A program made the translations under genes and the position numbers. The notes beneath the pieces are model-generated. The model did not search any database, had not been told where the DNA came from, and saw only the letters and a list, made by a program, of their open reading frames with translations. From Ignavibacteriales bacterium (GTDB lineage: Bacteria > Bacteroidota > Ignavibacteria > UBA10030), in assembly GCA_026390595.1 (NCBI GenBank), contig JAPLFQ010000010.1, forward strand, positions 1-64,000: 64,000 bases of DNA. Reading direction: 5' to 3'. The number at the start of each line of letters is the position of its first letter. The stretch's first letter is position 1. This document shows positions 1 to 64,000 of the stretch, in pieces.

Positions 1-951
1 GGCCACGAACAACCTGATGTATTTTCTCAGTGCCAGAAGTGCCGGTTCATTTTTCCCATTGCTCAACGGACAGGACCGACACCAACGATCGCGGCTGTAC
101 CATCTTTGGAGTCTGTGACGTCCGGACCATCGATCGCTGCATTCCTCGGCGCACTCGCCGGTGCAACACTCCTGGCTGCCGCACTGTGGTGGCTCTGGAC
201 TCCGGCGGGACTCGCCGTTTCCGAAAACTCGTACGTCAACGCGAAACATCAATTTGCAATGGAAGCTCCTCCGGGTTGGGTGGCACTGAGCCCCGACAAT
301 TACCAGGAAATGCTGCAGCAACTGGGTAACAGACTTCCGAAAAGCCTGCAGGATGGCCTCTCTAATCGCCGGATTGAGGTTGGATTCATCAAGCTGCTCG
401 AGGAACCAAACTTCTCTCCCAACATCAATGTCGTCGTGATGCAGACTGAAGTGCCCGAGCTGGATGAAAAACAGCTTGAAGAGGGGGCCCGGGTATTGTC
501 AACTGAGTTCAAGAGGTTACTGGCTTCGTACAAGTTGGAGAAATCCGAACTCATCACGGTTGACGAACTGACATGTGCGCAATTCAGCAGCAGCGGCACT
601 CTGAAAATCAAAGTTGCAGATGCAAAGGTGTCTGTCAACGAATCGATCCCCGGTTGGCCGAGGTACACCGAAGATGCTCCCGCCCATTGGGCATCGTTCG
701 ATCTGAAAATGACCCAAACCCTTGTACCTGGAAAGAAACGCGCATACATCATCACATGCACGTCAGATGCGAAGCAGGACCGCGACTACAAGCGCGCATT
801 CGACCAGGCCGTTGATTCATTTCGCGTTCTTGAACGGCCGGCTCGATTTGGTCCGATCGTGATGGGGGGATTACAAGGGGGATTGATAGCCTCGCTCGCC
901 TACCTTCTGTACTTCATCGTCGGCTCGTTGATCGCATTTATCAGACGGTAA
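1..951 (+). CDS. Partial membrane protein with N-terminal zinc-ribbon remnant
   Basis: The frame is open from the left edge, so the true start lies outside the window. A TTG at 106 is the first start inside, but the codons before it read on and include a Cys-x2-Cys pair followed by a hydrophobic stretch (CQKCRFIFPI), which looks like the end of a zinc ribbon. After this come one membrane helix (about 121-200), a soluble domain of about 190 residues beginning with an 'ENSYVNAKHQFAMEAPPGW'-like segment, and a C-terminal hydrophobic helix (about 866-942). I do not recognise a named family. Zinc ribbon plus membrane anchors plus a periplasmic domain is common in proteins of unknown role. It converges on the xerD-like gene. 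Confidence 0.7.
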   Translation, partial: GHEQPDVFSQCQKCRFIFPIAQRTGPTPTIAAVPSLESVTSGPSIAAFLGALAGATLLAAALWWLWTPAGLAVSENSYVNAKHQFAMEAPPGWVALSPDNYQEMLQQLGNRLPKSLQDGLSNRRIEVGFIKLLEEPNFSPNINVVVMQTEVPELDEKQLEEGARVLSTEFKRLLASYKLEKSELITVDELTCAQFSSSGTLKIKVADAKVSVNESIPGWPRYTEDAPAHWASFDLKMTQTLVPGKKRAYIITCTSDAKQDRDYKRAFDQAVDSFRVLERPARFGPIVMGGLQGGLIASLAYLLYFIVGSLIAFIRR

Positions 952-960
952 CGCCAATCA

Positions 961-1240
961 GTGCAGTTGGTGCTTCCAATCCTCCGACGGGACGCCAGTC
1001 CCGTCCGACTGATTTGCGAGAGTTGAACATTGAGTCGGGTCTGCGATCCGGCTGATAAGTGCCTCCAATCGTCCGACCGGACGCTGGTCGAGTCGTGCTG
1101 ATCTACGAAAGTTGAACATTGAGTCGGATCTGCGATCGACTGGCAAGTGTCTGCAATCGTCCAACGGGACGCCAGTCCCATCGTACTGAACTACCAGGAG
1201 TTGAACATTGCGTCGGGTCTGCGATCCGAAGGACAACGGT
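961..1240. repeat. Three tandem copies of an 89-bp intergenic repeat
   Basis: The segment GTTGAACATTGAGTCGG recurs at 1022, 1111 and 1200 (last copy with one change), exactly 89 bp apart. The other half of each unit (CAATCNTCCNACNGGACGC) is at 977, 1066 and 1154. Copies 1 and 3 contain a short hairpin (GGGAC-GCCA-GTCCC), which copy 2 has lost. The array fills the gap between two converging genes. Confidence 0.85.
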
Positions 1241-1257
1241 TTCGTTTGGTTGGACGG

Positions 1258-2205
1258 TCAGGCGCGTGGGTGAAACGTGCGGTGGACTTCCTTGAGGTAT
1301 TCGCGATCGATATGGGTGTAAATTTGAGTGGTAGAAATGTCGGCGTGACCGAGCATTTCCTGTACTGCACGTAGATCTGCACCGCCTTCGAGCAGATGCG
1401 TGGCAAACGAGTGGCGAAATGTGTGTGGGTGGATATCTTTCTTGATGCCGGCCCCCCTTCCGTATTTCACAACCATGTCCCGGATTGCGGCACGTGAGAG
1501 TTTCCCGCCTCGGAAATTCAGGAAGAGAATATCCTGAGACTTCCCCGGTCTCGCAAGATGCAGCCGCACCTCCCGTTGATAACGGGCAACCCAGTCCATC
1601 GCCGATTCCCCTATCGGTACCAGCCGCTCCTTGGAGCCCTTGCCGAACACAAGGACAAGTTCCGAATCGAACATGAGGTCGGACTGCTTGAGCCCGGTCA
1701 GTTCGGATACTCTTACACCCGTTGCGTACAGGACCTCGAGGATTGCCCGATCGCGCAAGCCAAGCGGCTGGCGAATATCAGGCTGCTTCAGCACCGTATC
1801 CACCTCGGCAACAGAGAGAACTCCCGGGAGATTCTTCGACCGTTTCGGAGTGTCGATGTTTTCCGTCGGATCGTCATCATGCATCCCTTCGCCGACGAGA
1901 AAGCGATGAAATCCGCGGACTGCGGAGAGAATCCTTGCAACGCTGCGTGGAGAGAGGTTATTCTTCGCAAGCTCTCTCAGAAAGCCGGCGATAATCTCTT
2001 CTGAGACTTTTTGCCCCGTCGGGACATCCTTGCCGGCCAGGAATGTGCGATATTTCGCGAGGTCGAACTGGTAGGAGTGGAAGGTATGGGGCGTGACGCC
2101 TTTCTCGAGGCGCAGAAAATCGAAATATTGCCGGATCTCGCTGTCCAACGCGAGGTGTTCCCCATCGGACAATGACCGCACGCGTGTGTGCGTCTTCTTC
2201 TTCAT
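1258..2205 (-). CDS. xerD: Tyrosine recombinase XerC/XerD family
   Basis: Site-specific recombinase, probably for resolving chromosome dimers at dif. The 315-residue length fits XerC/D. Counting from a GTG four codons earlier (2217), the catalytic set is complete: Arg169 (ATGVRVSEL), Lys193 in GKGSKERLVP, His265/Arg268 (HTFRHSFATHLL), His291 (LGHADISTTQ) and the nucleophile Tyr300. The N-terminal SAM-like core-binding domain covers about 25-110. I chose the ATG at 2205 because AAGGAG sits about 10 nt upstream; GTG 2217 is too close to it. It lies 32 bp downstream of the symporter gene on the same strand. No mobile-element genes adjoin it, which supports a housekeeping role. XerC versus XerD cannot be settled here. 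Confidence 0.92.
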   Translation of the reverse strand: MKKKTHTRVRSLSDGEHLALDSEIRQYFDFLRLEKGVTPHTFHSYQFDLAKYRTFLAGKDVPTGQKVSEEIIAGFLRELAKNNLSPRSVARILSAVRGFHRFLVGEGMHDDDPTENIDTPKRSKNLPGVLSVAEVDTVLKQPDIRQPLGLRDRAILEVLYATGVRVSELTGLKQSDLMFDSELVLVFGKGSKERLVPIGESAMDWVARYQREVRLHLARPGKSQDILFLNFRGGKLSRAAIRDMVVKYGRGAGIKKDIHPHTFRHSFATHLLEGGADLRAVQEMLGHADISTTQIYTHIDREYLKEVHRTFHPRA

Positions 2206-2237
2206 GCCGATGTTCACTCCTTACACGATACGCGCCT

Positions 2238-3692
2238 CTAGTCTGTCGACCGCTTGCTGAGGGCACTCAACACGTTTCCCACGATGAGCGTTGCGGCAAC
2301 ACCGACGAATGTGAACCAGGTCCACGCAACGAGTTTCAACGAGATAACCGTAATCATGATGAAGATGCCGGCGACGAATCCTGCAAGGGCATCTTCCTGT
2401 GTCGGCTTTTTGAACAGCACGCCGAGGAGGAATGTTCCCAGAAGTCCCCCGTATGTGAACGAAGCAATGCTCAGGGCGAGTTCGACGACCGTTTGAGTCG
2501 TGTTCATGAAAAAGAGCGCCGATCCAACGAGGAGCACAGCCCATCCGACGGTCACCAAGCGGGAGAGTTTCAGCTCTTTTTCCGGAGAGACGTTCTTACC
2601 AAAGTACGGTTTGTAGAGGTCGAGCACGGTCGACGATGCCATGGAAGTCAGAGAGCCTGCCAGCGTTGAAAGAGCCACAGCGGTGAGGCCCGCGATCACG
2701 AACCCAGCGACGCCCGACGGAAGACTCTGCGTGATGAACCGGGGAAAGATTTCGTCCGCGCGTGTAAGTCCCATCTGCGCAAGTGTTGCACCGTCGTAGT
2801 GTCCGTACAGAAGCAGGCCGACAACCAGGAAGAGGGCAAACTGGAAAATGACGATGATGCCGCTGCCAATCATCGCCTTGCGGCTGGCCTGGAGGGATTT
2901 TGTCGTCAGGACGCGTTGCACGATCAGATGATCGGTTCCATGCGATGCCATCGAGAGGAAGGCACCGCCGATCAATCCGCCGAAGAGAGTGTACGGCGAG
3001 CCCCAGAAGTTGTCGCCAAAACCCAGATTGAAAATGGTGAACTTTCCGGCCTCCATGGCTTTTTGCGTGATCGCGGCCCATCCACCGTCAAACGAGGAAA
3101 CAAGGAGGATCGCTGAGAGAATCGCTCCGCCGAGATAGATGACCATCTGGAGGGCGTCGACCCAAAGAACCCCCCGTACTCCGCCGATATAGGTATAGAG
3201 AAGTGCAACGGCGGCGATGATCGCGATCGCTGTCGGGTAGTTGATGTTGAGAATGAATTTCAGCGGGATCGCCGATGCGAAGAGGCGAACGCCTTCCGCT
3301 GCGAGCCGGGTGAAGAGAAAGACAAATGACGCGAAACTCCGCGTTTTCATGCCAAACCGGCGCTCGAGAAACGCGTAGGCAGTTGAGAGTTCGCCTTTGT
3401 AATATGCGGGCAGAAATATGAAACTGATGACGATTCGTCCCAGCAGATATCCTATCGTCACCTGCAGAAAGTTCAGGTTGCCAAGATACGCAAGGCCGGG
3501 AATGCTGATGAACGTGAGCGTGCTTGTTTCTGCCGCAACGATGGAGAAACAGACAACCCACCAGGGTATCGCATCTCTGCCGAGGAAATAGTCGCGTGTT
3601 GAGGCTTGTTTCCCTCCCCGCACAATTCCCAGCACGGCAATACCGATCAGATAGAGTACGAGGATAACGTAATCGAGCGTTTGGAAGCCCAC
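2238..3692 (-). CDS. Sodium:solute symporter (SSS family)
   Basis: Inner-membrane secondary transporter using the sodium gradient. The 484 residues carry about 13 hydrophobic helices from the first residues (LDYVILVLYLIGIAVLG) to the C-terminus. The family's early segments are visible (DYFLGRDAIPWW, then VAAETSTLTFISIPGLAY, then a GYLLGRIVISFIFLPAYY stretch). The start is GTG at 3692 with AAGGAG seven bases upstream. The substrate cannot be read from sequence; related members carry sugars, sialic acid, proline or anions. The STAS protein gene lies upstream on the same strand with a 77-bp gap, but no functional link is evident. Confidence 0.9.
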   Translation of the reverse strand: MGFQTLDYVILVLYLIGIAVLGIVRGGKQASTRDYFLGRDAIPWWVVCFSIVAAETSTLTFISIPGLAYLGNLNFLQVTIGYLLGRIVISFIFLPAYYKGELSTAYAFLERRFGMKTRSFASFVFLFTRLAAEGVRLFASAIPLKFILNINYPTAIAIIAAVALLYTYIGGVRGVLWVDALQMVIYLGGAILSAILLVSSFDGGWAAITQKAMEAGKFTIFNLGFGDNFWGSPYTLFGGLIGGAFLSMASHGTDHLIVQRVLTTKSLQASRKAMIGSGIIVIFQFALFLVVGLLLYGHYDGATLAQMGLTRADEIFPRFITQSLPSGVAGFVIAGLTAVALSTLAGSLTSMASSTVLDLYKPYFGKNVSPEKELKLSRLVTVGWAVLLVGSALFFMNTTQTVVELALSIASFTYGGLLGTFLLGVLFKKPTQEDALAGFVAGIFIMITVISLKLVAWTWFTFVGVAATLIVGNVLSALSKRSTD

Positions 3693-3769
3693 GGGAGACT
3701 CCTTGCTGGTACGATGGAAATTCGATTGCCGTTGAAGCGATCGTTGCGGACAAATTTCCGGGAGCTACG

Positions 3770-4102
3770 TCAGGCCCGGAGCGCCTTCGCTACCGTGTCA
3801 TGGATGCGGAAAGCTCGGTCAAGGCGGGAAATGCGAATGAGTGCAAGTACTTTCTTCTGGAGCCCGGCGAGTTTTACAACTCCTCCGTTCTCCCTCATCT
3901 TGCGTTCGGCGATGAGCAGGGCGCTCAGACCGCTACTGTCGCAGAACTCCACATCGCTCAGGTCAATGACAAGGTTCTTCGTCTGGCGATTGCAGAGGAC
4001 AAGGAACTCTCCCTTCAGTTCAGGGGAAACACTCGCATCAAGCTTGCGTTCCTTGATCTTCAGAATCGTCGCTTCACCATTCTTCTTCACTTCAAATTGC
4101 AT
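3770..4102 (-). CDS. STAS-domain protein (anti-sigma factor antagonist-like)
   Basis: A single STAS domain of 110 residues. The phosphorylation-site segment is present: LVIDLSDVEFCDSSGLSALL, with Ser in the D-S-S-G motif where SpoIIAA-type proteins are phosphorylated. Proteins like this bind an anti-sigma factor or a partner-switching kinase. No such kinase lies next to it, so the partner is unknown. The start is the ATG at 4102, chosen over an upstream TTG because GAGGAGGA sits five bases before it. The fold call is secure; the pathway is inferred. Confidence 0.85.
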   Translation of the reverse strand: MQFEVKKNGEATILKIKERKLDASVSPELKGEFLVLCNRQTKNLVIDLSDVEFCDSSGLSALLIAERKMRENGGVVKLAGLQKKVLALIRISRLDRAFRIHDTVAKALRA

Positions 4103-4163
4103 GACTTCCTCCTCTTGCCACCGCGTGCCCCTGACCGACCCTCGTTGCAGCAGTCCGATCCGG

Positions 4164-4703
4164 CTAGAACATTTCAATGCACTTCAACAGCTGAGAGTAT
4201 ACTTGAGTGAGATTGTTCGAAGGCCCAGTCTGAACCTGGAAGTTATAGAACTTGTCGGCGTCCTGCTTGACAAATCCGATGCGCAGCGGCGCTTGCGAGG
4301 CGCGACACAGAAATGAGCTTGGCAGTGCGAAGCGGATATTCAGGTCTAACGCCAGATCGAATGTACTCTTTTTCATCTTTCGAAGCAAATCAGAGCGCGG
4401 CACGTACCACGCATTGAGTTCTTCAGCGCTGAATGTGAGAACGTTGAACCCGCGCAGGTCCGGCAGATACGGAACGATGTCCTTGCGCGCGACGAGCATG
4501 ACCTTGCTCGTGTGAAATCGCTGGCCAAGAAACTTCAAGACTCCCTCGATGACCGCGGCCTCGGTGGAGAGTTCGGGCAGAAAGACGATAGGTCTGCGCG
4601 CCTCGGAGATCGCTTCGGTGAACCGGACAATCGGATCCCGCACCGTGCGAAAATGAAACCGCGCGTACGATGTTCCAATCTGTAGTCGTAGTTTTTCTAA
4701 CAT
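4164..4703 (-). CDS. Conserved protein resembling the glycosyltransferase-9 N-terminal fold
   Basis: 179 residues, not confidently assigned. The pattern PIVFLPE..., then FDLALDLN followed by SSFLCRASQAPLRIGF, resembles the N-terminal half of family 9 glycosyltransferases (heptosyltransferases), where the nucleotide-sugar half would follow. Here the protein ends soon after, so it would be a stand-alone half domain and probably not an active transferase. The ATG at 4703 is preferred to the upstream in-frame start because homology-like sequence begins there, but no strong Shine-Dalgarno is present. It sits between ligA and the STAS gene. Confidence 0.65.
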   Translation of the reverse strand: MLEKLRLQIGTSYARFHFRTVRDPIVRFTEAISEARRPIVFLPELSTEAAVIEGVLKFLGQRFHTSKVMLVARKDIVPYLPDLRGFNVLTFSAEELNAWYVPRSDLLRKMKKSTFDLALDLNIRFALPSSFLCRASQAPLRIGFVKQDADKFYNFQVQTGPSNNLTQVYSQLLKCIEMF

Positions 4704-4804
4704 AGCGTTCTGCCGTGCTGATCTGCCACGCCCCACTCACACGATGCCGACCGGATGCGAAGCGCAATGCCAACACACGGTTGTTGTACAGTCGCCTTTC
4801 GCTC

Positions 4805-7700
<2,896 letters not shown>

Positions 7701-7841
7701 ACTCTGTCTGTATCAGATAGTTGATGCGACATTGAGGCGGGGGCACTGTTGCTCGAAAATGGTAGCGATTATTTGACCGATTTGCAATGACAACACTGCG
7801 GGTATCGGTGTCGTGTCTTTCCGATCCTTCGCGCCACGGCA

Positions 7842-10070
7842 CTACGGACCATCCTGTCTTCCGTCAAACACCTCACGTAACACTTTCGACAGCTCTTCCA
7901 TTTGATAAGGCTTCTGAAGAAATCCGTCCACCAGGTTTTCAATCATCACAGGGTCAAGGCTCTCGTTGCTGTACCCTGTCGAAATGATGATGCGCATCTC
8001 TGGTCTGATTTTCTTGAGCTTTTCGAACGTTTCCTTCCCGCTCATCGTCGGCATGTTCATGTCGAGAATCACGGCATCGATCTTCGATTTCTTTGCGGCA
8101 TGCTTGATGGCATCCTGGCCGCTCTCGACGGCCGTCACTGTATAACCGAGGTGGTCGAGCATGCGGCCGATGAGTTCTCTGACATGCTCTTCGTCATCCA
8201 CCACAAGAATACGTTCGTGCCCTTGCACGAGCTTCGGCTGTTTGAGCGAGCGGTGGAACTTCTCCCTGTCTGCCAACAGGGGGAAAAACATCGAAAACTG
8301 TGTTCCGCTGCCGGGCTCGCTCTGGGCTGTAATGAACCCGCCATGGGAATTGACCACTCCGTAGACCACGGAAAGCCCCAGCCCGGTACCTTTTTCCTTC
8401 GTCGTAAAAAATGGCTCAAAGATCCTCTGCTGGACTTCCTGGCTCATCCCCACGCCGTTGTCGCGGATGACAATCGAGGCAAACTCACCGACCCGCGGCT
8501 CTCCAAAGACGCTCGCGTGGCGCACGTCCGGATTGACCTCTTGTGTACTGATGGTGACCGAGCCGCCGTTTGGCATGGCATCACGGGCATTGATCAACAG
8601 GTTGAGGAGCGCTTGTTGAATTTGTCCGTCGTCGCCCTTGATGATCGGCATGTCCTTCGAGAGATCCTTGATGATGACGATGCTCTTGTCGATACTCCGT
8701 TCGAAGAGCCGAAGTGTTTCCTCGACGATATCGTTGAGGATAATGGGTCGGAATTGCGGAGTGCTCTTCCGCGCGAACGTCAGAAGCTGCCGCGTGAGTC
8801 CGGCCCCGCGTTTGGCTGCAGTCTCAATGATATCCGCGAAATGATACCATGCGTTGCTCTTGCGCATCTTCCGTTTCATGATCGCGGTAGAGCCCAGTAT
8901 CGACGTGAGGATGTTGTTGAAATCATGCGCAATACCCCCCGCGAGATTGCCGATGCTGTCGATGCGCTGGGCGTGCAGAATCTTCGACTCGAGCTTTTTC
9001 TTTTCGGTGATATCCCGCGCAACGACGCGCATGAACGCCGGTTTCCGCGATTCGTCATAGACGATCGAAGTACTGATGCTTACATCCACAATCTCGCCGG
9101 ACTTTCCGACAAATTGTTCCTCCAGGCCGGAAACTTCGAGCCGCTTTTCAAACACATCGTTCAGAAGATTCTTCGCCGCAAGATGGTACTGAAGCGGGTA
9201 CAGTATCAGGGCGGAAAACCCGATCAGGTCCTCTTTCTGGTACCCGAGCCGGTCCACTTCCGTCTGGTTGCAGCTGACGATAATACCTTCACGCGTGAGA
9301 ATGTGCGACATGTCAGGCGAGTGTTCGAAGAGATCCATATACCGTTCTTCGGACTTCCTCAGCTGCTCAAACAACGTCGCATTCTCGAGGGCGACGCCGA
9401 TCTGGTTCGAAAAAGCCCCCATCAGCCCCAGTTGCTTTCCCGTCATCTCGCTCCGTTCCTGGCTGGCGACGACGATGACGCCCGCGAACCGGTCTTTTGC
9501 TGTGATGGGAACCGATGCCCAGGATGCAAGCGCGCCGAATTTCCAGTTCGCCCCGGCCGCACCGCGCGGTTTTCTGCCGGTGGCCGGCGCTCGCGCCCAG
9601 ACGATCGAAGTTCCATCCGCTTCGATGTCCGGCGTGATAACGAGCGAGGGGGCCGGCCGCGTCCCATCGAAGGCCCTGAGGACGAGCTTTCCCCCCTCCA
9701 CATGATAGATCCACCCAAAGTCCACTTCCAGAAGCCGCCGAACTTCCCTGATCGCCTCCTGCAAAAGCAGGCTGATCTCGACGGAATGGTTGACCGCTTC
9801 GGCAATCGTGTTGAGCGCAAGGAGTTCACGTTTCTGCTCCTCAAGCTGCTGGCCGTACTTGAGGGTGAAAAAAACGTTGATGAAACCAAACACGCCCGTA
9901 GCGATGATGCTTCCGATCAGCAGCCAGTCGATCGTTTTGCCGACTGTAAACAGACGGATGCTGACAATGGTGGCCATCGTCGCGACCACGACCATCGAGG
10001 AAACCACCTGGGCCTGCTCAACGGGCCCAAGGGACGTGCGGAATTTTAAGATCTTAAAAATTTTTATCAT
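7842..10070 (-). CDS. Hybrid sensor histidine kinase (TM-GAF-PAS-HisKA-HATPase-REC)
   Basis: 742 residues. Two membrane helices lie near the N-terminus (about 22-75), then a GAF domain (about 95-235), a PAS domain (SEERYMDLFEHSPDMSHILTR onward), and the dimerisation/phosphoacceptor helix with His near 382 (GGIAHDFNNILTS). The HATPase with DNGVGMS and GTGLGLSVVYG follows. A C-terminal receiver has its acceptor Asp near 669 (VILDMNMPTMSG). H-box His followed by DFNN is the class seen in many hybrid kinases. Signal and output are unknown. The single-domain response regulator at 10158-10535 lies 87 bp upstream and is the obvious partner candidate. Confidence 0.93.
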   Translation of the reverse strand: MIKIFKILKFRTSLGPVEQAQVVSSMVVVATMATIVSIRLFTVGKTIDWLLIGSIIATGVFGFINVFFTLKYGQQLEEQKRELLALNTIAEAVNHSVEISLLLQEAIREVRRLLEVDFGWIYHVEGGKLVLRAFDGTRPAPSLVITPDIEADGTSIVWARAPATGRKPRGAAGANWKFGALASWASVPITAKDRFAGVIVVASQERSEMTGKQLGLMGAFSNQIGVALENATLFEQLRKSEERYMDLFEHSPDMSHILTREGIIVSCNQTEVDRLGYQKEDLIGFSALILYPLQYHLAAKNLLNDVFEKRLEVSGLEEQFVGKSGEIVDVSISTSIVYDESRKPAFMRVVARDITEKKKLESKILHAQRIDSIGNLAGGIAHDFNNILTSILGSTAIMKRKMRKSNAWYHFADIIETAAKRGAGLTRQLLTFARKSTPQFRPIILNDIVEETLRLFERSIDKSIVIIKDLSKDMPIIKGDDGQIQQALLNLLINARDAMPNGGSVTISTQEVNPDVRHASVFGEPRVGEFASIVIRDNGVGMSQEVQQRIFEPFFTTKEKGTGLGLSVVYGVVNSHGGFITAQSEPGSGTQFSMFFPLLADREKFHRSLKQPKLVQGHERILVVDDEEHVRELIGRMLDHLGYTVTAVESGQDAIKHAAKKSKIDAVILDMNMPTMSGKETFEKLKKIRPEMRIIISTGYSNESLDPVMIENLVDGFLQKPYQMEELSKVLREVFDGRQDGP

Positions 10071-10157
10071 GAGAGGGATTGGAATGCCGCGGAAAAAGTA
10101 CCAACAGAGTCCTTCAATAGCAAGTGAGACACGGCGGCGTGCACCCGGCCGGTGATG

Positions 10158-10535
10158 TTAGTGCGGGAGGTACTGCTTGAGAACGCTGAACAAATCGCCC
10201 TCGTCGTACGGCTTGAGGAGACAGGCCGTTGCGCCGAGTTCGCGGGCGACTTTCTTCGCATGGTAGTCATCGATTGCGGAGAAGAACACGACAGGGGTTG
10301 AAGAATTCTTCGGGAGGTGCTTGATCTTGTCGAGAAGATCGAAACCATTCATGTCAGGCATGCGCAGATCGCTGACGATCAAGTCGGGCCGGTATTTCGC
10401 CAGAAGAACGAGCGCTTCGGCTGCACTCTGCACGGCCTTCACCTGGTATCCTTCTTTCCGCAGTATGTGACTGACGCTCTTCAACCACGACGGCTCGTCA
10501 TCGACAACCAGGATCTGTTTCTTCTTACTCGCCAT
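10158..10535 (-). CDS. Single-domain response regulator
   Basis: A CheY-like receiver with no output domain, 125 residues from the ATG at 10535. Acidic pocket VVDDE, acceptor Asp56 in VSDLRMPDMNG, the Ser of FFSA and the Lys of LLKPY are all present, so it should be phosphorylatable. It lies just upstream of the hybrid kinase on the same strand and probably relays its phosphate. The target is not visible here. Confidence 0.92.
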   Translation of the reverse strand: MASKKKQILVVDDEPSWLKSVSHILRKEGYQVKAVQSAAEALVLLAKYRPDLIVSDLRMPDMNGFDLLDKIKHLPKNSSTPVVFFSAIDDYHAKKVARELGATACLLKPYDEGDLFSVLKQYLPH

Positions 10536-10714
10536 GTCTCTCACCATTCCTCAGATGCACCCAATGTACACACTGCCTGTGCCGAAAGCAAATTGATCTC
10601 TCCCCGGGCGGAAAACCGACCCTCACGCAGTTCTCAACGCCCGTGCTTTGAATATGATTCCCGATTTCCCTACCTTGTGACGCCGCGCAACCACATCGAC
10701 AACAAGGAGTCGCC

Positions 10715-11854
10715 ATGAATCAGGACCGAAGAGGGTTTTTGAAGACATCATCGATGCTCGCAGGCGCATCGCTCCTCGCACCGATCTCGGAAGTCTCTGG
10801 CGGACAGGCCTCTGTCCCGCAACAGAAGAACGCTCGTATGAAACTCCGATATCGCCCCTACACTCTGGAACTGCGACACGTGTTCACCATCGCGACGAGT
10901 TCCCGCACGACCACGCCGGTGATGCTCACCGAGATAGAGTACGACGGCATCGTCGGATACGGGGAGGCTTCCATGCCCCCGTACCTGGGTGAATCACAGG
11001 AAGGGGCCGGAGCGTTTCTCTCGAGGATCAACCTCGAGAAATACGACAACCCGTTCGAGATGGAAACCATACTGAACGACATCGATGCAATTTCCACGGG
11101 AAACACGGCCGCGAAAGCGTCGGTCGATATCGCGCTGCACGATTTGGTGGGAAAGCTGATGAACCAGCCGTGGTACAACGTCTGGGGGTTCAAGAAGAAC
11201 GCGACCCCCTACACATCGTTCACCATCGGCATCGACAAAGAGGATGTGGTACGGCAGAAGACGAAAGAGGCTGCGGAGTACAAGGTTCTCAAGGTGAAAC
11301 TCGGGCGCGAAACGGACAAGATGATGATCGAGACCATTCGCTCTGTCACCGACAAACCGATCACCGTCGATGTCAACCAGGGGTGGAAGGACCGCTCTTT
11401 CGCCCTGGACATGATTCACTGGTTGAAGGGAAAAGGGGTCGTCTTCGTCGAACAGCCAATGCCGAAAGAGCAGATCGAAGATATGGCATGGCTGACGGAA
11501 CGAAGTCCGCTCCCGACATTCGGCGACGAAGCGGTGCAGCGCCTGGCAGATGTCAAAAAAGCCCACGGCGTGTATAACGGCGTCAACATCAAGCTGATGA
11601 AGTGCACGGGGATGCGCGAAGCGCACAAAATGATCATGCTTGCGCGTGCTCTCGATATGAAAGTCATGATGGGATGTATGACCGAAACATCGTGCGCAAT
11701 TTCGGCCGCCTCACAATTGTCACCGATGGTCGATTACGCTGATCTCGACGGCGCGCTCCTCATCAGCAACGATGTGTTCGACGGAACCAGGGTCATCGAC
11801 GGAAGGGTGACACTGACAGACCGGCCGGGCATCGGGGTGAAGCAGCTGAAGTGA
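10715..11854 (+). CDS. Exported enolase-superfamily enzyme, dipeptide epimerase-like
   Basis: 379 residues. The N-terminus is a Tat-type signal (DRRGFLKTSSMLAGASLLAP), so it is probably folded in the cytoplasm and exported. The enolase-superfamily barrel has its full set: base pair K193-V-K195, metal ligands Asp219 (DVNQGW), Glu246 (FVEQPM) and Asp271 (FGDEA), and the opposite base Lys293 (NIKLMKCTG). This arrangement matches the Ala-Glu/dipeptide epimerases of the muconate lactonizing group. Substrate is uncertain, but a peptidoglycan peptide would fit the NlpC/P60 hydrolase next door (convergent, 137 bp away). A good Shine-Dalgarno (AAGGAG) precedes the ATG. Confidence 0.9.
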   Translation: MNQDRRGFLKTSSMLAGASLLAPISEVSGGQASVPQQKNARMKLRYRPYTLELRHVFTIATSSRTTTPVMLTEIEYDGIVGYGEASMPPYLGESQEGAGAFLSRINLEKYDNPFEMETILNDIDAISTGNTAAKASVDIALHDLVGKLMNQPWYNVWGFKKNATPYTSFTIGIDKEDVVRQKTKEAAEYKVLKVKLGRETDKMMIETIRSVTDKPITVDVNQGWKDRSFALDMIHWLKGKGVVFVEQPMPKEQIEDMAWLTERSPLPTFGDEAVQRLADVKKAHGVYNGVNIKLMKCTGMREAHKMIMLARALDMKVMMGCMTETSCAISAASQLSPMVDYADLDGALLISNDVFDGTRVIDGRVTLTDRPGIGVKQLK

Positions 11855-11990
11855 AGGAACTGACATTTGGACGGGCAGCTTCGAAAGCACGAAATGAAGT
11901 TGCAGCGAGCGCTTTGGGTCTTCTCATTCTAGATTTCGTATTTGAGGATTCCTTCGGATTTCATGTTTAGGATTTCGAATTTCCTCCCTC

Positions 11991-13175
11991 CTACTTCTTC
12001 GGCACCTCAGGGATCTGGGATGTCCCGACGTATCTCCTGGCACGAACGAAGCTCTTGCGGAGCGACTCGCTGTAGTTGAGGGCGGCCGGGTTGAAGCTGT
12101 TGAACTTCACCCATGACCCGCCGGGCGTGTGTATGAACTCCTGCTTCTCCAGAAAGATGGCGACGTGGCTGATCCGCTCCGGTTTGTCTGCCGCCCCTTT
12201 CCTGCCAAAGAACAGCAAATCCCCCTTCTTCAGGTTTTCAAAATTCTCGCCCGGCTTGACCTCGTCTCCTGCGCCCGCCTGCTGATCTGCATCGCGATAC
12301 AGCTCGAGTCCGTTCAAACGATACACGGTTTTCGTGAATCCGGAACAATCCATGCCTTTCGTCGAGGTGCCCCCCCAGAGGTACGGGATTCCGATGAACA
12401 TTTTCGCTGTCTTTTCGACGTTCTCAGCGCTGAGTTTACGTGATTTCTTCCAGCTCTTGAAATCCTCCACATTCGATTTCTCGATGTACCCTTTGCGGCC
12501 GTCAGGCAGTTCCACCTTATCCCATTTCCCTGAAGCGCCAACGCGCTTCATCAACACGCCGGCAACAGCATCACTCACAGGCACAGAGGCCGGATCCGGT
12601 TTCTCGCGCACCATCGTGAAGTACGTTGTGACGATCACCTTCTGAGCGGCATTCCATTCTTCCACGCCGGCAGCAGTCGTCACTTTCATCGCGGCTTCTT
12701 CCAGCCAGCCGATGTAATGATCCGGCATTTGAACGGAATAGTGCCCTCCCTGCTTCTTCAGGAGCTTCACTGCCGTTCCCATCAACACCTGTGTGGCAAG
12801 TTCAGCGGAGTGCCGCGGATGAGTACGGACATTGCCCACACTCGCCGCGACGATGCCGAATCGCTTCTCGCCGAGCTGCTGATCGGGCAGAACCTTGATG
12901 CTGTCAATCACCTGACCTCCCAGAATCGTGTGAAGAGTTGAGAGTGCGTCCTCTTTCGCTTTCTGATCATCCACTTCCCCGCGCGCGATCGCGAGGCTCC
13001 CCTGCTGGGCATAGGTAACGTCAAAGACCGCGACGCGTTTATCGGGAGCGTAGCGAGCCCTGAGCGAATCAAGCGCAACCGAAGCCGGTGTGTCAACTTT
13101 TTGTGTTTGTGCGCTTGCGGTCAGTGCGCAGAGAACAAGGACGAGAGCGATGCGGATGAGAATGGTCTTTTTCAT
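11991..13175 (-). CDS. Secreted NlpC/P60 peptidoglycan endopeptidase with SH3 domains
   Basis: 394 residues from the ATG at 13175, where a signal peptide begins (MKKTILIRIALVLVLCALTASAQ). The middle holds two bacterial SH3-like segments (about 115-240), then the NlpC/P60 domain with catalytic Cys277 (GMDCSGFTKTVY) and His337 (ISHVAIFLEKQ). These enzymes cut the D-Glu to diamino acid bond in wall peptides. Its neighbour across the gap is a dipeptide epimerase-like protein; the pair could process muropeptides, which is inference. An earlier start at 13268 would overlap the methyltransferase gene and lose the signal peptide, so it was not used. Confidence 0.92.
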   Translation of the reverse strand: MKKTILIRIALVLVLCALTASAQTQKVDTPASVALDSLRARYAPDKRVAVFDVTYAQQGSLAIARGEVDDQKAKEDALSTLHTILGGQVIDSIKVLPDQQLGEKRFGIVAASVGNVRTHPRHSAELATQVLMGTAVKLLKKQGGHYSVQMPDHYIGWLEEAAMKVTTAAGVEEWNAAQKVIVTTYFTMVREKPDPASVPVSDAVAGVLMKRVGASGKWDKVELPDGRKGYIEKSNVEDFKSWKKSRKLSAENVEKTAKMFIGIPYLWGGTSTKGMDCSGFTKTVYRLNGLELYRDADQQAGAGDEVKPGENFENLKKGDLLFFGRKGAADKPERISHVAIFLEKQEFIHTPGGSWVKFNSFNPAALNYSESLRKSFVRARRYVGTSQIPEVPKK

Positions 13176-13264
13176 GAGTCGTTTCAAGAAATGAATCCAA
13201 GAGTGGTCCTGCATGCAGAGCAGGGTTTGCGAACGGGGAAATATACATCGAATCGCGGATGCTT

Positions 13265-14209
13265 TCAATCGTCCAGTTTCGAACTCTTCTTCTTTCCCAT
13301 GAGTGACAAGTCCCGCATTCTTTTTTCAGCCAGTTTCGCGTACCGGGCGCTTTTCTCATACGCGACAAAATGCCGTTTGGCCTGGAGCGCTGCGATGCAT
13401 GTCGATCCGCTTCCTGCAAACGGATCGAGCACGATGTCTCCTTCGAAACTGTACAGCTGGATGAGCCTGCGGGGCAGCTCGATGGGGAACGGGGCAGGAT
13501 GACCAACGCGGCGGGCGGACTCGGACGGAAACGTCCAGATGCTCTTCGTGTACTCCAGGAACTCATCTCGCTCAATGGTGCTCTTCTTCCCGGTTCCGTT
13601 GCGCGCGTAGCTGTTCTTCGAAAAGATCAGGATGTATTCATGAACATCGCGAAGAGTGGGATTCGTTGCTGATTTCCAGCTTCCCCACGCTGTGGAGGGA
13701 CCTGCGCTCCCCCCTTTGTTCCAGATAATCTCCCCCCGCATCGAGTACCCAAGCGCAATCACGTCTTCCGCGAGAAACGCGTGTATGGGTATGTACGGCT
13801 TTCGCCCGATATTGGCCACGTTGATGCATGCTCGCCCGCCATCGACGAGTGCGCGGTGAGTCTCTTTGAGCACGCGGCGGAGTAAGTCGCGATATTCGTC
13901 CAGCGTCAGGTCCTCATCATACTCTTTCGAAACGTTATACGGGGGTGACGTGATCATCAGATGGACGGAATTGTCGGGAAGTTCATCCATGCGTTCGCTG
14001 CTTTTGCGGAACACGCGGTCCAGGACATCGCCGCGAGGCGGTTGTTCCTCAGCGGGGCCGGCAACCGCATCGGCGGAAACCGGATAGAGACGGGTGTTGT
14101 AGAAGCGGGAAGAATCGTGACTGATGCGGCCTGAGGTACCGAACGATGAGGTTGCTGTTTTCCTGCGGGATGGCTTCTTCACAAGCGCACTGAGAAAGAG
14201 TGAATACAA
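13265..14209 (-). CDS. Orphan DNA methyltransferase, beta class (SPPY)
   Basis: Predicted N4-cytosine or N6-adenine DNA methyltransferase, 314 residues. Motif IV TSPPYN is at about 88-92 and the SAM-binding motif I DPFAGSGST at 262-270, so IV precedes I, the beta-class order. Between them is a target-recognition stretch. SPPY more often goes with N4-cytosine enzymes. No endonuclease gene adjoins it, so it looks like an orphan (regulatory or remnant) methyltransferase. The start is uncertain: the reading frame opens with TTG at 14209, and GTG 14182 is an alternative; neither has a clear Shine-Dalgarno. Confidence 0.9.
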   Translation of the reverse strand: MYSLFLSALVKKPSRRKTATSSFGTSGRISHDSSRFYNTRLYPVSADAVAGPAEEQPPRGDVLDRVFRKSSERMDELPDNSVHLMITSPPYNVSKEYDEDLTLDEYRDLLRRVLKETHRALVDGGRACINVANIGRKPYIPIHAFLAEDVIALGYSMRGEIIWNKGGSAGPSTAWGSWKSATNPTLRDVHEYILIFSKNSYARNGTGKKSTIERDEFLEYTKSIWTFPSESARRVGHPAPFPIELPRRLIQLYSFEGDIVLDPFAGSGSTCIAALQAKRHFVAYEKSARYAKLAEKRMRDLSLMGKKKSSKLDD

Positions 14210-14241
14210 CGGTTATGTGCGCCGGAAATCTACACCATATA

Positions 14242-14910
14242 CTATGGAACAGCAAGCTTTTTCTGAAGCCAGTCGGAGAGATCGGAGATACTCTGTTCGC
14301 TGATCGTGTGAGGAATGGGATATTCTCTGTAGGTGAGATCCGCCCGGGTTCGCGCGAGCAGATCGTGTGCGCGCCGCCCATACTGGACGGGGATCACGGT
14401 GTCATCAACACCATGCGCCACGAAGCACGAGAGTCCCTCGAGCCGATCCCACGCGAACTTGAGAGATGTGTTTTCCGGAACGTAGCCGCTGTGAGCGACG
14501 ATGCCGCGCACCAACCCGGGCTTCGTCAGCGAGAGCGCGAAGGACATGATGCTCCCCATGCTGAATCCAAGCAGGAACACACGCAGCGGGTCGACCGGAT
14601 AGTGCTGCTTGACATCGGCGACAAATTGAACCAGCCGGTCGTAGCTTTCTTCGAACTGCTGAGGCTGCGGCGTGCCGATATCCTCCATGTCGTACCACGT
14701 GTAACCGCCGAAACCCTGTTCGAACGGGAATGGAGCGCGGGCGCTCACGATGAAGAAACGCGGATCGAGAGAGTCAGCCAGTCCAAGAAGGTCGTCTTCA
14801 TTCGTGCCCCGGCCGTGGAGCAGAATCAGGGCAGGATGATTCCCTGCCCCAGCCCACTCCGGCTCTCGGATCTTGTGAATAAGCGAAGATGAAATTGGTG
14901 ACTGTGTCAT
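14242..14910 (-). CDS. Alpha/beta hydrolase, phospholipase/carboxylesterase family
   Basis: 222 residues from ATG 14910. The serine hydrolase triad can be traced: Ser118 in GFSMGS, Asp near 170 (HGVDDTVIP) and His201 (YPIPHTISEQ). The oxyanion segment ILLHGRGTNEDDLL is typical of the short carboxylesterase/phospholipase group (Pfam Abhydrolase_2). Cytoplasmic; no signal peptide. The substrate is probably a small ester. It is separated from the small cytochrome gene upstream by 44 bp. Confidence 0.9.
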   Translation of the reverse strand: MTQSPISSSLIHKIREPEWAGAGNHPALILLHGRGTNEDDLLGLADSLDPRFFIVSARAPFPFEQGFGGYTWYDMEDIGTPQPQQFEESYDRLVQFVADVKQHYPVDPLRVFLLGFSMGSIMSFALSLTKPGLVRGIVAHSGYVPENTSLKFAWDRLEGLSCFVAHGVDDTVIPVQYGRRAHDLLARTRADLTYREYPIPHTISEQSISDLSDWLQKKLAVP

Positions 14911-14954
14911 GGTGTGTGGTGATCCCAAAGCAGCCTGGAAACAAGAAAGCAACG

Positions 14955-15356
14955 TCAGTTCTTTTTCGCGCCCTGATCGATCCATTGCCGCAGGATCTCG
15001 ACCTGCTCCGGCGTGGGGGTCGGTTTCCTGCGCGGCGGCATCATCTTGCCAAATGGCGGTTCAGATGCCATTTTCTGCAGCAGCAGGCTTTCTTTGGAAT
15101 TCCCCGGCTTCACCGCCGCGCCGTGCTTGCCCCCCTTCATCAATGATTCGTAGGAATCCATGAAGAGCTGACTTGGATGATCCTCATCTGCATTGTGGCA
15201 GGTCGCACAGAATTTATCAAGAATCGGCGTCACGGCCTTTGAGTACGAAATATCCTTCGGAGATTTCGATGAGCTGCTATCCTGAGCGAACGCACTGAAC
15301 GTGAATGCGAGAGCTGCAGTGGTTAGAAAGAGCGGGAGAATGCGTAGTCGCTTCAC
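14955..15356 (-). CDS. Small secreted c-type cytochrome-like protein
   Basis: 133 residues. The start is GTG at 15356, with AGAGG seven bases upstream, giving a signal peptide (KRLRILPLFLTTAALAFTFSAFA). One heme site CATCHN follows, then a C-terminal segment MMPPRRKPTPTPEQVEILRQWI, as in the Planctomycete-type cytochrome C domain with its Met ligand. It probably acts in the periplasm as an electron carrier, or is a remnant of a larger oxidase-associated module. The preceding gene encodes a paralogue with the same plan (CYGCH, then PGKADTSILVRK and SWINQGAK), so the two arose by duplication. Confidence 0.85.
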   Translation of the reverse strand: MKRLRILPLFLTTAALAFTFSAFAQDSSSSKSPKDISYSKAVTPILDKFCATCHNADEDHPSQLFMDSYESLMKGGKHGAAVKPGNSKESLLLQKMASEPPFGKMMPPRRKPTPTPEQVEILRQWIDQGAKKN

Positions 15357-15382
15357 GTGTCCTCTTGCAAGTAGTGTTGAGT

Positions 15383-15826
15383 TCAATTGTCTTTTGCTCC
15401 CTGATTGATCCAGGATTTGATTGTCTGAAGCGTGCTGTCGGGAAGAAATGGACCTCCCTGCGGCATTCGATCTCCGAACGGAGAAGCCGCAGAGAGCTTC
15501 CGCACCAGAATACTTGTGTCCGCTTTTCCCGGAACGACTGCCGGACCGTGGTCGCCACCCCGCACCAGCTGCGCGACAGTCGCGACAAACAGGCCGCCGC
15601 TGCCACCGTGACATCCATAGCACCCGTAGCGCTGGAATATCGGCGAGACCTGATTGGCGAACGAGACAGTCTGACCTTGTTGCAGAGGCGGATTTGTCGT
15701 CGACGGATCAGGCGCCACAGAGGAGCTTCCGATATCGGCGCATCCCGCCAACACGATGGTCGTCAATACTACCGCTGCTGCAAGCGCAAACGAAAAACGC
15801 GGATTGTGTCCCCAGTGTGTAGTCAC
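15383..15826 (-). CDS. Lipoprotein c-type cytochrome-like protein
   Basis: About 147 residues. A hydrophobic signal ends in a lipobox (TTIVLAGC), so the mature protein should be lipid-anchored. One heme motif, CYGCH, is followed by a Gly-rich loop and a C-terminal segment shared with the downstream cytochrome (PGKADTSILVRKLS... KSWINQGAKDN). Start choice is uncertain: GTG 15826 has AAGGTG spaced correctly, while GTG 15832 and GTG 15877 are also in frame. It is 26 bp from the next gene, so the two are probably co-transcribed. Confidence 0.82.
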   Translation of the reverse strand: MTTHWGHNPRFSFALAAAVVLTTIVLAGCADIGSSSVAPDPSTTNPPLQQGQTVSFANQVSPIFQRYGCYGCHGGSGGLFVATVAQLVRGGDHGPAVVPGKADTSILVRKLSAASPFGDRMPQGGPFLPDSTLQTIKSWINQGAKDN

Positions 15827-15958
15827 GTGCACCTTTTTCTTGTCATGATAGTTCAATTTTCTTCTGCTTTCCAGCACAACGCCGCCTCGGCACTTCTGCT
15901 GCCAGAAGGCGCCCCGCCTGTCCGACCGGGCGCCTCCATCAACCGCTCCATCCTCTCT

Positions 15959-16783
15959 CTACTTTAGCAGCGTCATCTTCTTCGATTGTATCACGACCCC
16001 ATCGGCAGCCAACCTGTAGTAGTACACGCCCGAGGGAAGCCTATCTGCATGCAAACTCGTTTTGTAGGTTCCGGGTTCCCGTTGATCGTCGACGAGCGTT
16101 GAGACAAGACCGCCGCGCACATCATAGACCCTGAGCGAGATATGCCCCGAACGCATCACCTGGTATGAAATTGTCGTTGATGGGTTGAATGGATTGGGGT
16201 AGTTCTGCGACAGAGAGAACTCGTTTGGAATGGTCGACACGTTCTCAACAGCAGTGGCAGCCTTGACCGTAACCGTCTTGTTGGGCGCGAAATTCCATTG
16301 ATCACCCGAATTGGCTCCGTTGAAGTTCACGCTGTTCGCATTCGCATAGATTGTGTAGGTTCCCGGTGTGGCAGGAGCCGTGTATGAAAACGAAAACGTC
16401 GCCAGTCCACCGGTGAAAGGTTGCGGAGAGACATGGGTGAGTTCATCGCCGACTTTCTGTAATGGAGAAGAGGCATTCAGCGTCCCTGCGGAAACAGCAA
16501 TATCTGTCCCAGCGCGAACTGCCGGGCCTCCCTGTACGGTGACTGTGTAATTCCCAGTCTGATTCGGAGAGAGTTCGGCGGGCCCGTCAATGGTCACATT
16601 CACACCGGTTGTTGGACTCGTGCCGTGGCATGTACATCCGTTTCCGTTCTTACGCGTCACCCCCGTCATCCCGCTCGCATGCGCAAATACATAGGAGGCA
16701 TAGAAGACCATGCCAAGAAACAGGAAACCGTAGACGACATAAGCACCGTAGTGCCTCTTAGGTGACTGCGTAGCCAAATCCAT
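15959..16783 (-). CDS. Secreted protein with heme-like CxCH motif and type IX sorting tail
   Basis: 274 residues from ATG 16783, which has AGAGGAG upstream. One N-terminal membrane/signal helix (GAYVVYGFLFLGMVFYASYVFA) precedes NGNGCTCHG, then an immunoglobulin-like/Reeler-like beta domain (VNVTIDGPAELSPNQTGNYTVTV...). The protein ends in a type IX secretion sorting tail (SLSQNYPNPFNPSTTISYQV ... GVYYYRL ... KKMTLLK). The cysteine spacing is C-T-C-H, one residue short of the CxxCH heme consensus, so covalent heme is doubtful. It is upstream of the two cytochrome genes on the same strand, and may work with them at the cell surface. Confidence 0.87.
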   Translation of the reverse strand: MDLATQSPKRHYGAYVVYGFLFLGMVFYASYVFAHASGMTGVTRKNGNGCTCHGTSPTTGVNVTIDGPAELSPNQTGNYTVTVQGGPAVRAGTDIAVSAGTLNASSPLQKVGDELTHVSPQPFTGGLATFSFSYTAPATPGTYTIYANANSVNFNGANSGDQWNFAPNKTVTVKAATAVENVSTIPNEFSLSQNYPNPFNPSTTISYQVMRSGHISLRVYDVRGGLVSTLVDDQREPGTYKTSLHADRLPSGVYYYRLAADGVVIQSKKMTLLK

Positions 16784-17055
16784 AGCGACTCCTCTTCTGT
16801 AAGTGTATGATTGTGTTTTGTGAATATGAAACAACACCTGACTTTATCGCAGCAAAGGCACTTTTTTCGGTTGGATGATTGCACCATTCGCACCTAACTA
16901 CCGGTTGGCAGAAAATGGATGTGCAAACCCAATGCCAGGGGAAGATGCTGCCGGAGCCTCGAATTCAAAGCAAAATCAGGCGTGTCGAACCAATGCGGAA
17001 CGGGGCTGCTGTGGAAACAGAGCTACATGGAAGGGGGTACTGGGGATTCAAATCC
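16784..17055. other. Intergenic stretch without a recognised gene
   Basis: The 272 bp between the type IX secreted protein and the NtrC-type regulator contain no credible ORF. A GGGGATTCAAATCCTC segment at about 17042-17057 resembles a tRNA T-arm, but nothing around it folds as a tRNA. I see no other element. Confidence 0.4.
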
Positions 17056-18465
17056 TCACGAAGCGGGATCATCCCGGCGGTATCTGGCCAGGTCAATACC
17101 ATATTCCTCGATCTTCTTGTAGACAGTCTTCCGATCGAGGTCCATCGAGTCTGCGACAACTTTCACGTTTCCCTGGTGCTCTTCGAGCATGTGCGCCAGG
17201 TACCGGGATTCTGCGTCGCCGACGATTTTTTTCATGTAATCCTTGAAGGGGGCATCCACCGAGACCTCCCGAATCATTGCTTCGGGGAAATTCTCTATCT
17301 CGGTACGTCCCGGAATTTCGACTGAACCGACTACTTCCCCCTCTGTTTTGATAATGGCGCGCTTGATTACATTTTCAAGCTCGCGTATGTTTCCGGGCCA
17401 ATGATGGCTCATGAGGGTGGAAATCACTGCAGGAGAAAACGACGTCACTCTGCCCCCCGACAGGCTGCGGTGCTTGCCGAGGAAATGGTCGGCCAGCAGA
17501 GACACATCCTCCGGCCGTTGTTTGAGCGTCGGCAGATGGATCGGGAACACGTTGAGCCGATAGAAAAGATCCTCACGAAACAGCCCGCTCTTCGTCATGC
17601 CCTGAAGGTCTTTGTTCGTTGCGGCAACGACACGAAGGTCGACGGGCAACGGCTTGTTACTTCCCACCCGTTCTATTTCCTTCTCCTGCAGGACACGCAG
17701 GAGTTTGGTCTGGAGGTGAAGAGGAATGTCTCCGATCTCATCAAGAAACACCGTTCCGCCGTTCGCATCTTCAAATTTGCCGATACGAGCCCGCAAGGCT
17801 CCCGTGAAGGCCCCTTTCTCATGACCGAAGAGTTCGCTCTCCAGCAACGATTCATTCAGTGCAGAGCATGTGATGACGACAAAGGGTTTCGATTTTCTCG
17901 GGCTGTTGTAATGAATCGCCTTGGCAAGCATCTCCTTCCCGGTTCCGGTCTCACCCATGATAAGTACCGTCGCGTCCGTATCCGCCACCTGCCGGACCAG
18001 TTTGAAGACCTGCTTCATCGAATCGCTCTGGCTGATGATATTCGCGAAACTGTACCTCCCGCGAAGTTCTTCGCGCAGCTGTCGCAGCTCGCGATCTTTC
18101 TTCCGCATTTCAAGCACGCGCCGGATCTTGATCAGCAGCTCATCGTTGTCGCACGGTTTCGTGATGTAGTCGTAAGCTCCCTGTCGGATCGCCTCCACCG
18201 CCGTCCGGACAGACCCATACCCCGTGATCATCATGACAGGTGTCTCCGGGGCCCGCGTTTTGATCCACTCCAGCAGCTCGATTCCGTTCATTCCTTCCAT
18301 CACAAGATCCGTCAGCACGAGATCGAACTTGTCAGGTGCAAAAACCTGCTGCGCTTCCTTCGCTGTGGCGGCGATATGCGCGGTGAACCCGCTGTCCTGG
18401 AGGAGCGCGCGTGTCGCGATTCTAAAGGCGTTGTCGTCATCGACGACTAAGATATGTTCATTCAT
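17056..18465 (-). CDS. Sigma-54-dependent response regulator (NtrC family)
   Basis: 469 residues: receiver (acceptor Asp53 in [13 protein letters not shown]), AAA+ sigma-54 activation domain with Walker A GETGTGKE and the sigma-54-contacting loop GAFTGA, and a C-terminal Fis-type helix-turn-helix ([20 protein letters not shown]). It would activate sigma-54 promoters when phosphorylated. The sensor kinase gene ends only 7 bp upstream, so the pair is a two-component system. Promoters with the -24/-12 signature were not found in the operon's own leader, so its targets are probably elsewhere. Confidence 0.95.
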
Positions 18466-18472
18466 GGCGAGG

Positions 18473-20320
18473 TCAGGCTGAAGTTAATCGTTGTTCCTGT
18501 GGTTGTACCGGAAGTGACACGACAAATGTTGATCCCTCTCCCGGAGTACTTGTCACGTGGATAGTCCCCCGATGCTGGCTGATGATCCCATAGCTTACGG
18601 AGAGACCAAGGCCAACGCCGCTCACTTTGCTTTTCGTGGTGAAGAAGGCGTCAAAAATCTTGCCGAGGTTCTCTTTCAGAATCCCCACACCGGAATCACC
18701 GATGGAGACCTTCACAAATCCGTTTTCCTGTGCAGTCCTGATCTGCAGGTGACCTCCTCCCGGCATCGCATCCCGCGCATTGAGAACGAGGTTGAGAAAT
18801 ACCTGTTTGAGTTTGTCTAATGACCCTTGCACCATCGGGAGATCAGCACTGAGATCGGGCTTCACATCGATCCGGTTCCTGATCAGTTCATCACCGAAGG
18901 ATTGAAGGACTTCTTTCACAAGCACGTTGAGATCGACAGGCATCGTCTCTTCCGGCACGAACGAGGTTCTGTAGAAATCGAGCAATTGGCGGGTCAGCTT
19001 CGACATACGAGTGACTTCTTCGTATGCGACTTCGATGAGGTCACGCCCCTGCGTTTCCGAAGGAAGCCGTCCGAGACTGGTTTTCAGACAGCTTTGAATG
19101 TTGTGTATGGGATTGTTGATTTCGTGTGCAAGCTGCGCCGTGAGTTTTCCTGTCGCTGCAAGCCGTTCACTCTTGACGAGTTCTTCCTGCGCTTCCTTCA
19201 GCTTCTGCACTGTTTCATCAAGCTCGCTGTTGCGGGCGATCAGATCCTGGTTGAGACGCCCCAGCTCACTGATTTTCTCCTTGAGCGACCGGCTCATGTC
19301 CCCGAACCGCTGCGCCAGAAAGCTCAATTCGTCTCTTCCGCTCACAGCGATGATATGGTCGTAGTTCCCCTTGCTGACCTCGGTCGTCCCTTGCACAAGT
19401 GCATTGATGGGCCGTGTCATTCCAACGGAAATTGCATGTCCGATGAGCGTCGTCAGCGCAAGAAAGACCACTGAAATGAGTCCGAATGCTCCCAGGATTG
19501 GATTGAGTGACCTGGAAAGCTCCCGGTCGGTGGATTTGATGATCAGGTACTTGATCGGCCTGGCCGTGGATTCCGGTTTGTTCAACTGGAATGCGGTCCC
19601 CAGGAAGACATCGTTCGCTGCCTTCACTTTGAGAACGATGGCGGAGTCGGATTCGGCAAGCATTCCCGAGCTCGCGAGCGATGTCATAAGTCCGTCATGG
19701 TCTGCGAAACTGATCGTCGAAAGAACAACGTCCCGGTCGTTGGTGAGGATGATCTCGCTGTGGTTGGTCCACTGCTTCAATCTCGCCAGCTCCTCCTGCG
19801 TGATGGCAAATCCGAGTGTCAGCGTTCCGACCATTTCGCGATCGACCAGCAGAGGTACTGATGAGACGCGGAAAATCCTGTTCCCAAGAAACCATACATC
19901 GGCGGTTGAGCCGGAGCGAAGAGCCTGTTGCACGGAGGCGCGTCCGGCGACATCGTCTTCGATGCGATTGCCGAACACGAGCTGCACAAGGGACTTGCCA
20001 TGCCTGTCGGTGAGAACCAGAAGATCGCTGGCGGTAGTCTGGTTGAGTTCCTGCGACAGCTGGTAGGCAGTTTTAGGATCCTGAAGTTCGACGACGGCGC
20101 GCAGGCGGGGGGATTCTGCGATTACCTGGCACCCGCGCGAAAGGATTTCTGACTGGAGCCCTACGATGCCGTTCAGTGTGGAGCGATTGCTCCGGAGTTG
20201 TTCGGAAAATGCGTCCTCAATCCTGCTGCGGGTCCAATAGTTGATAATAAAAAACGTAATCACCAACAGGCTGAGAACAACCCCCCAGATGGAAAGGAGT
20301 ATTTTAAATCGGAATTTCAT
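18473..20320 (-). CDS. Membrane sensor histidine kinase
   Basis: 615 residues: membrane helix at about 9-30, a periplasmic sensor domain of roughly 250 residues (dCACHE/Cache-like, inferred from size and the pattern of short strands), a second helix and HAMP (about 285-350). A coiled coil follows, then HisKA with His near 400 (AQLAHEINNPIHNIQS) and HATPase (GVGLGLSVSYGIIS). The DRHGKSLVQL segment fits a Cache-type sensor. Partner is the NtrC-type regulator downstream. Genes for a beta-barrel protein and a cupredoxin lie upstream in the same orientation, and may be what the system senses or serves. Confidence 0.93.
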   Translation of the reverse strand: MKFRFKILLSIWGVVLSLLVITFFIINYWTRSRIEDAFSEQLRSNRSTLNGIVGLQSEILSRGCQVIAESPRLRAVVELQDPKTAYQLSQELNQTTASDLLVLTDRHGKSLVQLVFGNRIEDDVAGRASVQQALRSGSTADVWFLGNRIFRVSSVPLLVDREMVGTLTLGFAITQEELARLKQWTNHSEIILTNDRDVVLSTISFADHDGLMTSLASSGMLAESDSAIVLKVKAANDVFLGTAFQLNKPESTARPIKYLIIKSTDRELSRSLNPILGAFGLISVVFLALTTLIGHAISVGMTRPINALVQGTTEVSKGNYDHIIAVSGRDELSFLAQRFGDMSRSLKEKISELGRLNQDLIARNSELDETVQKLKEAQEELVKSERLAATGKLTAQLAHEINNPIHNIQSCLKTSLGRLPSETQGRDLIEVAYEEVTRMSKLTRQLLDFYRTSFVPEETMPVDLNVLVKEVLQSFGDELIRNRIDVKPDLSADLPMVQGSLDKLKQVFLNLVLNARDAMPGGGHLQIRTAQENGFVKVSIGDSGVGILKENLGKIFDAFFTTKSKVSGVGLGLSVSYGIISQHRGTIHVTSTPGEGSTFVVSLPVQPQEQRLTSA

Positions 20321-20360
20321 CTTTCCCCGTCAGAGAGAATCGCGAAAGGAACAAAACGAC

Positions 20361-20458
20361 AAACCGCCAAGAGCGCCAGGAACGCGAAGAATTTGAGAAT
20401 CTCGGAATACCAACTACCTCGATCTTTTCTTGGCGGTTCTTCGCGTGCTTCGCGGTTT
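20361..20458. repeat. Imperfect inverted repeat between porin-like and kinase genes
   Basis: AAACCGCCAAGAGCGCCAGG (from 20361) and the opposite-facing CTTGGCGGTTCTTCGCG (from 20429) form an imperfect inverted repeat about 100 bp across. The motif 'aaaccgccaag..gccaag..gcgaag' is internally repetitive. It resembles the palindromic intergenic repeats spread through some genomes. It lies inside the putative operon and could attenuate transcription of the kinase. Confidence 0.6.
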
Positions 20459-20475
20459 GCTTCCTCAACACCCGG

Positions 20476-21591
20476 CTAGAATGAGACTGCCAGCTGCAGT
20501 GCGGTAAGATTGTCATTCGTGCCGGTGATTTCCGGCGTTCGGGTCTCACGCCGCACGAGCTTGATCAGAGTGTTCCGGTCGATATGGTAGCCGATCCCGG
20601 CTTCCACTTCGAATACGTTGTTGTCCCAACGCGGATTCGTATCTCCAACGACGAATGTCGAAAAGAGAAGTCCACCCACACGGGCTGCTGTGTAGAAACG
20701 CGGGAACCAGGTGTACTTGGCCTCGGCAAAGTAGCCGATGACGGAGAGCTTTGTATCTTCGTTCTCGAACGGGACTGTCCATTGGCTGTAGACCGCTTCA
20801 CCGTTCAGAAGGAAACGATCCCAGCTGAACTCGACATCAGCTTCACCAATGAGCTGCTGGTAGTGGTTGCTCATCTCAGCACGCGGCAGCGACTTGCCAC
20901 CGTCGGCGAGATATGCTCCCATCGCAGCCGAAGCTCCTACTGTAAGCCCCATCAGCGGCGTGTAGGCGAGTCGGATAAGCTTGTTGAAATCCCCATTCTG
21001 GTTCAGTTGGCCAGCGCTTGCCGTACTGATCGTTCCGTTCGAGCCTGCGATTGCGTAGTGGAGCCGGCCGAGATCGCCATAGAGCATGGCACCGATATCA
21101 TAGATGCCGAAATCGAGCAGCCGCATGCCGAGTCCCTTCCCCCTGTTATTGAGGACTTCCAACCGTCCGGCAACCTGATTGGTGAGGGACATACGGTATT
21201 CATAGATCAACGGCAGACCGTAGAGAAAATTTCTGGTGGGAAACCGCCGTTCTGCGAGGTTCCCAAACGGCATGTCGAACTTTCCCATCTGGATGTTGAA
21301 ACCAAGCCCGGCAAAGTCAGTGATGCGAATGGCCGCATAATCGATGCTCAGCAGGTTTTCTTCGAAGGACCTGGTGTTGACAAGGACGAAGACGTTGTCC
21401 GTCACCTTGGAATCGACGAAGAGATCGAACCGCCACCCGAATGTCCCCGTTCCCTTGTTGACGACACGTTGGTTCTGCGAGCGGGAGCTCTTGAGCCCGT
21501 ACGCAGAAGCTTCACCGCTCAGCTGCACTTGTGAAAAGACCGGAGCACCGATGGTCATCACGAATGCGAGAGACACCAGGATGTTCTTCAT
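20476..21591 (-). CDS. Predicted outer-membrane beta-barrel protein
   Basis: 371 residues with a signal peptide (MKNILVSLAFVMTIGAPVFSQ). The mature part shows alternating short strands rich in aromatic residues (AYSQWTVPF, FAEAKYTWFPRFYTAARVGG) and ends in a strand with a terminal Phe (LQLAVSF), a usual outer-membrane barrel signature. I cannot name the substrate. It follows the cupredoxin gene after 9 bp, so the two are co-transcribed; a cell-envelope role with a copper protein is inferred. Confidence 0.75.
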   Translation of the reverse strand: MKNILVSLAFVMTIGAPVFSQVQLSGEASAYGLKSSRSQNQRVVNKGTGTFGWRFDLFVDSKVTDNVFVLVNTRSFEENLLSIDYAAIRITDFAGLGFNIQMGKFDMPFGNLAERRFPTRNFLYGLPLIYEYRMSLTNQVAGRLEVLNNRGKGLGMRLLDFGIYDIGAMLYGDLGRLHYAIAGSNGTISTASAGQLNQNGDFNKLIRLAYTPLMGLTVGASAAMGAYLADGGKSLPRAEMSNHYQQLIGEADVEFSWDRFLLNGEAVYSQWTVPFENEDTKLSVIGYFAEAKYTWFPRFYTAARVGGLLFSTFVVGDTNPRWDNNVFEVEAGIGYHIDRNTLIKLVRRETRTPEITGTNDNLTALQLAVSF

Positions 21592-21600
21592 AGTCGGTTC

Positions 21601-22338
21601 TCAGTAGGTGAAGTTTGCGTTGACAACGTCGCCCCCCTTGACGGTGATACTCTGGCTTCCGGCAAGCTCGCGGCCGTACCAAAACCTGACTGTGTAGGCA
21701 CCGCTAGGGACGTTCTTGATCGAAAACGATCCCTGGTCATCGGGGACGACAAAATACGGATTCTCGAGAATCAGGATTGTAGCGTTCATGTGCGCGTGAA
21801 TATCGCAATAGACCCGCACGATCCCGGGCTGGTCGAACCGGACAGACTTCTGGGTTCCGGTCGGATAGCGGCCCAGGTCGAATTCTTTCGGTTGAGAGTA
21901 CGAAAACACGTTGTGAAAAAGGTTGTCTCGATTTGGAAAGTCCACGGTGGTGCCGGCGAGTACCGGCAATACCTGGGGATGAAACATGAGATCTTTCTGA
22001 TCGAGAATCGGATGAACTGCCGGAGGAGCAAAGCTGTGCGCCTTCATCACCTCACTTTCAAGATAAATGACGGCCTTCTCCGATAACTTGTACGAAACTG
22101 GCGTAGCTGATGTGTGTTCCGGGCCGGTCAGTGCCGGTCGATGCGTGCTGTAGCGGTCAATGATGGGAGGCTTCTGCGTGTCAACATCTACCCTGGCAAT
22201 GGTGATCTTCCCGCGAATTTCCCCCAGCTTCTTTGCATCCTGTGCCAGTGCGTGTTGACCGCAAGCCAGCGCTCCCCCGAGAAACAGAAGCCCGAGGAGG
22301 GTCCTTTTTCTCGTGTGTCGAGGGCTATCCATAGGCAT
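21601..22338 (-). CDS. Secreted type-I copper (cupredoxin-like) protein
   Basis: 245 residues with an N-terminal signal peptide (LLGLLFLGGALACGQHALA). A cupredoxin-like domain covers about 95-185 with the full type-I copper ligand pattern: His in NLFHNVFSY, then Cys-His-Met in VYCDIHAHMNATIL. A beta-sandwich C-terminal region follows (SFSIKNVPSGAYTVRFWYG), as in carboxypeptidase-regulatory-like domains. Such proteins are often annotated as methylamine-utilisation proteins. It heads a probable four-gene operon with a barrel protein, a kinase and a sigma-54 activator. The exact electron partner is unknown. Confidence 0.85.
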   Translation of the reverse strand: MPMDSPRHTRKRTLLGLLFLGGALACGQHALAQDAKKLGEIRGKITIARVDVDTQKPPIIDRYSTHRPALTGPEHTSATPVSYKLSEKAVIYLESEVMKAHSFAPPAVHPILDQKDLMFHPQVLPVLAGTTVDFPNRDNLFHNVFSYSQPKEFDLGRYPTGTQKSVRFDQPGIVRVYCDIHAHMNATILILENPYFVVPDDQGSFSIKNVPSGAYTVRFWYGRELAGSQSITVKGGDVVNANFTY

Positions 22339-22698
22339 GGTCTCCGTGTGCAGCTGACTTACAATTAACGAAATTTGGTCTCAGAATCAATCAAACGAAC
22401 GATCTGTCGGGTTCTCTTGATACCCCATTCGTCGGGAGCTGCGCTTCCAATTCAAACCGCCCCGGCGTTCGTGAGCCGAAGCGACGAACGGCACGGCGAT
22501 TTCGGGAGCGTTAGCAAAGGAACCAATCGTCCCCTCTCCCCTCCGCACAAGCAACCCTCAGAGGGGACTGTTCAATCCTTGAGAAGAAGTTCACCCGCCC
22601 TGCCCGGATACGGAACAAGTCCAATCCGATCCGGATCATCATCCTTCAACAACCACGTTACAATCGTTTCGTTGACTTCCTGTGACACGAAACAAGAA
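22339..22698. other. Intergenic stretch without a gene
   Basis: The 360 bp upstream of the cupredoxin gene contain no credible ORF. The right side ends in the bacilliredoxin terminator. I looked for a sigma-54 site (TGGC-N8-TTGC) in the cupredoxin leader and did not see one. Confidence 0.4.
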
Positions 22699-22729
22699 AT
22701 CCCGTTCCGAACTGCTTCGAAACGGGATT
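22690..22729 (-). terminator. Rho-independent terminator of the bacilliredoxin gene
   Basis: Read on the minus strand, AATCCCGTT and AACGGGATT form a 9-bp stem (22699-22707 with 22721-22729), followed by a T-rich run (TTCTTGTTT). It lies about 23 bp past the stop codon at 22752. Confidence 0.75.
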
Positions 22730-22751
22730 GCGATTGCTCTTTGCCAGCAGG

Positions 22752-23186
22752 TCAGACTGCGTGTTTTGCCTCGGAGACACAGAACCGGTCGAACGCCTGA
22801 GCGATTGTTGCCGCCACCTGATCCGCCGTATGACCTTCAATTTGATAACGGTGAATCATGTGAACGAATTTTCCATCGCGCATGATCGCGAACGACGGAG
22901 ATGATGGCGGCTGGTCTGTAAAGTACTCACGGGCACGGGCAGTTGCTTCCTTTTCCTGTCCGGCAAACACGGTGACAAGCTTGTCCGGTACAACCGGATT
23001 CTGCATGGCCTTCGCCAGAGCAGGGCGGGCAGCCCCTGCTGCACATCCGCAGGTTGAGTTGACGACAACGAGTGTCGTTCCCTTCGCCTTCGGAAGCGCC
23101 GCATCAACATCTTCAGGTGTTTTCAGTTCCTGTGCCCCAAGCCGCGTCACTTCGTCTCTCATTTGCTGAATCAGAATATTGTACAT
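22752..23186 (-). CDS. Bacilliredoxin, BrxA/BrxB family
   Basis: 144 residues, thioredoxin-like, with the family's Cys46-Gly-Cys48 active site (VVVNSTCGCAAGAARPAL). The rest also matches the family: LVTVFAGQEKEATARAREYF and SPSFAIMRDGKFVHMIHR. These proteins remove bacillithiol from thiolated proteins, although bacillithiol use in this organism is not shown. It is monocistronic, with its own terminator. ATG at 23186; AAGGAGAG lies upstream. Confidence 0.93.
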   Translation of the reverse strand: MYNILIQQMRDEVTRLGAQELKTPEDVDAALPKAKGTTLVVVNSTCGCAAGAARPALAKAMQNPVVPDKLVTVFAGQEKEATARAREYFTDQPPSSPSFAIMRDGKFVHMIHRYQIEGHTADQVAATIAQAFDRFCVSEAKHAV

Positions 23187-23339
23187 GTCTGCTCTCCTTC
23201 TCGAAATATCAGTCAGAAATTAGTCGCTTATGCAGAAATGATAACAATTGCGGGGGGAATTAGTTCCTTTCGAACCGAAGATCAGCAATTTGCTGTTCGG
23301 ATGTTCCACGTTTACCATTCACCAAGCGGGGTGACGGGG

Positions 23340-23530
23340 AGCCCGCCGGTTACGCTCCTACGGAGCTCGGTGCGACACTTAGGGTCGTTGGTTATAGACG
23401 TTGCGCTCCTACGGAGCGCTTCTGAGGTCAATCGTGAGACGACGCATCTTGTCGCAAGAGTCATCAGCCCCGTAGGGGCGTGATGTTGATAACCAGGAAT
23501 CGATCCCTGGTCAAGCTCCGTCAGGAGCGG
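23340..23530. repeat. Cluster of small palindromes in a gene-free region
   Basis: Four hairpins built on GCTCC-TACG-GAGC-type sequence lie together: 23354-23366, 23403-23419 (GCGCTCCTACGGAGCGC, a 17-nt near-perfect palindrome), 23466-23478 (GCCCCGTAGGGGC) and about 23515-23528. They alternate in the same pattern as REP-type intergenic repeats. The whole stretch 23187-23827 has no gene. Confidence 0.7.
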
Positions 23531-23827
23531 CAGAAATTTGTAAGGTTTTCGATTCTGCGAGTCGGGGGCTTGAGATTGTACGATCCCGAAAATGTACAGG
23601 ATCGAATAATGATGTGAAAGTCTCGTTGAGTTTCTGTGTTATCTGTGTGCTATGTGGGGCGGCTTAAAGCCTCAGCTTCGACCCAGAAGGTGCGTGGCAC
23701 CTGCCGGATTCAAGAAACTTCAAACGTCATTATTGGATATTCGACATTGGATGTTGCCCGGAACATCCGATCTCGCAATGGAATGCCCAATATTGAACTC
23801 ACAATGTCCAATCATGAAGTTGGGTTG

Positions 23828-24082
23828 TCAGGAGTGCGGCGGCTTGAAACCCCGATACGTGTCGTACCGGGAATCATAGAAGACAAGCTGGAAGCTGCTG
23901 TCTCTCAATGTCCCGCCTGACGGGTAGAGGTAGAATTGTTCGATCGTGCCGGTGGGTTTGGGAGAAGGTTTATGCTGCTCGGAATAAAACTCGAGGACGT
24001 AGTACCCGTTCCGGTACTCTGACGTCTCCAGTTGCTCGAGGAGATTTTCGTGGGTAAAACATCGAAGGTCACGGCCAACCAT
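23828..24082 (-). CDS. Small hypothetical protein downstream of GroES-like gene
   Basis: 84 residues, not recognised. It is rich in aromatic residues (NGYYVLEFYSEQHKP, EQFYLYPSGGTLRD, QLVFYDSRYD). The ATG lies 5 bp after the GroES-like gene's stop on the same strand, so translation is probably coupled. No signal peptide or membrane helix. The close spacing is the main support that it is real. Confidence 0.6.
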   Translation of the reverse strand: MVGRDLRCFTHENLLEQLETSEYRNGYYVLEFYSEQHKPSPKPTGTIEQFYLYPSGGTLRDSSFQLVFYDSRYDTYRGFKPPHS

Positions 24083-24087
24083 ACGCC

Positions 24088-24477
24088 TTACTGCTCCGGT
24101 CCTTGGACATATTCGTTGCGGCGGATGAGCATCAGGATTGCCGAGTGGGGGACAATCAGATACTTGTGTTCGTCGTACTCGATCTCAATGCCGGAGTCGC
24201 GGAGAAACACAGCGAAGTCTCCCTCTTCAGCCTGAAGAGGCATGTATTTGATCGGGTCTTTCGGAGAAGTCGACCATTGTTCCTGGTCGAGGAAGTGGGG
24301 ATTGGGAACAGCGTATCCCGGGCCGACCTGGACAACAACACCGCTGTTGACTTTTTCTTTCTCTTTGACTCCGGGAGGAAGGTATAATCCGTGGTTGGTG
24401 CGTTCCGCATCGGCATCCGGTGCGATGAGCACCTTGTCGCCGACAAGGATAATCTTCTTGCGGGATTTTATCTCCAC
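24088..24477 (-). CDS. Divergent GroES-like co-chaperonin
   Basis: 129 residues, longer than the usual GroES of about 95. The chaperonin-10 core is visible: KIILVGDKVLIAPDADAERTNHGLYLPPGVKEKEKVNSG, then GVVVQVGPGYAV and the C-terminal EYDEHKYLIVPHSAILMLI. Between the two halves is an insertion (PNPHFLDQEQWSTSPKDPI). No GroEL gene is adjacent, so it is either a second co-chaperonin or a repurposed GroES fold. ATG at 24477. Confidence 0.85.
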   Translation of the reverse strand: MEIKSRKKIILVGDKVLIAPDADAERTNHGLYLPPGVKEKEKVNSGVVVQVGPGYAVPNPHFLDQEQWSTSPKDPIKYMPLQAEEGDFAVFLRDSGIEIEYDEHKYLIVPHSAILMLIRRNEYVQGPEQ

Positions 24478-24780
24478 GGTTGCCCCTGCACATTGCCAGA
24501 TTCGAATGTACCAGCGATTGACCTGTTTCTTTCAAGATACTGAAGTCCCGTTGAGAACGCAAGCTATGCGACACGATCATCAGGAGGGCCCGCAACTATT
24601 CAGTGTGTGCTGGACAGTTCTGATCGATGGAGCAATCGAACGAGCTGAATGCTATCATATTGTATTTGCGGCTTCTTCTGGCTCTCCATTTTGGATAGGC
24701 TGCCTCACGTGTGATCCAACGTTTGATATTCCCTCTTGCAGACGATCACCCGCTTTCTTCTGCTGATTGGGCTCGAACTC

Positions 24781-24820
24781 CCCTCTGTTCGATTCCGAAC
24801 TTCCCTCTGTTCGATTCCGA
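24781..24820. repeat. Short direct repeat upstream of metalloprotease gene
   Basis: CCCTCTGTTCGATTCCGA occurs at 24781-24798 and again at 24803-24820, 22 bp apart. It lies 120 bp upstream of the metalloprotease start and could be a binding site, or may simply be a local duplication. Confidence 0.5.
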
Positions 24821-24939
24821 GCCGCTCACAGCTCCTGATCACCCTTTTTTGATCCTTTCGAAGAAAAGTATTGTGGCCTGCCACGTGCACGAAAGACACT
24901 GCGATAACTCGGTGTCAACGAATCATTCGCGAGGCAGTC

Positions 24940-26631
24940 ATGAAATTCTCAACCCTCATTGCAGTGTTTTTCTTCTTGTCTTTTGCGACGCGTGATGCTG
25001 CTGCCGAGAGCACCATCACCGCTATTCCCACGGGAGTGAGTGATTCACAATTGGATGCCGATACGATGCACATCGAGTTGAAAATATTGCTTGTTCAGTT
25101 TACGGACATCGAATGCAAGAAAGACTCCGAGAGTGGATTACCGTTGTACACTGCGAAGAACTTTGAAGATCTCCTTGGGTCGGAAGGCATGTATGTATCT
25201 CCGAAAATGCATTCACCGGACGGAGATGAGATTTTCGGAAGCATGAATGATTATTTCAGAATCATGTCCGGCGGCAGAGTACGACTTCACGCAACAGTTA
25301 TCAATCGGTCGATCGCGGAGAGCAACCGGCCACTCTGGATCACGCTGCGTCACACAAAACAGTACTATCATGCTGACTACAACTTTCCGGTATTCGATGA
25401 TGCGCTGGATGCTGCGAGAAAGTCGGGGTTGGATGTATCGACGTCTGAAGACACCAGGCTGGCAATTATCTACGCGGGAAATGCCTGGATGAATGCAGGT
25501 CTCAATCCACTGCGGTGGGGGGGCTCCTATATCATGAGCGAACTGCAGGGAAGGCCCTACAATCAGGAAGCATCGCATCCAAGGTTTTCGCGAATCGGCT
25601 TGCACTGTCATGAGTTTGCGCACACTCTTGGTGTCGTTCACAGCAGCGGAAGCAGAGCCGACCTCATGGAAAGCGGAGTGCGGAACGGATCGATCGAAGG
25701 GAACGCTCCTGCTCCCCTGAATGCGCTGGCGCGAATGAGACTGGGATGGGCCCAGGTCATATCGGTTCAGGATTCTTCAATCCAGACCGTCGTCGTGAGT
25801 TATTCATTGACCGATCCGACCTACGTGAAAATGAAAAACAACCGTGGTGATCTCTTCGTCGTGGATAACCGCCGTTTCGATCAATGTATGATGATTGGAG
25901 ATACGAAAGTACCCGACTACAACAACGCGGCGTTCTTTCCTCCGGCTTGGGGCCATGCATCAATACGGCAAGGTATGCTTGTCTGGCGCGTGAACGGCAT
26001 TGACAGCATCGGAGACCCAGCAGGTTATTCGGCAGAAGGACTGATTTACGCAAGCGGTCGCTATGGAAGAACTTACCCTGAAGGCAATCCTTCTGAGACA
26101 GATGATGGGGTTCCGTTCCCGGGTGTATCGAACCGACGAATTCTCTCTCCTTCGTCCGATCCTCGCAGCCCATACACGACCGAGCCCAACTTCTTTGAGA
26201 CCACGAAGTCTCATTATACGCTCTTTGTTCCGAACACAACGAGGGGATCAAATGCGAGCATGGAAATCGTCTTCGAGGATAGTGAACAAGGCACGTTCAC
26301 CGTCCGCTTCAGCCTCTCCAATTCTGCGAATCATGTTCTCAGCAGCAGCTCGGCTGAAATCGTTCTCCCGTCGTCGTATGTGCTTTTTCAAAACTATCCG
26401 AATCCCTTCAATCCCTCGACAACGATTCGTTTTGCATTGCCAAAGGATGACCATGTTACGTTGAAAATTTTCGACCTGCTGGGGAAGGAAGTCGCAACGT
26501 TGGTATCTCAGGATCTTGGGCCAGGATACTTCACGGTTCGATGGCTGGCAAATGTTCCGAGCGGGACGTACTTCTACCAATTGCGGACGAACGAGTCCGT
26601 GGAGACGAAGAAGATGATACTGACCCGATAG
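24940..26631 (+). CDS. Secreted M6-type metalloprotease with type IX sorting tail
   Basis: 563 residues from ATG 24940, where a signal peptide begins (MKFSTLIAVFFFLSFATRDAAA). The zinc site HEFAHTLGVVH is at 224-234 (His224, Glu225, His228, His234), the HExxHxxGxxH form of the M6/metzincin-like secreted proteases. The C-terminal tail (LFQNYPNPFNPSTTIRFAL ... TKKMILTR) is the type IX secretion signal. The protein should reach the cell surface or medium and degrade proteins there. A more upstream in-frame start (24871) would place a non-signal extension before the signal peptide and was rejected. A terminator follows at 26792. Confidence 0.92.
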   Translation: MKFSTLIAVFFFLSFATRDAAAESTITAIPTGVSDSQLDADTMHIELKILLVQFTDIECKKDSESGLPLYTAKNFEDLLGSEGMYVSPKMHSPDGDEIFGSMNDYFRIMSGGRVRLHATVINRSIAESNRPLWITLRHTKQYYHADYNFPVFDDALDAARKSGLDVSTSEDTRLAIIYAGNAWMNAGLNPLRWGGSYIMSELQGRPYNQEASHPRFSRIGLHCHEFAHTLGVVHSSGSRADLMESGVRNGSIEGNAPAPLNALARMRLGWAQVISVQDSSIQTVVVSYSLTDPTYVKMKNNRGDLFVVDNRRFDQCMMIGDTKVPDYNNAAFFPPAWGHASIRQGMLVWRVNGIDSIGDPAGYSAEGLIYASGRYGRTYPEGNPSETDDGVPFPGVSNRRILSPSSDPRSPYTTEPNFFETTKSHYTLFVPNTTRGSNASMEIVFEDSEQGTFTVRFSLSNSANHVLSSSSAEIVLPSSYVLFQNYPNPFNPSTTIRFALPKDDHVTLKIFDLLGKEVATLVSQDLGPGYFTVRWLANVPSGTYFYQLRTNESVETKKMILTR

Positions 26632-26791
26632 TCTCTTCTGCGACTCTAGTTCTCATTTTGAATTCCGAGGAAAGACTGCTCACACACGATCAACTCTTGT
26701 GGGGACTTTCGTGAGTCGTTGTGATCTTGAGAATCCAGTCTGCCGTCTAAACGGAGCTCCCTAAGGACAATGCTAGCCCGATCGCGGAAGA

Positions 26792-26834
26792 GTCACTGCC
26801 GGCTGTTCAAGTCGGTCGCAGTGACCTTTTTTTT
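26792..26834 (+). terminator. Rho-independent terminator of the metalloprotease gene
   Basis: GTCACTGC (26792-26799) pairs with GCAGTGAC (26818-26825), followed by CTTTTTTTT to 26834. It lies about 160 bp past the stop. Confidence 0.85.
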
Positions 26835-26840
26835 GGAACG

Positions 26841-26905
26841 GCCCGACTTCGCACTACGTGCTATGTCGGGCAGGCGGTCCCGCCAGACCGCGTGGCGGGC
26901 TGGTG
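26841..26905. repeat. Pair of adjacent GC-rich palindromes, REP-like
   Basis: GCCCGAC...GTCGGGC (26841-26871) is followed by GCGGTC-CCGCCA-GACCGC and by CCCGCCA...TGGCGGG. The two hairpins directly after the terminator look like a repetitive extragenic palindromic unit. Confidence 0.55.
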
Positions 26906-27117
26906 CGTGCTCAGCGCCTATGCGTTTAGGGACTATTATACAAATAAGGATTCTACCCAATTCCAGGACTCACGATGAAAAGGACTAAGCCCTCTTTCAT
27001 TCTTTTGGACGATTGTCCTCCCCCACATCTCTCCGTAGTTTGATTCAAATGAGCCCGTACATCCGTCCGTGCTTCCAAACGCACCACATCATAACACCTT
27101 ATTCAAGGGAGGTTAGT

Positions 27118-27660
27118 ATGAAACGCTCGTTCGTCAACATAGTCTCAAGCATGCTGATCGCAGTACTTTTAACGACTGCTTTTGGCTGTTACGGTTCCTT
27201 TCCGTTGATCAACAAGGTCTACAAGTTCAACGGCGGCCTCGGGAACAAGTTCGTGAATGAACTTGGGTTTCTTGTTATGAATATTGTCCCCGTGTACGGC
27301 GTGGCGGCTTTCATAGACGCAGTGCTGCTCAATACGATCGAGTTCTGGAGCGGTAGAAACCCGGTATCAGCATCGAACGATGCCGTCGTGCCACTTGATC
27401 CGACTTCGACCTTGACCTTGAGGGGGGCAGACGGATCGGTGCTCCTCACCACAATGACGGACGAGGGAATCAGTCAATACGTGTTTCAGAAGGGAACTGA
27501 CGGGACGGTTGTCAGAGACGTCAGCGGGAAAGTATTGGCTCGCTGCACCATGACGCAAGACGGTGGAATGCGTATCTACGATGGGAACAGCAATCTTGTG
27601 GCAGACTGTTCAGCTGCGCAGGTCCAGCATCTTGGCGACGCCTCCAAATCTTCGAAATAA
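27118..27660 (+). CDS. DUF3332-like lipoprotein
   Basis: 180 residues from ATG 27118, with a strong AAGGGAGG upstream. The N-terminus is a lipoprotein-type signal (SSMLIAVLLTTAFGC), then SFPLINKVYKFNGGLGNKFVNELGFLVMNIVPVYGVAAF, the pattern of the DUF3332 family. A second hydrophobic segment follows (VPVYGVAAFIDAVLLNTI), then a soluble beta-rich tail. Function is unknown. It is the last chromosomal gene before the integrated elements. Confidence 0.8.
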   Translation: MKRSFVNIVSSMLIAVLLTTAFGCYGSFPLINKVYKFNGGLGNKFVNELGFLVMNIVPVYGVAAFIDAVLLNTIEFWSGRNPVSASNDAVVPLDPTSTLTLRGADGSVLLTTMTDEGISQYVFQKGTDGTVVRDVSGKVLARCTMTQDGGMRIYDGNSNLVADCSAAQVQHLGDASKSSK

Positions 27661-27813
27661 TTCTCACTGTCTTCAGTTGTCGATCAGGAAATGTGAGGGC
27701 AGGTGTCAGTATTGCGTGCCCTTTTGTTTTGAGGTGAAGCCAGACACGCATGCAGGGGACAGATCTCAGGACTCGAGGCTGACCTACCTGCAAAAAAAGC
27801 GGTATTCTGGTGA

Positions 27814-27842
27814 TTGCAGAGTCAGGATGTTTTTTGTATATT
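27814..27842 (+). promoter_or_regulatory. Probable native promoter of the interrupted tRNA-Pro
   Basis: TTGCAG (27814-27819) and TATATT (27837-27842) have a 17-base spacer and lie about 40 bp before the tRNA 5' end at 27884. This position fits a tRNA promoter. It now leads into the tRNA 5' half and then the integrase of element 1, so it may drive the integrase. Confidence 0.5.
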
Positions 27843-27881
27843 GAGTAAGACCTAAGAGGAATCGTGCGGAGAGAGATACAA

Positions 27882-27922
27882 CTCGGAACGTAGCGCAGCC
27901 CGGTAGCGCACTTGCTTGGGGT
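27882..27922 (+). other. attL: tRNA-Pro(GGG) 5' half, left copy of 41-bp direct repeat
   Basis: CTCGGAACGTAGCGCAGCCC continues as the D-arm, anticodon stem and loop of a tRNA-Pro: acceptor CGGAACG, D stem GCGC/GCGC, anticodon stem CTTGC and loop TTGGGGT. The sequence then leaves the tRNA (GATGTTCC...). No matching 3' half (GCAAG...CGTTCCG) follows. The identity stops exactly at the end of the anticodon loop. Confidence 0.85.
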
Positions 27923-28002
27923 GATGTTCCGAATTCTTCGGGGTACAAACCTACCTAACAAACTTCTATTTGTTCTCCCTTTGTGGTTATCGTTGTGGTA
28001 AT

Positions 28003-28030
28003 CCTTGCATCCTTTTTCAAGGAGGCAAGG
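28003..28030 (+). promoter_or_regulatory. Hairpin hiding the Shine-Dalgarno of integrase 1
   Basis: CCTTGC (28003-28008) pairs with GCAAGG (28025-28030), and TCCTT (28010-28014) with AAGGA (28019-28023), loop TTTC. The ribosome site AAGGAGG (28019-28025) is inside the stem and the ATG is at 28032. Integrase 2 has the same arrangement with different bases, which suggests selection. Confidence 0.7.
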
Positions 28031-28031
28031 T

Positions 28032-29117
28032 ATGTTTCTTTCCAAGCGCAATGGAATCTATTATCTCTGGTATGACGATGACGATGGCCGCAAGCGCAAG
28101 ATCAGCACCAGAGCCCGCCTCAAAAGTGACGCACTAAAGTTCCTCCGTTCATTCGATGAGCGGCGTGAAGCCATTCGTCGAGCCAGAACACATCTTTCAG
28201 TCTTCTCCGTTGATGCCGTCCGCTATGCTGAAACCACTTTGAACAAGGGGACAGCCAAGCTCTACGATCATGCTCTCCGTAATTTCAAGAGGATCGTCGG
28301 CGACGCTCTCTTGTCCAAGCTAACACCGAAGCATTTCGACCAATACAAATCTGACCGTCTTCAGCAAGTGTCACCCGTCTCGGTGAACGTGGAGCTGAGG
28401 ACGATTCGGTCGGCTTTGAACCTCGCCGTGCGTTGGGAAGTGATGGAGAGGAATCCGTTCTTTGGGTTGCCGCTGGCTCGTGTCCCTTACGAAACGCCAC
28501 CTTACTTCACAAAGGCTGACTTCCAACGTCTGTTGGACATTGTCACAGAGTCATGGTTTCGAGATGTTGTCATATTTACTGTTGTGACGGGGCTTCGACG
28601 TGGTGAAGTCATCAACCTCAAATGGAATGATGTGGACTTGGAACGGAGGGTAATACTCATCCATAGTCAGGGGGGATTTCGGACTAAGACCGGCAAGAGC
28701 CGATTCATACCCATGAACAATGTCGCCCTGCAGCTTGTAATAAAAAGAAAACCTGTGAGTGTGACCGAGTATCTGTTCGAGGTGGAGGGAAGGAAACTGT
28801 CGGGGTATTGGTTGAGCCACAAGCTGAAAAAATACGTCCGAAAACTCGGGCTACAGGAGAACCTAAACTACCATGCATTGAGGCATACGTTTGCGAGCTG
28901 GTTGGTACAGGACGGGGTGTCGATCTATGAAGTTCAAAAGTTGCTCGGCCACGCTGACGTTTCTACAACACAGATCTACAGTCATCTTCAACCGGAAACC
29001 CTACATAGAACGGTTGAGAGGTTGGATTTTGTTTTGCCACAGCGGTTGCTACTAGAACCTGAAAGCATCCCCGATGTCTCCACCCTGTCCACTCCCGAAA
29101 ATACAACTGGACACTAA
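28032..29117 (+). CDS. Tyrosine recombinase, integrase of element 1
   Basis: 361 residues from ATG 28032. The N-terminal segment resembles SAM-like/Arm-type phage integrase domains (MFLSKRNGIYYLWYDDDDGRKRKISTRA). The catalytic set is complete: Arg189 (TGLRRGEV), the Lys of TKTGKSRFIPM, His-x-x-Arg (HALRHTFASWL), His in LLGHADVSTTQ and the nucleophile Tyr316. It is homologous to the integrase at 59041 throughout, with the same length and identical ends (LLGHAD.STTQIYSHL). The in-frame start at 28005 lies inside the leader hairpin and was rejected. The last codons already carry iteron-like CTGTCCA and TGGACA motifs. Confidence 0.95.
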   Translation: MFLSKRNGIYYLWYDDDDGRKRKISTRARLKSDALKFLRSFDERREAIRRARTHLSVFSVDAVRYAETTLNKGTAKLYDHALRNFKRIVGDALLSKLTPKHFDQYKSDRLQQVSPVSVNVELRTIRSALNLAVRWEVMERNPFFGLPLARVPYETPPYFTKADFQRLLDIVTESWFRDVVIFTVVTGLRRGEVINLKWNDVDLERRVILIHSQGGFRTKTGKSRFIPMNNVALQLVIKRKPVSVTEYLFEVEGRKLSGYWLSHKLKKYVRKLGLQENLNYHALRHTFASWLVQDGVSIYEVQKLLGHADVSTTQIYSHLQPETLHRTVERLDFVLPQRLLLEPESIPDVSTLSTPENTTGH

Positions 29118-29345
29118 AACACCATGATTTCCTTAGCAAATACCCCAATGTGTCCACAGTGTCCACTGTGTCCATATGTTTTTAATAAAGAAGATAGAAA
29201 TAATAGAATAGGGTACAGAGAATAGTATATAAGAGTTTGAAAAAACCCTGGACACTATGGACACACTGGACACTTTCCGCGTAAGTCATGAGAGTGTACC
29301 GAGTTGAGGGTGTCCACATGCAGATCGGGAGGTGGACACTGTCCA
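29086..29345. repeat. Left TGTCCA iteron array, origin-like
   Basis: Eleven TGTCCA/TGGACA hexamers. Forward copies at 29151, 29160 and 29169 are spaced by exactly 9; reverse copies at 29249, 29258 and 29267 also by 9. A 74-bp AT-rich stretch lies between the two triplets and contains TATATAAGAG (29226-29235). Others are at 29086, 29108 (rev), 29311, 29333 (rev) and 29340. The same module, with the same order and spacing, is at 58348-58631. The consensus 9-mer TGTGGACA(G/C) resembles a DnaA box in its first six bases (TGTGGA). Confidence 0.8.
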
Positions 29346-29351
29346 TGCCGG

Positions 29352-29476
29352 TGGATCTGACCTCAATGATGAATGCTACGGCAGTAAGAACAAAACACTC
29401 CTAATCCCCTCTAAATCGCGAAATGCGCGCTGAATTCAGGGGGTTCATCTGCCGGTTCATTCGATTCGCGTAACCA
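29352..29476. repeat. Conserved 125-bp module after the integrase (element 1 copy)
   Basis: TGGATCTGACCTCAATGATG and the following CCTAATCCCCTCTAAAT..., ...GGGGTTCATC...CGCGTAA match a segment at 60256-60378, after the second integrase. No ORF is convincing. Short facing segments (CCCCTCTAAAT / TTCAGGGGG) could fold. Confidence 0.65.
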
Positions 29477-29891
29477 CGCCCACAATTGGAGGGTAGGGAC
29501 GAGAAGCAGAACTCCGAGGAAACCCAGAGCGGTCTTGTGTCCTGCGATTCGAGATCGTGGAGGAAAGAAGAATCCAACGGATGCCAATGACAATCGGATT
29601 TGGTTAATGCGCTAACCACAAGCTGACGAGTACTTTACACGTTGCAATTGAGCGATTCCTGCGATATGTTGAAACGTTGTAAATATGAAAGCACCGCAGA
29701 CCTAGCATCATCTACTCTAGTTCGCAGTCGAGCATTTACCTGGGGTTCGAATCCATGTTCCCCTCTCATCGTTTCTCATTCTTTCGGGGACTAATGAGTG
29801 AGCTCGAGGTATTGCTCGGCCTCATGTGTTCATTGGCGCTTGAGTGCAATTCATATCGTCTGATGCCTACTGGCCTTGATGCAACGGAAAG
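29477..29891. other. Gene-free stretch between element end module and TPR gene
   Basis: No convincing ORF. A GGGGTTCGAATCC segment at 29742-29754 looks like a tRNA T-loop, but the flanks do not pair; I treat it as chance. Confidence 0.4.
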
Positions 29892-31943
29892 GTGCCGATT
29901 GTGATTGATAGCATGAAGAAGAGCCATACAAGCTATCCCGAGATCGTGGAGTTGATTTCGACTGACCACACTAGGGAGGCCCTTGACACGATCGAGGCCA
30001 AACTGAAAGCGGCCCCCTCAGACTCTGAATTATTCTACTTGAAGGGAATATGTCTCTGGCGACGACACATGGACGAAAGCAAAAACGTTAGGGCCTGTTT
30101 TATTCGTTCAAATGAATTGAATGAAGATGATATTCGCCCTTTGATGCATCTTGCTGTTCAAATTCCATCTACGGCTGAATTTCTGACGAGGCAGCACCCA
30201 GAGCTTGCTCCGGCATGGTTTTATCATGGATTTCATTCTGCTGGGAGGCTATCAGACCAAGAGGTAATACACGCCTTTACGCAAGCAATTGAACTTGATC
30301 ACGAATATGTCGCTGCCTACTTCTATCGAGGCAACCTTCACTTCGAGATGAGGAACTACTACTCCGCTGCTGCTGATTATCGCGAAGCGCTTAACCATTT
30401 TGCGAAACCAATATCGGTGGAGTATTTCCTGGAATTCAGTTTCTTTGACGTTCCCATAGACGAACACGGTAGCGACAAATCAGGTGGCTGGGCTGCGACA
30501 GTTCCTTTGGATCCAATAAATCGATATCCGAAATTGGATTTTCAGTGGGACCAAGACATTTTCGATGACGAGGATGGGCGGCCGTATCGGGGGTCGAATC
30601 TCATTGTAGGAGTGCACTGTCTCAAAAAGCAGCTCGAGGAATTGTCTCATGAGATCGAACATAAGCCCGTTTCCATCGACGACGAGAGTCCAGAAGACGG
30701 GATTGATCTTCAGGGCGATTATGCTGAGTTGCCAGGAGAATTGCCGAAGACGGAAGCTCACGATTCTGGTGTGACTGATGCACACAATCGTGGAGAATCA
30801 CAGGCCAACCCCGATCTGGCGGAAGCGCTTGCGCTTTCGGCAAGAATTCATATCCGGGCACATGATTTCGAGGGAGCCACTCTGCACGGAACCCGAATCT
30901 CTCCAGATTGTCAATCCTTTTCATCACTTCTGGCGAGCGCAGAGTACGATTGGAACACTCCAGAAGGCGGTATTGATAGCTACAACACCGCAATTGCAAA
31001 AGGTCTCAAGGACCCAGAAGTATATCGCGGAAGAGGCGAGGTGAAATTGTGGAAAGGCAAGACTGTTGAGGCCATAGAGGATTTCACGGTCGCTCTGAAT
31101 CTCAAACCAGACCTTGTACCTGCATTGCATTGCCGTGGGTCCGCGCTCCTACTTCAACAGAAATACCCTGACGCTGCTGCTGACTTTTGTAGGATAGTGA
31201 AACTGACTCCCAATCATCACGGGTCTCGAGTGCTGGCCATCCACAGCCTTCTGTTTGCAGAAGCTTATGAAGAGGCAGTCAATCTTTGTGACGAAGGAAT
31301 CGATCAAGCTCCTTATTCATTTGTCTACTTCACATTGAAATCGTGTGCGCATATTCTGTTAGCCAAGTACCACATTGGCGGGTCATGCCTTAAGAAAGCG
31401 CAGTCGATACTACAGTCGCATAAAACTCTGTACGACGAATATTCCGAAGAAGACAGGGCGTGCCACAAATATGAGTTGGTTCAATTGCTCATTGATGTAG
31501 CCATATCTGTGAGCCTGAGTTTGACCGATGTAGCACTCGAGAAGTGCTCACAGTTTTTGGATGCGGACTTGAACAAATCCAGACCCGAAGGGTGTTTGAA
31601 ACAGATCCTTGAATTTGTAGAACGATCAAATCCCGCGAAACTGAGTCTCATACAAACGGACCTTGAAGTTAATCCACTGGATGATAGGCTTAGAATACCG
31701 CTGTCATATTTCTACTACTTGAGATCCGAATACGACGCGGCGCTCAAACTAATAGGTACAACCAACTTGAACAAAGTCCACGTCGAGCCACTCATCATGC
31801 AATGCATGATCCTAATTAAGAAGGGGCTGAGTCATGAAACACCTCCGATCCTAGATAAAGCAATTCGCTCGCTTCTACAGGAAGACTTGAAGTGGTCTTT
31901 GGGCAACAAGTATGCGATCAAAGCCGGTTACAAGGGAGAATAG
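29892..31943 (+). CDS. TPR-repeat protein of unknown role
   Basis: About 683 residues, cytoplasmic. Tetratricopeptide-type helices are clear at residues 15-50 (ALDTIEAKLKAAPSDSELFY), 125-165 (AFTQAIELDHEYVAAYFYRG) and 355-490 (EAIEDFTVALNLKPDLVPAL onward); other helices are degenerate. Start choice: GTG 29892 or GTG 29901 (GGAAAGGTG upstream) or ATG 29913. Such long TPR proteins in mobile elements are often sensors or scaffolds, but nothing here shows a role. A small zinc-ribbon ORF follows on the same strand. Confidence 0.7.
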   Translation: MPIVIDSMKKSHTSYPEIVELISTDHTREALDTIEAKLKAAPSDSELFYLKGICLWRRHMDESKNVRACFIRSNELNEDDIRPLMHLAVQIPSTAEFLTRQHPELAPAWFYHGFHSAGRLSDQEVIHAFTQAIELDHEYVAAYFYRGNLHFEMRNYYSAAADYREALNHFAKPISVEYFLEFSFFDVPIDEHGSDKSGGWAATVPLDPINRYPKLDFQWDQDIFDDEDGRPYRGSNLIVGVHCLKKQLEELSHEIEHKPVSIDDESPEDGIDLQGDYAELPGELPKTEAHDSGVTDAHNRGESQANPDLAEALALSARIHIRAHDFEGATLHGTRISPDCQSFSSLLASAEYDWNTPEGGIDSYNTAIAKGLKDPEVYRGRGEVKLWKGKTVEAIEDFTVALNLKPDLVPALHCRGSALLLQQKYPDAAADFCRIVKLTPNHHGSRVLAIHSLLFAEAYEEAVNLCDEGIDQAPYSFVYFTLKSCAHILLAKYHIGGSCLKKAQSILQSHKTLYDEYSEEDRACHKYELVQLLIDVAISVSLSLTDVALEKCSQFLDADLNKSRPEGCLKQILEFVERSNPAKLSLIQTDLEVNPLDDRLRIPLSYFYYLRSEYDAALKLIGTTNLNKVHVEPLIMQCMILIKKGLSHETPPILDKAIRSLLQEDLKWSLGNKYAIKAGYKGE

Positions 31944-32091
31944 ATAGACGATGGTTCAAGGTGCACACTAAACTACCTAATAGATGTGAAGATTTGATGG
32001 TTTGAGTATTGAGCATTACAAACGGCCTGAATATCTTTGCGCACGGATTTCCACGGCACTGCGGTTTGCCCAAAACCTTTAGAGGCTTACT

Positions 32092-32250
32092 ATGAAATGC
32101 CACGACTGCGGGATGGTCGTCGATAATCCAAGAGGTCTTTTCGACGTGAAAGAACGTCAGCAATTGTCAGATTGGTGGATTTTTGGCAAGAGGCGATGGA
32201 TCGATATCAAGGTTTGCGTAGGATGCTGGAAAAAAAAGGAACAAAGGTAA
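32092..32250 (+). CDS. Small zinc-ribbon protein (52 residues)
   Basis: ATG 32092 to TAA 32250. Two Cys pairs of the zinc-ribbon type are present (MKCHDCGMV at the start and KVCVGCWKKK near the end). AGAGG precedes the ATG by six bases. It is too short for ORF lists, but the coding signal and site look real. The gene lies between the TPR protein and the 32443 gene, all on the plus strand. Confidence 0.55.
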   Translation: MKCHDCGMVVDNPRGLFDVKERQQLSDWWIFGKRRWIDIKVCVGCWKKKEQR

Positions 32251-32442
32251 TAAGGGGAAAAGCGAATTTAGTCAGGAAGAACTTGACGATATGGGGCGTC
32301 GCGTGCTGATGAATAATATACTCAATGACTAGATTGAACCTGAACCTCCGACTCCATATTCACACAACATCCCAGCCAATTCTGCTCGCTTCAGAATGAC
32401 CGCGTCGCCAGAACGATCTTTCAGCCTGCTGCACCACAATAA

Positions 32443-33153
32443 ATGAAAAACCAATACTTCGGCGACATCAACGACTACAAAAAGTACGGCCTACTGAGGA
32501 TCTTATCCGATGAAGGCAGGATGAGAACAGGTGTGTGCTGGATGCTGACCCAAGACGATGGCGGAACGCATGGGTCGAAGACGAAATATCTTAAGGACCC
32601 CAGGAAATGGCGCCACTATGATCCAGACCTGTTTGATTTTCTGGTCCAACAAATGGATCCAGTCCGTGCTCGTGGTGTTGGGGACATATCCCGAAGCCAA
32701 ATCGTGTCGAACGCAATCTACTTCAATGAGATTCTGACAGACGATCGCATGGAGCGTAAGAAATACTTCGAAAACGTTCTGGGAGGTTTCTCCCAAAACC
32801 TGGACCTGATATTTTTTGATCCGGATATTGGTTTCGAGGTTAACAGTAAGCCAGTCGGGCGGAAGGGGTCTTCGAAGTATGTCTATTGGGACGAGCTGAA
32901 AGCAGCATACGATGCCGGCCATTCGCTCCTTGTGTATCAGCACTTTCCTCAGTTCGCATTGAGGGAGCCTTTCATAGCAAGGCTCACCTCGGAGTTACAA
33001 AAGAACATAGGGGCAAAAGGCGTAATCGCATTCAAAACATCGAATGTCTTGTTCTTCTTGGCGGTCCAGGAACGGCATAAGGTCAGAATGGAAGGATGCG
33101 CGAAGCGGGTAGTAAGCGCATGGGGAAAGGAAATCCTGTACCAGATTTACTAG
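32443..33153 (+). CDS. Conserved hypothetical protein of a widespread accessory family
   Basis: 236 residues, cytoplasmic, no recognised fold. The start MKNQYFGDINDYKKYGLLR and a VCWMLTQDDGG segment are typical of a conserved family found in accessory DNA, as I recall it. LIFFDPDIGFEVNSKPVGRKG looks like a nucleotide or metal-binding loop, and LLVYQHFPQ and GVIAFKTSN look like core strands of an alpha/beta fold. Catalytic role unknown. A nuclease or hydrolase is possible but not supported. Confidence 0.75.
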   Translation: MKNQYFGDINDYKKYGLLRILSDEGRMRTGVCWMLTQDDGGTHGSKTKYLKDPRKWRHYDPDLFDFLVQQMDPVRARGVGDISRSQIVSNAIYFNEILTDDRMERKKYFENVLGGFSQNLDLIFFDPDIGFEVNSKPVGRKGSSKYVYWDELKAAYDAGHSLLVYQHFPQFALREPFIARLTSELQKNIGAKGVIAFKTSNVLFFLAVQERHKVRMEGCAKRVVSAWGKEILYQIY

Positions 33154-33356
33154 CTGGATGTGCGAATTCTATCTCCGTGGCGGGCCAGTCTGTCACAACC
33201 TCGGGCAGCAGATTCTGCCGGGCCTGCAAACGCGCGGAGTGATTGGGGTGAATTGAGAAACAAATGCTATTAGTAATAGAAGTTCCAACTCTTCGTGAAA
33301 CTCCGAGTTGGAAAAGGATCCGAATTCAATAAGAATATCCCCTTGGCATGAAAAGA

Positions 33357-34934
33357 TTACTCAATAAACACGATGCCCGGTCGATTGACATGATTTGCAA
33401 GCTTCGCAACAATATCCCCCAAAAGCTCCGATTTGATTCTGATTTTGACTGACCGCTCTCTAGCTTTTTCAAGATCTATCGATTTGAAGAGTCTGAAGTC
33501 CAAAATGATACTGATCGAGACGCCGTCAACTAGAAATGAAGGCTTAACTCTGTAGAAAGCCTCGCTCGTTTTCGCGTCGAGGTTATCGCTGCTATGATAC
33601 ATTAACCCAGATATGACTCTCGATTTCAACCATTTGTTCTGCGCGTAGTCGCAAACCGGCGAGACCTCCAATTCGATGAAAGTATAGTCATCGAGATTCT
33701 TGTTGTTTGGGTTTGCAAAATAGTTTGAAAGAAGTTCTTTCTTATGGTCTCCATTCTTCGGGGGGATCTCATATACATTCCCTGGGAGAAGCTCCTGCGA
33801 AGGAGCAGTGTCGAGATGAAGACGGGTATTTATCAGCTGAGCGGATTGTTCATACAGATCTACCATCTGGATGCAGAATCCCTTGTCGGGTTCAGTGAGA
33901 TTGTTTATTACTTTTTGTAAGTTCTTTCCATTGCCTATAGTCTTCCCGTTCTTCTTCAAGGTATACAAGTCATCGGCATTCAGCTCGAGTGCATATAGAT
34001 CTTTATCCTTAATCAGAGAAAATAAAAGATCCGTCGTTCGTAGATAATCAATGGCCGAGTAGGCTCGGTTTGTTTCGACTTCCAAAACGTCTTCGAAAGA
34101 TGCATTGAAAGTGCCGAGTGAGTTCTTAAGCAGCGCGACTGCATCAGCCACGTTGGAACCAAGCCTTGCCTTGGCCATTCGCTGCAAGATGGCACTCATG
34201 TTTTCATTCCAGACGTTGGCTGGACTAGTAGGGATTGCGAAACCATTCACAATGCGGGCCGAAGATCTGTGAACCAGATTTTCCCAAATAATGAAGATTT
34301 GAAATACTCCGAGTGATTTCAGTTTTTCATCCAAAGCTTCTTCAATCTTTTCAATCGCGTTTCCTTTTTCAACGTATTCAAGTCCCCCCTTCTCATCACT
34401 CTTCGAATCGAAATAGATAGCTTTCTCTAAGCTGATGATTCCGAGAGGAAGGCATAGCTTAAGTGTCTCCGACAGCGTTAGGCGTTCCGACAAGAGTTGG
34501 ATCAGGTGGTCATCCTTAGCCCAGACCAAAATGAAATATGGACCATTGTCCCGTGGTATGAGCCTCTCCATCACAGTGATGACTTTTGAAACTTTCGTGA
34601 TGTCATTCTGCCCTGCTGTCTCAAGTTCGATGTCAAGAAAAATCAATCTAGTGCACGAAAGTGGTTTGGCGGGTAATTCTCCAATTCTTCCATTGTAATA
34701 TGTGAACGGGATGTGATTTCTTGAAAGCACTTTCAGTAGTGGAAGGCTCTCGGTTATGTTATCATCGATTACGATCACCCGACCATTCATCGGAATATTC
34801 ATCGTCGAAGATTCGTGAACTGTTGTCGCCGCTTTCTGAGTCAATTTAGCCTGAACGGCATCTTTTGTCTCTTTGCCGGGCGTAACCATAAGCTCTCGAT
34901 CGATAAGTTTTCGGAGTCCTAGTGCAACATCCAC
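33357..34934 (-). CDS. Receiver-like protein, partner of the dual-GHKL kinase
   Basis: About 525 residues from GTG 34934. A receiver-like domain covers the first 200: acidic VIVIDDN and acceptor-like Asp101 in LIFLDIELE, then FILVWAKDD in place of the usual switch. The remaining 320 residues are not recognised (LGSNVADAVALLKNSLGTF ... FLVDGVSISIILDFRLFKS). The longer ORF to 35006 would overlap the kinase gene by 65 bp and is antisense-like there, so I prefer GTG 34934 (7 bp after the kinase stop); ATG 34889 is another option. The gene order suggests kinase and target. The receiver resembles the family called Response_reg_2, which I name from memory. Confidence 0.72.
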   Translation of the reverse strand: MDVALGLRKLIDRELMVTPGKETKDAVQAKLTQKAATTVHESSTMNIPMNGRVIVIDDNITESLPLLKVLSRNHIPFTYYNGRIGELPAKPLSCTRLIFLDIELETAGQNDITKVSKVITVMERLIPRDNGPYFILVWAKDDHLIQLLSERLTLSETLKLCLPLGIISLEKAIYFDSKSDEKGGLEYVEKGNAIEKIEEALDEKLKSLGVFQIFIIWENLVHRSSARIVNGFAIPTSPANVWNENMSAILQRMAKARLGSNVADAVALLKNSLGTFNASFEDVLEVETNRAYSAIDYLRTTDLLFSLIKDKDLYALELNADDLYTLKKNGKTIGNGKNLQKVINNLTEPDKGFCIQMVDLYEQSAQLINTRLHLDTAPSQELLPGNVYEIPPKNGDHKKELLSNYFANPNNKNLDDYTFIELEVSPVCDYAQNKWLKSRVISGLMYHSSDNLDAKTSEAFYRVKPSFLVDGVSISIILDFRLFKSIDLEKARERSVKIRIKSELLGDIVAKLANHVNRPGIVFIE

Positions 34935-34941
34935 AACTAGG

Positions 34942-37035
34942 CTAAGCACTATCCTTAAAAGCGAGACAAACCATCGCGCCGTCTTTGAATTCCTGAGGTA
35001 CATCAAAATCTCCTTGGTCAGGGAAGATCAGAAGGCCTCCGTGGGCTTCCATTATCTCCCTGGACAAATGCAGACCGAGTCCCATTCCATAGGGCTTCGT
35101 CGAAACAAATGGTTTTGCCAATTCTTCGGTTGGCATGGAGAATCCGGGGCCGTTATCTGCAACTATGATTGTGGTGTAGCCGTGTAATTCTTTCGAGATC
35201 GAAAAATAAATCTCTTTGTCCTCTGTTTCACTGTATTCAAGCCACCATATCGAATTATCAATGAGGTTCATAAGGGCCGCCAACACAAGGTTCTCAGCAC
35301 ACTCGATCCTGTCGATTCCTGGGAAGTACTCAAAAGCCCTGCGCGCACGAATCTTGTGAACCTTAAGCCTGAACTCAACGTTGAAAAGTGCTTGGCTTAG
35401 CAAGTACTTAGGATCGACTTTCTTTTTTCCGGTGTTCCTTATGAGCAGTCCGTATCCTTCTAGCAGCTGTGATAGGTGCTTGACCAAGGCGACGATTCGT
35501 TTTGAAGGCTTGTCGTTCTGTGTGACTATGATTAGTTCCTTTATCACTTTGTCGACTTCATGTATTACTATGCTTAGGTTCAATCCCGCACCGGCGCTTC
35601 TAAGAAGTATCTCAGTCATGCTTCTATAGTCATTCTGTATCTTGTGAATATACTTCTTGACCTCCCGTTTGAGATCCTCGTCTTTGATCTTTCTCTCAAT
35701 AACCTTCTCAAGTTCATCCAGGCTCGCGACAACAGGTTCTGGGATCGATTCCGTCCCATAGAACTTTCTAACCTTGTCTTTGTCGACGTTCCTCATCGTC
35801 TCAACGATGTTCAGAGAGTAGAGGATTGCCTTTACAAAAGTCTCGTAGGCCTCATTCTCAACAAATCCTTCCCGGTTGGTTTTCTCAATCAGGTCTTCAC
35901 TGGCTTCTCGTGATAGATTAATTGCTCCAAGGATTATGTTATTACTGATTCTCTTAACCGGGACGTTCACGCGGCGGATATCCAGACTTAGCCAATCATT
36001 TCCTGGATCGCCGTATTCGTTTATCCTGATGCCGTCTCTATAGACTCTTATACCCCCGTTTGCATTTAGATAATCCCGTAGGCCTCGTTTGTCTTGGACG
36101 CCGAGAGACAAGACTCGTGGAGTTCTGTCGAAAATTACGCCTTCGAAAGTCACTGGACCCATCTTGGAGGCGGACAAGTCGATCGCCTCGTCCTCATCAT
36201 CAACCATCTTCAACAGATTCTTGATTTCATTGTCTTTCTCGTCCAGCGACCTTCCGTTCAACTTCTTCATTGCTGGGAAGGGAGTGAATTCATATTTGAA
36301 AGATGTGATCACTTTCCCTTCCATCCTACAGTTGAATCTGTACAATGCATATTGAGATACCTCATCCCAGGACATCAGTCCCTTTATCCACTCCTTTTCG
36401 TCAACATCAAACACCACAAAAAAGGACTCGGGAGTATCAAATGGGGAGGACAGGGCGTTAGTGGAACGATACACGTCCCTGACCATTCCACGTGTCCATG
36501 GCGCATGGAGACTTGATATGGTAATTCGGGTGCCGGTCTTGTCGCCGATAAACACTTCGGGCTTCCGGGTGTAAACGGAAACAGGAACATCGTCCAAGTA
36601 CTTTTCCTTCGCAAATGTTCGCCAATCAATTTGTAGGTACACTTCATCACAGTCTTTCTGGCGAGTGACAAGTTCTATTACGTTCCCAAGCTTATGCGCT
36701 CCAAATCTGCCAATCCCTTTTTCACCAAGTGGCAATCTTCCAAACCTGTGCGAACGGATTCTCTTTGCAAACAGCTGCGTCTTGTAGTCGCTCCCCGGTT
36801 CCATCCATACATTCTTGACGATCTCTGGATCCATTCCAATGCCATCGTCCTCAACGACTATGGATCCCGCAGCGTCATCTGATACCTTTGACATGGTGAT
36901 TTGTACGAAGTTAGCATCTGCGTCATACGAATTCTTGGCAAGCTCCAAAAGGGCGATGCTTGGATTCTTGATTAACTGATCCCCAAGTTGAAGCAGCAGT
37001 CTGGCTCTCGGTTTGAATACAAGTTCCTGTTTCAC
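34942..37035 (-). CDS. Soluble kinase-like protein with two GHKL ATPase domains
   Basis: 697 residues, no membrane helix. N-terminal GHKL ATPase (1-200): Asn35 in ELAKNSYDADA, VVEDDGIGMD, then GIGRFGAHKLG. Middle linker of about 250 residues. An H-box-like helix has His492 (NLSIVIHEVDKVIKEL), and a second GHKL domain follows at the C-terminus (LMNLIDNSIWWLEY, DNGPGFS, GMGLGLHLS). The C-terminal part is a histidine kinase core, while the N-terminal part is Hsp90/MORC-like and may be the sensor. The receiver-like gene follows after 7 bp. A two-component defence or stress system is my inference. Confidence 0.78.
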   Translation of the reverse strand: MKQELVFKPRARLLLQLGDQLIKNPSIALLELAKNSYDADANFVQITMSKVSDDAAGSIVVEDDGIGMDPEIVKNVWMEPGSDYKTQLFAKRIRSHRFGRLPLGEKGIGRFGAHKLGNVIELVTRQKDCDEVYLQIDWRTFAKEKYLDDVPVSVYTRKPEVFIGDKTGTRITISSLHAPWTRGMVRDVYRSTNALSSPFDTPESFFVVFDVDEKEWIKGLMSWDEVSQYALYRFNCRMEGKVITSFKYEFTPFPAMKKLNGRSLDEKDNEIKNLLKMVDDEDEAIDLSASKMGPVTFEGVIFDRTPRVLSLGVQDKRGLRDYLNANGGIRVYRDGIRINEYGDPGNDWLSLDIRRVNVPVKRISNNIILGAINLSREASEDLIEKTNREGFVENEAYETFVKAILYSLNIVETMRNVDKDKVRKFYGTESIPEPVVASLDELEKVIERKIKDEDLKREVKKYIHKIQNDYRSMTEILLRSAGAGLNLSIVIHEVDKVIKELIIVTQNDKPSKRIVALVKHLSQLLEGYGLLIRNTGKKKVDPKYLLSQALFNVEFRLKVHKIRARRAFEYFPGIDRIECAENLVLAALMNLIDNSIWWLEYSETEDKEIYFSISKELHGYTTIIVADNGPGFSMPTEELAKPFVSTKPYGMGLGLHLSREIMEAHGGLLIFPDQGDFDVPQEFKDGAMVCLAFKDSA

Positions 37036-37228
37036 AACAACTAGCTCCTTTTCGAACTTCCGAAGTTGAATGCGGTTAGGGGTAAAACACCAACATCGAT
37101 ATATTTGAGTATCTCAATACAACTTCCACTTTGGACGATCTCGAAAGGATTGGTCAAGTTCTCGCGTTAGCGCGAAAAATGGTATTGCGACTAGGGTCAG
37201 AGGAAGAAGATCCGCTTCTCCTCGCGCA

Positions 37229-37570
37229 TCAATTGGTTGCACCGGATTTGTAGAATCCTGTTGTGAATTCTGGGTTGTAGATCACGGGCGGAGTGTCAAC
37301 ATCTGTGAAGCAAATTGCGTCAAGATCCAAGAAGTGAAGGCGGAAGCCTTGCCGCTCGCTCCCCTTTTGCACGTGAATGAGGACGCCGTTCCGCATCGGT
37401 AGATTATCCAGATCTCCATTCTCTTCGGCGAACCTGAGTGCTTGCACCCCAACATATTTTTCATTGACAGTCACTTCATAGCCCTGTTCCTCGATGGCTG
37501 CGGCCACGACTAGTAAAGTGTACTGGTCTGGTTCATCCCTTACTGCCTTGAAGATTTTCTCGATGTCCAT
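37229..37570 (-). CDS. Small hypothetical protein
   Basis: 113 residues, not recognised. It starts MDIEKIFKAVRDEPDQYTLLVVAAAIEEQGYEVTV and ends in a hydrophilic tail (PEFTTGFYKSGATN). Possibly a small alpha/beta protein with two helices. It lies 193 bp upstream of the dual-GHKL gene on the same strand. Confidence 0.65.
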   Translation of the reverse strand: MDIEKIFKAVRDEPDQYTLLVVAAAIEEQGYEVTVNEKYVGVQALRFAEENGDLDNLPMRNGVLIHVQKGSERQGFRLHFLDLDAICFTDVDTPPVIYNPEFTTGFYKSGATN

Positions 37571-37620
37571 GATGCGCTCCTGGCAACTCCTATGTGGAAA
37601 TAGGACCTTGCGGATATCCC

Positions 37621-37953
37621 TTATGGTTTCTTATTTTCCAGGCAATCTCTGGCCTTGGCAATGAGATCTACCCATTCTCCATCCGACAATATTTCAACTC
37701 CATAGACTTCTGTGTCGAATGGGGCATTACTCAAGAGCCAACTGATGAATTCTGTCTTGCTGTGCTTTATAGTCGGACCCTTGCCACGCGAGGCATTTCG
37801 CCGAAATGGGTTAGAGAGGATTGTCGTTTGGTCGGCGCCCAATTCCGATTCTTTCCAATTGAAAAGAAGGTTGTTGACGTCGTCCTTGCCAAGCGTTACG
37901 ACGAGCTGTTTGAACAACGCGCTCGCATTTACGATTTTGACATTCTGTGACAT
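37621..37953 (-). CDS. Small hypothetical protein
   Basis: 110 residues from ATG 37953, chosen because GGAGGT sits eight bases upstream; an earlier in-frame start has none. The sequence (SQNVKIVNASALFKQLVVTL ... SKTEFISWLLSNAPF) is not recognised. Two amphipathic helices are likely. It is upstream of the preceding gene by 50 bp and may be in the same unit. Confidence 0.65.
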   Translation of the reverse strand: MSQNVKIVNASALFKQLVVTLGKDDVNNLLFNWKESELGADQTTILSNPFRRNASRGKGPTIKHSKTEFISWLLSNAPFDTEVYGVEILSDGEWVDLIAKARDCLENKKP

Positions 37954-38103
37954 AACACTACCTCCGGTGAATGTACACATTGAATATCACAAATGGAAAC
38001 TGCTCAAGAGTTCCTAGCTTTCCCACAAACAGGGCTATAACTAGTGCGTTCAGTATATGGCCGTCGTCGCAGATCGAAGAGTAGTGCGATCGGCTGTCGT
38101 TCA

Positions 38104-38132
38104 AGAAAATGCCCGGCCAATATCGACCGGGC
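38104..38132 (-). terminator. Probable terminator after the zinc-ribbon membrane protein
   Basis: GCCCGG (38111-38116) and CCGGGC (38127-38132) form a stem; on the minus strand it is followed by a T-rich ATTTTCTT run. It is about 30 bp beyond the stop at 38164. Confidence 0.6.
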
Positions 38133-38163
38133 TTCATGCTGATGAGACCAATTCTCGGTCTGA

Positions 38164-38727
38164 TTAGCTAGCCTTCCGAAATGATGTGGTTTGGATTATG
38201 CCCCCAAATGACAACACCCATGCAGAAAACAGGACCATACCAAACCCGAGTTGAGTCTTCCCAGTTGTAACGCCTAGAATGAAACAAAAGAGATACCATG
38301 CAAGGCTGATGATGAGTGTAATTCTCAGGTATTTCAATGGCTTGATGGCCTCACTTTTGGCTATCGCCTTCTTTGTTTGTGTGATGCCAACTATCGGATA
38401 AATAACTGCATAAAGAAATGCCAAAACTAGAGTCAAGCCTTTAGCATCATTATTTCCTTGCTCACGGAATAGGTTGCCCAAATAGAAGCACAAACTTATC
38501 CATACAAAGCCACCAATGAACATGAATCTTAATGATCTCGTGGTGGTCTGGATTACCTCAATCAGAGCGGATCCTTGACTAGGCGCATCAGACTTCGTGC
38601 CCGCATCACCGTATCCCCCGTGTTGACCGCGCTCAACTGATTGCTTCGATCTCAAATCAACATGACAATACCGACAGAGTATGGCCTCATCTTGGATTTC
38701 TTCGGCGCAGTAGGGGCATTTCTTCAT
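38164..38727 (-). CDS. Zinc-ribbon membrane protein, paralogue A
   Basis: 187 residues. The N-terminal zinc ribbon has Cys4 and Cys7 (KKCPYCAEE) with a second pair CRYCHVDL. After a low-complexity linker come four hydrophobic helices between about 70 and 180. The zinc ribbon [13 protein letters not shown] is nearly the same as in the gene upstream (38776-39432), so the pair is paralogous. The cytoplasmic zinc ribbon plus membrane anchor could localise or regulate a complex. Function unknown. Confidence 0.75.
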
Positions 38728-38775
38728 TTCTCAACTACCTTTCTTGTTGCTTCGTGATTTATCAGTCGGTTGATT

Positions 38776-39432
38776 TTACTTCTTCGTTGTAAGCGTTCCG
38801 AGGACACGCCAACTACCCGCGTCTGTTTGCATGTACCCGACTCCGACGTTAATAAGGCCCTTCTCGAAATTCTGTATGCTCTGATATGGTTGCACTCTCG
38901 ATTTGGTGTAACCTTGTTCAAGTAGGCTGTTGACCATACGATTCGCCTGATCTACTGAAGCTTCTTCTGACACACACGCGTATACTTTCACTACTGTTAC
39001 CTTGCCGTCCCCCTGGGTGCTCACCATGTCAAAACCAGAGGCTCTTTCGTAGATCAGAACTGTGCTCAACTCTTGAGTCTGGCTTCGAGTTGGGGTGCCC
39101 AAGAATCCAACGAGATCTGATTTTCCTAGACTTAGCACCGGTTCATAATCGCTTGGGAACAGCATTGCAGATTGGCTACGTCTTGGTGGTCCCTCTTCCT
39201 TCTGAATATTCAAGATCACGCCGACTGCGAGCACCATCATGACGAATATGATGGCATACCAATGCTTGACGAACGATACGACTCCTTTTGGGATGATATT
39301 GCCCCCATCGAAGCTCGACCCATCACCTTTGGATCGTACCTGCACATCGCTCAGATCCGAGCCACAGTATTCGCAATTGTTTGCCGCATCTTGGATTTCT
39401 TCGGCGCAGCAGGGGCATCTTCTCACGCTCAC
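38776..39432 (-). CDS. Zinc-ribbon membrane-anchored protein, paralogue B
   Basis: 218 residues. Zinc ribbon at the N-terminus (CPCCAEEIQDAANNCEYCGSDL), one membrane helix (AIIFVMMVLAVGVILNI) and an extracytoplasmic domain of about 130 residues that has a conserved-looking lipoprotein/SmpA-like pattern (LGKSDLVGFLGTPTRSQTQ) and ends KK. The G-x-P-T-R pattern resembles the outer-membrane lipoprotein SmpA family, but this is weak. It is preceded by the structured element at 39565-39691. Confidence 0.72.
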   Translation of the reverse strand: MSVRRCPCCAEEIQDAANNCEYCGSDLSDVQVRSKGDGSSFDGGNIIPKGVVSFVKHWYAIIFVMMVLAVGVILNIQKEEGPPRRSQSAMLFPSDYEPVLSLGKSDLVGFLGTPTRSQTQELSTVLIYERASGFDMVSTQGDGKVTVVKVYACVSEEASVDQANRMVNSLLEQGYTKSRVQPYQSIQNFEKGLINVGVGYMQTDAGSWRVLGTLTTKK

Positions 39433-39564
39433 TCCTCTGTTCTAACGGGTACAAAAAAACCTCTTTCATCCATCATCGATGGAATCCAGAGGTTCACGAA
39501 AATCTCTCCAGTTGCCGACCACCCAACAAAAACCCCTGGGCTAAGTTTCCAAGGCAACTCCAAG

Positions 39565-39691
39565 TCGGCTGACTTAGGCGTCATCTCGTACGCAAAGCAC
39601 CAGGGGCAACAGAACCCAAATGGGTAGAGTTGCCCGAAGATGCGTACGAGAGTATCATCTGATACTTTGAAATGTAACCTAAGTCAGCCGA
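39565..39691. other. Multi-stem structured element (RNA or DNA origin of transfer/leader)
   Basis: Nested inverted repeats span 127 bases. P1: 39565-39578 with 39678-39691, 14 bp, all matched (TCGGCTGACTTAGG). P2: CTCGTACGCA 39585-39594 with TGCGTACGAG 39641-39650. P3: GGGCAAC 39604-39610 with GTTGCCC 39629-39635. P4: hairpin CCCAAATGGG at 39615-39624. P5: AGTATC 39651-39656 with GATACT 39661-39666. Outside P1, GTTGCC 39511 and GGCAAC 39553, and CCCCTGG 39533 and CCAGGGG 39600, could form a competing fold. Confidence 0.75.
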
Positions 39692-39720
39692 AAACAAGGT
39701 AGGAATTGGTGGATCGAATA

Positions 39721-40185
39721 TCAAGCGAGGCGGGAGCGCTGTATGAAAATCGTGACGCTTAGCTTTGAAATCTCCTCATTCGAAAACTGAACCCCAGAAT
39801 CTCTCACGACTTCGACCGCATCGCGAATGGACTGGAAGAGAAGCTCCTTGAGATTATCACCTGATGGTGTCAAATGCGGCTCAGATGATTTCTCAAGAAT
39901 CGAAAGCTCCAGTTTCGAACTTCCCTTCTTGCCATTTGCCACACGCTTGAGAAGAAACTCACTGCCAACCCCGAGCTGTTTCTCCTCGATGATCGAGTGT
40001 ATCTCCTCAGTCGCAAACAGGCTTCGGATTTCTCCACTCCCCAGATCCTGCACTGAATACAGATAGAACTTTCCGTAGCTGCTCTGACCTGCGTAGACAG
40101 GTTTGAGAATCTTGAACCGGGCTTCTTGGTTCAGCTCAAGCTCAACCTTCGGTGGGTTGTTGCCATTTCCGTTATTCTGTCCCAT
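39721..40185 (-). CDS. Hypothetical protein, possible OB-fold accessory factor
   Basis: 154 residues from ATG 40185, which has GGAGG upstream. The pattern ARFKILKPVYAGQSSYGKFYLYSVQD followed by GSEFLLKRVANGKKG hints at an OB-fold. It overlaps the end of the Gam-like gene by 14 bp, so the two belong to one transcript. A single-stranded-DNA-binding role with Gam would make sense but is not proven. Confidence 0.65.
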   Translation of the reverse strand: MGQNNGNGNNPPKVELELNQEARFKILKPVYAGQSSYGKFYLYSVQDLGSGEIRSLFATEEIHSIIEEKQLGVGSEFLLKRVANGKKGSSKLELSILEKSSEPHLTPSGDNLKELLFQSIRDAVEVVRDSGVQFSNEEISKLSVTIFIQRSRLA

Positions 40186-40714
40186 TTGACGGACCTCCAT
40201 TGTTGTTGAGTTGATATGAGAAATTGACTCCTGCAGGGATCAGTTTGGTCCCAAGTGGAATCTCGCCAGTGCGTTTGATGTGTGCAGCAATTGCTGCCAG
40301 ATCCGGTTCGTGTTTCTCAGGCGTGGTTCGTAGCCACCCATTACGAGGAGCGATCTTGAGAAAGATGGCCAAGTTGTCGATCTCGATCTTGTCTCGCCCT
40401 TTGCGAAGTGTGAGCGTACCGTGTGGCAACCGAAGGGTCTTTTCACCGGTCTGTTCGGATTGCACGCGCCAGAAGCTCTCAACGTTGAAGAGAAGCCATG
40501 ACCGCTTTTTGTCCAATCGCTCGATCTCCGATTTGCGATACTGCTCGATCAATTTGATTTCGTCATCAGCAAGTGTGTTCACATCGTCCATTTGGGACTC
40601 AAGTTTCGCCACAGCCATCAACAACTGATCTGCTTTCAGGCGGTCCAGCTCGATCTTTACCTTTTGTTCCTTCTCTTCGACCTCAGCCAACAACTCATCC
40701 ATGAACGAAGTCAT
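40172..40714 (-). CDS. Gam-like host-nuclease inhibitor
   Basis: 180 residues from ATG 40714 with a perfect GGAGG. The first half is a long coiled coil (EKEQKVKIELDRLKADQLL ... DKKRSWLLFNVESFW), and the second half has the pattern RLPHGTLTLRKGRDKIEIDN typical of Gam/Gp157-like phage proteins that protect DNA ends. Phage Mu Gam binds linear ends and blocks RecBCD-type enzymes. It stands in the phage-type cluster of element 1 and would protect linear or replicating element DNA. Confidence 0.78.
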   Translation of the reverse strand: MTSFMDELLAEVEEKEQKVKIELDRLKADQLLMAVAKLESQMDDVNTLADDEIKLIEQYRKSEIERLDKKRSWLLFNVESFWRVQSEQTGEKTLRLPHGTLTLRKGRDKIEIDNLAIFLKIAPRNGWLRTTPEKHEPDLAAIAAHIKRTGEIPLGTKLIPAGVNFSYQLNNNGGPSNGTE

Positions 40715-40797
40715 TTGTGTCTCCTCCACGCAATGATCGATTCCAACGCAGCAAGAACGCTGCAGAGAATCGCATACACGAATTTGATATGTTTCAC
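40711..40797 (-). CDS. Tiny ORF 2, 28-residue membrane-type peptide, coupled to Gam-like gene
   Basis: GTG 40797 to the TGA at 40711-40713. The stop overlaps the Gam ATG as ATGA. GGAGG stands five bases before the GTG. The peptide has a hydrophobic stretch of about 18 residues (FVYAILCSVLAALESIIA) followed by basic residues (RRHK). Confidence 0.5.
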   Translation of the reverse strand: MKHIKFVYAILCSVLAALESIIAWRRHK

Positions 40798-40883
40798 GGA
40801 ACCCTCCATGTTTTGAGTCCGCTAGAGAGCGTCGCGAAGATAATCCTAATCGCCCGCCAGATTCTTTTCCAGTTGATGTTCAT
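40794..40883 (-). CDS. Tiny ORF 1, 29-residue basic amphipathic peptide
   Basis: ATG 40883 to the TGA at 40794-40796. AGGAG precedes the ATG. The stop overlaps the GTG of ORF 2 (GTGA). The peptide is basic and aromatic (NWKRIWRAIRIIF). The ORF is too short for routine lists but the ribosome site and the overlap chain argue for translation. Confidence 0.48.
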   Translation of the reverse strand: MNINWKRIWRAIRIIFATLSSGLKTWRVP

Positions 40884-41069
40884 ATTTATCTCCTAGTGAA
40901 ATAGAAAGAAGCCGCCGCCGATCATCACCCCTAGAGTTTGAGGTTATGAGTGTGACTTTGGCGGCTCCAGATAGGGAAACGCCCCAACGTCCTAAAGACA
41001 ATGCAAGGCCGAGCCTGCAAAGCCCAAGCTGAATGGGGGAGCGCTTCGAATTGAATGGAAAATGGTGGG

Positions 41070-42038
41070 TTAGTTCTTGAGGTACTCTTCGGCAAGAGAA
41101 AACGCCCGCTGCTTCAGCTTTTCGCCCGACCCGAACCACATACTTTTCAGCCGTTTGCTCGGATCTTCGGTTGTGCTGACGTGATCCACAAGTTCAGTGA
41201 CGGCGTTGTATGCGCCAAACAGATTACCCTTGTGCATCGTCGCATCTCGCTGTGTTGCGTGAATATCGAGGATCTTCTTGCGAAGGTTCTCAGTCCGGGT
41301 GTTGCTCTCTGCTTCCGGATTGTCTGGGATCAGCGTTCTCACATACTGGATCAGTTCACGGTCCGTCATCTTGCGCAATGCAAAACGATTGAACACGAAA
41401 TCCAGTTGTTGATAGAGATGATTCGTGAGCCCCAGCAGCTTGTGCGCTTCCTCCAGCTTTGCAGGAGCTGTTGCAGTGTGCTTAATCTTCACTTCCTGTT
41501 CAGTGCCTGAAAGAGCAACAGACAGCGTGTTGTTGCATACGACCCTGATAGGGGTCAACTTGATTCGGATGTGCGAGCTGCCGTCGTGAGAGTTGTAGAG
41601 CAGCAGGTATTTCTCGATCAGATCATTCGACTTGCCGACTCGGATGTAGCCAGGCAGCTTTGCGAGCAACCAGATCTTCTCGCCCTTACCCAGAACTCCT
41701 CCCGTGTGGTAGATCGCTTCATCACGGTCAACCAATGGATCGAAGAAACCGAATGCATCGCGATTCTGAACAGGCTCGTAGCGTGAGCCAACGACTCCTA
41801 GGACTGTACCTGTGTCCGATCTGACGGTTGCGAAATGATCCGGAACCAAAACGCTCTGCCGACTGATCTTTGTGAACAGTGGTCGCTTGACCACCTGGTA
41901 GTCGAGTCCCGCTGCTTCGATTGCTTGAGCAGCTGTGGCAGGGTTTGCCAATTTTCGGCCCAGACGATGCCAAGGAGTTTCCCCAAAATAAAACATACTG
42001 GCTTGGCCCGATCTGCCGATGTTGAGATTGTGTGCCAT
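41070..42038 (-). CDS. DUF932 family phage/plasmid protein
   Basis: 322 residues. The family pattern is clear: the first 25 residues (FGETPWHRLGRKL), VLGVVGSRYEPVQNRDAFGFFDPLV and GEKIWLLAKLPGYI, and later the YNSHDGSSHIRIKLTPIRVVCNNTL stretch. DUF932 proteins are widespread in phages and plasmids and their role is not known; they may bind DNA. It lies 28 bp after the PUR-alpha-like gene on the same strand. Confidence 0.88.
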   Translation of the reverse strand: MAHNLNIGRSGQASMFYFGETPWHRLGRKLANPATAAQAIEAAGLDYQVVKRPLFTKISRQSVLVPDHFATVRSDTGTVLGVVGSRYEPVQNRDAFGFFDPLVDRDEAIYHTGGVLGKGEKIWLLAKLPGYIRVGKSNDLIEKYLLLYNSHDGSSHIRIKLTPIRVVCNNTLSVALSGTEQEVKIKHTATAPAKLEEAHKLLGLTNHLYQQLDFVFNRFALRKMTDRELIQYVRTLIPDNPEAESNTRTENLRKKILDIHATQRDATMHKGNLFGAYNAVTELVDHVSTTEDPSKRLKSMWFGSGEKLKQRAFSLAEEYLKN

Positions 42039-42065
42039 TGCTGTTTCCTTTCTTGTGTAAGCCGG

Positions 42066-42281
42066 CTACTGCGTGATTGCGGCTACTGCATCATTCACCG
42101 CTTTGCGAAACTCTTCGATGCTTTCTCCGAACACCCGGATTGTCATCTTCTGTTTCTGGTCTCCGTTGATCTTCGACTCCGTTATCGAGAGATACTTGTT
42201 GCCGTTCTTTGCTTCTTTCAGGTCGACGAAGTATGTCGTTCGACCCAAGCGGATCATCGTTGAATAAAGTGCACTGTCCAT
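42066..42281 (-). CDS. PUR-alpha-like small protein (DUF3276 family)
   Basis: 71 residues with the pattern TTYFVDLKEAKNGNKYLSIT that matches the DUF3276/PurA single-stranded nucleic acid-binding fold, followed by VFGESIEEFRKAV. These small proteins bind DNA or RNA in Bacteroidetes-type genomes. It precedes the DUF932 gene on the same strand. Confidence 0.82.
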   Translation of the reverse strand: MDSALYSTMIRLGRTTYFVDLKEAKNGNKYLSITESKINGDQKQKMTIRVFGESIEEFRKAVNDAVAAITQ

Positions 42282-42619
42282 AGAACTCCTTTCGGGTTAG
42301 TGATGTGAACATCCACACCTTCTTATACCAGAAAAATAGGGGACCCGTTTTCCCAGAGAATGAGCCTCAACGGGAAGCAGTGTTACATCAGATCCTATCG
42401 GCGGAGGTACTACGACATAGACCGGGAAGCAGATCAAACGGACCAGGATGACCGCGGATTTCGTATGGGGAGAAGTGAATCCCAAGATTTTTTTTGGTTT
42501 TGGAATTTGGACCCTATTGGCGGGATAGTACCGTCTGACCCGAATAAGGTGTTTTCACTATTTTTTGTTTGGGAAGAATTGCGGTTATATGAGGTCGAGG
42601 TGTCGTATAGGATGGCAAA

Positions 42620-42711
42620 TGTGTGGCAGAAGTGTCCCGGACGCATCGAAAAGGATGGCAAATGTATGACAGATGTGTCAGAAGAGTATACCGGATGTGT
42701 GACAAAAGTGT
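42620..42711. repeat. Three to four 16-bp direct repeats in a gene-free spacer
   Basis: TGTGTGGCAGAAGTGT (42620), TGTATGACAGATGTGT (42663) and TGTGTGACAAAAGTGT (42696) share the consensus TGTRTGRCARAWGTGT. A fourth overlapping motif begins near 42675. Each is nearly a palindrome. They could bind a regulator of the genes on either side. Confidence 0.6.
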
Positions 42712-42722
42712 ATACGACCTAA

Positions 42723-43227
42723 GTCATTTCAAGTTAGCTGGTTGAATCAAAGAGAACCGATGTCCGACCGAGAATCTTGAGCAATTGGGACACGAACAGT
42801 GGATAACTCTCCAAATTGCCCACAATTGCTCGACTAAGAATTACGGTTTGTGTTGAATCAGCCGATCATTTCGCATAAATTTGACTCACGCCCCTCTCAG
42901 CATCGATGAATGTGCCTCGTTGGTGCACTCAACGGATCGATTTTTCCCAGTTATCTCGGCTGAAATGATGAAGTATTCAGTCTTGCATCGTCTTTCTATC
43001 AGGATAGATGTGAAAGTCGGAGTGCTTTTCTGGTCTAGTTTACGCAAAAGGCCCAAAGCGATAAAGACTTGTCGATAACGAGGAATCAACATACATTAAT
43101 TAATTCAGATGTCGCCGACTTGATGCAAGAAGTCGAAACCACAATTGTTCGACGTGAAACCCCTGCCCAGACCTATCTGTCAACGGCGCGATGAGGGCAA
43201 AAACACTAGATAACGAGCACTCAATCC
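42723..43227. other. Gene-free spacer upstream of the restriction operon
   Basis: No convincing ORF. Two inverted repeats are present: GAGCAATTG at 42779-42787 with CAATTGCTC at 42823-42831, and GTCGAA 43132-43137 with TTCGAC 43148-43153. The second lies about 75 bp before the ATG at 43228 and could be an operator. Confidence 0.5.
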
Positions 43228-44718
43228 ATGAGTAGAACTGAACGCCTGTCGCCGAATTTCGAGCGACTCGACAAGGCCCTGCGCTCAATCGGATATAGCT
43301 TCGAGGCTGCAGTTGCCGACATCATTGATAATTCAATTGACGCCAAAGCACGACATGTTCTCGTTCGGTTCATTCTCCGAAAAAACAAATCGCTGGACCT
43401 TGCTATCCTAGACGACGGCACTGGAATGAGTCCTGCCACCCTGAAGGAGGCCATGCGCTTCGGTGCGGACGTTGCTCAGGAATTGGACAGGCTTGGCAAA
43501 TTTGGCCTTGGGCTGAAACTCGCCTCTCTGAGTCAGGCAAAGGAACTCAGGGTGGTCAGCTACAATGGCTCCACCACCTCGGGCCGGGGATGGCTCGAGG
43601 AAGGCATTTCCTCGGGATTCATGTCAACCATCCTCGATCCCTCCGAATGTCGCAAGATGCTCAAGTCGCTTGTGCCCGACCGGCCTTGGAAAAAATCGGG
43701 GACGGTGGTGTGGTGGTCAAATCTTTATCGCGTAGGTCAAAATCATTCCGACTCAAACGAACATGTGCAAAAATTGATGCGCCGGCTCAAGGAATACCTC
43801 TCCTTGGCCTTCCACCGATTTCTTGCAGGTAGTCCGCGCTTGGTCAATATGGAGATCGATATTTTTGATGGAGACTCAAGCCTTGAGGGACTGCCCCTTC
43901 CCTTGGAGCCCTTGAACCCATTTGGATACAACGCTACGGGACTCAAGGGATTCCCGGCTGAATTGGTTACCGCTGACGGATATGAAAATCGCATCAAGAT
44001 TGTTGGCCACATCTGGCCGCCGAACTCCTCGGTGGCGGAATATGCACTCCCAGGTGGTGCCAACAGTCGTCAGGGGTTCTATTTTTATCGGAACAACCGG
44101 CTGATTCAGGGCGGCGGTTGGAACGGAATGCGCGAAGCCGAGCCCCATCGCTCGCTTGCACGTCTCGAAATAGACATGCATCCGGATTTCGACGTCGATG
44201 TCAGCCTCGACGTAAAGAAGGTTGAAATCCAGTTGCCTCCGGATCTCGTGAAAGCCATCCAGCGATCAAAAACCGCCTCTGGGATTGATTTCAAGAAATA
44301 CCTGTCCCTTGCCGAGGATACATATCGAACTAAACCCGTGACGGAAGACGAACTGCCTTTGATTCCCGTGGATGGTCTGCCCGCCGATCTCTGTGATTTT
44401 CTCCTCAAGGAGCTTAGAATTGATGGCACGAAGCGATACCGAAAGCTCCGCTTCGCTTGGACGAATCTGGACCCGAATTCGTTTTTTGAATTGGATCGTG
44501 ACAGCGATATGCTTCGGATGAACAAACTATATCGCCGCCAGCTTTTACATGGTCTCGACGGCTCCTCGACGGACATTCCCGTCGTGAAGTGCTTGCTTTT
44601 CCTTGTCCTTCGTGATGTGTTGTATTCTCAGCGCATCAGCGCTAAGGTCCGCGAACGGATAGAGCAGGCAAACCGCATTCTTGCCTATGCCGTGAAGTAC
44701 GAGCGGAGCATTGGATAG
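43228..44718 (+). CDS. MutL/MORC-like GHKL ATPase of a restriction-type operon
   Basis: 496 residues. The N-terminal GHKL motifs are complete: Asn35 in DIIDNSIDAKA, DDGTGMS, and GKFGLGLKLASLS. The remainder is a MutL-like domain without a recognised nuclease site. Aravind and colleagues described MutL/MORC-type ATPases in operons with Z1, DUF4420 nuclease, methyltransferase and Vsr, and this is the same gene set. It is the first gene of the operon. The stop overlaps the next gene's possible TTG start. Confidence 0.9.
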   Translation: MSRTERLSPNFERLDKALRSIGYSFEAAVADIIDNSIDAKARHVLVRFILRKNKSLDLAILDDGTGMSPATLKEAMRFGADVAQELDRLGKFGLGLKLASLSQAKELRVVSYNGSTTSGRGWLEEGISSGFMSTILDPSECRKMLKSLVPDRPWKKSGTVVWWSNLYRVGQNHSDSNEHVQKLMRRLKEYLSLAFHRFLAGSPRLVNMEIDIFDGDSSLEGLPLPLEPLNPFGYNATGLKGFPAELVTADGYENRIKIVGHIWPPNSSVAEYALPGGANSRQGFYFYRNNRLIQGGGWNGMREAEPHRSLARLEIDMHPDFDVDVSLDVKKVEIQLPPDLVKAIQRSKTASGIDFKKYLSLAEDTYRTKPVTEDELPLIPVDGLPADLCDFLLKELRIDGTKRYRKLRFAWTNLDPNSFFELDRDSDMLRMNKLYRRQLLHGLDGSSTDIPVVKCLLFLVLRDVLYSQRISAKVRERIEQANRILAYAVKYERSIG

Positions 44719-44719
44719 C

Positions 44720-45703
44720 ATGAAGAAGCCGGCATACATATCCTGGCAGAATTTCTGCGCAACCATCATCGTTGAAGGAGAGCAGCGAACTCACAAAGTC
44801 TCCAATTCCCCGAGAGTGGATTTCTTCTGGGATGGCCAAGGGAGGCGCGTTGGCCTATGGCTTGAAACAGCTTCGGACACGACCCTATCGCCTGAATTGC
44901 TGAAGCTGTCTTTTGTCGACCTCGATGTCGTAAAAGTTGGCACCCGAAACTTCCTCGAAATTGCCACCACATCGAAATCGTTGAGAAGGCAGTTCTACCA
45001 CTTCGCAGTCGCAGTGACGGAGAAGATGTTGTCAGGCGAGGTCTCAGCGCTGGATGCTGTGACTGCCGAATTGCAGTGTTTCGCCGAATTGCTTGCAGAG
45101 CGCTTGGTTCTTGGGGTTGAACGCCAGATAGGATTGCTCGGGGAGCTCTTGTTCTTAGAGCGGCTGACTGCTTCGAAGGGAATTCAAATGCTGGATTGTT
45201 GGGTCGGTCCGGATGCCGAGCCGCATGACTTCCGCGTTGACACGCGCGAATTTGAGGTGAAGACGACCGTTGCCCCGAAGCGGGTGCATATCATCCATGG
45301 TGCCGAACAGTTGGTTGCGTCCAAGGATTGCTCGCTTTTCCTTCTGTCTGTCATACTCGGCCCGCCTGGCGACTCTTCGAGCTTTTCGCTCGCCGGCAAA
45401 GTGCGCGACGTCGAGCGACTTTTCACTGCCAATGCAGCCCGGAAGAAACGATTTTTCGAAAAATTGGAGAAAGCCGGCCTGCGCAAGACCGACCTCGCCC
45501 ACTACGGTCGTAAATATTCTTTTCGCCGTGCTCTTGCCATCATCCCTGTGGACAACAAGTTTCCGGCGTTGACCCGGCCTGTGATACAGAAGGCCATCGG
45601 GTCGCTCTCTCAGCGAATCGAATCAATGCAATATGCCGTGAACCTTGAGGGCCTCGAAAAGGAGGATGGCAGTCCGCAATTCGCTGCCGCCGTTCTCTCG
45701 TAA
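44720..45703 (+). CDS. PD-(D/E)XK motif protein (DUF4420), putative nuclease
   Basis: 327 residues from ATG 44720. A TTG at 44711 overlaps the previous gene, so ATG is preferred. The signature is present: QIGLLGELLFLERL, then HDFRV with Asp170, and the catalytic Glu179-Val-Lys181 in FEVKTT. It is an endonuclease-fold protein of the type found with Z1 and GHKL ATPases. In that arrangement it would be the DNA-cutting subunit. The gap to the Z1 gene is 13 bp. Confidence 0.88.
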   Translation: MKKPAYISWQNFCATIIVEGEQRTHKVSNSPRVDFFWDGQGRRVGLWLETASDTTLSPELLKLSFVDLDVVKVGTRNFLEIATTSKSLRRQFYHFAVAVTEKMLSGEVSALDAVTAELQCFAELLAERLVLGVERQIGLLGELLFLERLTASKGIQMLDCWVGPDAEPHDFRVDTREFEVKTTVAPKRVHIIHGAEQLVASKDCSLFLLSVILGPPGDSSSFSLAGKVRDVERLFTANAARKKRFFEKLEKAGLRKTDLAHYGRKYSFRRALAIIPVDNKFPALTRPVIQKAIGSLSQRIESMQYAVNLEGLEKEDGSPQFAAAVLS

Positions 45704-45716
45704 CTGGAATACACAC

Positions 45717-48671
45717 ATGAAAAATCACGTCGACAGAATCAATGCGGCGCTTGGCGCGATGACAGATCGCCCACGCGCTTTGGTTGACTATCTTCGAAAG
45801 CCCGGCCCGGACTTCGAATCAGCTGACGCGCGGGAAATTCAAAAGATGCTTTCTGTGATTCTCTCGCCTGACCCGAATGACCCCACACGGATTAGATTTT
45901 CAAATCTGTTGCATTCTTGGGATAACGCGAAGGATGGGGAGTGGGTGGGGCAAACTGTCCGAAACTCTTCGACGCGGCGAGCGCTTATCCACATACTGTT
46001 GAAATCGGACAAAGATCTTATCATACGCATTGATGCTCTTTTGCCTTACTACCCACTGGAAGAGCCGCTAATCATCGCTGAAGAACACGCTGACTGGTAT
46101 TCCCCGTCGGTCGGGGTGCGTGACTATTATTGGCGCACATACACCAAGTATCTCCGGGAGCGGCGCGGTTGGGGCGACGTGTCTTTGCTGAATCTCGATA
46201 ACAGCACGCGAAGCATACTTGAATGCCTGTCGAATCCAGAATCGAAGGGCATGTATTCGTCGCGGGGGCTGGTCATGGGCTACGTCCAAAGCGGCAAAAC
46301 GGCCAACTTTGCGGGTTTGGTGGCGCGAGCCGCGGACGTCGGCTATCGCCTTATTATTGTGTTGGCTGGCACCTGGAACATTTTGCGCAACCAGACTCAG
46401 CGACGATTCGATAAAGAACTCTTGGGCAAGGAATTGCTCCACAACGACGACACTTATCAGAATCAACGTCCGGCTGACTGGGATGAGTTTCTTGAGCACG
46501 GGGCGTACCCGCCCGATCTTGGCCACTACACATGGCAGCGGTTGACGCGTCCCGATATTGATTTCAGGGGACTCAAGGCCGCCATTGACAACCTTGAGTA
46601 TGAAAAACGTTACAGGCATCTGCCACTGCATCATCCTGAAAACCTGCACCTTCTCCCCGTGAAGCTCTTGGTAGTGAAGAAAAACAGCTCGGTTCTGGGG
46701 AAGCTTGCGGGCGACTTGGGCAAGTTGAAAACACGCCTCGCTGAAATTCCAACGCTCGTGATCGATGATGAATCAGACCAAGCGGGATTGAACACAGTCG
46801 ACCCAAAAAAGGCGAAGGTCGGCAGGGAAAGGACGGCGACAAACAAGGGCATCATCCGCTTATTGAACCTGCTGCGCCGCGGCCAGTATGTGGGCTACAG
46901 TGCCACCCCCTATGCGAATGCGTTGGTGAATCCAGATGACCCCGAGGACCTTTTCCCGAAAGACTTCATCATTTCTTTGGATCGCCCGGTCGGTTACATG
47001 GGGATTTCTGATTTCTTTGACCCATTCGTTGACTATCATGATCTGAAGAAGAATGATTTTTCCCAGCCGGAACTGGCGTTCATCCGGCGCGTGGAGACCC
47101 CACAAGCAGACGACGACGAGGATTTGAAACAGGCGCTTCGCAGCTATGTGCTCGCTGGCGCGGTGAAACTTTACCGCCTGAACAAGGACACCACTCGTTA
47201 CAAGCCCGAGTCCCTGAAGCACCACACCATGCTCATTCACACCTCATCCCGCAAAGGTGTGCATGCGTCCCTGGCAGAACGGATTCTCGAGCTTTGGGAT
47301 GAGTGTGCCTTCAACAGCCCAGATGGCCTCAACGAACTCAGGAAGTTGTGGGAATCGGATTTTCTTCCAGTCTGCAAGATTCAAGGGAAGGACGAACTTG
47401 TTCCCACTTCGTTCAATGAACTAAAACCACACCTTGCCGTCTCGGTGCAAAAAATCACCCGCGACTCGCATTTCGTCAGAGTCGTGAACAGCGACAAGGA
47501 TGAAGCGCCAGATTTTAGCCACGGTCCGGTATGGAAAATAGTTGTCGGCGGTAACAAGCTCTCGCGCGGTTACACGGTCGAGGGTCTCACGGTAAGTTAC
47601 TACCGGCGCGTTGCCAACACGGCGGATACACTGATGCAGATGGGTCGGTGGTTTGGATTCCGTCCGGGCTATCGCGATTTGGTCCGTGTGTTCCTCGGAG
47701 TTCAGGAGGGTAGGGACAAGTCTCTCGATTTGGTTGCGCTTTTCAAGGAGGTTTGCCGCATGGAGGAGAGCTTCCGCGAGGAGATCAAACGCTATGTTAG
47801 ACGGCCCGGCGCACCGAAGATCACACCTCGTCAGATTCCACCGTTGATTGCCATCTCGGGCGATTTGCCTCCCACGGCTCGGAACAAGATGTTTAACTCG
47901 AAACTTGACCGGAAGAATTTTGGGGGCCGGTGGTCAACTCTCACGCTTACGGCTGCGAAAGCAGCTTCTCTGAAGGAAAACCTTCGGGCGTTACAGAAAC
48001 TCCTCGGTACAGGATCAACCATGGGGCGGCGTGCTCTGGGTGGAACCTTCGGAGACGGGAAAACTGCGCTCGCTGATTGTCTTGTCTTTGAAGTGTCTAA
48101 TGCACAATTGATTTCTTTTCTACATGACTACCGCTGGCTTGAATCAGAATACAAATACCCAGAGCGTCCTACTGACGTCAATCTCCAGATTGAATTCCTT
48201 CAGAACCAGAAACACGATATCACCTCTTGGCTGCTCCTGTTTCCACAACGCAAGATCTCGTTCGGACCAAAGCTTGCGCTGAACCCCTTTGGCGAGTTCA
48301 CCGTTAAAGAACGCCACCGGGTTGGAGAGCGGCGGTTCGGGATATTTGGCGAGTCGTCTCATCACGCCATTGCTGAATCCTTGGTTTCGAAAAAGGATAA
48401 GCAGAAGATTCAGCTTGTTTCCTTAAATGAAGCGACCAAACAACTTCAGAAACGACAACGCGGCATTGCCCTGTTCTATCCAGTTCGCGAGACGGAAGCT
48501 CAAGCAGTCTCAATTGGCTTCGAACTCTTGTTTCCTGCGAACAATCTGCCATTCGACCTCGGCTTCACTGTGCGCCGAAAATCCGAAAGCACGCGGATCA
48601 TCGTTCCAGCTTCGCATATCGCCGCTGAGGCCGCTCGAGAAGAAGATATTGCCGACCGGGGCATCCAATGA
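45717..48671 (+). CDS. Z1-domain ATPase of the restriction-type operon
   Basis: 984 residues from ATG 45717. The Z1 hallmark sequence is clear: Walker A GYVQSGKTANFAGLVARAAD (Lys about 194), Walker B VIDDESDQAGLNT, a GYSATPYAN motif, and the QMGRWFGFRPGY arginine motif. Z1 proteins are helicase-type or translocase-type ATPases. Large C-terminal extension after about 650. With the GHKL ATPase and DUF4420 nuclease it should form a restriction complex. The next gene is 47 bp on. Confidence 0.92.
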   Translation: MKNHVDRINAALGAMTDRPRALVDYLRKPGPDFESADAREIQKMLSVILSPDPNDPTRIRFSNLLHSWDNAKDGEWVGQTVRNSSTRRALIHILLKSDKDLIIRIDALLPYYPLEEPLIIAEEHADWYSPSVGVRDYYWRTYTKYLRERRGWGDVSLLNLDNSTRSILECLSNPESKGMYSSRGLVMGYVQSGKTANFAGLVARAADVGYRLIIVLAGTWNILRNQTQRRFDKELLGKELLHNDDTYQNQRPADWDEFLEHGAYPPDLGHYTWQRLTRPDIDFRGLKAAIDNLEYEKRYRHLPLHHPENLHLLPVKLLVVKKNSSVLGKLAGDLGKLKTRLAEIPTLVIDDESDQAGLNTVDPKKAKVGRERTATNKGIIRLLNLLRRGQYVGYSATPYANALVNPDDPEDLFPKDFIISLDRPVGYMGISDFFDPFVDYHDLKKNDFSQPELAFIRRVETPQADDDEDLKQALRSYVLAGAVKLYRLNKDTTRYKPESLKHHTMLIHTSSRKGVHASLAERILELWDECAFNSPDGLNELRKLWESDFLPVCKIQGKDELVPTSFNELKPHLAVSVQKITRDSHFVRVVNSDKDEAPDFSHGPVWKIVVGGNKLSRGYTVEGLTVSYYRRVANTADTLMQMGRWFGFRPGYRDLVRVFLGVQEGRDKSLDLVALFKEVCRMEESFREEIKRYVRRPGAPKITPRQIPPLIAISGDLPPTARNKMFNSKLDRKNFGGRWSTLTLTAAKAASLKENLRALQKLLGTGSTMGRRALGGTFGDGKTALADCLVFEVSNAQLISFLHDYRWLESEYKYPERPTDVNLQIEFLQNQKHDITSWLLLFPQRKISFGPKLALNPFGEFTVKERHRVGERRFGIFGESSHHAIAESLVSKKDKQKIQLVSLNEATKQLQKRQRGIALFYPVRETEAQAVSIGFELLFPANNLPFDLGFTVRRKSESTRIIVPASHIAAEAAREEDIADRGIQ

Positions 48672-48718
48672 GTAAGGGCAAGCCTGTCTCCCAAATGTCA
48701 CACTCGATTGCAAAGTAA

Positions 48719-50260
48719 ATGCCACTCCCCATCCCTGTCATAGACCTCTTTGCCGGGCCGGGCGGCCTTGGCGAGGGTTTCTCCCGCTGGCGTGGCCGCG
48801 ACGGAAAGCCGGTTTTTAAGATCCGCCTTTCGATTGAGATGGACCCGTGGGCGCACCGCACCCTCCTGCTACGATCCTTCTACAGACAGTTCGAACCCGC
48901 CAATGTGCCGTGCTCATATTATCAATACCTTCGCGGAGAAATGGAATTTGATGAGCTCGAAAAAAGATTCAAACGTGAATTCACCACAGCGCGCTTAGAT
49001 GCGTGGCGAGCCACACTTGGGGAAACCGATCCCAAGGAAGTCAGCTCACGGATTACTTCGGCTCTTGGCCGGGAACGTGACAACTGGCTGCTGATTGGCG
49101 GCCCGCCGTGTCAAGCTTACTCGTTGGTGGGTCGTTCCCGTATGATTGGCGAGAAGGGGCGCGCTGAATTCGAGAGGGATCATCGTCACTTTCTCTACCG
49201 AGAGTATCTGCGAATCATCGCCCGGCATCAGCCGGCTGTTTTTGTCATGGAGAACGTGAAAGGTCTGTTGTCCGCGCAGGTCGGTGACCAACCCATGTTC
49301 CCACTCATCCGTGCCGATCTCCAAGACCCTCTGCGGGTTTTCCCTGAACTGCGGAATCAATCCCGTCGGAAAAATCTCCACTATACGTTATTTTCTCTGG
49401 TCGTTAAGCGCGATCTCGCGGTTGATTTCGAGTCTTCGGATTTCGTCGTCCGGGCTGAGGATTACGGAATACCTCAAGCCCGGCATCGCGTTATCATTCT
49501 CGGAGTGCGTGGCGATACCGCATTTCAACCCGGGCTTCTGAAATCCACACGCACAACCACAGTAAGAGAGGTCATCGGAGATATGCCGCCACTCCGAAGC
49601 CGGCTGTCGTCAAAAGATGCCCCGGAATCGTGGGCTGCAGCAATTCGGTCCCTAGAGAATCTGCGATGGAGCGACAAATCAAATCAGGCCAGAGTGATCC
49701 GTGTAGCTTTGGAGCATAGATTGCGCCGCATTCGTCCCAACCTTTCCGTCGGCAGTTCTTTTGTCCCCTGCCAGACGAATCCCGAACGGCATGAGCGTTG
49801 GTATGTTGACCGGCGCTTGGGCGGAGTCTGTAATCACGAAACGCGTGGCCACATTGAGGGGGATTTGCGTCGCTACTTTTTTGCGGCTGTATTCGCCGCC
49901 GTCTCCGACCCGCCGCGCTCACCCTTGCTACAGGATTTACCGGCCAGTTTACTTCCAGATCACGAGAATGTGGATGAGGCGCTGAAAACGACCAAGTTCA
50001 ATGACCGTTTTCGCGTCCAGCTTGCCGACCGCCCATCGACAACGGTGGTGTCACACATTTCCAAGGACGGCCACTATTACATTCACTACGACCCATCGCA
50101 GTGTCGCAGCCTGACCGTCCGCGAAGCGGCGCGTCTGCAAACCTTCCCTGACAACTACTTTTTTGAAGGCCCGCGGACTGAACAATATCACCAGGTTGGC
50201 AACGCCGTCCCGCCCTTGCTCGCAAAACAGATTGCCGAAATCGTTGCTGGTTTATTTTGA
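48719..50260 (+). CDS. DNA (cytosine-5) methyltransferase
   Basis: 513 residues. All the main C5-methyltransferase motifs are present: SAM-binding VIDLFAGPGGLGEGF at the start, catalytic Cys131 in GGPPCQAYS, ENVKGLL with Glu178, a target-recognition region, and the final motifs (LTVREAARLQTFPDNYFF, YHQVGNAVPPLLA). It would modify the recognition site and so protect the host against the operon's nucleases. The downstream gene follows at 10 bp. Confidence 0.95.
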   Translation: MPLPIPVIDLFAGPGGLGEGFSRWRGRDGKPVFKIRLSIEMDPWAHRTLLLRSFYRQFEPANVPCSYYQYLRGEMEFDELEKRFKREFTTARLDAWRATLGETDPKEVSSRITSALGRERDNWLLIGGPPCQAYSLVGRSRMIGEKGRAEFERDHRHFLYREYLRIIARHQPAVFVMENVKGLLSAQVGDQPMFPLIRADLQDPLRVFPELRNQSRRKNLHYTLFSLVVKRDLAVDFESSDFVVRAEDYGIPQARHRVIILGVRGDTAFQPGLLKSTRTTTVREVIGDMPPLRSRLSSKDAPESWAAAIRSLENLRWSDKSNQARVIRVALEHRLRRIRPNLSVGSSFVPCQTNPERHERWYVDRRLGGVCNHETRGHIEGDLRRYFFAAVFAAVSDPPRSPLLQDLPASLLPDHENVDEALKTTKFNDRFRVQLADRPSTTVVSHISKDGHYYIHYDPSQCRSLTVREAARLQTFPDNYFFEGPRTEQYHQVGNAVPPLLAKQIAEIVAGLF

Positions 50261-50270
50261 TGGACATCTT

Positions 50271-51470
50271 ATGAAATCATATCGGGTAGGGCATTCTTAT
50301 CGTGACTTGACCAAACGCGTCCCCGAAGATGAGTTCATCAACTGGCTAGACACCAACGGCAGCACCATTGGGACTACCGGTGGGATCCGTCCAAAAAAGT
50401 TCTTGTCTTCTATGTTGCTGCAAAGCTTGGGCGGTTTGAAAGTGCCATCCTCACTAGTCATCACCACCACCAATATTTCGCAACAATTCCACAACCCTTG
50501 GGAGGATGTTGTGGATTACAATTCAGGCAGTATTATTTATTGGGGCGATGCCAAATTTGATCCAAATGACCGCGAGCGAACTCATCTCAATTTCAGCGGA
50601 AACAAAATACTTAATCAAATCCATCTACTGAACCTCCAGCAGAAACGGCACCTACTTCCGCCAATTCTGCATTTTTCACGCAACCAGAAAGGATGGGTTC
50701 TGTTTAATGGTCTCTGTGTTCTGGACCGTTTGGAAACGACTTGGTTTGAAGATAAGGGGCGCCCCATCATCAATTTTCGTTGCCATCTTTCCATTCTCGA
50801 TATCAAGGAAGTGCCCTTAGAGTGGCTTCACCAGAGGGCACTGGCGGACGCAACGGAAAAAATGGATCAGAATTGTCCCATTGTATGGCGTCAATATTTG
50901 CAGGGCCACACCAACAAACTTTTTGTTTGGATGGGTAAGATCAGGACAAGAGACGACCAATTGCCCCCGCAGGATTCCGATGAGGCTCGCATCCTCGAAC
51001 AGATTTGCAGTTTGAGCCCAGTCCAGTTTGAAAGGTTTTGCCGGCGACTGTTTCAGGAAATGGCCAATCATACCGGCCTGCAACATCATATCCGGGAAAC
51101 ACGGCATGTCAGGGACGGCGGCTTTGATTTTTTTGGCAGGTTTATTATTCCCGAACCATTGAATTATGAAATTGAGTTCAAGGGTGAGGCTAAAAAATAT
51201 CATCAAGGGAACGGAGTTGGCCCCAAGGAGGTTTCCCGGCTGGTCGCTCGCTTGCAGCGGGGGGAGTATGGTATATTTGTTACAACCTCATATTACACCC
51301 AAGATGCCCAAAAAGAGGTCCGCGAAGATCAGTATCCTGTCCGGCTTTTTTCAGGCATGGATTTGGTTAATTTTTTGAAGGCACTCGGAAAAATCGTCGA
51401 CGGAAAGAAGATCAACTCGGTCTGGCTGGACGCACTCGATGAAAATCAAAGCCCCATTTCAGACGACTGA
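50271..51470 (+). CDS. Restriction endonuclease, Mrr-like PD-(D/E)XK
   Basis: 399 residues from ATG 50271. The N-terminal half (EDVVDYNSGSIIYWGDAKF) recalls the N-terminal domain of modification-dependent AspBHI-type enzymes, but I say so with caution. The C-terminal half is a Mrr-like nuclease: Asp286 (GGFDFFG), Glu302-x-Lys304 (IEFKGEAKKY), then GVGPKEVSRLVARLQRGEYGIFVTTSYYT. It lies directly behind the methyltransferase, 2 bp before Vsr, so it belongs to the operon. It may cut unmethylated or differently methylated DNA. Confidence 0.88.
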   Translation: MKSYRVGHSYRDLTKRVPEDEFINWLDTNGSTIGTTGGIRPKKFLSSMLLQSLGGLKVPSSLVITTTNISQQFHNPWEDVVDYNSGSIIYWGDAKFDPNDRERTHLNFSGNKILNQIHLLNLQQKRHLLPPILHFSRNQKGWVLFNGLCVLDRLETTWFEDKGRPIINFRCHLSILDIKEVPLEWLHQRALADATEKMDQNCPIVWRQYLQGHTNKLFVWMGKIRTRDDQLPPQDSDEARILEQICSLSPVQFERFCRRLFQEMANHTGLQHHIRETRHVRDGGFDFFGRFIIPEPLNYEIEFKGEAKKYHQGNGVGPKEVSRLVARLQRGEYGIFVTTSYYTQDAQKEVREDQYPVRLFSGMDLVNFLKALGKIVDGKKINSVWLDALDENQSPISDD

Positions 51471-51472
51471 AT

Positions 51473-51904
51473 ATGCCTGACGTCTTCACCAAGGCCAAAC
51501 GCTCAGCGGTCATGTCCCGAATTCGCGGACGTGGCAATAAGGATACCGAACTCGCATTGATGAAGCTGTTGCGCCGCCATCACATCGCCGGCTGGCGCCG
51601 AAACCAAAAAGTGTTCGGCAAACCGGATTTTGTGTTTTGGCACGTGCGTCTCGCACTATTTGTTGACGGCTGTTTTTGGCATTGCTGCCCTAAGCACTTC
51701 AACACTCCAGCGAACAACCGCGCCTTCTGGAGAAAAAAGCTCTCGGCCAATCGGGCGCGTGACCGCCGTGTAAATCAGACGTTGCGAAGGTCCGGTTGGC
51801 GCGTTGTTCGAATCTGGGAGCATGAGTTGGCGAGTGGGAAGGAAGAACGGATCGCAGCCAGCATCGCCATGTTCAGTGAAACTAGAGCTAAACCTACAGG
51901 ATAA
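51473..51904 (+). CDS. vsr: Very short patch repair endonuclease (Vsr)
   Basis: 143 residues, the normal Vsr length. The key residues match: Asp52 (FGKPDFVFW), the FVDGCFWHCCP core with His70, and the N-terminal SAVMSRIRGRGNKDTELAL. Vsr nicks T:G mismatches that arise when 5-methylcytosine deaminates, and so repairs damage from the operon's C5 methyltransferase. It ends the operon. Confidence 0.95.
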   Translation: MPDVFTKAKRSAVMSRIRGRGNKDTELALMKLLRRHHIAGWRRNQKVFGKPDFVFWHVRLALFVDGCFWHCCPKHFNTPANNRAFWRKKLSANRARDRRVNQTLRRSGWRVVRIWEHELASGKEERIAASIAMFSETRAKPTG

Positions 51905-52128
51905 CGGGAGAATTCGGCGAATAATGATTATGTGCCGGTCAGCCAGCTCGGCGTCGCGGTAGCGCTCTACACCTACCGCCGGCGTTGGGTGGGTTTAATC
52001 AAAGGCCTGACCGCTGAGCCGGGATGTTAGCTTCGTGCGGTGTCCAGTTGTTGCCATTGGGCGTATCGCCCAACATGCCCAACGCTGAGTTCGGGCAGAA
52101 GTAATTCATCTGAGAAAATTCGACCAGA
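51905..52128. other. Gene-free spacer after the restriction operon
   Basis: No ORF stands out. TTGGGCG (52057-52063) pairs with CGCCCAA (52067-52073). There is no T-run after it, so it is only a possible terminator. Confidence 0.4.
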
Positions 52129-52419
52129 ATGCACCACATTTCATCCACATACACCATCCTTCACCGCACCGACACCAACGAATACCTGACGCATTTCGAG
52201 TTCTGGGATCGCAACTCCATCAAGTGGTCGGCGAATGTCGATGAAGCTTTCCTTTTCAAGACACATTCGGATGCCGAGATCAACGGTAGGATGGTTCTTG
52301 AATGGCTGGGTGATCCGCTGAATCGACATGTCTGTCTCAGCTGTGCGAAAATGGAGATTCGAGATGATAAGCTGACCGTGGGGCAGTGGTATTCCGTGAA
52401 TGTAACCCGGGTGGCTTGA
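52129..52419 (+). CDS. Small hypothetical protein
   Basis: 96 residues, not recognised. Starts MHHISSTYTILHRTDTNEYL and contains AFLFKTHSDAEING..., WLGDPLN and two Cys. Plus strand, as for the neighbours. An overlapping minus-strand ORF of 122 aa is a shadow. Confidence is moderate because coding evidence is only length and context. Confidence 0.5.
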   Translation: MHHISSTYTILHRTDTNEYLTHFEFWDRNSIKWSANVDEAFLFKTHSDAEINGRMVLEWLGDPLNRHVCLSCAKMEIRDDKLTVGQWYSVNVTRVA

Positions 52420-52511
52420 GTTTGAATTGTCTACGGTTGATTTCTCCACACCAAACAACATCGGATCTGTTTCGCGAAGAATTGGGCTAGCGATTGTAAA
52501 CCTTCTCATTT

Positions 52512-53504
52512 ATGTCGGAAAACACTATGGGCAAACAAGAAGCTAGACCGGAAATCCCAATAACTATCTTCACTGTAGAAGGTTCAAACCTGAAAAGGTT
52601 GGCACCCGTCCTGAAAGATGGTTTGGGTAAGTTGGCAAAGTACTTCCCAAAAGGTACAGGAATTCTCAAGCCGATTCTCTTCGGATATCTCCAAAGAGCT
52701 TTGGAGGGTTCCAGAATCACGTTATCAAAAATGAAAGGGCTGTCGGAACAGGAAATAAGAGAGAACAACGATCTCGCCTTTCAAGAGCTTTCGGTTCTAT
52801 ATGACAAAGTTTTGAGGGCGGTTGATATCCTACAAGACAGTCCCCAAGCAATGCAAGATCTTCATAACAAGCTGGACAACATCCAAAAATCGTTGGACGT
52901 GTTTGGACGGATGTACCAGGCCGTCTATCAAACTCCTCCACAGCGCGCCCTGTTGCCTGAAAAGAAAGAGTATACGACAGCAGAGCTGTCAAAAATGTTT
53001 GTTCAATACGTCATCAAAGAATCCAATCCGACGCCGTCTCAATCTGAAATGGCAAAGCACTACGGCATCGGGCAATCAACTTGGAGCAGGTGGCATAACG
53101 AACCCGAGTTCTGGACACAGATTCAAGCCGATGCAGAAGCATCTTTGAGCAAGATCGAAGAGACCAAGAATGTCCTTTTCCATCTTCATTCGATTGCTGC
53201 CAAGAAGGACACAGTGCTCAAATTCCAGCGGCGCAAAGACAAGGAATTGTCATATGATCCACACGTATTGGAGAGGGGTCAATTGGAAAAAAGACCAGAG
53301 GAAAAGAAGAAGAAATCAACTCTGCTCGCACAACCTGAATCAATCCCAACGATGGCTGAACTGGAAGAAACTCTAATTGAGAAAGAGATGGCCGAACTAG
53401 TGTCTATTGCCCAAAGATCGGCGCCAGATTTTGATCCGTCACGACTGCAAAAGATGAATAAGGAACAGCTCATTGTTTGCATCGTGGCGCTGAGCTACAA
53501 ATAA
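52512..53504 (+). CDS. Hypothetical protein with HTH-like segment
   Basis: 330 residues. The middle holds EMAKHYGIGQSTWSRW, a plausible helix-turn-helix, and the N-terminal part has a coiled coil (DLHNKLDNIQKSLDVFG). The C-terminal half is basic and charged (KKDTVLKFQRRKDKELSYD). It could be a DNA-binding protein of the element. A good terminator follows at 53533. Not recognised beyond that. Confidence 0.7.
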   Translation: MSENTMGKQEARPEIPITIFTVEGSNLKRLAPVLKDGLGKLAKYFPKGTGILKPILFGYLQRALEGSRITLSKMKGLSEQEIRENNDLAFQELSVLYDKVLRAVDILQDSPQAMQDLHNKLDNIQKSLDVFGRMYQAVYQTPPQRALLPEKKEYTTAELSKMFVQYVIKESNPTPSQSEMAKHYGIGQSTWSRWHNEPEFWTQIQADAEASLSKIEETKNVLFHLHSIAAKKDTVLKFQRRKDKELSYDPHVLERGQLEKRPEEKKKKSTLLAQPESIPTMAELEETLIEKEMAELVSIAQRSAPDFDPSRLQKMNKEQLIVCIVALSYK

Positions 53505-53532
53505 GAAATTTCCCTGAATAGGTCGTGAATAG

Positions 53533-53561
53533 AACGCCAGCCTCCCGGTTGGCGTTTTTTG
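53533..53561 (+). terminator. Rho-independent terminator
   Basis: AACGCCA (53533-53539) pairs with TGGCGTT (53550-53556), followed by TTTT and more T-rich sequence. It ends the HTH-like gene's transcript. Confidence 0.8.
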
Positions 53562-53667
53562 TTTGTTTTGGCCCATCGAATAGCCTCCTGCTTCCCCCCC
53601 TGAATAATAGACCTACTTATGAGGGCAATAGAGCCCGGTATGACTCACCCAGATAAGAGAGGTCGTT

Positions 53668-54267
53668 ATGAACCAGTTCACCAGTTGCCAGTCGAAGGCC
53701 ATCAGCCTTAGCCAGATTCTCACTTCCAGCTCGATCCAGCTTCCAGTTTATACCAGGTTCCAGAAGACGGACCTGTACCTGACGGTTCCGGTGACTTCTA
53801 TTGAAGTCTCGGACTCTGGAATCATTGTACACACCTCGAACGACTCACCATCCCAGATTGCTTGGGCGGAATTGCTCGACATCATCACATTCGTCGACGA
53901 CAAAGGCAAGCCCGTGTTTCTGAACGAGCACCCAGACGGAGGGGATATCATAGAGGAAATTCGTGCGGACGAGGAAAAGGAGATACAGGAACAAATAACG
54001 TATCGCCTGAAACACCAACATGAATACATAAAAATGGAGGATGCCCGTGAAACTCTCAGGAGGCCATGGGAAGTGGGTTCAAGTTCGGTTGAACAACCAG
54101 TTGAAGTAATTCTACCTGCAGAAGACGAAAGTGTGTCTTTGAAGTTGATTGTATTCAACACAGGGACCAAGAAGACATGGGGCAATGCAGAATATGCAGA
54201 ATCGCCTCAGCTGCGGGCTCCTCGTCTCCGCAATCACAAATCCAATCTGATCTATCGAGAGCAGTAA
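53668..54267 (+). CDS. Hypothetical protein
   Basis: 199 residues, not recognised. SD AGAGAGG is present. Acidic middle (DIIEEIRADEEKEIQEQIT) with a basic tail (LRAPRLRNHKSNLIYREQ). First of a three-gene plus-strand cluster (53668, 54359, 55048). Confidence 0.65.
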   Translation: MNQFTSCQSKAISLSQILTSSSIQLPVYTRFQKTDLYLTVPVTSIEVSDSGIIVHTSNDSPSQIAWAELLDIITFVDDKGKPVFLNEHPDGGDIIEEIRADEEKEIQEQITYRLKHQHEYIKMEDARETLRRPWEVGSSSVEQPVEVILPAEDESVSLKLIVFNTGTKKTWGNAEYAESPQLRAPRLRNHKSNLIYREQ

Positions 54268-54358
54268 CAGAACATGCAGCACAACCAGCAACCAAACCAA
54301 AACAATCGCTGAGAGTGAGCTGGTTCTCTCGGCAAAGCAACAAGAAAGGAGCTACACA

Positions 54359-55051
54359 ATGCACTCTTCAAAAACAAAAACAGGATCACCGGCTAACGGC
54401 GGACAATCTAACAACAATACGGACGTACAGAACACAGTCCGTCTCATTCCCTCAGCTCGTGTTGTGGCCTTGCGTCGCAAGATGCAGGGGGCAGATAAAC
54501 GTATTGCCACCCGTGAACGGGATCTTGAAGTCCTACACGCCAAGTTGGACAGCAAGATCTTGAAGCTCACCCTGGCAGAACGCCGGGATGTGCGACGGTC
54601 AATTCTGGACGTCGAGTTCGAGTTGGAGCAGGCACGGGATCAGTACCGGGTCTATGCTCGGTCGCTCCGCAGTGCGTTGCACAACAATAACAAGATAGCT
54701 GGTCGGAGGCTCGCCGATCACAGAGCTATGAGGCGGTTGATGTCCCGTGTACCGTCGTTCACGGCAGATGTCCGTGCGAGCGTTCACACCGAAATGTGGG
54801 TCGCTGCAACGGGCAGTGGCTCCGCAGATCCAATCCAGACCATCGTGTTAGGTTCAGATTGGGACAAGTTCGAAAAGGTGCTGGGCGATCTGCTGCAGGA
54901 GCACAAGCCGGCATTGTGGAGCAGTATCAGCCGCTTTGAGCCCGTCAAGATGGCTGTTCTCCGCAACATCTGGAGGGAATACGAGCGGAAGGACATCGTC
55001 GTCGGGGTGGGTGATGAATCGAGCCTGCAGTCCGAGGAGGTGATATCATGA
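54359..55051 (+). CDS. Hypothetical coiled-coil protein
   Basis: 230 residues. AAGGAG precedes the ATG. Long helical section with a coiled-coil pattern (ADKRIATRERDLEVLHAKL). No recognised domain. The stop overlaps the next start by ATGA, so the two are coupled. Phage-like or plasmid-like genes of this sort often encode accessory proteins of replication. Confidence 0.65.
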   Translation: MHSSKTKTGSPANGGQSNNNTDVQNTVRLIPSARVVALRRKMQGADKRIATRERDLEVLHAKLDSKILKLTLAERRDVRRSILDVEFELEQARDQYRVYARSLRSALHNNNKIAGRRLADHRAMRRLMSRVPSFTADVRASVHTEMWVAATGSGSADPIQTIVLGSDWDKFEKVLGDLLQEHKPALWSSISRFEPVKMAVLRNIWREYERKDIVVGVGDESSLQSEEVIS

Positions 55052-55518
55052 AGAACGACAATCACGTGGGGATAGTCGCTATCGATCATGTGAAGGAGTA
55101 CCTGCTAGCGAGAAACATCCCATTCACAGATCGAGTCGAGTCATCGGTGGTTATTCCTGACTACGGTGATGAGAACAATGTGGCTGAGGTTGTAATCTCA
55201 TACAGTCGCAGTCAAGATATCGTCACTATTATAGTCAGCGGGGCGATTCCCGTTGAGCTAAAAGACGAGACGAGGGTTCTGTTCCGATTGAACGCGCTGA
55301 ACTCGACCGAACTCATAGGAAGCTATCTCATTTTTCCCGCTTCGTCTCACGTAAGTTACCGGATGGGAGTGTATCTGATGGGGCAGAAGCTGACGGGCGA
55401 ATTCCTGGATAAGGTTCTTAAGGATGCTTTCGATTCGTATCTGAAGTGCGCCAAATTGGCTCCAGCTTCAAAGGAAGGCGATAATCTGGAGCCAGCCCCC
55501 ACTGTTCGGAGCGGCTAG
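55048..55518 (+). CDS. Hypothetical protein coupled to the preceding gene
   Basis: 156 residues starting with the overlapping ATG (ATGA) at 55048. It has an alpha/beta look (VEVVISYSRSQDIVTIIVSG is close to its core strands) and is not recognised. A terminator follows at 55547. Confidence 0.65.
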   Translation: MKNDNHVGIVAIDHVKEYLLARNIPFTDRVESSVVIPDYGDENNVAEVVISYSRSQDIVTIIVSGAIPVELKDETRVLFRLNALNSTELIGSYLIFPASSHVSYRMGVYLMGQKLTGEFLDKVLKDAFDSYLKCAKLAPASKEGDNLEPAPTVRSG

Positions 55519-55546
55519 TTGCGGTGAGACGATTCGAGGTCCCTAG

Positions 55547-55580
55547 AGGTGGCAAGGTGATGAGCTTTGCCACCTTTTTT
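55547..55580 (+). terminator. Rho-independent terminator
   Basis: AGGTGGCAA (55547-55555) pairs with TTGCCACCT (55567-55575), followed by TTTTT. It ends the 53.7-55.5 kb cluster and faces the minus-strand regulator. Confidence 0.85.
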
Positions 55581-55582
55581 GT

Positions 55583-55930
55583 TTATAGCTTGTCCAGCTC
55601 TTCCCTCAGCGTCCTTTCGACTGCCTTCAGGATCCTGTCCTTCTGGGCTCCAGTTAGCTTGGATCGCTCACTTCTCTCGTCCAGCTTCTCAAATCTTACT
55701 AGTCCGGAGGAGGAGGTGTGTACCTCGTAACCAAGAGCCGAAGCGATCCTACGTGCTGTCTTGGTCTGTACCTGGTTCTTTGTACCGTGGTAAATCCGGG
55801 CAGGGGTGGTGACGCTCAGGCCCGCAAGGGATGCGATCTCACTCAAGCTCATGTGGCCATTATTAACTGCCTCACGGACAATCGCAGCGATGGCTTCGTT
55901 GTCGATATACATCTTTGGCATGCGTTTCAT
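55583..55930 (-). CDS. XRE-type transcriptional regulator
   Basis: 115 residues from ATG 55930, with AAGGTG about ten bases upstream; the in-frame GTG at 55942 lacks a good site. A helix-turn-helix is visible in the N-terminal half (LSEIASLAGLSVTTPARIY). It lies divergent from the DUF5659-like/primase genes and shares the control region 55931-56057 with a promoter and inverted repeat. It is the likely repressor of the replication genes. Confidence 0.8.
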   Translation of the reverse strand: MKRMPKMYIDNEAIAAIVREAVNNGHMSLSEIASLAGLSVTTPARIYHGTKNQVQTKTARRIASALGYEVHTSSSGLVRFEKLDERSERSKLTGAQKDRILKAVERTLREELDKL

Positions 55931-55949
55931 AAAGTAATTCACCTTCTAC

Positions 55950-56015
55950 TTGAAATTGTCGATTACTATTCGTATAATAACTTTGTGACGAAAGCCACAT
56001 AAGCTATGATACGAA
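55950..56015 (+). promoter_or_regulatory. Strong sigma-70-type promoter with operator-like inverted repeat
   Basis: TTGAAA (55950-55955) and TATAAT (55973-55978) with a 17-base spacer lie 80 bp upstream of the DUF5659-like gene. The half-sites TTCGTAT (55969-55975) and ATACGAA (56009-56015) form a 7-bp inverted repeat. The left one covers the -10 box, as expected for repression by the regulator next to it. Confidence 0.7.
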
Positions 56016-56057
56016 AAGCATCTTGAATAAGCAATACCGAATCGAGAAAACAAGCAT

Positions 56058-56360
56058 ATGACGAAGACGATCCAAACACAAGATTTCTACTGTTCAGCCT
56101 ATCTGGTAGCATCAGGCATTGACCTGGTGAACAGTTCGCAGGATAATTACAGAACGACCTTTGAATTTCCGGATATGGAGCAGACGAGAAACGCGGTACG
56201 AAAATATTACGATATGACGGCCCTAATCAATCCCGCCGCTTATGGTAATGCGATACGCAACCTGAAGAGTGTGGTTCATTCACACTCTAGTCTGACCAAA
56301 CCGAAAGCAACTTATGTCCAACAACACAAGGAAACAAATTGTTCTATCAGTCAAAGATAA
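56058..56360 (+). CDS. DUF5659-like phage-type protein
   Basis: 100 residues. [17 protein letters not shown], then [20 protein letters not shown] and [14 protein letters not shown] resemble the DUF5659 family of phage/plasmid elements. It is probably an accessory factor of the primase because the reading frames overlap by 47 bp. Confidence 0.7.
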
Positions 56361-58338
56361 GAACCTAGTAGCAGCCCAAAACACGCGGTTCTCAACTGCG
56401 TCCTTCGATGTAACCTCGCTTCAATCTGTTCTAACCTCCAACAACTACAGTTCCATTGCTTGGCGTGACCGTCGCCGGGTAGAGAACTTCTCGTTCGCAA
56501 CGGCAGCACCGCTTGATTTCGATGCAGGCCTGACAATCCAGAACGCTGAAGCAACTCTCGGCAAGCACAATCTCAATTATGCGCTCATAACTAGCAAAAG
56601 TCACACTCCAGCAGCGCATCGGTTTCGTGTAATCATCCCTTTTCAACGCAAGATTCTTTCGGCAAAGGACTACAAAAGGGTCATTCGTGAGTTACGTGAT
56701 TCACTATTTCCTTCGATGGATCCCAATGCTATGGATGCAGCACGGTTCTTCTACTACTCACCAGCGGGCAGCCACTACTCGAGCAGATGGAATGGTGTTG
56801 ACTATGATCCCGATGTCAATCTGGGGAGCCAGATAAAGGATGCCTGGGATGATAGTCTGCTCGTCACCACTGGCCACGATGAGGAGACCTCTGCGGTCCT
56901 CCTGCAACAGAAGACTCCGATTTACTGTCCCTTTCACGATGATGCGTCGCCGTCAGCTTTTGTAGATCGGAAAAAAGGAACTGGTGAACCATTCATCCAT
57001 TGCTCTGCATGTGGGAAGACTTATTGGATGTTGGAGAGGCCTCTTGTAGAGCGCTGCAAAAACTACTGGTCCTACCAGAGTGAAGTATATGAATTTGGAA
57101 TCAAGGGAGGCCGATTCTTTATGTCCAAGATCGGTCTGAAGAAATTCTTTGGATTTGTGAATGCCGTAGGGAGCAAGCAGGAGAAGGAAGCTTTCAGATA
57201 TCTGCTCAGCTCAAAACACATCTCTACGGTGAATCTTGTGAAGCATGTCGTTGATCCCTCTCCAGAAGCAACGACGTACTCCGTTGACAACGATGCCGGA
57301 GACGTCATCGTGAACTACGCGCCCATTCCCGAGCGAACGCAGGACAATCAATTCATAGAAGACTACCTTACGAACACCTTCGGTCAATACAAGCAATTCA
57401 TCAAGGAATACCTGGCTACATACTGTTACAGCGACTTTAGGGATCTGCCCACGCTGGTACTGAAGGGGGCCCGATGTAGTGGAAAAAACACGTTTGCCGA
57501 AATGGTTTACTCGATATTCCCGGCCATCTCGCAGATGTGGGAGGCAAAGAGGAGCGCTTTTACACAGGAAGCGGAGAAGAAGCTCCTCGTAGCCGATGAG
57601 ACGGTGTCCGAAAGCGAAGAAGTCTACCGACTGATCAAGCAGTACTCTGGATCGAAGCACGCCACGGTTAACAAGAAATATGTGATACCCTACGAAGTCG
57701 AGAATAATATGAACATCATCATCCTCTCGAATTCAGCGATGCCGATATATGTCGCAAGCTATGAAGCGCCCACATCGCCAGAGACCAATCAGTTCTTTGT
57801 ATACGACTTCAAACCGATTGCGGGTCCGATCGATGCCCGGTTGGGCGAAAAATTGGAGGAGCGCATCGGACACTATGTCCGAACGACACTCAAGGATGTC
57901 TTTGATAAGCTCGATTTCAGTGGTAATCGGTACAGTATAAAAGTGCCGATCACGCCTGAGGAAGCCGGCCTCTTCGACAGCAATGTGACTGAAGAAGAAA
58001 TGGCGGCAGAGAAAATGATCGACAGGGTTCTGGAGAAATCTCAGGAATCTGGATTTGAGTACGCTGATCACCTGAAGGATGGATTTCTTCCGACCGCTAT
58101 GCTGGAGGATAGTCTAATGATCACGAAGCTCGGTGTGCATAAGGTCGTCAAGGCGTTGCGTGAACGAGGTTACCTTGAGCAGAATAAAGCTGCAAAGGTC
58201 GAGAGGAATAACAAACGACGTGGTTGCTACACAATGACAGACAAACTGAAGAAGCTGCTCGGCATCATACCAGTGACAGCCCCATCTGAGCCGATGCCGC
58301 CAGTGACCCAAGAAGCCCAAGAAAGGATCGAAATTTAA
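56314..58338 (+). CDS. Primase-helicase replication protein
   Basis: 674 residues. A primase-type N-terminal domain has the acidic pair in LDFDAG (68 and 70), then a zinc-binding segment ([13 protein letters not shown] ... IHCSACG). The C-terminal helicase has Walker [10 protein letters not shown] and [10 protein letters not shown] (Walker B), then [14 protein letters not shown]. This plan matches phage and plasmid replicative primase-helicases. It is the likely initiator for the iteron modules. The iteron array begins 10 bp past its stop. Confidence 0.87.
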
Positions 58339-58347
58339 CCCAGAATG

Positions 58348-58631
58348 TGTCCAGGGTGTCCAGCCAGTGTCCACTTGTTTGGGTGCTACTGGACACCACT
58401 TTGTTCAATGTTTACGGTACTGAAATGCATTTGTGTCCACTGTGTCCAGTATATTTCTTAAAAAAGATTTAGATAATAATAAGAGAGTGTGTATAGAATA
58501 TATAAGAGAAGTTGAAAAACAGGTGGACACTGTGGACAGTGTGGACACTTCATGGTTTGACGTAACAAAATCAGTACAATTTGAATGTCCTCGAAGCCCA
58601 GAAGGTGTCCACTCCTCACCGGTACTGGACA
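58348..58631. repeat. Right TGTCCA iteron array, origin-like
   Basis: Eleven hexamers: forward at 58348, 58357, 58368, 58434, 58443 and 58606; reverse at 58390, 58524, 58533, 58542 and 58626. The pairs and triplet nearest the AT-rich stretch are spaced by 9. The 75-bp AT-rich spacer contains TATATAAGAG (58499-58508) and matches the left copy. It lies right after the primase gene. Confidence 0.8.
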
Positions 58632-58800
58632 CTTTCATGGCGACTCGCTACCGGTTCTTACACGGAGTGTGTTGATCGGTTGTGCGTGTTGCCTACCAGT
58701 TAGAACCCGATTCATCAGCTTTAGGACATCGCAAACTCATCATTGATTAACCGGAAGGATAATATTATATTGGACTTGCAGACACAGCAACCAAACGGCA

Positions 58801-58833
58801 AGTGGTTACCCATCGGTAAGCAAAGTGGTTACC
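58801..58833. repeat. Paired AGTGGTTACC sites near attR, possible integrase arm sites
   Basis: AGTGGTTACC occurs at 58801 and 58824, 23 bp apart. They are about 60-90 bp before the att repeat, the right position for accessory integrase-binding sites. Confidence 0.4.
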
Positions 58834-58864
58834 AATGTTTTGAGTTTTTTAGGCCTATGGTGTT

Positions 58865-58893
58865 TTGACTGTACCTAGAATGACTGGTATTAC
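58865..58893 (+). promoter_or_regulatory. Promoter-like sequence facing the second integrase
   Basis: TTGACT (58865-58870) and TATTAC (58888-58893) with a 17-base spacer. It ends exactly where the 41-bp repeat begins. It would start transcription in the att site and read toward integrase 2, so it may be an integrase promoter brought by the right end of element 1. Confidence 0.45.
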
Positions 58894-58934
58894 CTCGGAA
58901 CGTAGCGCAGCCCGGTAGCGCACTTGCTTGGGGT
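58894..58934 (+). other. attR of element 1 and attL of element 2, 41-bp tRNA-Pro 5' half
   Basis: Exact match, 41/41, to 27882-27922. After the anticodon loop the sequence diverges (CGGGTCC... here). The same side, integrase to the right, is found as at the left copy. Confidence 0.85.
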
Positions 58935-59014
58935 CGGGTCCTCGGTACATTTCATACCTACCATTACTAATCCATTTCGCATTTCTCACCTGCTGGACAT
59001 AGGGCTGGGTACAC

Positions 59015-59037
59015 CTGTCTCCTAATCAAGGAGACAG
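59015..59037 (+). promoter_or_regulatory. Hairpin hiding the Shine-Dalgarno of integrase 2
   Basis: CTGTCTCC (59015-59022) pairs with GGAGACAG (59030-59037), loop TAATCAA. The ribosome site AAGGAGA is inside the stem and the ATG is at 59041. The bases differ from integrase 1 but the fold and position are the same. Confidence 0.7.
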
Positions 59038-59040
59038 CCG

Positions 59041-60126
59041 ATGTTCCTCCATCGCCGCAACAAGATCTACTACCTCCATTATCTCCACGAGGATGGCAGA
59101 CGCCTCAAGGTTTCCACTCATTCCAGCACAAAGGCTGGCGCTTACACATTCATCCAGTCTTTCAAGCGCACGCTCACTCAGGACGGTAAAAGAAAGAAGC
59201 TCATATCCGAGTTCATCCCTGAAGTGGAATCATATGTCGCCTCCACCCACGCCAAGAGCACAGCCTATCTCTTCAAACGTTGCCTGCTCAATCTGATCAA
59301 TGTCGTCGGAGATGTTGCTCTTCGAGACCTATCAGCTCAGAGCTATGATTTTTACGTGGCGGGTCGGCTAAAGACAGTGACAGCTGTTTCGGTGAACGCG
59401 GAAGCTAGGACTCTTCGTACTGCGCTGAATATTGCCCTCCGTTGGAAACTCCTAGATAGTAATCCATTTGCCGGTTTGCCACTGCCTCGTATGCCCGAAC
59501 CTGTGCCAGCATTCTTTACGGTTCAGGAGTTCGAGAAGATGATTGGAGTAGTGAAGGAAGATTGGCTGAAGGATGTTCTTACATTTACAGTATTGACAGG
59601 GTTAAGACGAGGTGAGGTGGTAAATCTGCAGTGGCCACAAGTGGATCTGGAACGGAAGCTGATCATTGTTCAGAGCACGGCGACCTTCAAGACGAAAGCC
59701 GGGAAGAAACGATCTGTCCCACTCGGTGAAATGGCCTACCAGATACTCGACCGAAGGCGAATTTCATTTCCCGATACGGAATATGTGTTCACTAGGAGAG
59801 GCAAGAAGCTTTCTCCCCCATGGCTTAGCCACAAGCTAAAGAAATATGTGCGCAAGCTGAGCCTAGATGAAAACCTGAACTTTCATGCCCTACGCCATAC
59901 CTTCGCTTCGTGGCTCGTCCAAAAGTCCGCTTCGCTCTATGAAGTTCAAAAGCTCTTGGGGCACGCAGACATTTCCACTACGCAGATTTACAGCCATCTG
60001 GCTCCGGAGACGTTGCACCTGACGGTGAACAAACTTCAATTGCACCTTGGAGAGGAAAAGCCAAATGAACCGGTGGATGGAAGTCTACCACCACCGGTAG
60101 CAAAGTCTAGTACTACCGGTAGGTGA
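59041..60126 (+). CDS. Tyrosine recombinase, integrase of element 2
   Basis: 361 residues, homologous over its full length to the integrase at 28032. Catalytic residues: the Arg of TGLRRGEVVNL, the Lys of TKAGKKRSVPL, HALRHTFASWL, LLGHADISTTQ and Tyr317. The N-terminus (MFLHRRNKIYYLHYLHEDG) resembles integrase 1's. The C-terminal 20 residues (PPPVAKSSTTGR) are encoded by the 22-bp repeats. Same length and target tRNA imply a shared att system. Confidence 0.95.
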   Translation: MFLHRRNKIYYLHYLHEDGRRLKVSTHSSTKAGAYTFIQSFKRTLTQDGKRKKLISEFIPEVESYVASTHAKSTAYLFKRCLLNLINVVGDVALRDLSAQSYDFYVAGRLKTVTAVSVNAEARTLRTALNIALRWKLLDSNPFAGLPLPRMPEPVPAFFTVQEFEKMIGVVKEDWLKDVLTFTVLTGLRRGEVVNLQWPQVDLERKLIIVQSTATFKTKAGKKRSVPLGEMAYQILDRRRISFPDTEYVFTRRGKKLSPPWLSHKLKKYVRKLSLDENLNFHALRHTFASWLVQKSASLYEVQKLLGHADISTTQIYSHLAPETLHLTVNKLQLHLGEEKPNEPVDGSLPPPVAKSSTTGR

Positions 60127-60142
60127 GTCTAGTACCGTTGGT
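60093..60142. repeat. 22-bp iteron-like repeats overlapping the end of integrase 2
   Basis: ACCGGTAG begins repeats at 60093 and 60115, 22 bp apart, with AGTCTAGTAC at 60104 and 60126. A degenerate third unit (GTTGGTAG) follows. Element 1 has its array in the same place but with the TGTCCA sequence. Confidence 0.65.
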
Positions 60143-60255
60143 AGCGTTCACCTCACAAACCTCAACTACGACGGTACTGAAATCGATGCTTTGGACCTTT
60201 ATGATATCTATATGATATCTATACATCCATCTCTCCGCGGAGCTACGAGATGGAT

Positions 60256-60378
60256 TGGATCCGACCTCAATGAGGAATGTTACAAGCGGAAGGAAAAAAC
60301 TCTACTAATCCCCTCTATTTTGGGCAATGCGCTCTAAATTCAAGGGGTTCATCAGCAGCTTCAATGGAATCGCGTAAT
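60256..60378. repeat. Conserved 125-bp module after the integrase (element 2 copy)
   Basis: Homologous to 29352-29476 (TGGATCCGACCTCAATGAGG, then CTAATCCCCTCTA..., ...GGGGTTCATC..., CGCGTAA). The flanks differ from those of element 1, so this is a conserved part of these elements rather than a chance match. Confidence 0.65.
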
Positions 60379-60468
60379 CGCGCGCGAGAGTATGATATAC
60401 GCGAACGCTCTCTCACGATCGTCGAACAAAAGGTCTCTAAGAGGGTTGAATCGCGAGAGTTCCCGTGT

Positions 60469-61473
60469 TCACCTCGGAGAGTCGAACTTGATAGTATCGT
60501 CATCCTGCAGGGTGAAGACGCTGACGCCACCAGGCTGATTTGGAATGGCTACACGGCAACCGACATTATTCTTGCCCTGAAACCAGGCAAATCGGTGGTT
60601 TACAGAGAAGGCGAAAACTCTCCGGTAGAACAATTCAAAAGCGCTTGAGCTGAGAAATTTGTCTCTCACGTGTTTCTCAAGATTATCATTCTTCATCACA
60701 TCCGGCTTGATGCGATCTGATTTGAGTAGGATTTCGAGCCCGTCTGCTATGGCGTCAAGCTTTTCAATATTCTCTTGTAGTGGTATCACCTCATCCCAAT
60801 AGACTACGTTATTGTCATCCCATATTTTATATGCCTGATCTACGACTTGGTCTCCAAGGAAATCGCGTAGAGTTCGATTTCTCTGATGCATAAACACTCC
60901 CGCTCGAACAGGATCCAGAACATATTTCATAAGGTACTCTCTGTGTTGTTCTGCAAGAAAGTCATTTGAATTCTCGGTGTATAGATCTGCGATTTCATGC
61001 CAATTCAGATGACCACACTCTGCACCTGGATTCAATTTCTTGAAGTCCTCGAACTCTTTCGTCGCCCTAATCTTCGTATTCGACCCTACTGGGAGGTTCC
61101 CTCGGCTGAATGGAGTCAAGTAGACAATCGCGACTCGATAGCCTGGGTATTTTTCGGCTAGCAAGTGATAGTATCTATCCAACTGGCCATAGGACACACT
61201 GCTATCTGACATTTTGATTTCGATACCGACAATCCTCCTGTTTGCCCCATCCTTGATGGTAATATCGATTCTCGATCCATCTTTGAAGGAATCTTCTGCA
61301 TCAATTGACAATCCTGGCACCTTGGCTGTACCGCTGGCTCCCAAATAAATGTAGAAGGCTCGAATAAGACCACTACCAGAATGATTGCTCTCCTTCAACA
61401 TCTCTGTGAAGTAGAGAGAATGAAATGGCTCGTTCCGTGAGGCAGTCGAGCGAATTATTTCGAATATGTTCAT
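60469..61473 (-). CDS. PD-(D/E)XK nuclease family protein
   Basis: 334 residues. The nuclease core is clear: Asp70 (GSRIDITI) and Glu85-Ile-Lys87 (IVGIEIKMS), preceded by a helix with LIRAFYIYLG, then GQLDRYYHLLAEKYPGY. This is the PDDEXK_4-like family common in defence-associated genes. It stands alone in element 2. The target is unknown. Confidence 0.87.
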   Translation of the reverse strand: MNIFEIIRSTASRNEPFHSLYFTEMLKESNHSGSGLIRAFYIYLGASGTAKVPGLSIDAEDSFKDGSRIDITIKDGANRRIVGIEIKMSDSSVSYGQLDRYYHLLAEKYPGYRVAIVYLTPFSRGNLPVGSNTKIRATKEFEDFKKLNPGAECGHLNWHEIADLYTENSNDFLAEQHREYLMKYVLDPVRAGVFMHQRNRTLRDFLGDQVVDQAYKIWDDNNVVYWDEVIPLQENIEKLDAIADGLEILLKSDRIKPDVMKNDNLEKHVRDKFLSSSAFELFYRRVFAFSVNHRFAWFQGKNNVGCRVAIPNQPGGVSVFTLQDDDTIKFDSPR

Positions 61474-61537
61474 TCCATTTTTCCTTCCAAATCATTTGCG
61501 GGCAGCTGAGTACACAGAACACCCAGCTCGGAGACAT

Positions 61538-62464
61538 TCAGTTGGTGACATATTTCTTCCGGGTTGCTTCAGGACCATGGAGCCGGAAATGTTGTGCCAC
61601 TTGCTGAGCGTGTTCCGCTCTTTCCTGGCTAGCGGGATGGGTTTCTTCCCGGATCAACTTGTTGATATGGCGGCGGAACCACCCTCGTTGGGGCTCCTGA
61701 GCGGCCCAACCGCTAAAAAGCTTGACAGCTAGTTCTTCGCTATAACCGCTCTCCATCGTTGCCACGATGCCCGCGGCATCCGCTTGATACTCTTGGCTGT
61801 GGTTGTAGCCAGAGTTCATCCAGTTGTCAATTCCCTTCTTTGTAATGGTCGTGAGTGCACCGGCGATGACGCTCAAGCCCGGATTAAAAAAATTAAGGAA
61901 ATGCCAGACTGGAATCCCAAGTAGAGCAGTAGGAAGGAAATTTGCAATTCCGCGTCGCTGTTGGCTCGAGTCTAAGGATTGTGCTCTCTGCATACGTTCC
62001 TGCACATGTCCCAATCCAAGATGGGCCAGTTCGTGCCCAACCAAAAAAGTCAGAAGTGCCTTGTGCTGATTGGCGAAAGCTACGCAGAATAGTATCAGCG
62101 GCCGATTGTCCTTGTCGTAGGTGGCAAACGCATTCTCTTCATCGTAAATGAGGTCTGATTTGACTTCGAGATTGTACATCTTCTGCAACCGATTGGTAAC
62201 GCGGTGCAGCCGAAACTTCAACATCTCGACAAGCCACCATTCCGTAGTCAACCCAATAAGTATTGCCTGAATCAAGAGTAGAAGTACCACGGGGATCTTG
62301 TTGACGAGAAAGATCCAGCATCCCGCTTCTAAGACTACCGCAAGTGCGAGGGTTGAGACCGTAAGGGAAAGAAAGAAATCGCGGTATGGAAGGCCAATAC
62401 GTTTTAACTGTCTGATGGCGAGTGCGATATTTAAGGCAGCGACGGCTAGAAAGTAGGCATACAT
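61538..62464 (-). CDS. M48-type membrane metallopeptidase
   Basis: 308 residues. Hydrophobic helices at about 3-18, 30-53 and 56-73, then the zinc site HELAH (His144, Glu145, His148) with the third ligand Glu225 in QEYQADAAG. M48 peptidases cleave membrane or envelope proteins. A peptidase in a mobile element may act as a defence effector or in quality control. Confidence 0.88.
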   Translation of the reverse strand: MYAYFLAVAALNIALAIRQLKRIGLPYRDFFLSLTVSTLALAVVLEAGCWIFLVNKIPVVLLLLIQAILIGLTTEWWLVEMLKFRLHRVTNRLQKMYNLEVKSDLIYDEENAFATYDKDNRPLILFCVAFANQHKALLTFLVGHELAHLGLGHVQERMQRAQSLDSSQQRRGIANFLPTALLGIPVWHFLNFFNPGLSVIAGALTTITKKGIDNWMNSGYNHSQEYQADAAGIVATMESGYSEELAVKLFSGWAAQEPQRGWFRRHINKLIREETHPASQERAEHAQQVAQHFRLHGPEATRKKYVTN

Positions 62465-62597
62465 TTTATACGGACCTCCTTAATCTATGGTGTCAAAAAT
62501 GAGCCCTCGATGTGTTTCCGCGTAAGATATATATCTGATTCCTCACAGCATCTGCGAGTGCACAACCCACACTCATTGAGTTGGCTTGAGCCAGTAG

Positions 62598-62762
62598 ATG
62601 GGCATTGCTGAGCTGGCATTGATTTTCATCATCCTTCTGATTATTGCTCGAGTTTGGTCGGTGCAAGTGCGTAGGTCACGAATCGAAGATAACAGGATGG
62701 ATGACAAAAAGAAAATCAATCGTTCCATTGGGGCTTGTAATATCCACGCTTGTGAGCGTTGA
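62598..62762 (+). CDS. Small single-helix membrane protein (54 residues)
   Basis: ATG 62598 to TGA 62762. The N-terminal hydrophobic helix (GIAELALIFIILLIIARVW) is followed by a basic, polar tail (VRRSRIEDNRMDDKKK). No clear Shine-Dalgarno, so I keep confidence low. Confidence 0.4.
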   Translation: MGIAELALIFIILLIIARVWSVQVRRSRIEDNRMDDKKKINRSIGACNIHACER

Positions 62763-62871
62763 TCAACGCTCTGACGGCATTTTGCGGACATTGATTATTA
62801 GCAAATGCTACACTATACTCGTGCGCAGTTTCGTTTGTGTTGTCAAATAGGGACTTCAAAAAGGTCGTACA

Positions 62872-63639
62872 ATGGACATTTTGCAGTATCATCGATCGGT
62901 TGCCGAAGAGTTGAACGCCGTCAAGCACAAGATTCGTGATCTGATGAACAATCCTCACTGGCTGACTGACGGAGAGATAAAGGAATCAATCCTGAGAAAT
63001 ATTCTCCGCAGACACTTGCCGGGTAAGTACGAAATCGGACGGGGATTCATATTCACGCCAACTGGATGTTCAAAGCAAATCGACCTACTTGTATATGACT
63101 CTTCTTTTCCCGTGATTTTTCGGGAACAAGACCTGGTGTTCGTAACGCCGGACGCTGTTAGGGCGATTATTGAAGTTAAGACCAAAACTACTGCAAAGTC
63201 CTTATCAAAGGCACTCGACAATTTGATCCATAATGTTCTCATCGTCGAACAACACTATCGGCAATTTACACAGCTCCAACTTAGTCACTACAGTCTATTC
63301 ACCGGCATATTCTCTTTTGAGACCGATATTCAAGACCCCGACATTGTCCTTGAACTGTTATATCATAAGGCAAAGGAAATGCGGAGCAGAGTCGTCAATC
63401 ATCTCTGTCTCAATGATTCTTTGTTTTTCAAGTTTTGGGAGTCCCATGTGTGGACACCATATGAGGAGTGGCACTCGTACCACCTTGAGAGACTAGCGCC
63501 TGCGTATTTCTTGAACAACATAGTGAATGAGGTGGCACCCATCTCTGTGTTTTCAAATATGAAATTTTGGTTTCCCCTCGGATCAAAGGAGATTTACAAG
63601 ACCGGTGCCAAGAGGTTATACAATCAATCGGCAGAGTGA
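62872..63639 (+). CDS. DUF6602 domain protein, PD-(D/E)XK-like
   Basis: 255 residues. NILRRHLPGKYEIGRGFIFT and SKQIDLLVYD are family signatures; Asp71 and Glu101-Val-Lys103 (IIEVKTK) form a PD-(D/E)XK-like site. Function is unknown; similar proteins are seen near defence genes. The stop overlaps the next start (GTGA). Confidence 0.85.
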   Translation: MDILQYHRSVAEELNAVKHKIRDLMNNPHWLTDGEIKESILRNILRRHLPGKYEIGRGFIFTPTGCSKQIDLLVYDSSFPVIFREQDLVFVTPDAVRAIIEVKTKTTAKSLSKALDNLIHNVLIVEQHYRQFTQLQLSHYSLFTGIFSFETDIQDPDIVLELLYHKAKEMRSRVVNHLCLNDSLFFKFWESHVWTPYEEWHSYHLERLAPAYFLNNIVNEVAPISVFSNMKFWFPLGSKEIYKTGAKRLYNQSAE

Positions 63640-63902
63640 AGCGCCCTTCTCTCAAGAGCCAAAAGCAATACGGCCGCTTTGTGCTTTTCAATGGGCCATG
63701 GGCTGTCATTCTTCATATCTGGCAGAAGAGAAAGTTGACTTATTCGCCAAAATTGTCATATTTTGACTTTCGTGACATAGCCTTTGAGCTCGCATTGGAC
63801 TCCGGACCGAAACTGAAAAAGAGAGTAGCACCGCGCTGGAGCCATGTTAGCGGCGCAGCAATCATTCCGATACATCATTCACCCTCCAAGTTGCTTTCTT
63901 AA
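63636..63902 (+). CDS. Small protein coupled to the DUF6602 gene
   Basis: 88 residues from GTG 63636, which overlaps the TGA at 63637-63639 (GTGA). The sequence (LFNGPWAVILHIWQKRKL ... VAPRWSHVSGAAIIPIHHS) is not recognised. The longer in-frame start 63567 lies inside the DUF6602 gene and is not needed. Confidence 0.5.
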   Translation: MKRPSLKSQKQYGRFVLFNGPWAVILHIWQKRKLTYSPKLSYFDFRDIAFELALDSGPKLKKRVAPRWSHVSGAAIIPIHHSPSKLLS

Positions 63903-64000
63903 ATGGACCAATCACTTTGGAGTAAACGCGGCCGAAAAGAGTTGTCGAAGGATCCCCGTTTCTGAAAAAACAAGACGAATATGGAGACAGGCTAGCATGA

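Follow-up and report, generated by a model that had tools for sequence, protein, structure and literature searches.

What does a soluble kinase with two GHKL domains do beside a receiver-like gene among the cargo of a mobile element? This question arises in a 64,000-nucleotide stretch of an Ignavibacteriales contig, hereafter the window, where an earlier note had proposed a phosphorelay defence system. The open reading frame list contains both genes as that note had them, including a kinase of 697 aa, and the features of the pair are as follows.

34942..37035, minus strand: kinase gene, 697 aa (ORF list, Pfam, AF2 model, fold searches)
36601..36960, minus strand: N-terminal GHKL domain, HATPase_c_3, residues 26-145 (Pfam, E 6e-19)
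35560..35562, minus strand: His492 codon, putative phosphoacceptor histidine of the H-box, V-I-H-E (alignment of family kinases)
35023..35280, minus strand: C-terminal histidine-kinase ATPase, HATPase_c, residues 586-671 (Pfam, E 9e-18)
33357..34889, minus strand: receiver partner gene, 510-aa form from ATG 34889 (ORF list, AF2 model)
34293..34784, minus strand: receiver domain, about residues 36-199 (folds ComE, CheY and PmrA, Z 8.1-9.1)
34632..34634, minus strand: Asp86 codon, putative phosphoacceptor (26 of 26 partners)
33375..33797, minus strand: C-terminal domain of the partner, about residues 365-505 (conserved C413-D414 and R503-x-G505 in the alignment)

The kinase gene starts at a GTG codon with an AAGGAG-like site upstream, and its product is ordered as a MORC-type GHKL domain, a second (S5-like) domain, an H-box helical pair and a histidine-kinase ATPase. 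Both GHKL domains described previously were recovered by Pfam, as HATPase_c_3 and HATPase_c, and the folds agree. An AF2 model was obtained with a pLDDT of 77.7; the top Foldseek match of the N-terminus was a mutant MORC2 ATPase with DNA (E 1e-10), fold comparison with Morc3 gave Z 18.1 over 293 residues (rmsd 4.5), and the C-terminal part has a ZraS/HK853-type fold. The fold searches find an N-terminal GHKL domain followed by an S5 domain, the arrangement that marks MORC and paraMORC proteins; of the former label 'Hsp90/MORC-like' the MORC likeness stands, and MORC/paraMORC-like is the better wording.

The start of the partner gene needs revision. Its longest open reading frame (33357-35006, minus strand) encodes 549 aa from the first TTG, and the 525-aa form reported before does exist as a reading frame and begins inside the kinase gene, but a 510-aa form (ATG 34889) or a 481-aa form (ATG 34802) is more likely, the latter start being level with those of homologues. 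Residue numbers here follow the 510-aa form, in which Asp86 is the Asp101 of the earlier note. The AF2 model of the partner (pLDDT 76.9) resembles receivers from about residue 30 to 200, with a best Z of 9.1, which bears out the receiver fold suggested from the letters, and a BFVD fold search returned generic receivers and noise, nothing else. Pfam matched no domain on the partner, and PADLOC found no system model for the pair, no match at all for the partner and, on the kinase, only REase_II over the GHKL part (E 2.5e-12). The receiver acid pair, Asp and Lys are all present in the window partner; of the 26 partners, 25 have T or S where strand 4 ends, and the window alone departs, with Ala124, which could weaken switching. 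The two genes encode a soluble signalling pair, in which the kinase has two ATP-binding domains and the partner is a receiver.

Conservation across the family agrees with phosphotransfer chemistry. His492-Glu493 is kept in 28/28 family kinases, and the N, G1 and G2 boxes of the C-terminal ATPase are invariant. The kinase alignment has 29 rows, the one not counted being a histidine kinase of ordinary type at 7842-10070 in the window. On the partner side, Asp42, Asp86 and Lys156 are kept in all 26 aligned sequences and D43 in 22 of them (the identical loci L072 and L076 were left out). Kinase and partner genes are consecutive and codirectional in each of the 28 loci, with a gap of -20 to +26 bp in loci other than the window, so that neither a variable histidine nor separated genes, the findings that the earlier note held would refute it, were encountered. 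Some of these 28 loci are near-duplicates of each other (L069 and L068, L072 and L071, L076 and L079), a weak partial match (G293, at L057) was dropped from every count, and L080 and L081, where the GHKL part alone matched, lie outside the family counts. Distances of kinase and partner correlate at 0.93 vs 0.43 for kinase and methyltransferase (24 loci, leaving out L069, L072 and L076 as near-duplicates and L073, where no methyltransferase was found). A translated search of plasmid and phage records gave no relatives, and neither did the partner as query against viral contigs; the kinase profile found 16 loci in viral contigs, so these negatives reflect the seed patterns. The pair occurs across distant bacteria and prophages.

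A pair of this kind is already on record. In the accessible part of Bellieny-Rabelo et al. 2021 (PMC8011034), HEF_HK (PF19191) and Response_reg_2 (PF19192) form a two-component-like pair tied to restriction-modification (R-M), for which that part gives no tested function and the authors suggest R-M regulation; we therefore reject a wholly new system. Judged from sequence profiles, the window pair is a diverged sister subfamily of the HEF_HK/Response_reg_2 pair. With hhalign, the window family aligned full-length with PF19191-type kinases (probability 100%, E 1.9e-53, 671 columns), His492 falling level with the HEF His, and the receiver aligned with a PF19192-type partner at a probability of 81% (E 1.2e-5). 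Both groups have a kinase with HATPase_c_3, H-box and HATPase_c, an adjacent receiver gene, a core His followed by an acid, and C5 methyltransferase and Vsr neighbours. They differ in kinase length (about 700 aa vs 966-1001 aa in HEF_HK, eight loci compared) and in the C5 methyltransferase group at most loci. The conserved Thr of the HEF_HK/Response_reg_2-type receiver, in strand 4, is replaced by Ala124 in the window partner alone. Even at E up to 10, PF19191 matched neither the window kinase nor any of four close relatives, and it was absent from the window locus in a genome search (positive control L063, 9e-29), and PF19192 gave no match in the window partner (positive control L058, 5e-34). 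What is new here is a shorter subfamily that escapes both Pfam models.

The C-terminal domain of the partner is named by no sequence library, as the earlier failure to assign it had anticipated. Its model matched CcdB 4elz (Z 9.0, rmsd 3.3, 103 aligned) and eight MazF entries in the top 50 (Z 8.2-8.6), in both cases with Z barely above background, and Foldseek gave a weak match to MazF 5cr2 (E 0.011). Against a MazF profile built from up to 19 sequences, hhalign gave the domain a probability under 1%, and we reject the CcdB/MazF match as proof of its identity.

As to setting, the pair is indeed cargo, carried by a 31-kb element integrated in a tRNA-Pro gene, whose other features are listed below.

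27882..27922, plus strand: 41-bp repeat at the left end of the element, corresponding to the 5' half of tRNA-Pro GGG
28005..29117, plus strand: tyrosine integrase of the element
43228..44718, plus strand: MzaB ATPase (MZA-like), same element
44711..45703, plus strand: MzaD-like DUF4420, same element
45645..48671, plus strand: MzaC-like Z1, same element
48719..50260, plus strand: C5 cytosine DNA methyltransferase; no other PF00145 protein was found in the genome
50163..51470, plus strand: AspBHI-like modification-dependent restriction enzyme, RE_AspBHI_N and Mrr_cat
51473..51904, plus strand: Vsr mismatch endonuclease
58894..58934, plus strand: 41-bp repeat on the right, same sequence as at 27882..27922

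The C5 methyltransferase lies 11.7 kb from the pair on the same element, within the MZA-like operon, and its highest identity (54%) is to the methyltransferase that adjoins the pair in L071/L072; we infer that it is a candidate partner of the window pair. Among the 27 relatives, a C5 methyltransferase is adjacent to the pair in 26 and a Vsr or HhH-GPD glycosylase is nearby in 16. In the prophage copy L073, where no methyltransferase was found in the 18 kb covered, the pair sits between portal and gpA-like genes, an interval described as a P2 defence hotspot in the accessible part of PMC9122126.

The reading that we favour, at a probability of about one half, is that the pair is a His-Asp phosphorelay on the tRNA-Pro-integrated element, serving as a defence module (guard or effector) beside 5-methylcytosine R-M. 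The phosphorelay half of the original proposal has its residues strictly conserved; the defence half, the most likely role, is supported by context, namely the adjacent C5 methyltransferases of the relatives and the prophage copy in the gpA-portal interval. Against it counts the window methyltransferase, not adjacent to the pair and placed in the MZA-like operon. With its MORC-type GHKL clamp the kinase would sense DNA or the methylation state of DNA, a step suggested by MORC/MutL biology together with the methyltransferase neighbourhood. The C-terminal ATPase would then phosphorylate His492, and the phosphate would pass to Asp86 of the partner, both predicted reactions involving conserved residues. 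Once activated, the C-terminal domain of the partner may damage nucleic acid or impair growth, of phage or host, or it may change how active the linked R-M enzymes are. A more specific scheme, in which clamp and histidine kinase read C5 methylation, His492-to-Asp86 transfer follows and a CcdB/MazF-like effector is released, so that the pair would act in a 5mC system as its restriction or abortive-infection half, seems unlikely to us.

The pair could instead regulate the linked R-M genes: the kinase would respond to methylation or to nucleotide state, and its partner, once phosphorylated, would control how strongly methyltransferase and endonuclease are expressed or how active they are. This is possible, though we doubt it. 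Regulation is the usual job of two-component pairs, and dedicated restriction enzymes adjoin the pair in several relatives (EcoRII-C in L053, MvaI/BcnI in L070 and L078, AspBHI-like in L054, HNH_2 in L013), so a regulatory role fits those as well. However, Pfam gives the partner no recognised DNA-binding domain, methyltransferases are swapped among loci while the pair is retained, and minimal loci such as L014, L051, L055 and L074 yielded no separate restriction enzyme in a search of selected ORFs, for which 'none identified' is not 'none present'.

Such loci, with methyltransferase, kinase, partner and repair enzyme and no REase identified, would also suit a pair that is itself the restriction half, an ATP-dependent two-protein endonuclease in place of the REase. 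The kinase N-terminus matches NF050001 (BbrUII/HgiDII) at E 9e-19 in the window and 6e-30 in L074, in enzymes of that family an N-terminal GHKL of the same type stands next to the C5 methyltransferase, and L080 and L081 have such a GHKL protein beside a C5 methyltransferase, without a receiver. We nevertheless consider this quite unlikely: the window match covers residues 15-179 only, within the GHKL part, and reaches 67.5 bits vs a cut-off of 550, a nuclease motif is recognised in neither protein, some loci have their own REase, and in L073, where no methyltransferase was found within 18 kb, a restriction enzyme would be lethal unless tightly gated. That the His-Asp chemistry is unused, the kinase being a MORC/MutL-like clamp and the receiver fold a docking subunit only, would suit Ala124 and the paraMORC families in R-M operons, ATPases without a phosphorelay in the available part of PMC2292703, but is very improbable given that His492, Asp42, Asp86 and Lys156 are invariant, and the N, G1 and G2 boxes intact, in 17-28 diverged sequences.

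If the defence phosphorelay is true, it would connect signal transduction with epigenetic self-marking in the immunity of bacteria. The pair joins a MORC-type DNA clamp to a putative phosphorelay, nearly always beside cytosine methyltransferases, and the subfamily includes compact prophage loci (methyltransferase, kinase and receiver) open to direct cloning and testing.

Several known systems resemble the pair in part. In the accessible part of Iyer et al. 2008 (PMC2292703), paraMORC/prokaryotic MORC ATPases share the GHKL and S5-like N-terminus, the R-M setting, Vsr and mobility with the window kinase; their C-termini are nuclease, TIR or unknown, whereas the window kinase has a kinase core and a receiver partner. 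BbrUII/HgiDII enzymes likewise place an N-terminal GHKL beside a C5 methyltransferase, but their likeness to the window kinase ends at residue 179. Detocs comprises three genes, its best-known form having an ATP-degrading PNP effector, and we know of no MORC-type GHKL or methyltransferase link in it. It is a defensive two-component system that, as the available part of PMC11249213 describes it, serves phage defence, and it has two-component-style signalling in common with the window pair. The MZA anti-phage system has a GHKL MutL-like ATPase akin to the window kinase; its genes are separate from the pair and the match between its ATPase and the kinase profile is confined to the first GHKL motifs, and in L012 MZA genes directly adjoin the pair.

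The two genes that the earlier note had read as a kinase and a receiver-like protein are present as open reading frames in the region it indicated, overlapping and on the minus strand. The features of the window used below are:

33357-34889, minus strand, receiver partner gene (the 510-aa form, whose numbering we follow; the longest frame extends to 35006, into the kinase gene)
34942-37035, minus strand, kinase gene
43228-51904, MZA-like operon MzaB-DUF4420-Z1, then a C5 methyltransferase, an AspBHI-like restriction enzyme and Vsr

A domain search of the 697-aa kinase placed HATPase_c_3 at residues 26-145 and HATPase_c at 586-671. In its AlphaFold2 model (mean pLDDT 77.7) the N-terminal half found MORC2 with DNA as best match (Foldseek E 1e-10) and superposed on Morc3 over 293 residues (Z 18.1, rmsd 4.5), and the C-terminal half resembled the cores of DivL, ZraS, ThkA and HK853-type kinases (Z about 17-20). 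The modeled protein would combine a MORC-like and a kinase-like fold, with a helix at 484-507 that contains His492 followed by a second helix (512-532) and the ATPase. Searches of Pfam, NCBIfam and PADLOC assign the partner to no family; residues 30-200 of its model (mean pLDDT 76.9) match the receivers ComE (Z 9.1) and CheY (Z 8.9), which bears out the receiver fold first claimed. For its C-terminal region we have a lead only: in the predicted model residues 365-505 resemble CcdB (Z 9.0 and rmsd 3.3 over 103 residues) and, at Z 8.2-8.6, eight entries for MazF, the only non-receivers among the best 50 structure matches, and Foldseek also lists MazF 5cr2 (E 0.011). These Z scores lie barely above 8, below which a match may reflect just a common arrangement, and hhalign of the partner C-terminus against a MazF profile gave nothing (under 1%).

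Relatives came from searching genome contigs with the partner sequence (4 loci), 395 genomes of the phylum with a partner profile (matches in 11 genomes; 9 loci after dropping the window's own and a partial hit judged false) and viral contigs with a kinase profile (16 loci, 14 full length). In 28/28 loci, the window included, the partner comes directly after the kinase and reads in the same direction, with gaps of −20 to +26 bp in the loci outside the window; the two are an inseparable pair. Across 24 loci, the distances among kinases track those among partners with a correlation of 0.93, a value that 0/999 permutations reached. Between kinases and methyltransferases the correlation is 0.43 (24 loci; also 0/999). 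The methyltransferases split into several deep clades and so seem to have been swapped while the pair was retained.

The residues of a phosphorelay are conserved. His492, on which the earlier note had staked its proposal, is kept together with Glu493 in all 28 kinases, and an alignment of 17 kinases shows no variation in the N, G1 and G2 boxes or in the GHKL residues of the N-terminus. Among the partners, Asp42, Asp86, Trp123, Lys156, Cys413, Arg503 and Gly505 are kept in 26/26 and Asp414 in 25/26. At the Thr/Ser position of the receiver, 25 of the 26 carry one or other of these residues; the window alone has Ala124 (codon 34518-34520), which counts against complete canonical switching in this pair.

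The pair is linked to C5 methyltransferases, one of which adjoins it in 26 of the 27 relatives, most weak matches having been confirmed by Pfam; the exception is the viral contig L073. A gene for Vsr (in 12) or for an HhH-GPD glycosylase (in 4) accompanies 16 of the 27, and either enzyme can repair the T:G mismatches that arise from deaminated 5-methylcytosine. One locus, L012, carries in a single run Vsr, methyltransferase, kinase, partner, a NOV_C protein, MzaB-like, Z1, DUF4420 and AIPR. A 546-aa ORF directly before the pair in another (L048:2808-4448) matches both C5 methyltransferase and Vsr, an apparent fusion. Outside the family, L080:7932-9800 and L081:7941-10124 encode GHKL proteins akin to both the kinase N-terminus and the BbrUII/HgiDII restriction enzymes; they adjoin a C5 methyltransferase, and no receiver gene accompanies them.

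We infer that the pair would sense DNA methylation, that phosphate would pass from kinase to receiver, and that the output would be harmful or regulatory, with phage defence as the probable role. Two other readings are live, namely that the pair regulates restriction-modification genes or that it is itself a two-protein restriction activity. Dedicated restriction enzymes occur as EcoRII-C (L053), MvaI/BcnI (L070 and L078), AspBHI-like (L054) and HNH_2 (L013); in other loci none was found among the ORFs scanned.

In the window no methyltransferase lies next to the pair. The only PF00145 protein of the genome (95.7% complete) is encoded at 48719-50260, 11.7 kb away, between the MZA-like genes on one side and the AspBHI-like enzyme and Vsr on the other, and its nearest sequence within the compared set (54%) is the pair-adjacent methyltransferase of L071/L072. 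The pair, the methyltransferase and these neighbors of the methyltransferase share one mobile element with perfect 41-bp repeat ends (27882-27922 and 58894-58934) that correspond to the 5' half of tRNA-Pro(GGG). The tRNA-Pro is intact in a relative from the same genus, where the left flank is similar, and at a third repeat copy near 97.8 kb in the window's genome, and a tyrosine integrase follows each of the two window repeats. Two integrative elements stand in tandem in this gene (27882-58934, and 58894-97869 of the same contig); the second contains DNA similar to window 39770-41900, the DUF932/Gam region, at 82-85% identity. Other observations in the window are two neighboring related zinc-ribbon genes (38164-38727 and 38776-39432) whose starts share 43 nt at 88% identity, a 34-nt direct repeat that occurs three times upstream of the MzaB-like gene (42603-42712) and may represent iterons or operators, and a 236-aa ORF on the opposite strand beside the pair (32443-33153) that matches nothing in Pfam, NCBIfam or PADLOC.

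Possible defense settings are seen elsewhere. In L073 the pair is flanked by terminase/portal genes on one side and a gpA-type replication gene on the other, a position that is the cos-proximal gpA-gpQ interval of P2-like phages, which PMC9122126 reports as a hotspot for anti-phage systems; in L068 and L077 the cassette is near a tail hub (GPD) gene. The methyltransferase, Z1 and DUF4420 genes of the window element resemble putative defense systems found through language-model classification in PMC9523054, and 43228-51904 is a variant close to the type I system of that paper.

The closest known system is the kinase/receiver pair HEF_HK/Response_reg_2 of Bellieny-Rabelo and colleagues (PMC8011034). 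The window pair matches neither Pfam model (PF19191, PF19192); same-phylum positive controls do. In profile comparison, window-type and PF19191-type kinases are homologous over 671 columns (E 1.9e-53), with His492 on the HEF histidine, and the receivers correspond at 81% probability (E 1.2e-5); the C-terminal parts of the partners gave no significant match to the PF19192 type (2.4%), though by eye both carry Cys-Asp near the end and close with Arg-x-Gly. In eight PF19192 loci a C5 methyltransferase gene comes first, followed by that of a long kinase (966-1001 aa) and then that of the partner. One genome, G436 (L056 and L062), carries the short subfamily and the long PF19192 type on different contigs. 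Since the Pfam models miss the window pair and profile homology is found, we place it in a shorter subfamily of its own within the HEF_HK/Response_reg_2 kind, outside both Pfam families.

Follow-up and report, generated by a model that had tools for sequence, protein, structure and literature searches.

A covarying terminator-like hairpin and a single-copy 127-nt palindromic element in the predicted leader of a zinc-ribbon gene of Ignavibacteriales

We analysed a 64,000-nt stretch of DNA (hereafter the window) from an Ignavibacteriales assembly of 4.77 Mb. The 288-nt intergenic gap that holds a palindromic element of 127 nt is flanked by two minus-strand genes, one at 40200-39721 and the other, a zinc-ribbon gene, at 39432-38776 (Table 1). 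The upstream gene has no Pfam match and comes after Mu Gam-like and DUF932 genes. The original prediction placed the element in a 288-nt leader of the zinc-ribbon gene, with the gene starting at 39432. The location in the leader stands, but judging from the sequence a GTG at 39426 is the more likely start. This codon has the SD sequence AGGAG at 5-nt spacing and, in the protein read from it, MRRCPCCAEE aligns with ten residues of the gene at 38727. Homologue searches found no close homologue of the zinc-ribbon gene.

Two tyrosine integrases (28005-29117 and 59041-60126, plus strand) frame the Gam/DUF932 operon and the region of a defence operon, suggesting that the region between them is an integrated island. 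The defence-type operon (43228-51904, plus strand) encodes a MORC-like HATPase, a DUF4420 PD-(D/E)XK protein, a Z1-domain protein, a C5 cytosine methylase, an AspBHI/Mrr-type restriction enzyme and a Vsr nuclease. Two overlapping genes at 33357-37035 (minus strand) encode a large HATPase protein and a 549-aa partner without a Pfam match. The gene directly upstream of the element (39721-40200, minus strand) has a paralogue 31 kb away (G000:C10:70917-71375) that is 82% identical. The paralogue is followed by its own terminator-like hairpin; the window copy is not. We rejected the idea that the 127-nt sequence is a 3’ untranslated element of the upstream gene, as it is absent from the homologues and from this paralogue.

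Table 1 Features of the leader and of the zinc-ribbon gene, in window coordinates
Feature	Position	Strand	Basis
Predicted promoter: -35 TTGATA (39724-39719), 17-nt spacer, -10 TACCTT (39701-39696)	39696-39724	-	family-trained weight matrix
127-nt three-way-junction element, palindromic	39565-39691	-	fold z, single copy, no relatives in searches
Closing stem, 5’ arm	39678-39691	-	perfect 14-bp inverted repeat with 39565-39578
Closing stem, 3’ arm	39565-39578	-	pairs with 39678-39691, 14 bp
Small junction hairpin (39651-39657/39660-39666)	39651-39666	-	pair probability 0.998
Long arm: 10-11-bp stem (39584-39594/39641-39651)	39584-39651	-	fold, pair probabilities
Long arm, continued: 7-bp stem (39604-39610/39629-39635) and 4-bp apical stem (39614-39617/39622-39625)		-	fold, pair probabilities
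Local leader hairpin, AGTTGCC/GGCAACT stem around CCCA..TGGG	39510-39559	-	pair probability 0.9996
Terminator-like hairpin AACCUCU-GGAU-stem-UGAAAGAGGUU and U-tract (39459-39453)	39451-39496	-	model R2, family covariation
Ribosome-binding site AGAGGAG of the zinc-ribbon gene	39432-39438	-	sequence
Zinc-ribbon membrane protein gene	38776-39432	-	weak Pfam zinc-ribbon scores, under curated cut-offs

The hairpin at 39496-39451, with its run of seven U, lies 20-25 nt upstream of the zinc-ribbon start codon. It is the sole part of the leader with relatives, and similar hairpins occur in many genomes of the order. It scores 67.5 bits (E about 1e-12) against model R2, whose seed included this copy; its sequence likeness to relatives had been detected before the model was built. 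A covariance model made from 15 hairpins was run on 98 genomes of the order, with the best 64 candidates of each genome scored. At E <= 0.1 it gave about 110 matches, spread over 43 of the genomes; some members may thus have escaped, and chance hits will be present among the weaker matches. Among 294 genomes drawn from the class, 16 had a match at E <= 1e-4, and all 16 belong to the order Ignavibacteriales. No Rfam family covered the hairpins of 20 relatives. The hairpin family is uncatalogued and restricted to Ignavibacteriales.

An alignment of 58 distinct sequences had 96.6% of its cells paired and contained 94 two-sided changes, compared with 26.5 after shuffling; the alignment was fitted to the model, and these counts lean towards it. 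When the structure was slid along the alignment, pairing dropped to 43-59%. Outside the helices, internal-loop bases are near-constant (by alignment column, A13 in 57, G12 in 52, G80 in 56 and A81 in all of the 58 sequences), which suggests recognition by a protein, a ligand or the transcription machinery. The family signature, CCUCY-GGA-stem-UGA-RGAGG followed by a U-tract, is present in the window hairpin. A consensus terminator scan reported no terminator at this position, probably because the internal loop violates its stem rule. The gene downstream of the family hairpin was co-directional in 44 of 49 called cases, and often less than 100 nt away.

Several observations concern other members of the family. 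A common 5’ hairpin with a GGRGA loop was considered and dropped, as the leaders above the hairpin fold like shuffled sequences (mean z -0.55). A leader peptide ending at the hairpin was considered and not adopted; several family leaders contain short open frames, including UUG..UGA in the window. Four leaders before YbaK-like genes (L051, L057, L090 and L103) carry a short frame, M(K/N)xLSR.., with a ribosome-binding site; it changes at third positions of the LSR codons and is possibly a leader peptide. One genome (G052) has similar promoter-leader-hairpin units before unrelated genes (L049, L105, L113 and L117), and in the last three of these the hairpin has an 82-nt form with an enlarged apical part.

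We trained a promoter weight matrix iteratively on the regions upstream of 54 other family leaders, with the window excluded. Its consensus is TTGACA-17-TAnCTT, located 46-79 nt ahead of the hairpin in most members. The window promoter scored 19.3, the highest of 127,920 positions when both strands of the window were scanned. Its predicted -35 shares bases with the upstream gene's stop codon, and the predicted start, about 39689, falls inside the first bases of the 127-nt element. TTGACA-17-TAnCTT is probably the general housekeeping promoter of the group, so the match supports transcription but not a specific regulator. We found no separate promoter between the hairpin and the zinc-ribbon start, and the hairpin therefore looks like part of the leader of the zinc-ribbon gene. 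It is unlikely that the region instead gives an independent small RNA, about 240 nt long and ending at the hairpin, with any effect on the downstream gene being incidental. A promoter and a terminator-like hairpin are predicted for such an RNA, but the gene, which begins about 20 nt past the U-tract, showed no promoter of its own, and the family hairpins precede co-directional genes.

The folded element at 39565-39691 is real. The RNA fold of 39560-39696 (137 nt) reached -68 kcal/mol, compared with -33.8 +/- 3.7 for shuffled sequences (z = -9.1), and 0 of 200 shuffles were as good. Folding of the element with DNA energies gave z = -9.0 and -9.4 for the two strands. The structured element seen at first inspection was thereby borne out, with z about -9 on both strands and for RNA and DNA alike, and each of the stems described then (a 14-bp closing stem, a second stem of 10 bp, a 7-bp stem and two hairpins) is present where it was placed. 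The overall shape, which had been likened to a cloverleaf, is a three-way junction. It lacks the four arms of a cloverleaf and has a short hairpin and a long, interrupted arm. G-U pairs make up 2 of 47 pairs on the minus strand and 0 of 44 on the plus strand. Because the fold is alike on both strands and has few G-U pairs, it is silent by itself on whether the element acts as DNA or as RNA.

No relatives of the element were found in 98 genomes of the order, by DNA search and with a covariance model built from the single element, or in 395 genomes drawn from the phylum by DNA search. Distant BLAST searches detected no similar DNA in phages or plasmids, and exact patterns gave none in viral contigs. 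The window has no Rfam match above the gathering score, the element itself has only chance-level matches, and tRNA and tmRNA scans gave no match. The element is present in a single copy. Its terminal repeat shows no enrichment in the genus, as 12 of 12 strand counts in 6 genomes fell below those of the reversed-pattern control, and a mobile partner is therefore not known. CTTG occurs to either side of the element, on one of them shifted by 3 nt, and no clear target-site duplication was seen. ERIC-like and miniature inverted-repeat palindromes have terminal inverted repeats and a strong fold, and can sit in transcribed leaders. The element resembles them in its length of about 127 bp, its terminal inverted repeats, its strong fold and its position inside a leader predicted to be transcribed, but differs in being single copy, without a partner and without a visible target duplication. 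The multiple copies or autonomous partner expected of miniature inverted-repeat transposable elements were not found. Nor does the element fit an integron attC site in a cassette array, as the outer arms (TCGGCTGACTTAGG) read without RYYYAAC or GTTRRRY boxes and the element is single copy. A retron was rejected because no reverse transcriptase is among the annotated neighbours.

The original prediction had further offered an oriT or double-strand origin. We found no support for this or for a rolling-circle origin, as the Pfam matches of the neighbouring genes include no relaxase or Rep protein and no similar phage or plasmid DNA was found. More broadly, the element could act as DNA, in the form of a cruciform or single-strand hairpin serving as a recombination site, replication origin or transposon end, and lie beside the promoter by chance. 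The equal folding of both strands, the plus strand without any G-U pair and the island with its two tyrosine integrases are compatible with this, but no relaxase, Rep or transposase was found nearby, and the single copy, the missing plasmid or phage match and the lack of partner repeats make such a role quite improbable.

A competing fold had also been proposed, in which GTTGCC/GGCAAC and CCCCTGG/CCAGGGG outside the element could pair in another way. The complementary segments exist: CCCCTGG/CCAGGGG and GGCAACTC/GAGTTGCC are both present in the sequence. Between the element and the downstream leader there are seven 6-mer, three 7-mer and one 8-mer complementarities, compared with 2.8, 0.7 and 0.14 in shuffled sequences (P = 0.05, 0.058 and 0.094, respectively), which is near chance and weak evidence for the competing fold. 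The ensemble probability of the alternative pairings is below 1e-14 in a nested model, which cannot score pseudoknots. For GTTGCC/GGCAAC the prediction is a local hairpin located downstream of the element and compatible with the main fold, and the leader part holding this hairpin (39510-39559) is, when folded alone, no better folded than shuffles (z = -0.84). The earlier proposal of a leader regulator survives in outline, given the family-trained promoter, the covarying terminator-like hairpin and the co-directional gene, but without a competing-fold switch that can be told from chance.

The same pairings bear on a further idea, in which the element would be a dedicated sensor domain, either riboswitch-like or binding a protein, and would use the CCCCUGG/CCAGGGG and GUUGCC/GGCAAC alternatives to act together with the terminator hairpin. 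The predicted RNA start right at the closing stem, the very stable fold and the presence of complementary segments would all suit a sensor. We nevertheless doubt this explanation, as the complementarities reach only P values of 0.05-0.09, the element has no relatives and hence no covariation, and it is absent from every other family leader examined. In addition, evolved RNA usually has more G-U pairs than the 2 of 47 seen here.

The spacing of the leader points to a different origin. In the window, 200 nt separate the -10 from the hairpin, which is outside the usual, though not universal, range of 46-79 nt; without the element the distance is 73 nt. As this falls within the family range, insertion of a palindromic sequence into the leader is the most likely origin of the element. 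The start within the first bases of the element argues against this, as it would be a coincidence under insertion and is expected of a dedicated RNA domain. A leader from a sister species of the same genus (L096) offers a precedent. There the promoter lies at 180 nt and the leader carries a palindromic repeat (1440-1580, minus strand) with 32 matches in each of G050 and G051. The related leader in the window’s own genome (L093) is without this repeat. Both cases place palindromic DNA within a leader of the same hairpin family, but the sequences are unrelated and the L096 repeat is high-copy, with 32 matches per genome in two species. By analogy, L096 shows a precedent for a palindrome in such a leader, not proof of insertion.

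From the computed fold, hairpin family, covariation, promoter match and spacing, we infer that the region is probably a transcribed 5’ leader in which a premature terminator controls the zinc-ribbon gene, and that the 127-nt palindromic domain it carries was probably inserted. On the minus strand, RNA polymerase would start at about 39689 from the promoter at 39724-39696. The initial 127 nt of the transcript would form a rigid three-way junction, closed off by the 5’ end. About 70 nt further on, the polymerase would meet the terminator-like hairpin and U-tract (39496-39451). Termination of part of the transcripts at this point would leave an RNA of about 240 nt; the others would continue into the gene, which starts at 39426-39432. 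The element would be a palindromic insertion tolerated in a standard leader of about 73 nt. It may alter RNA stability or termination, and would not be the conserved sensor.

This arrangement resembles known premature-terminator attenuators (PMC2965389) in having a predicted promoter, a short leader, a terminator-like hairpin and a co-directional gene directly after it. It differs in that no antiterminator, leader peptide or ligand was identified here, and in that the family has a conserved internal loop inside the hairpin and is restricted to one order. The rimP-leader (PMC2965389) differs in sequence and loop, and belongs to one gene family, whereas the hairpins described here precede many unrelated genes. 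Naville and Gautheret attributed 25-35% of conserved terminator clusters to insertion-sequence transposition (PMC2965389), and some of our leaders within one genome are paralogous in sequence. Both facts would be in keeping with a family that has no regulatory role and has spread as ordinary terminators or as mobile attenuators derived from insertion sequences. The common promoter spacing, the constant internal-loop bases and the diverged flanks argue against such a spread, which we consider to have a low probability.

As a tentative proposal, less likely than the leader model for the window, the hairpin with the constant GGA/UGA loop could be a new cis-regulatory RNA class of Ignavibacteriales. 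A shared protein or small molecule would bind it and set read-through before many unrelated genes, such as those for sensor kinases, response regulators and secreted proteins, and the window would hold a variant with an added 127-nt domain. Supported by covariation, the family is a candidate for a leader RNA acting across a regulon in an order that has been little studied, and its promoter, start and end are predicted. The window and the precedent from the sister species further indicate that palindromic DNA can lie inside the leaders of this hairpin family.
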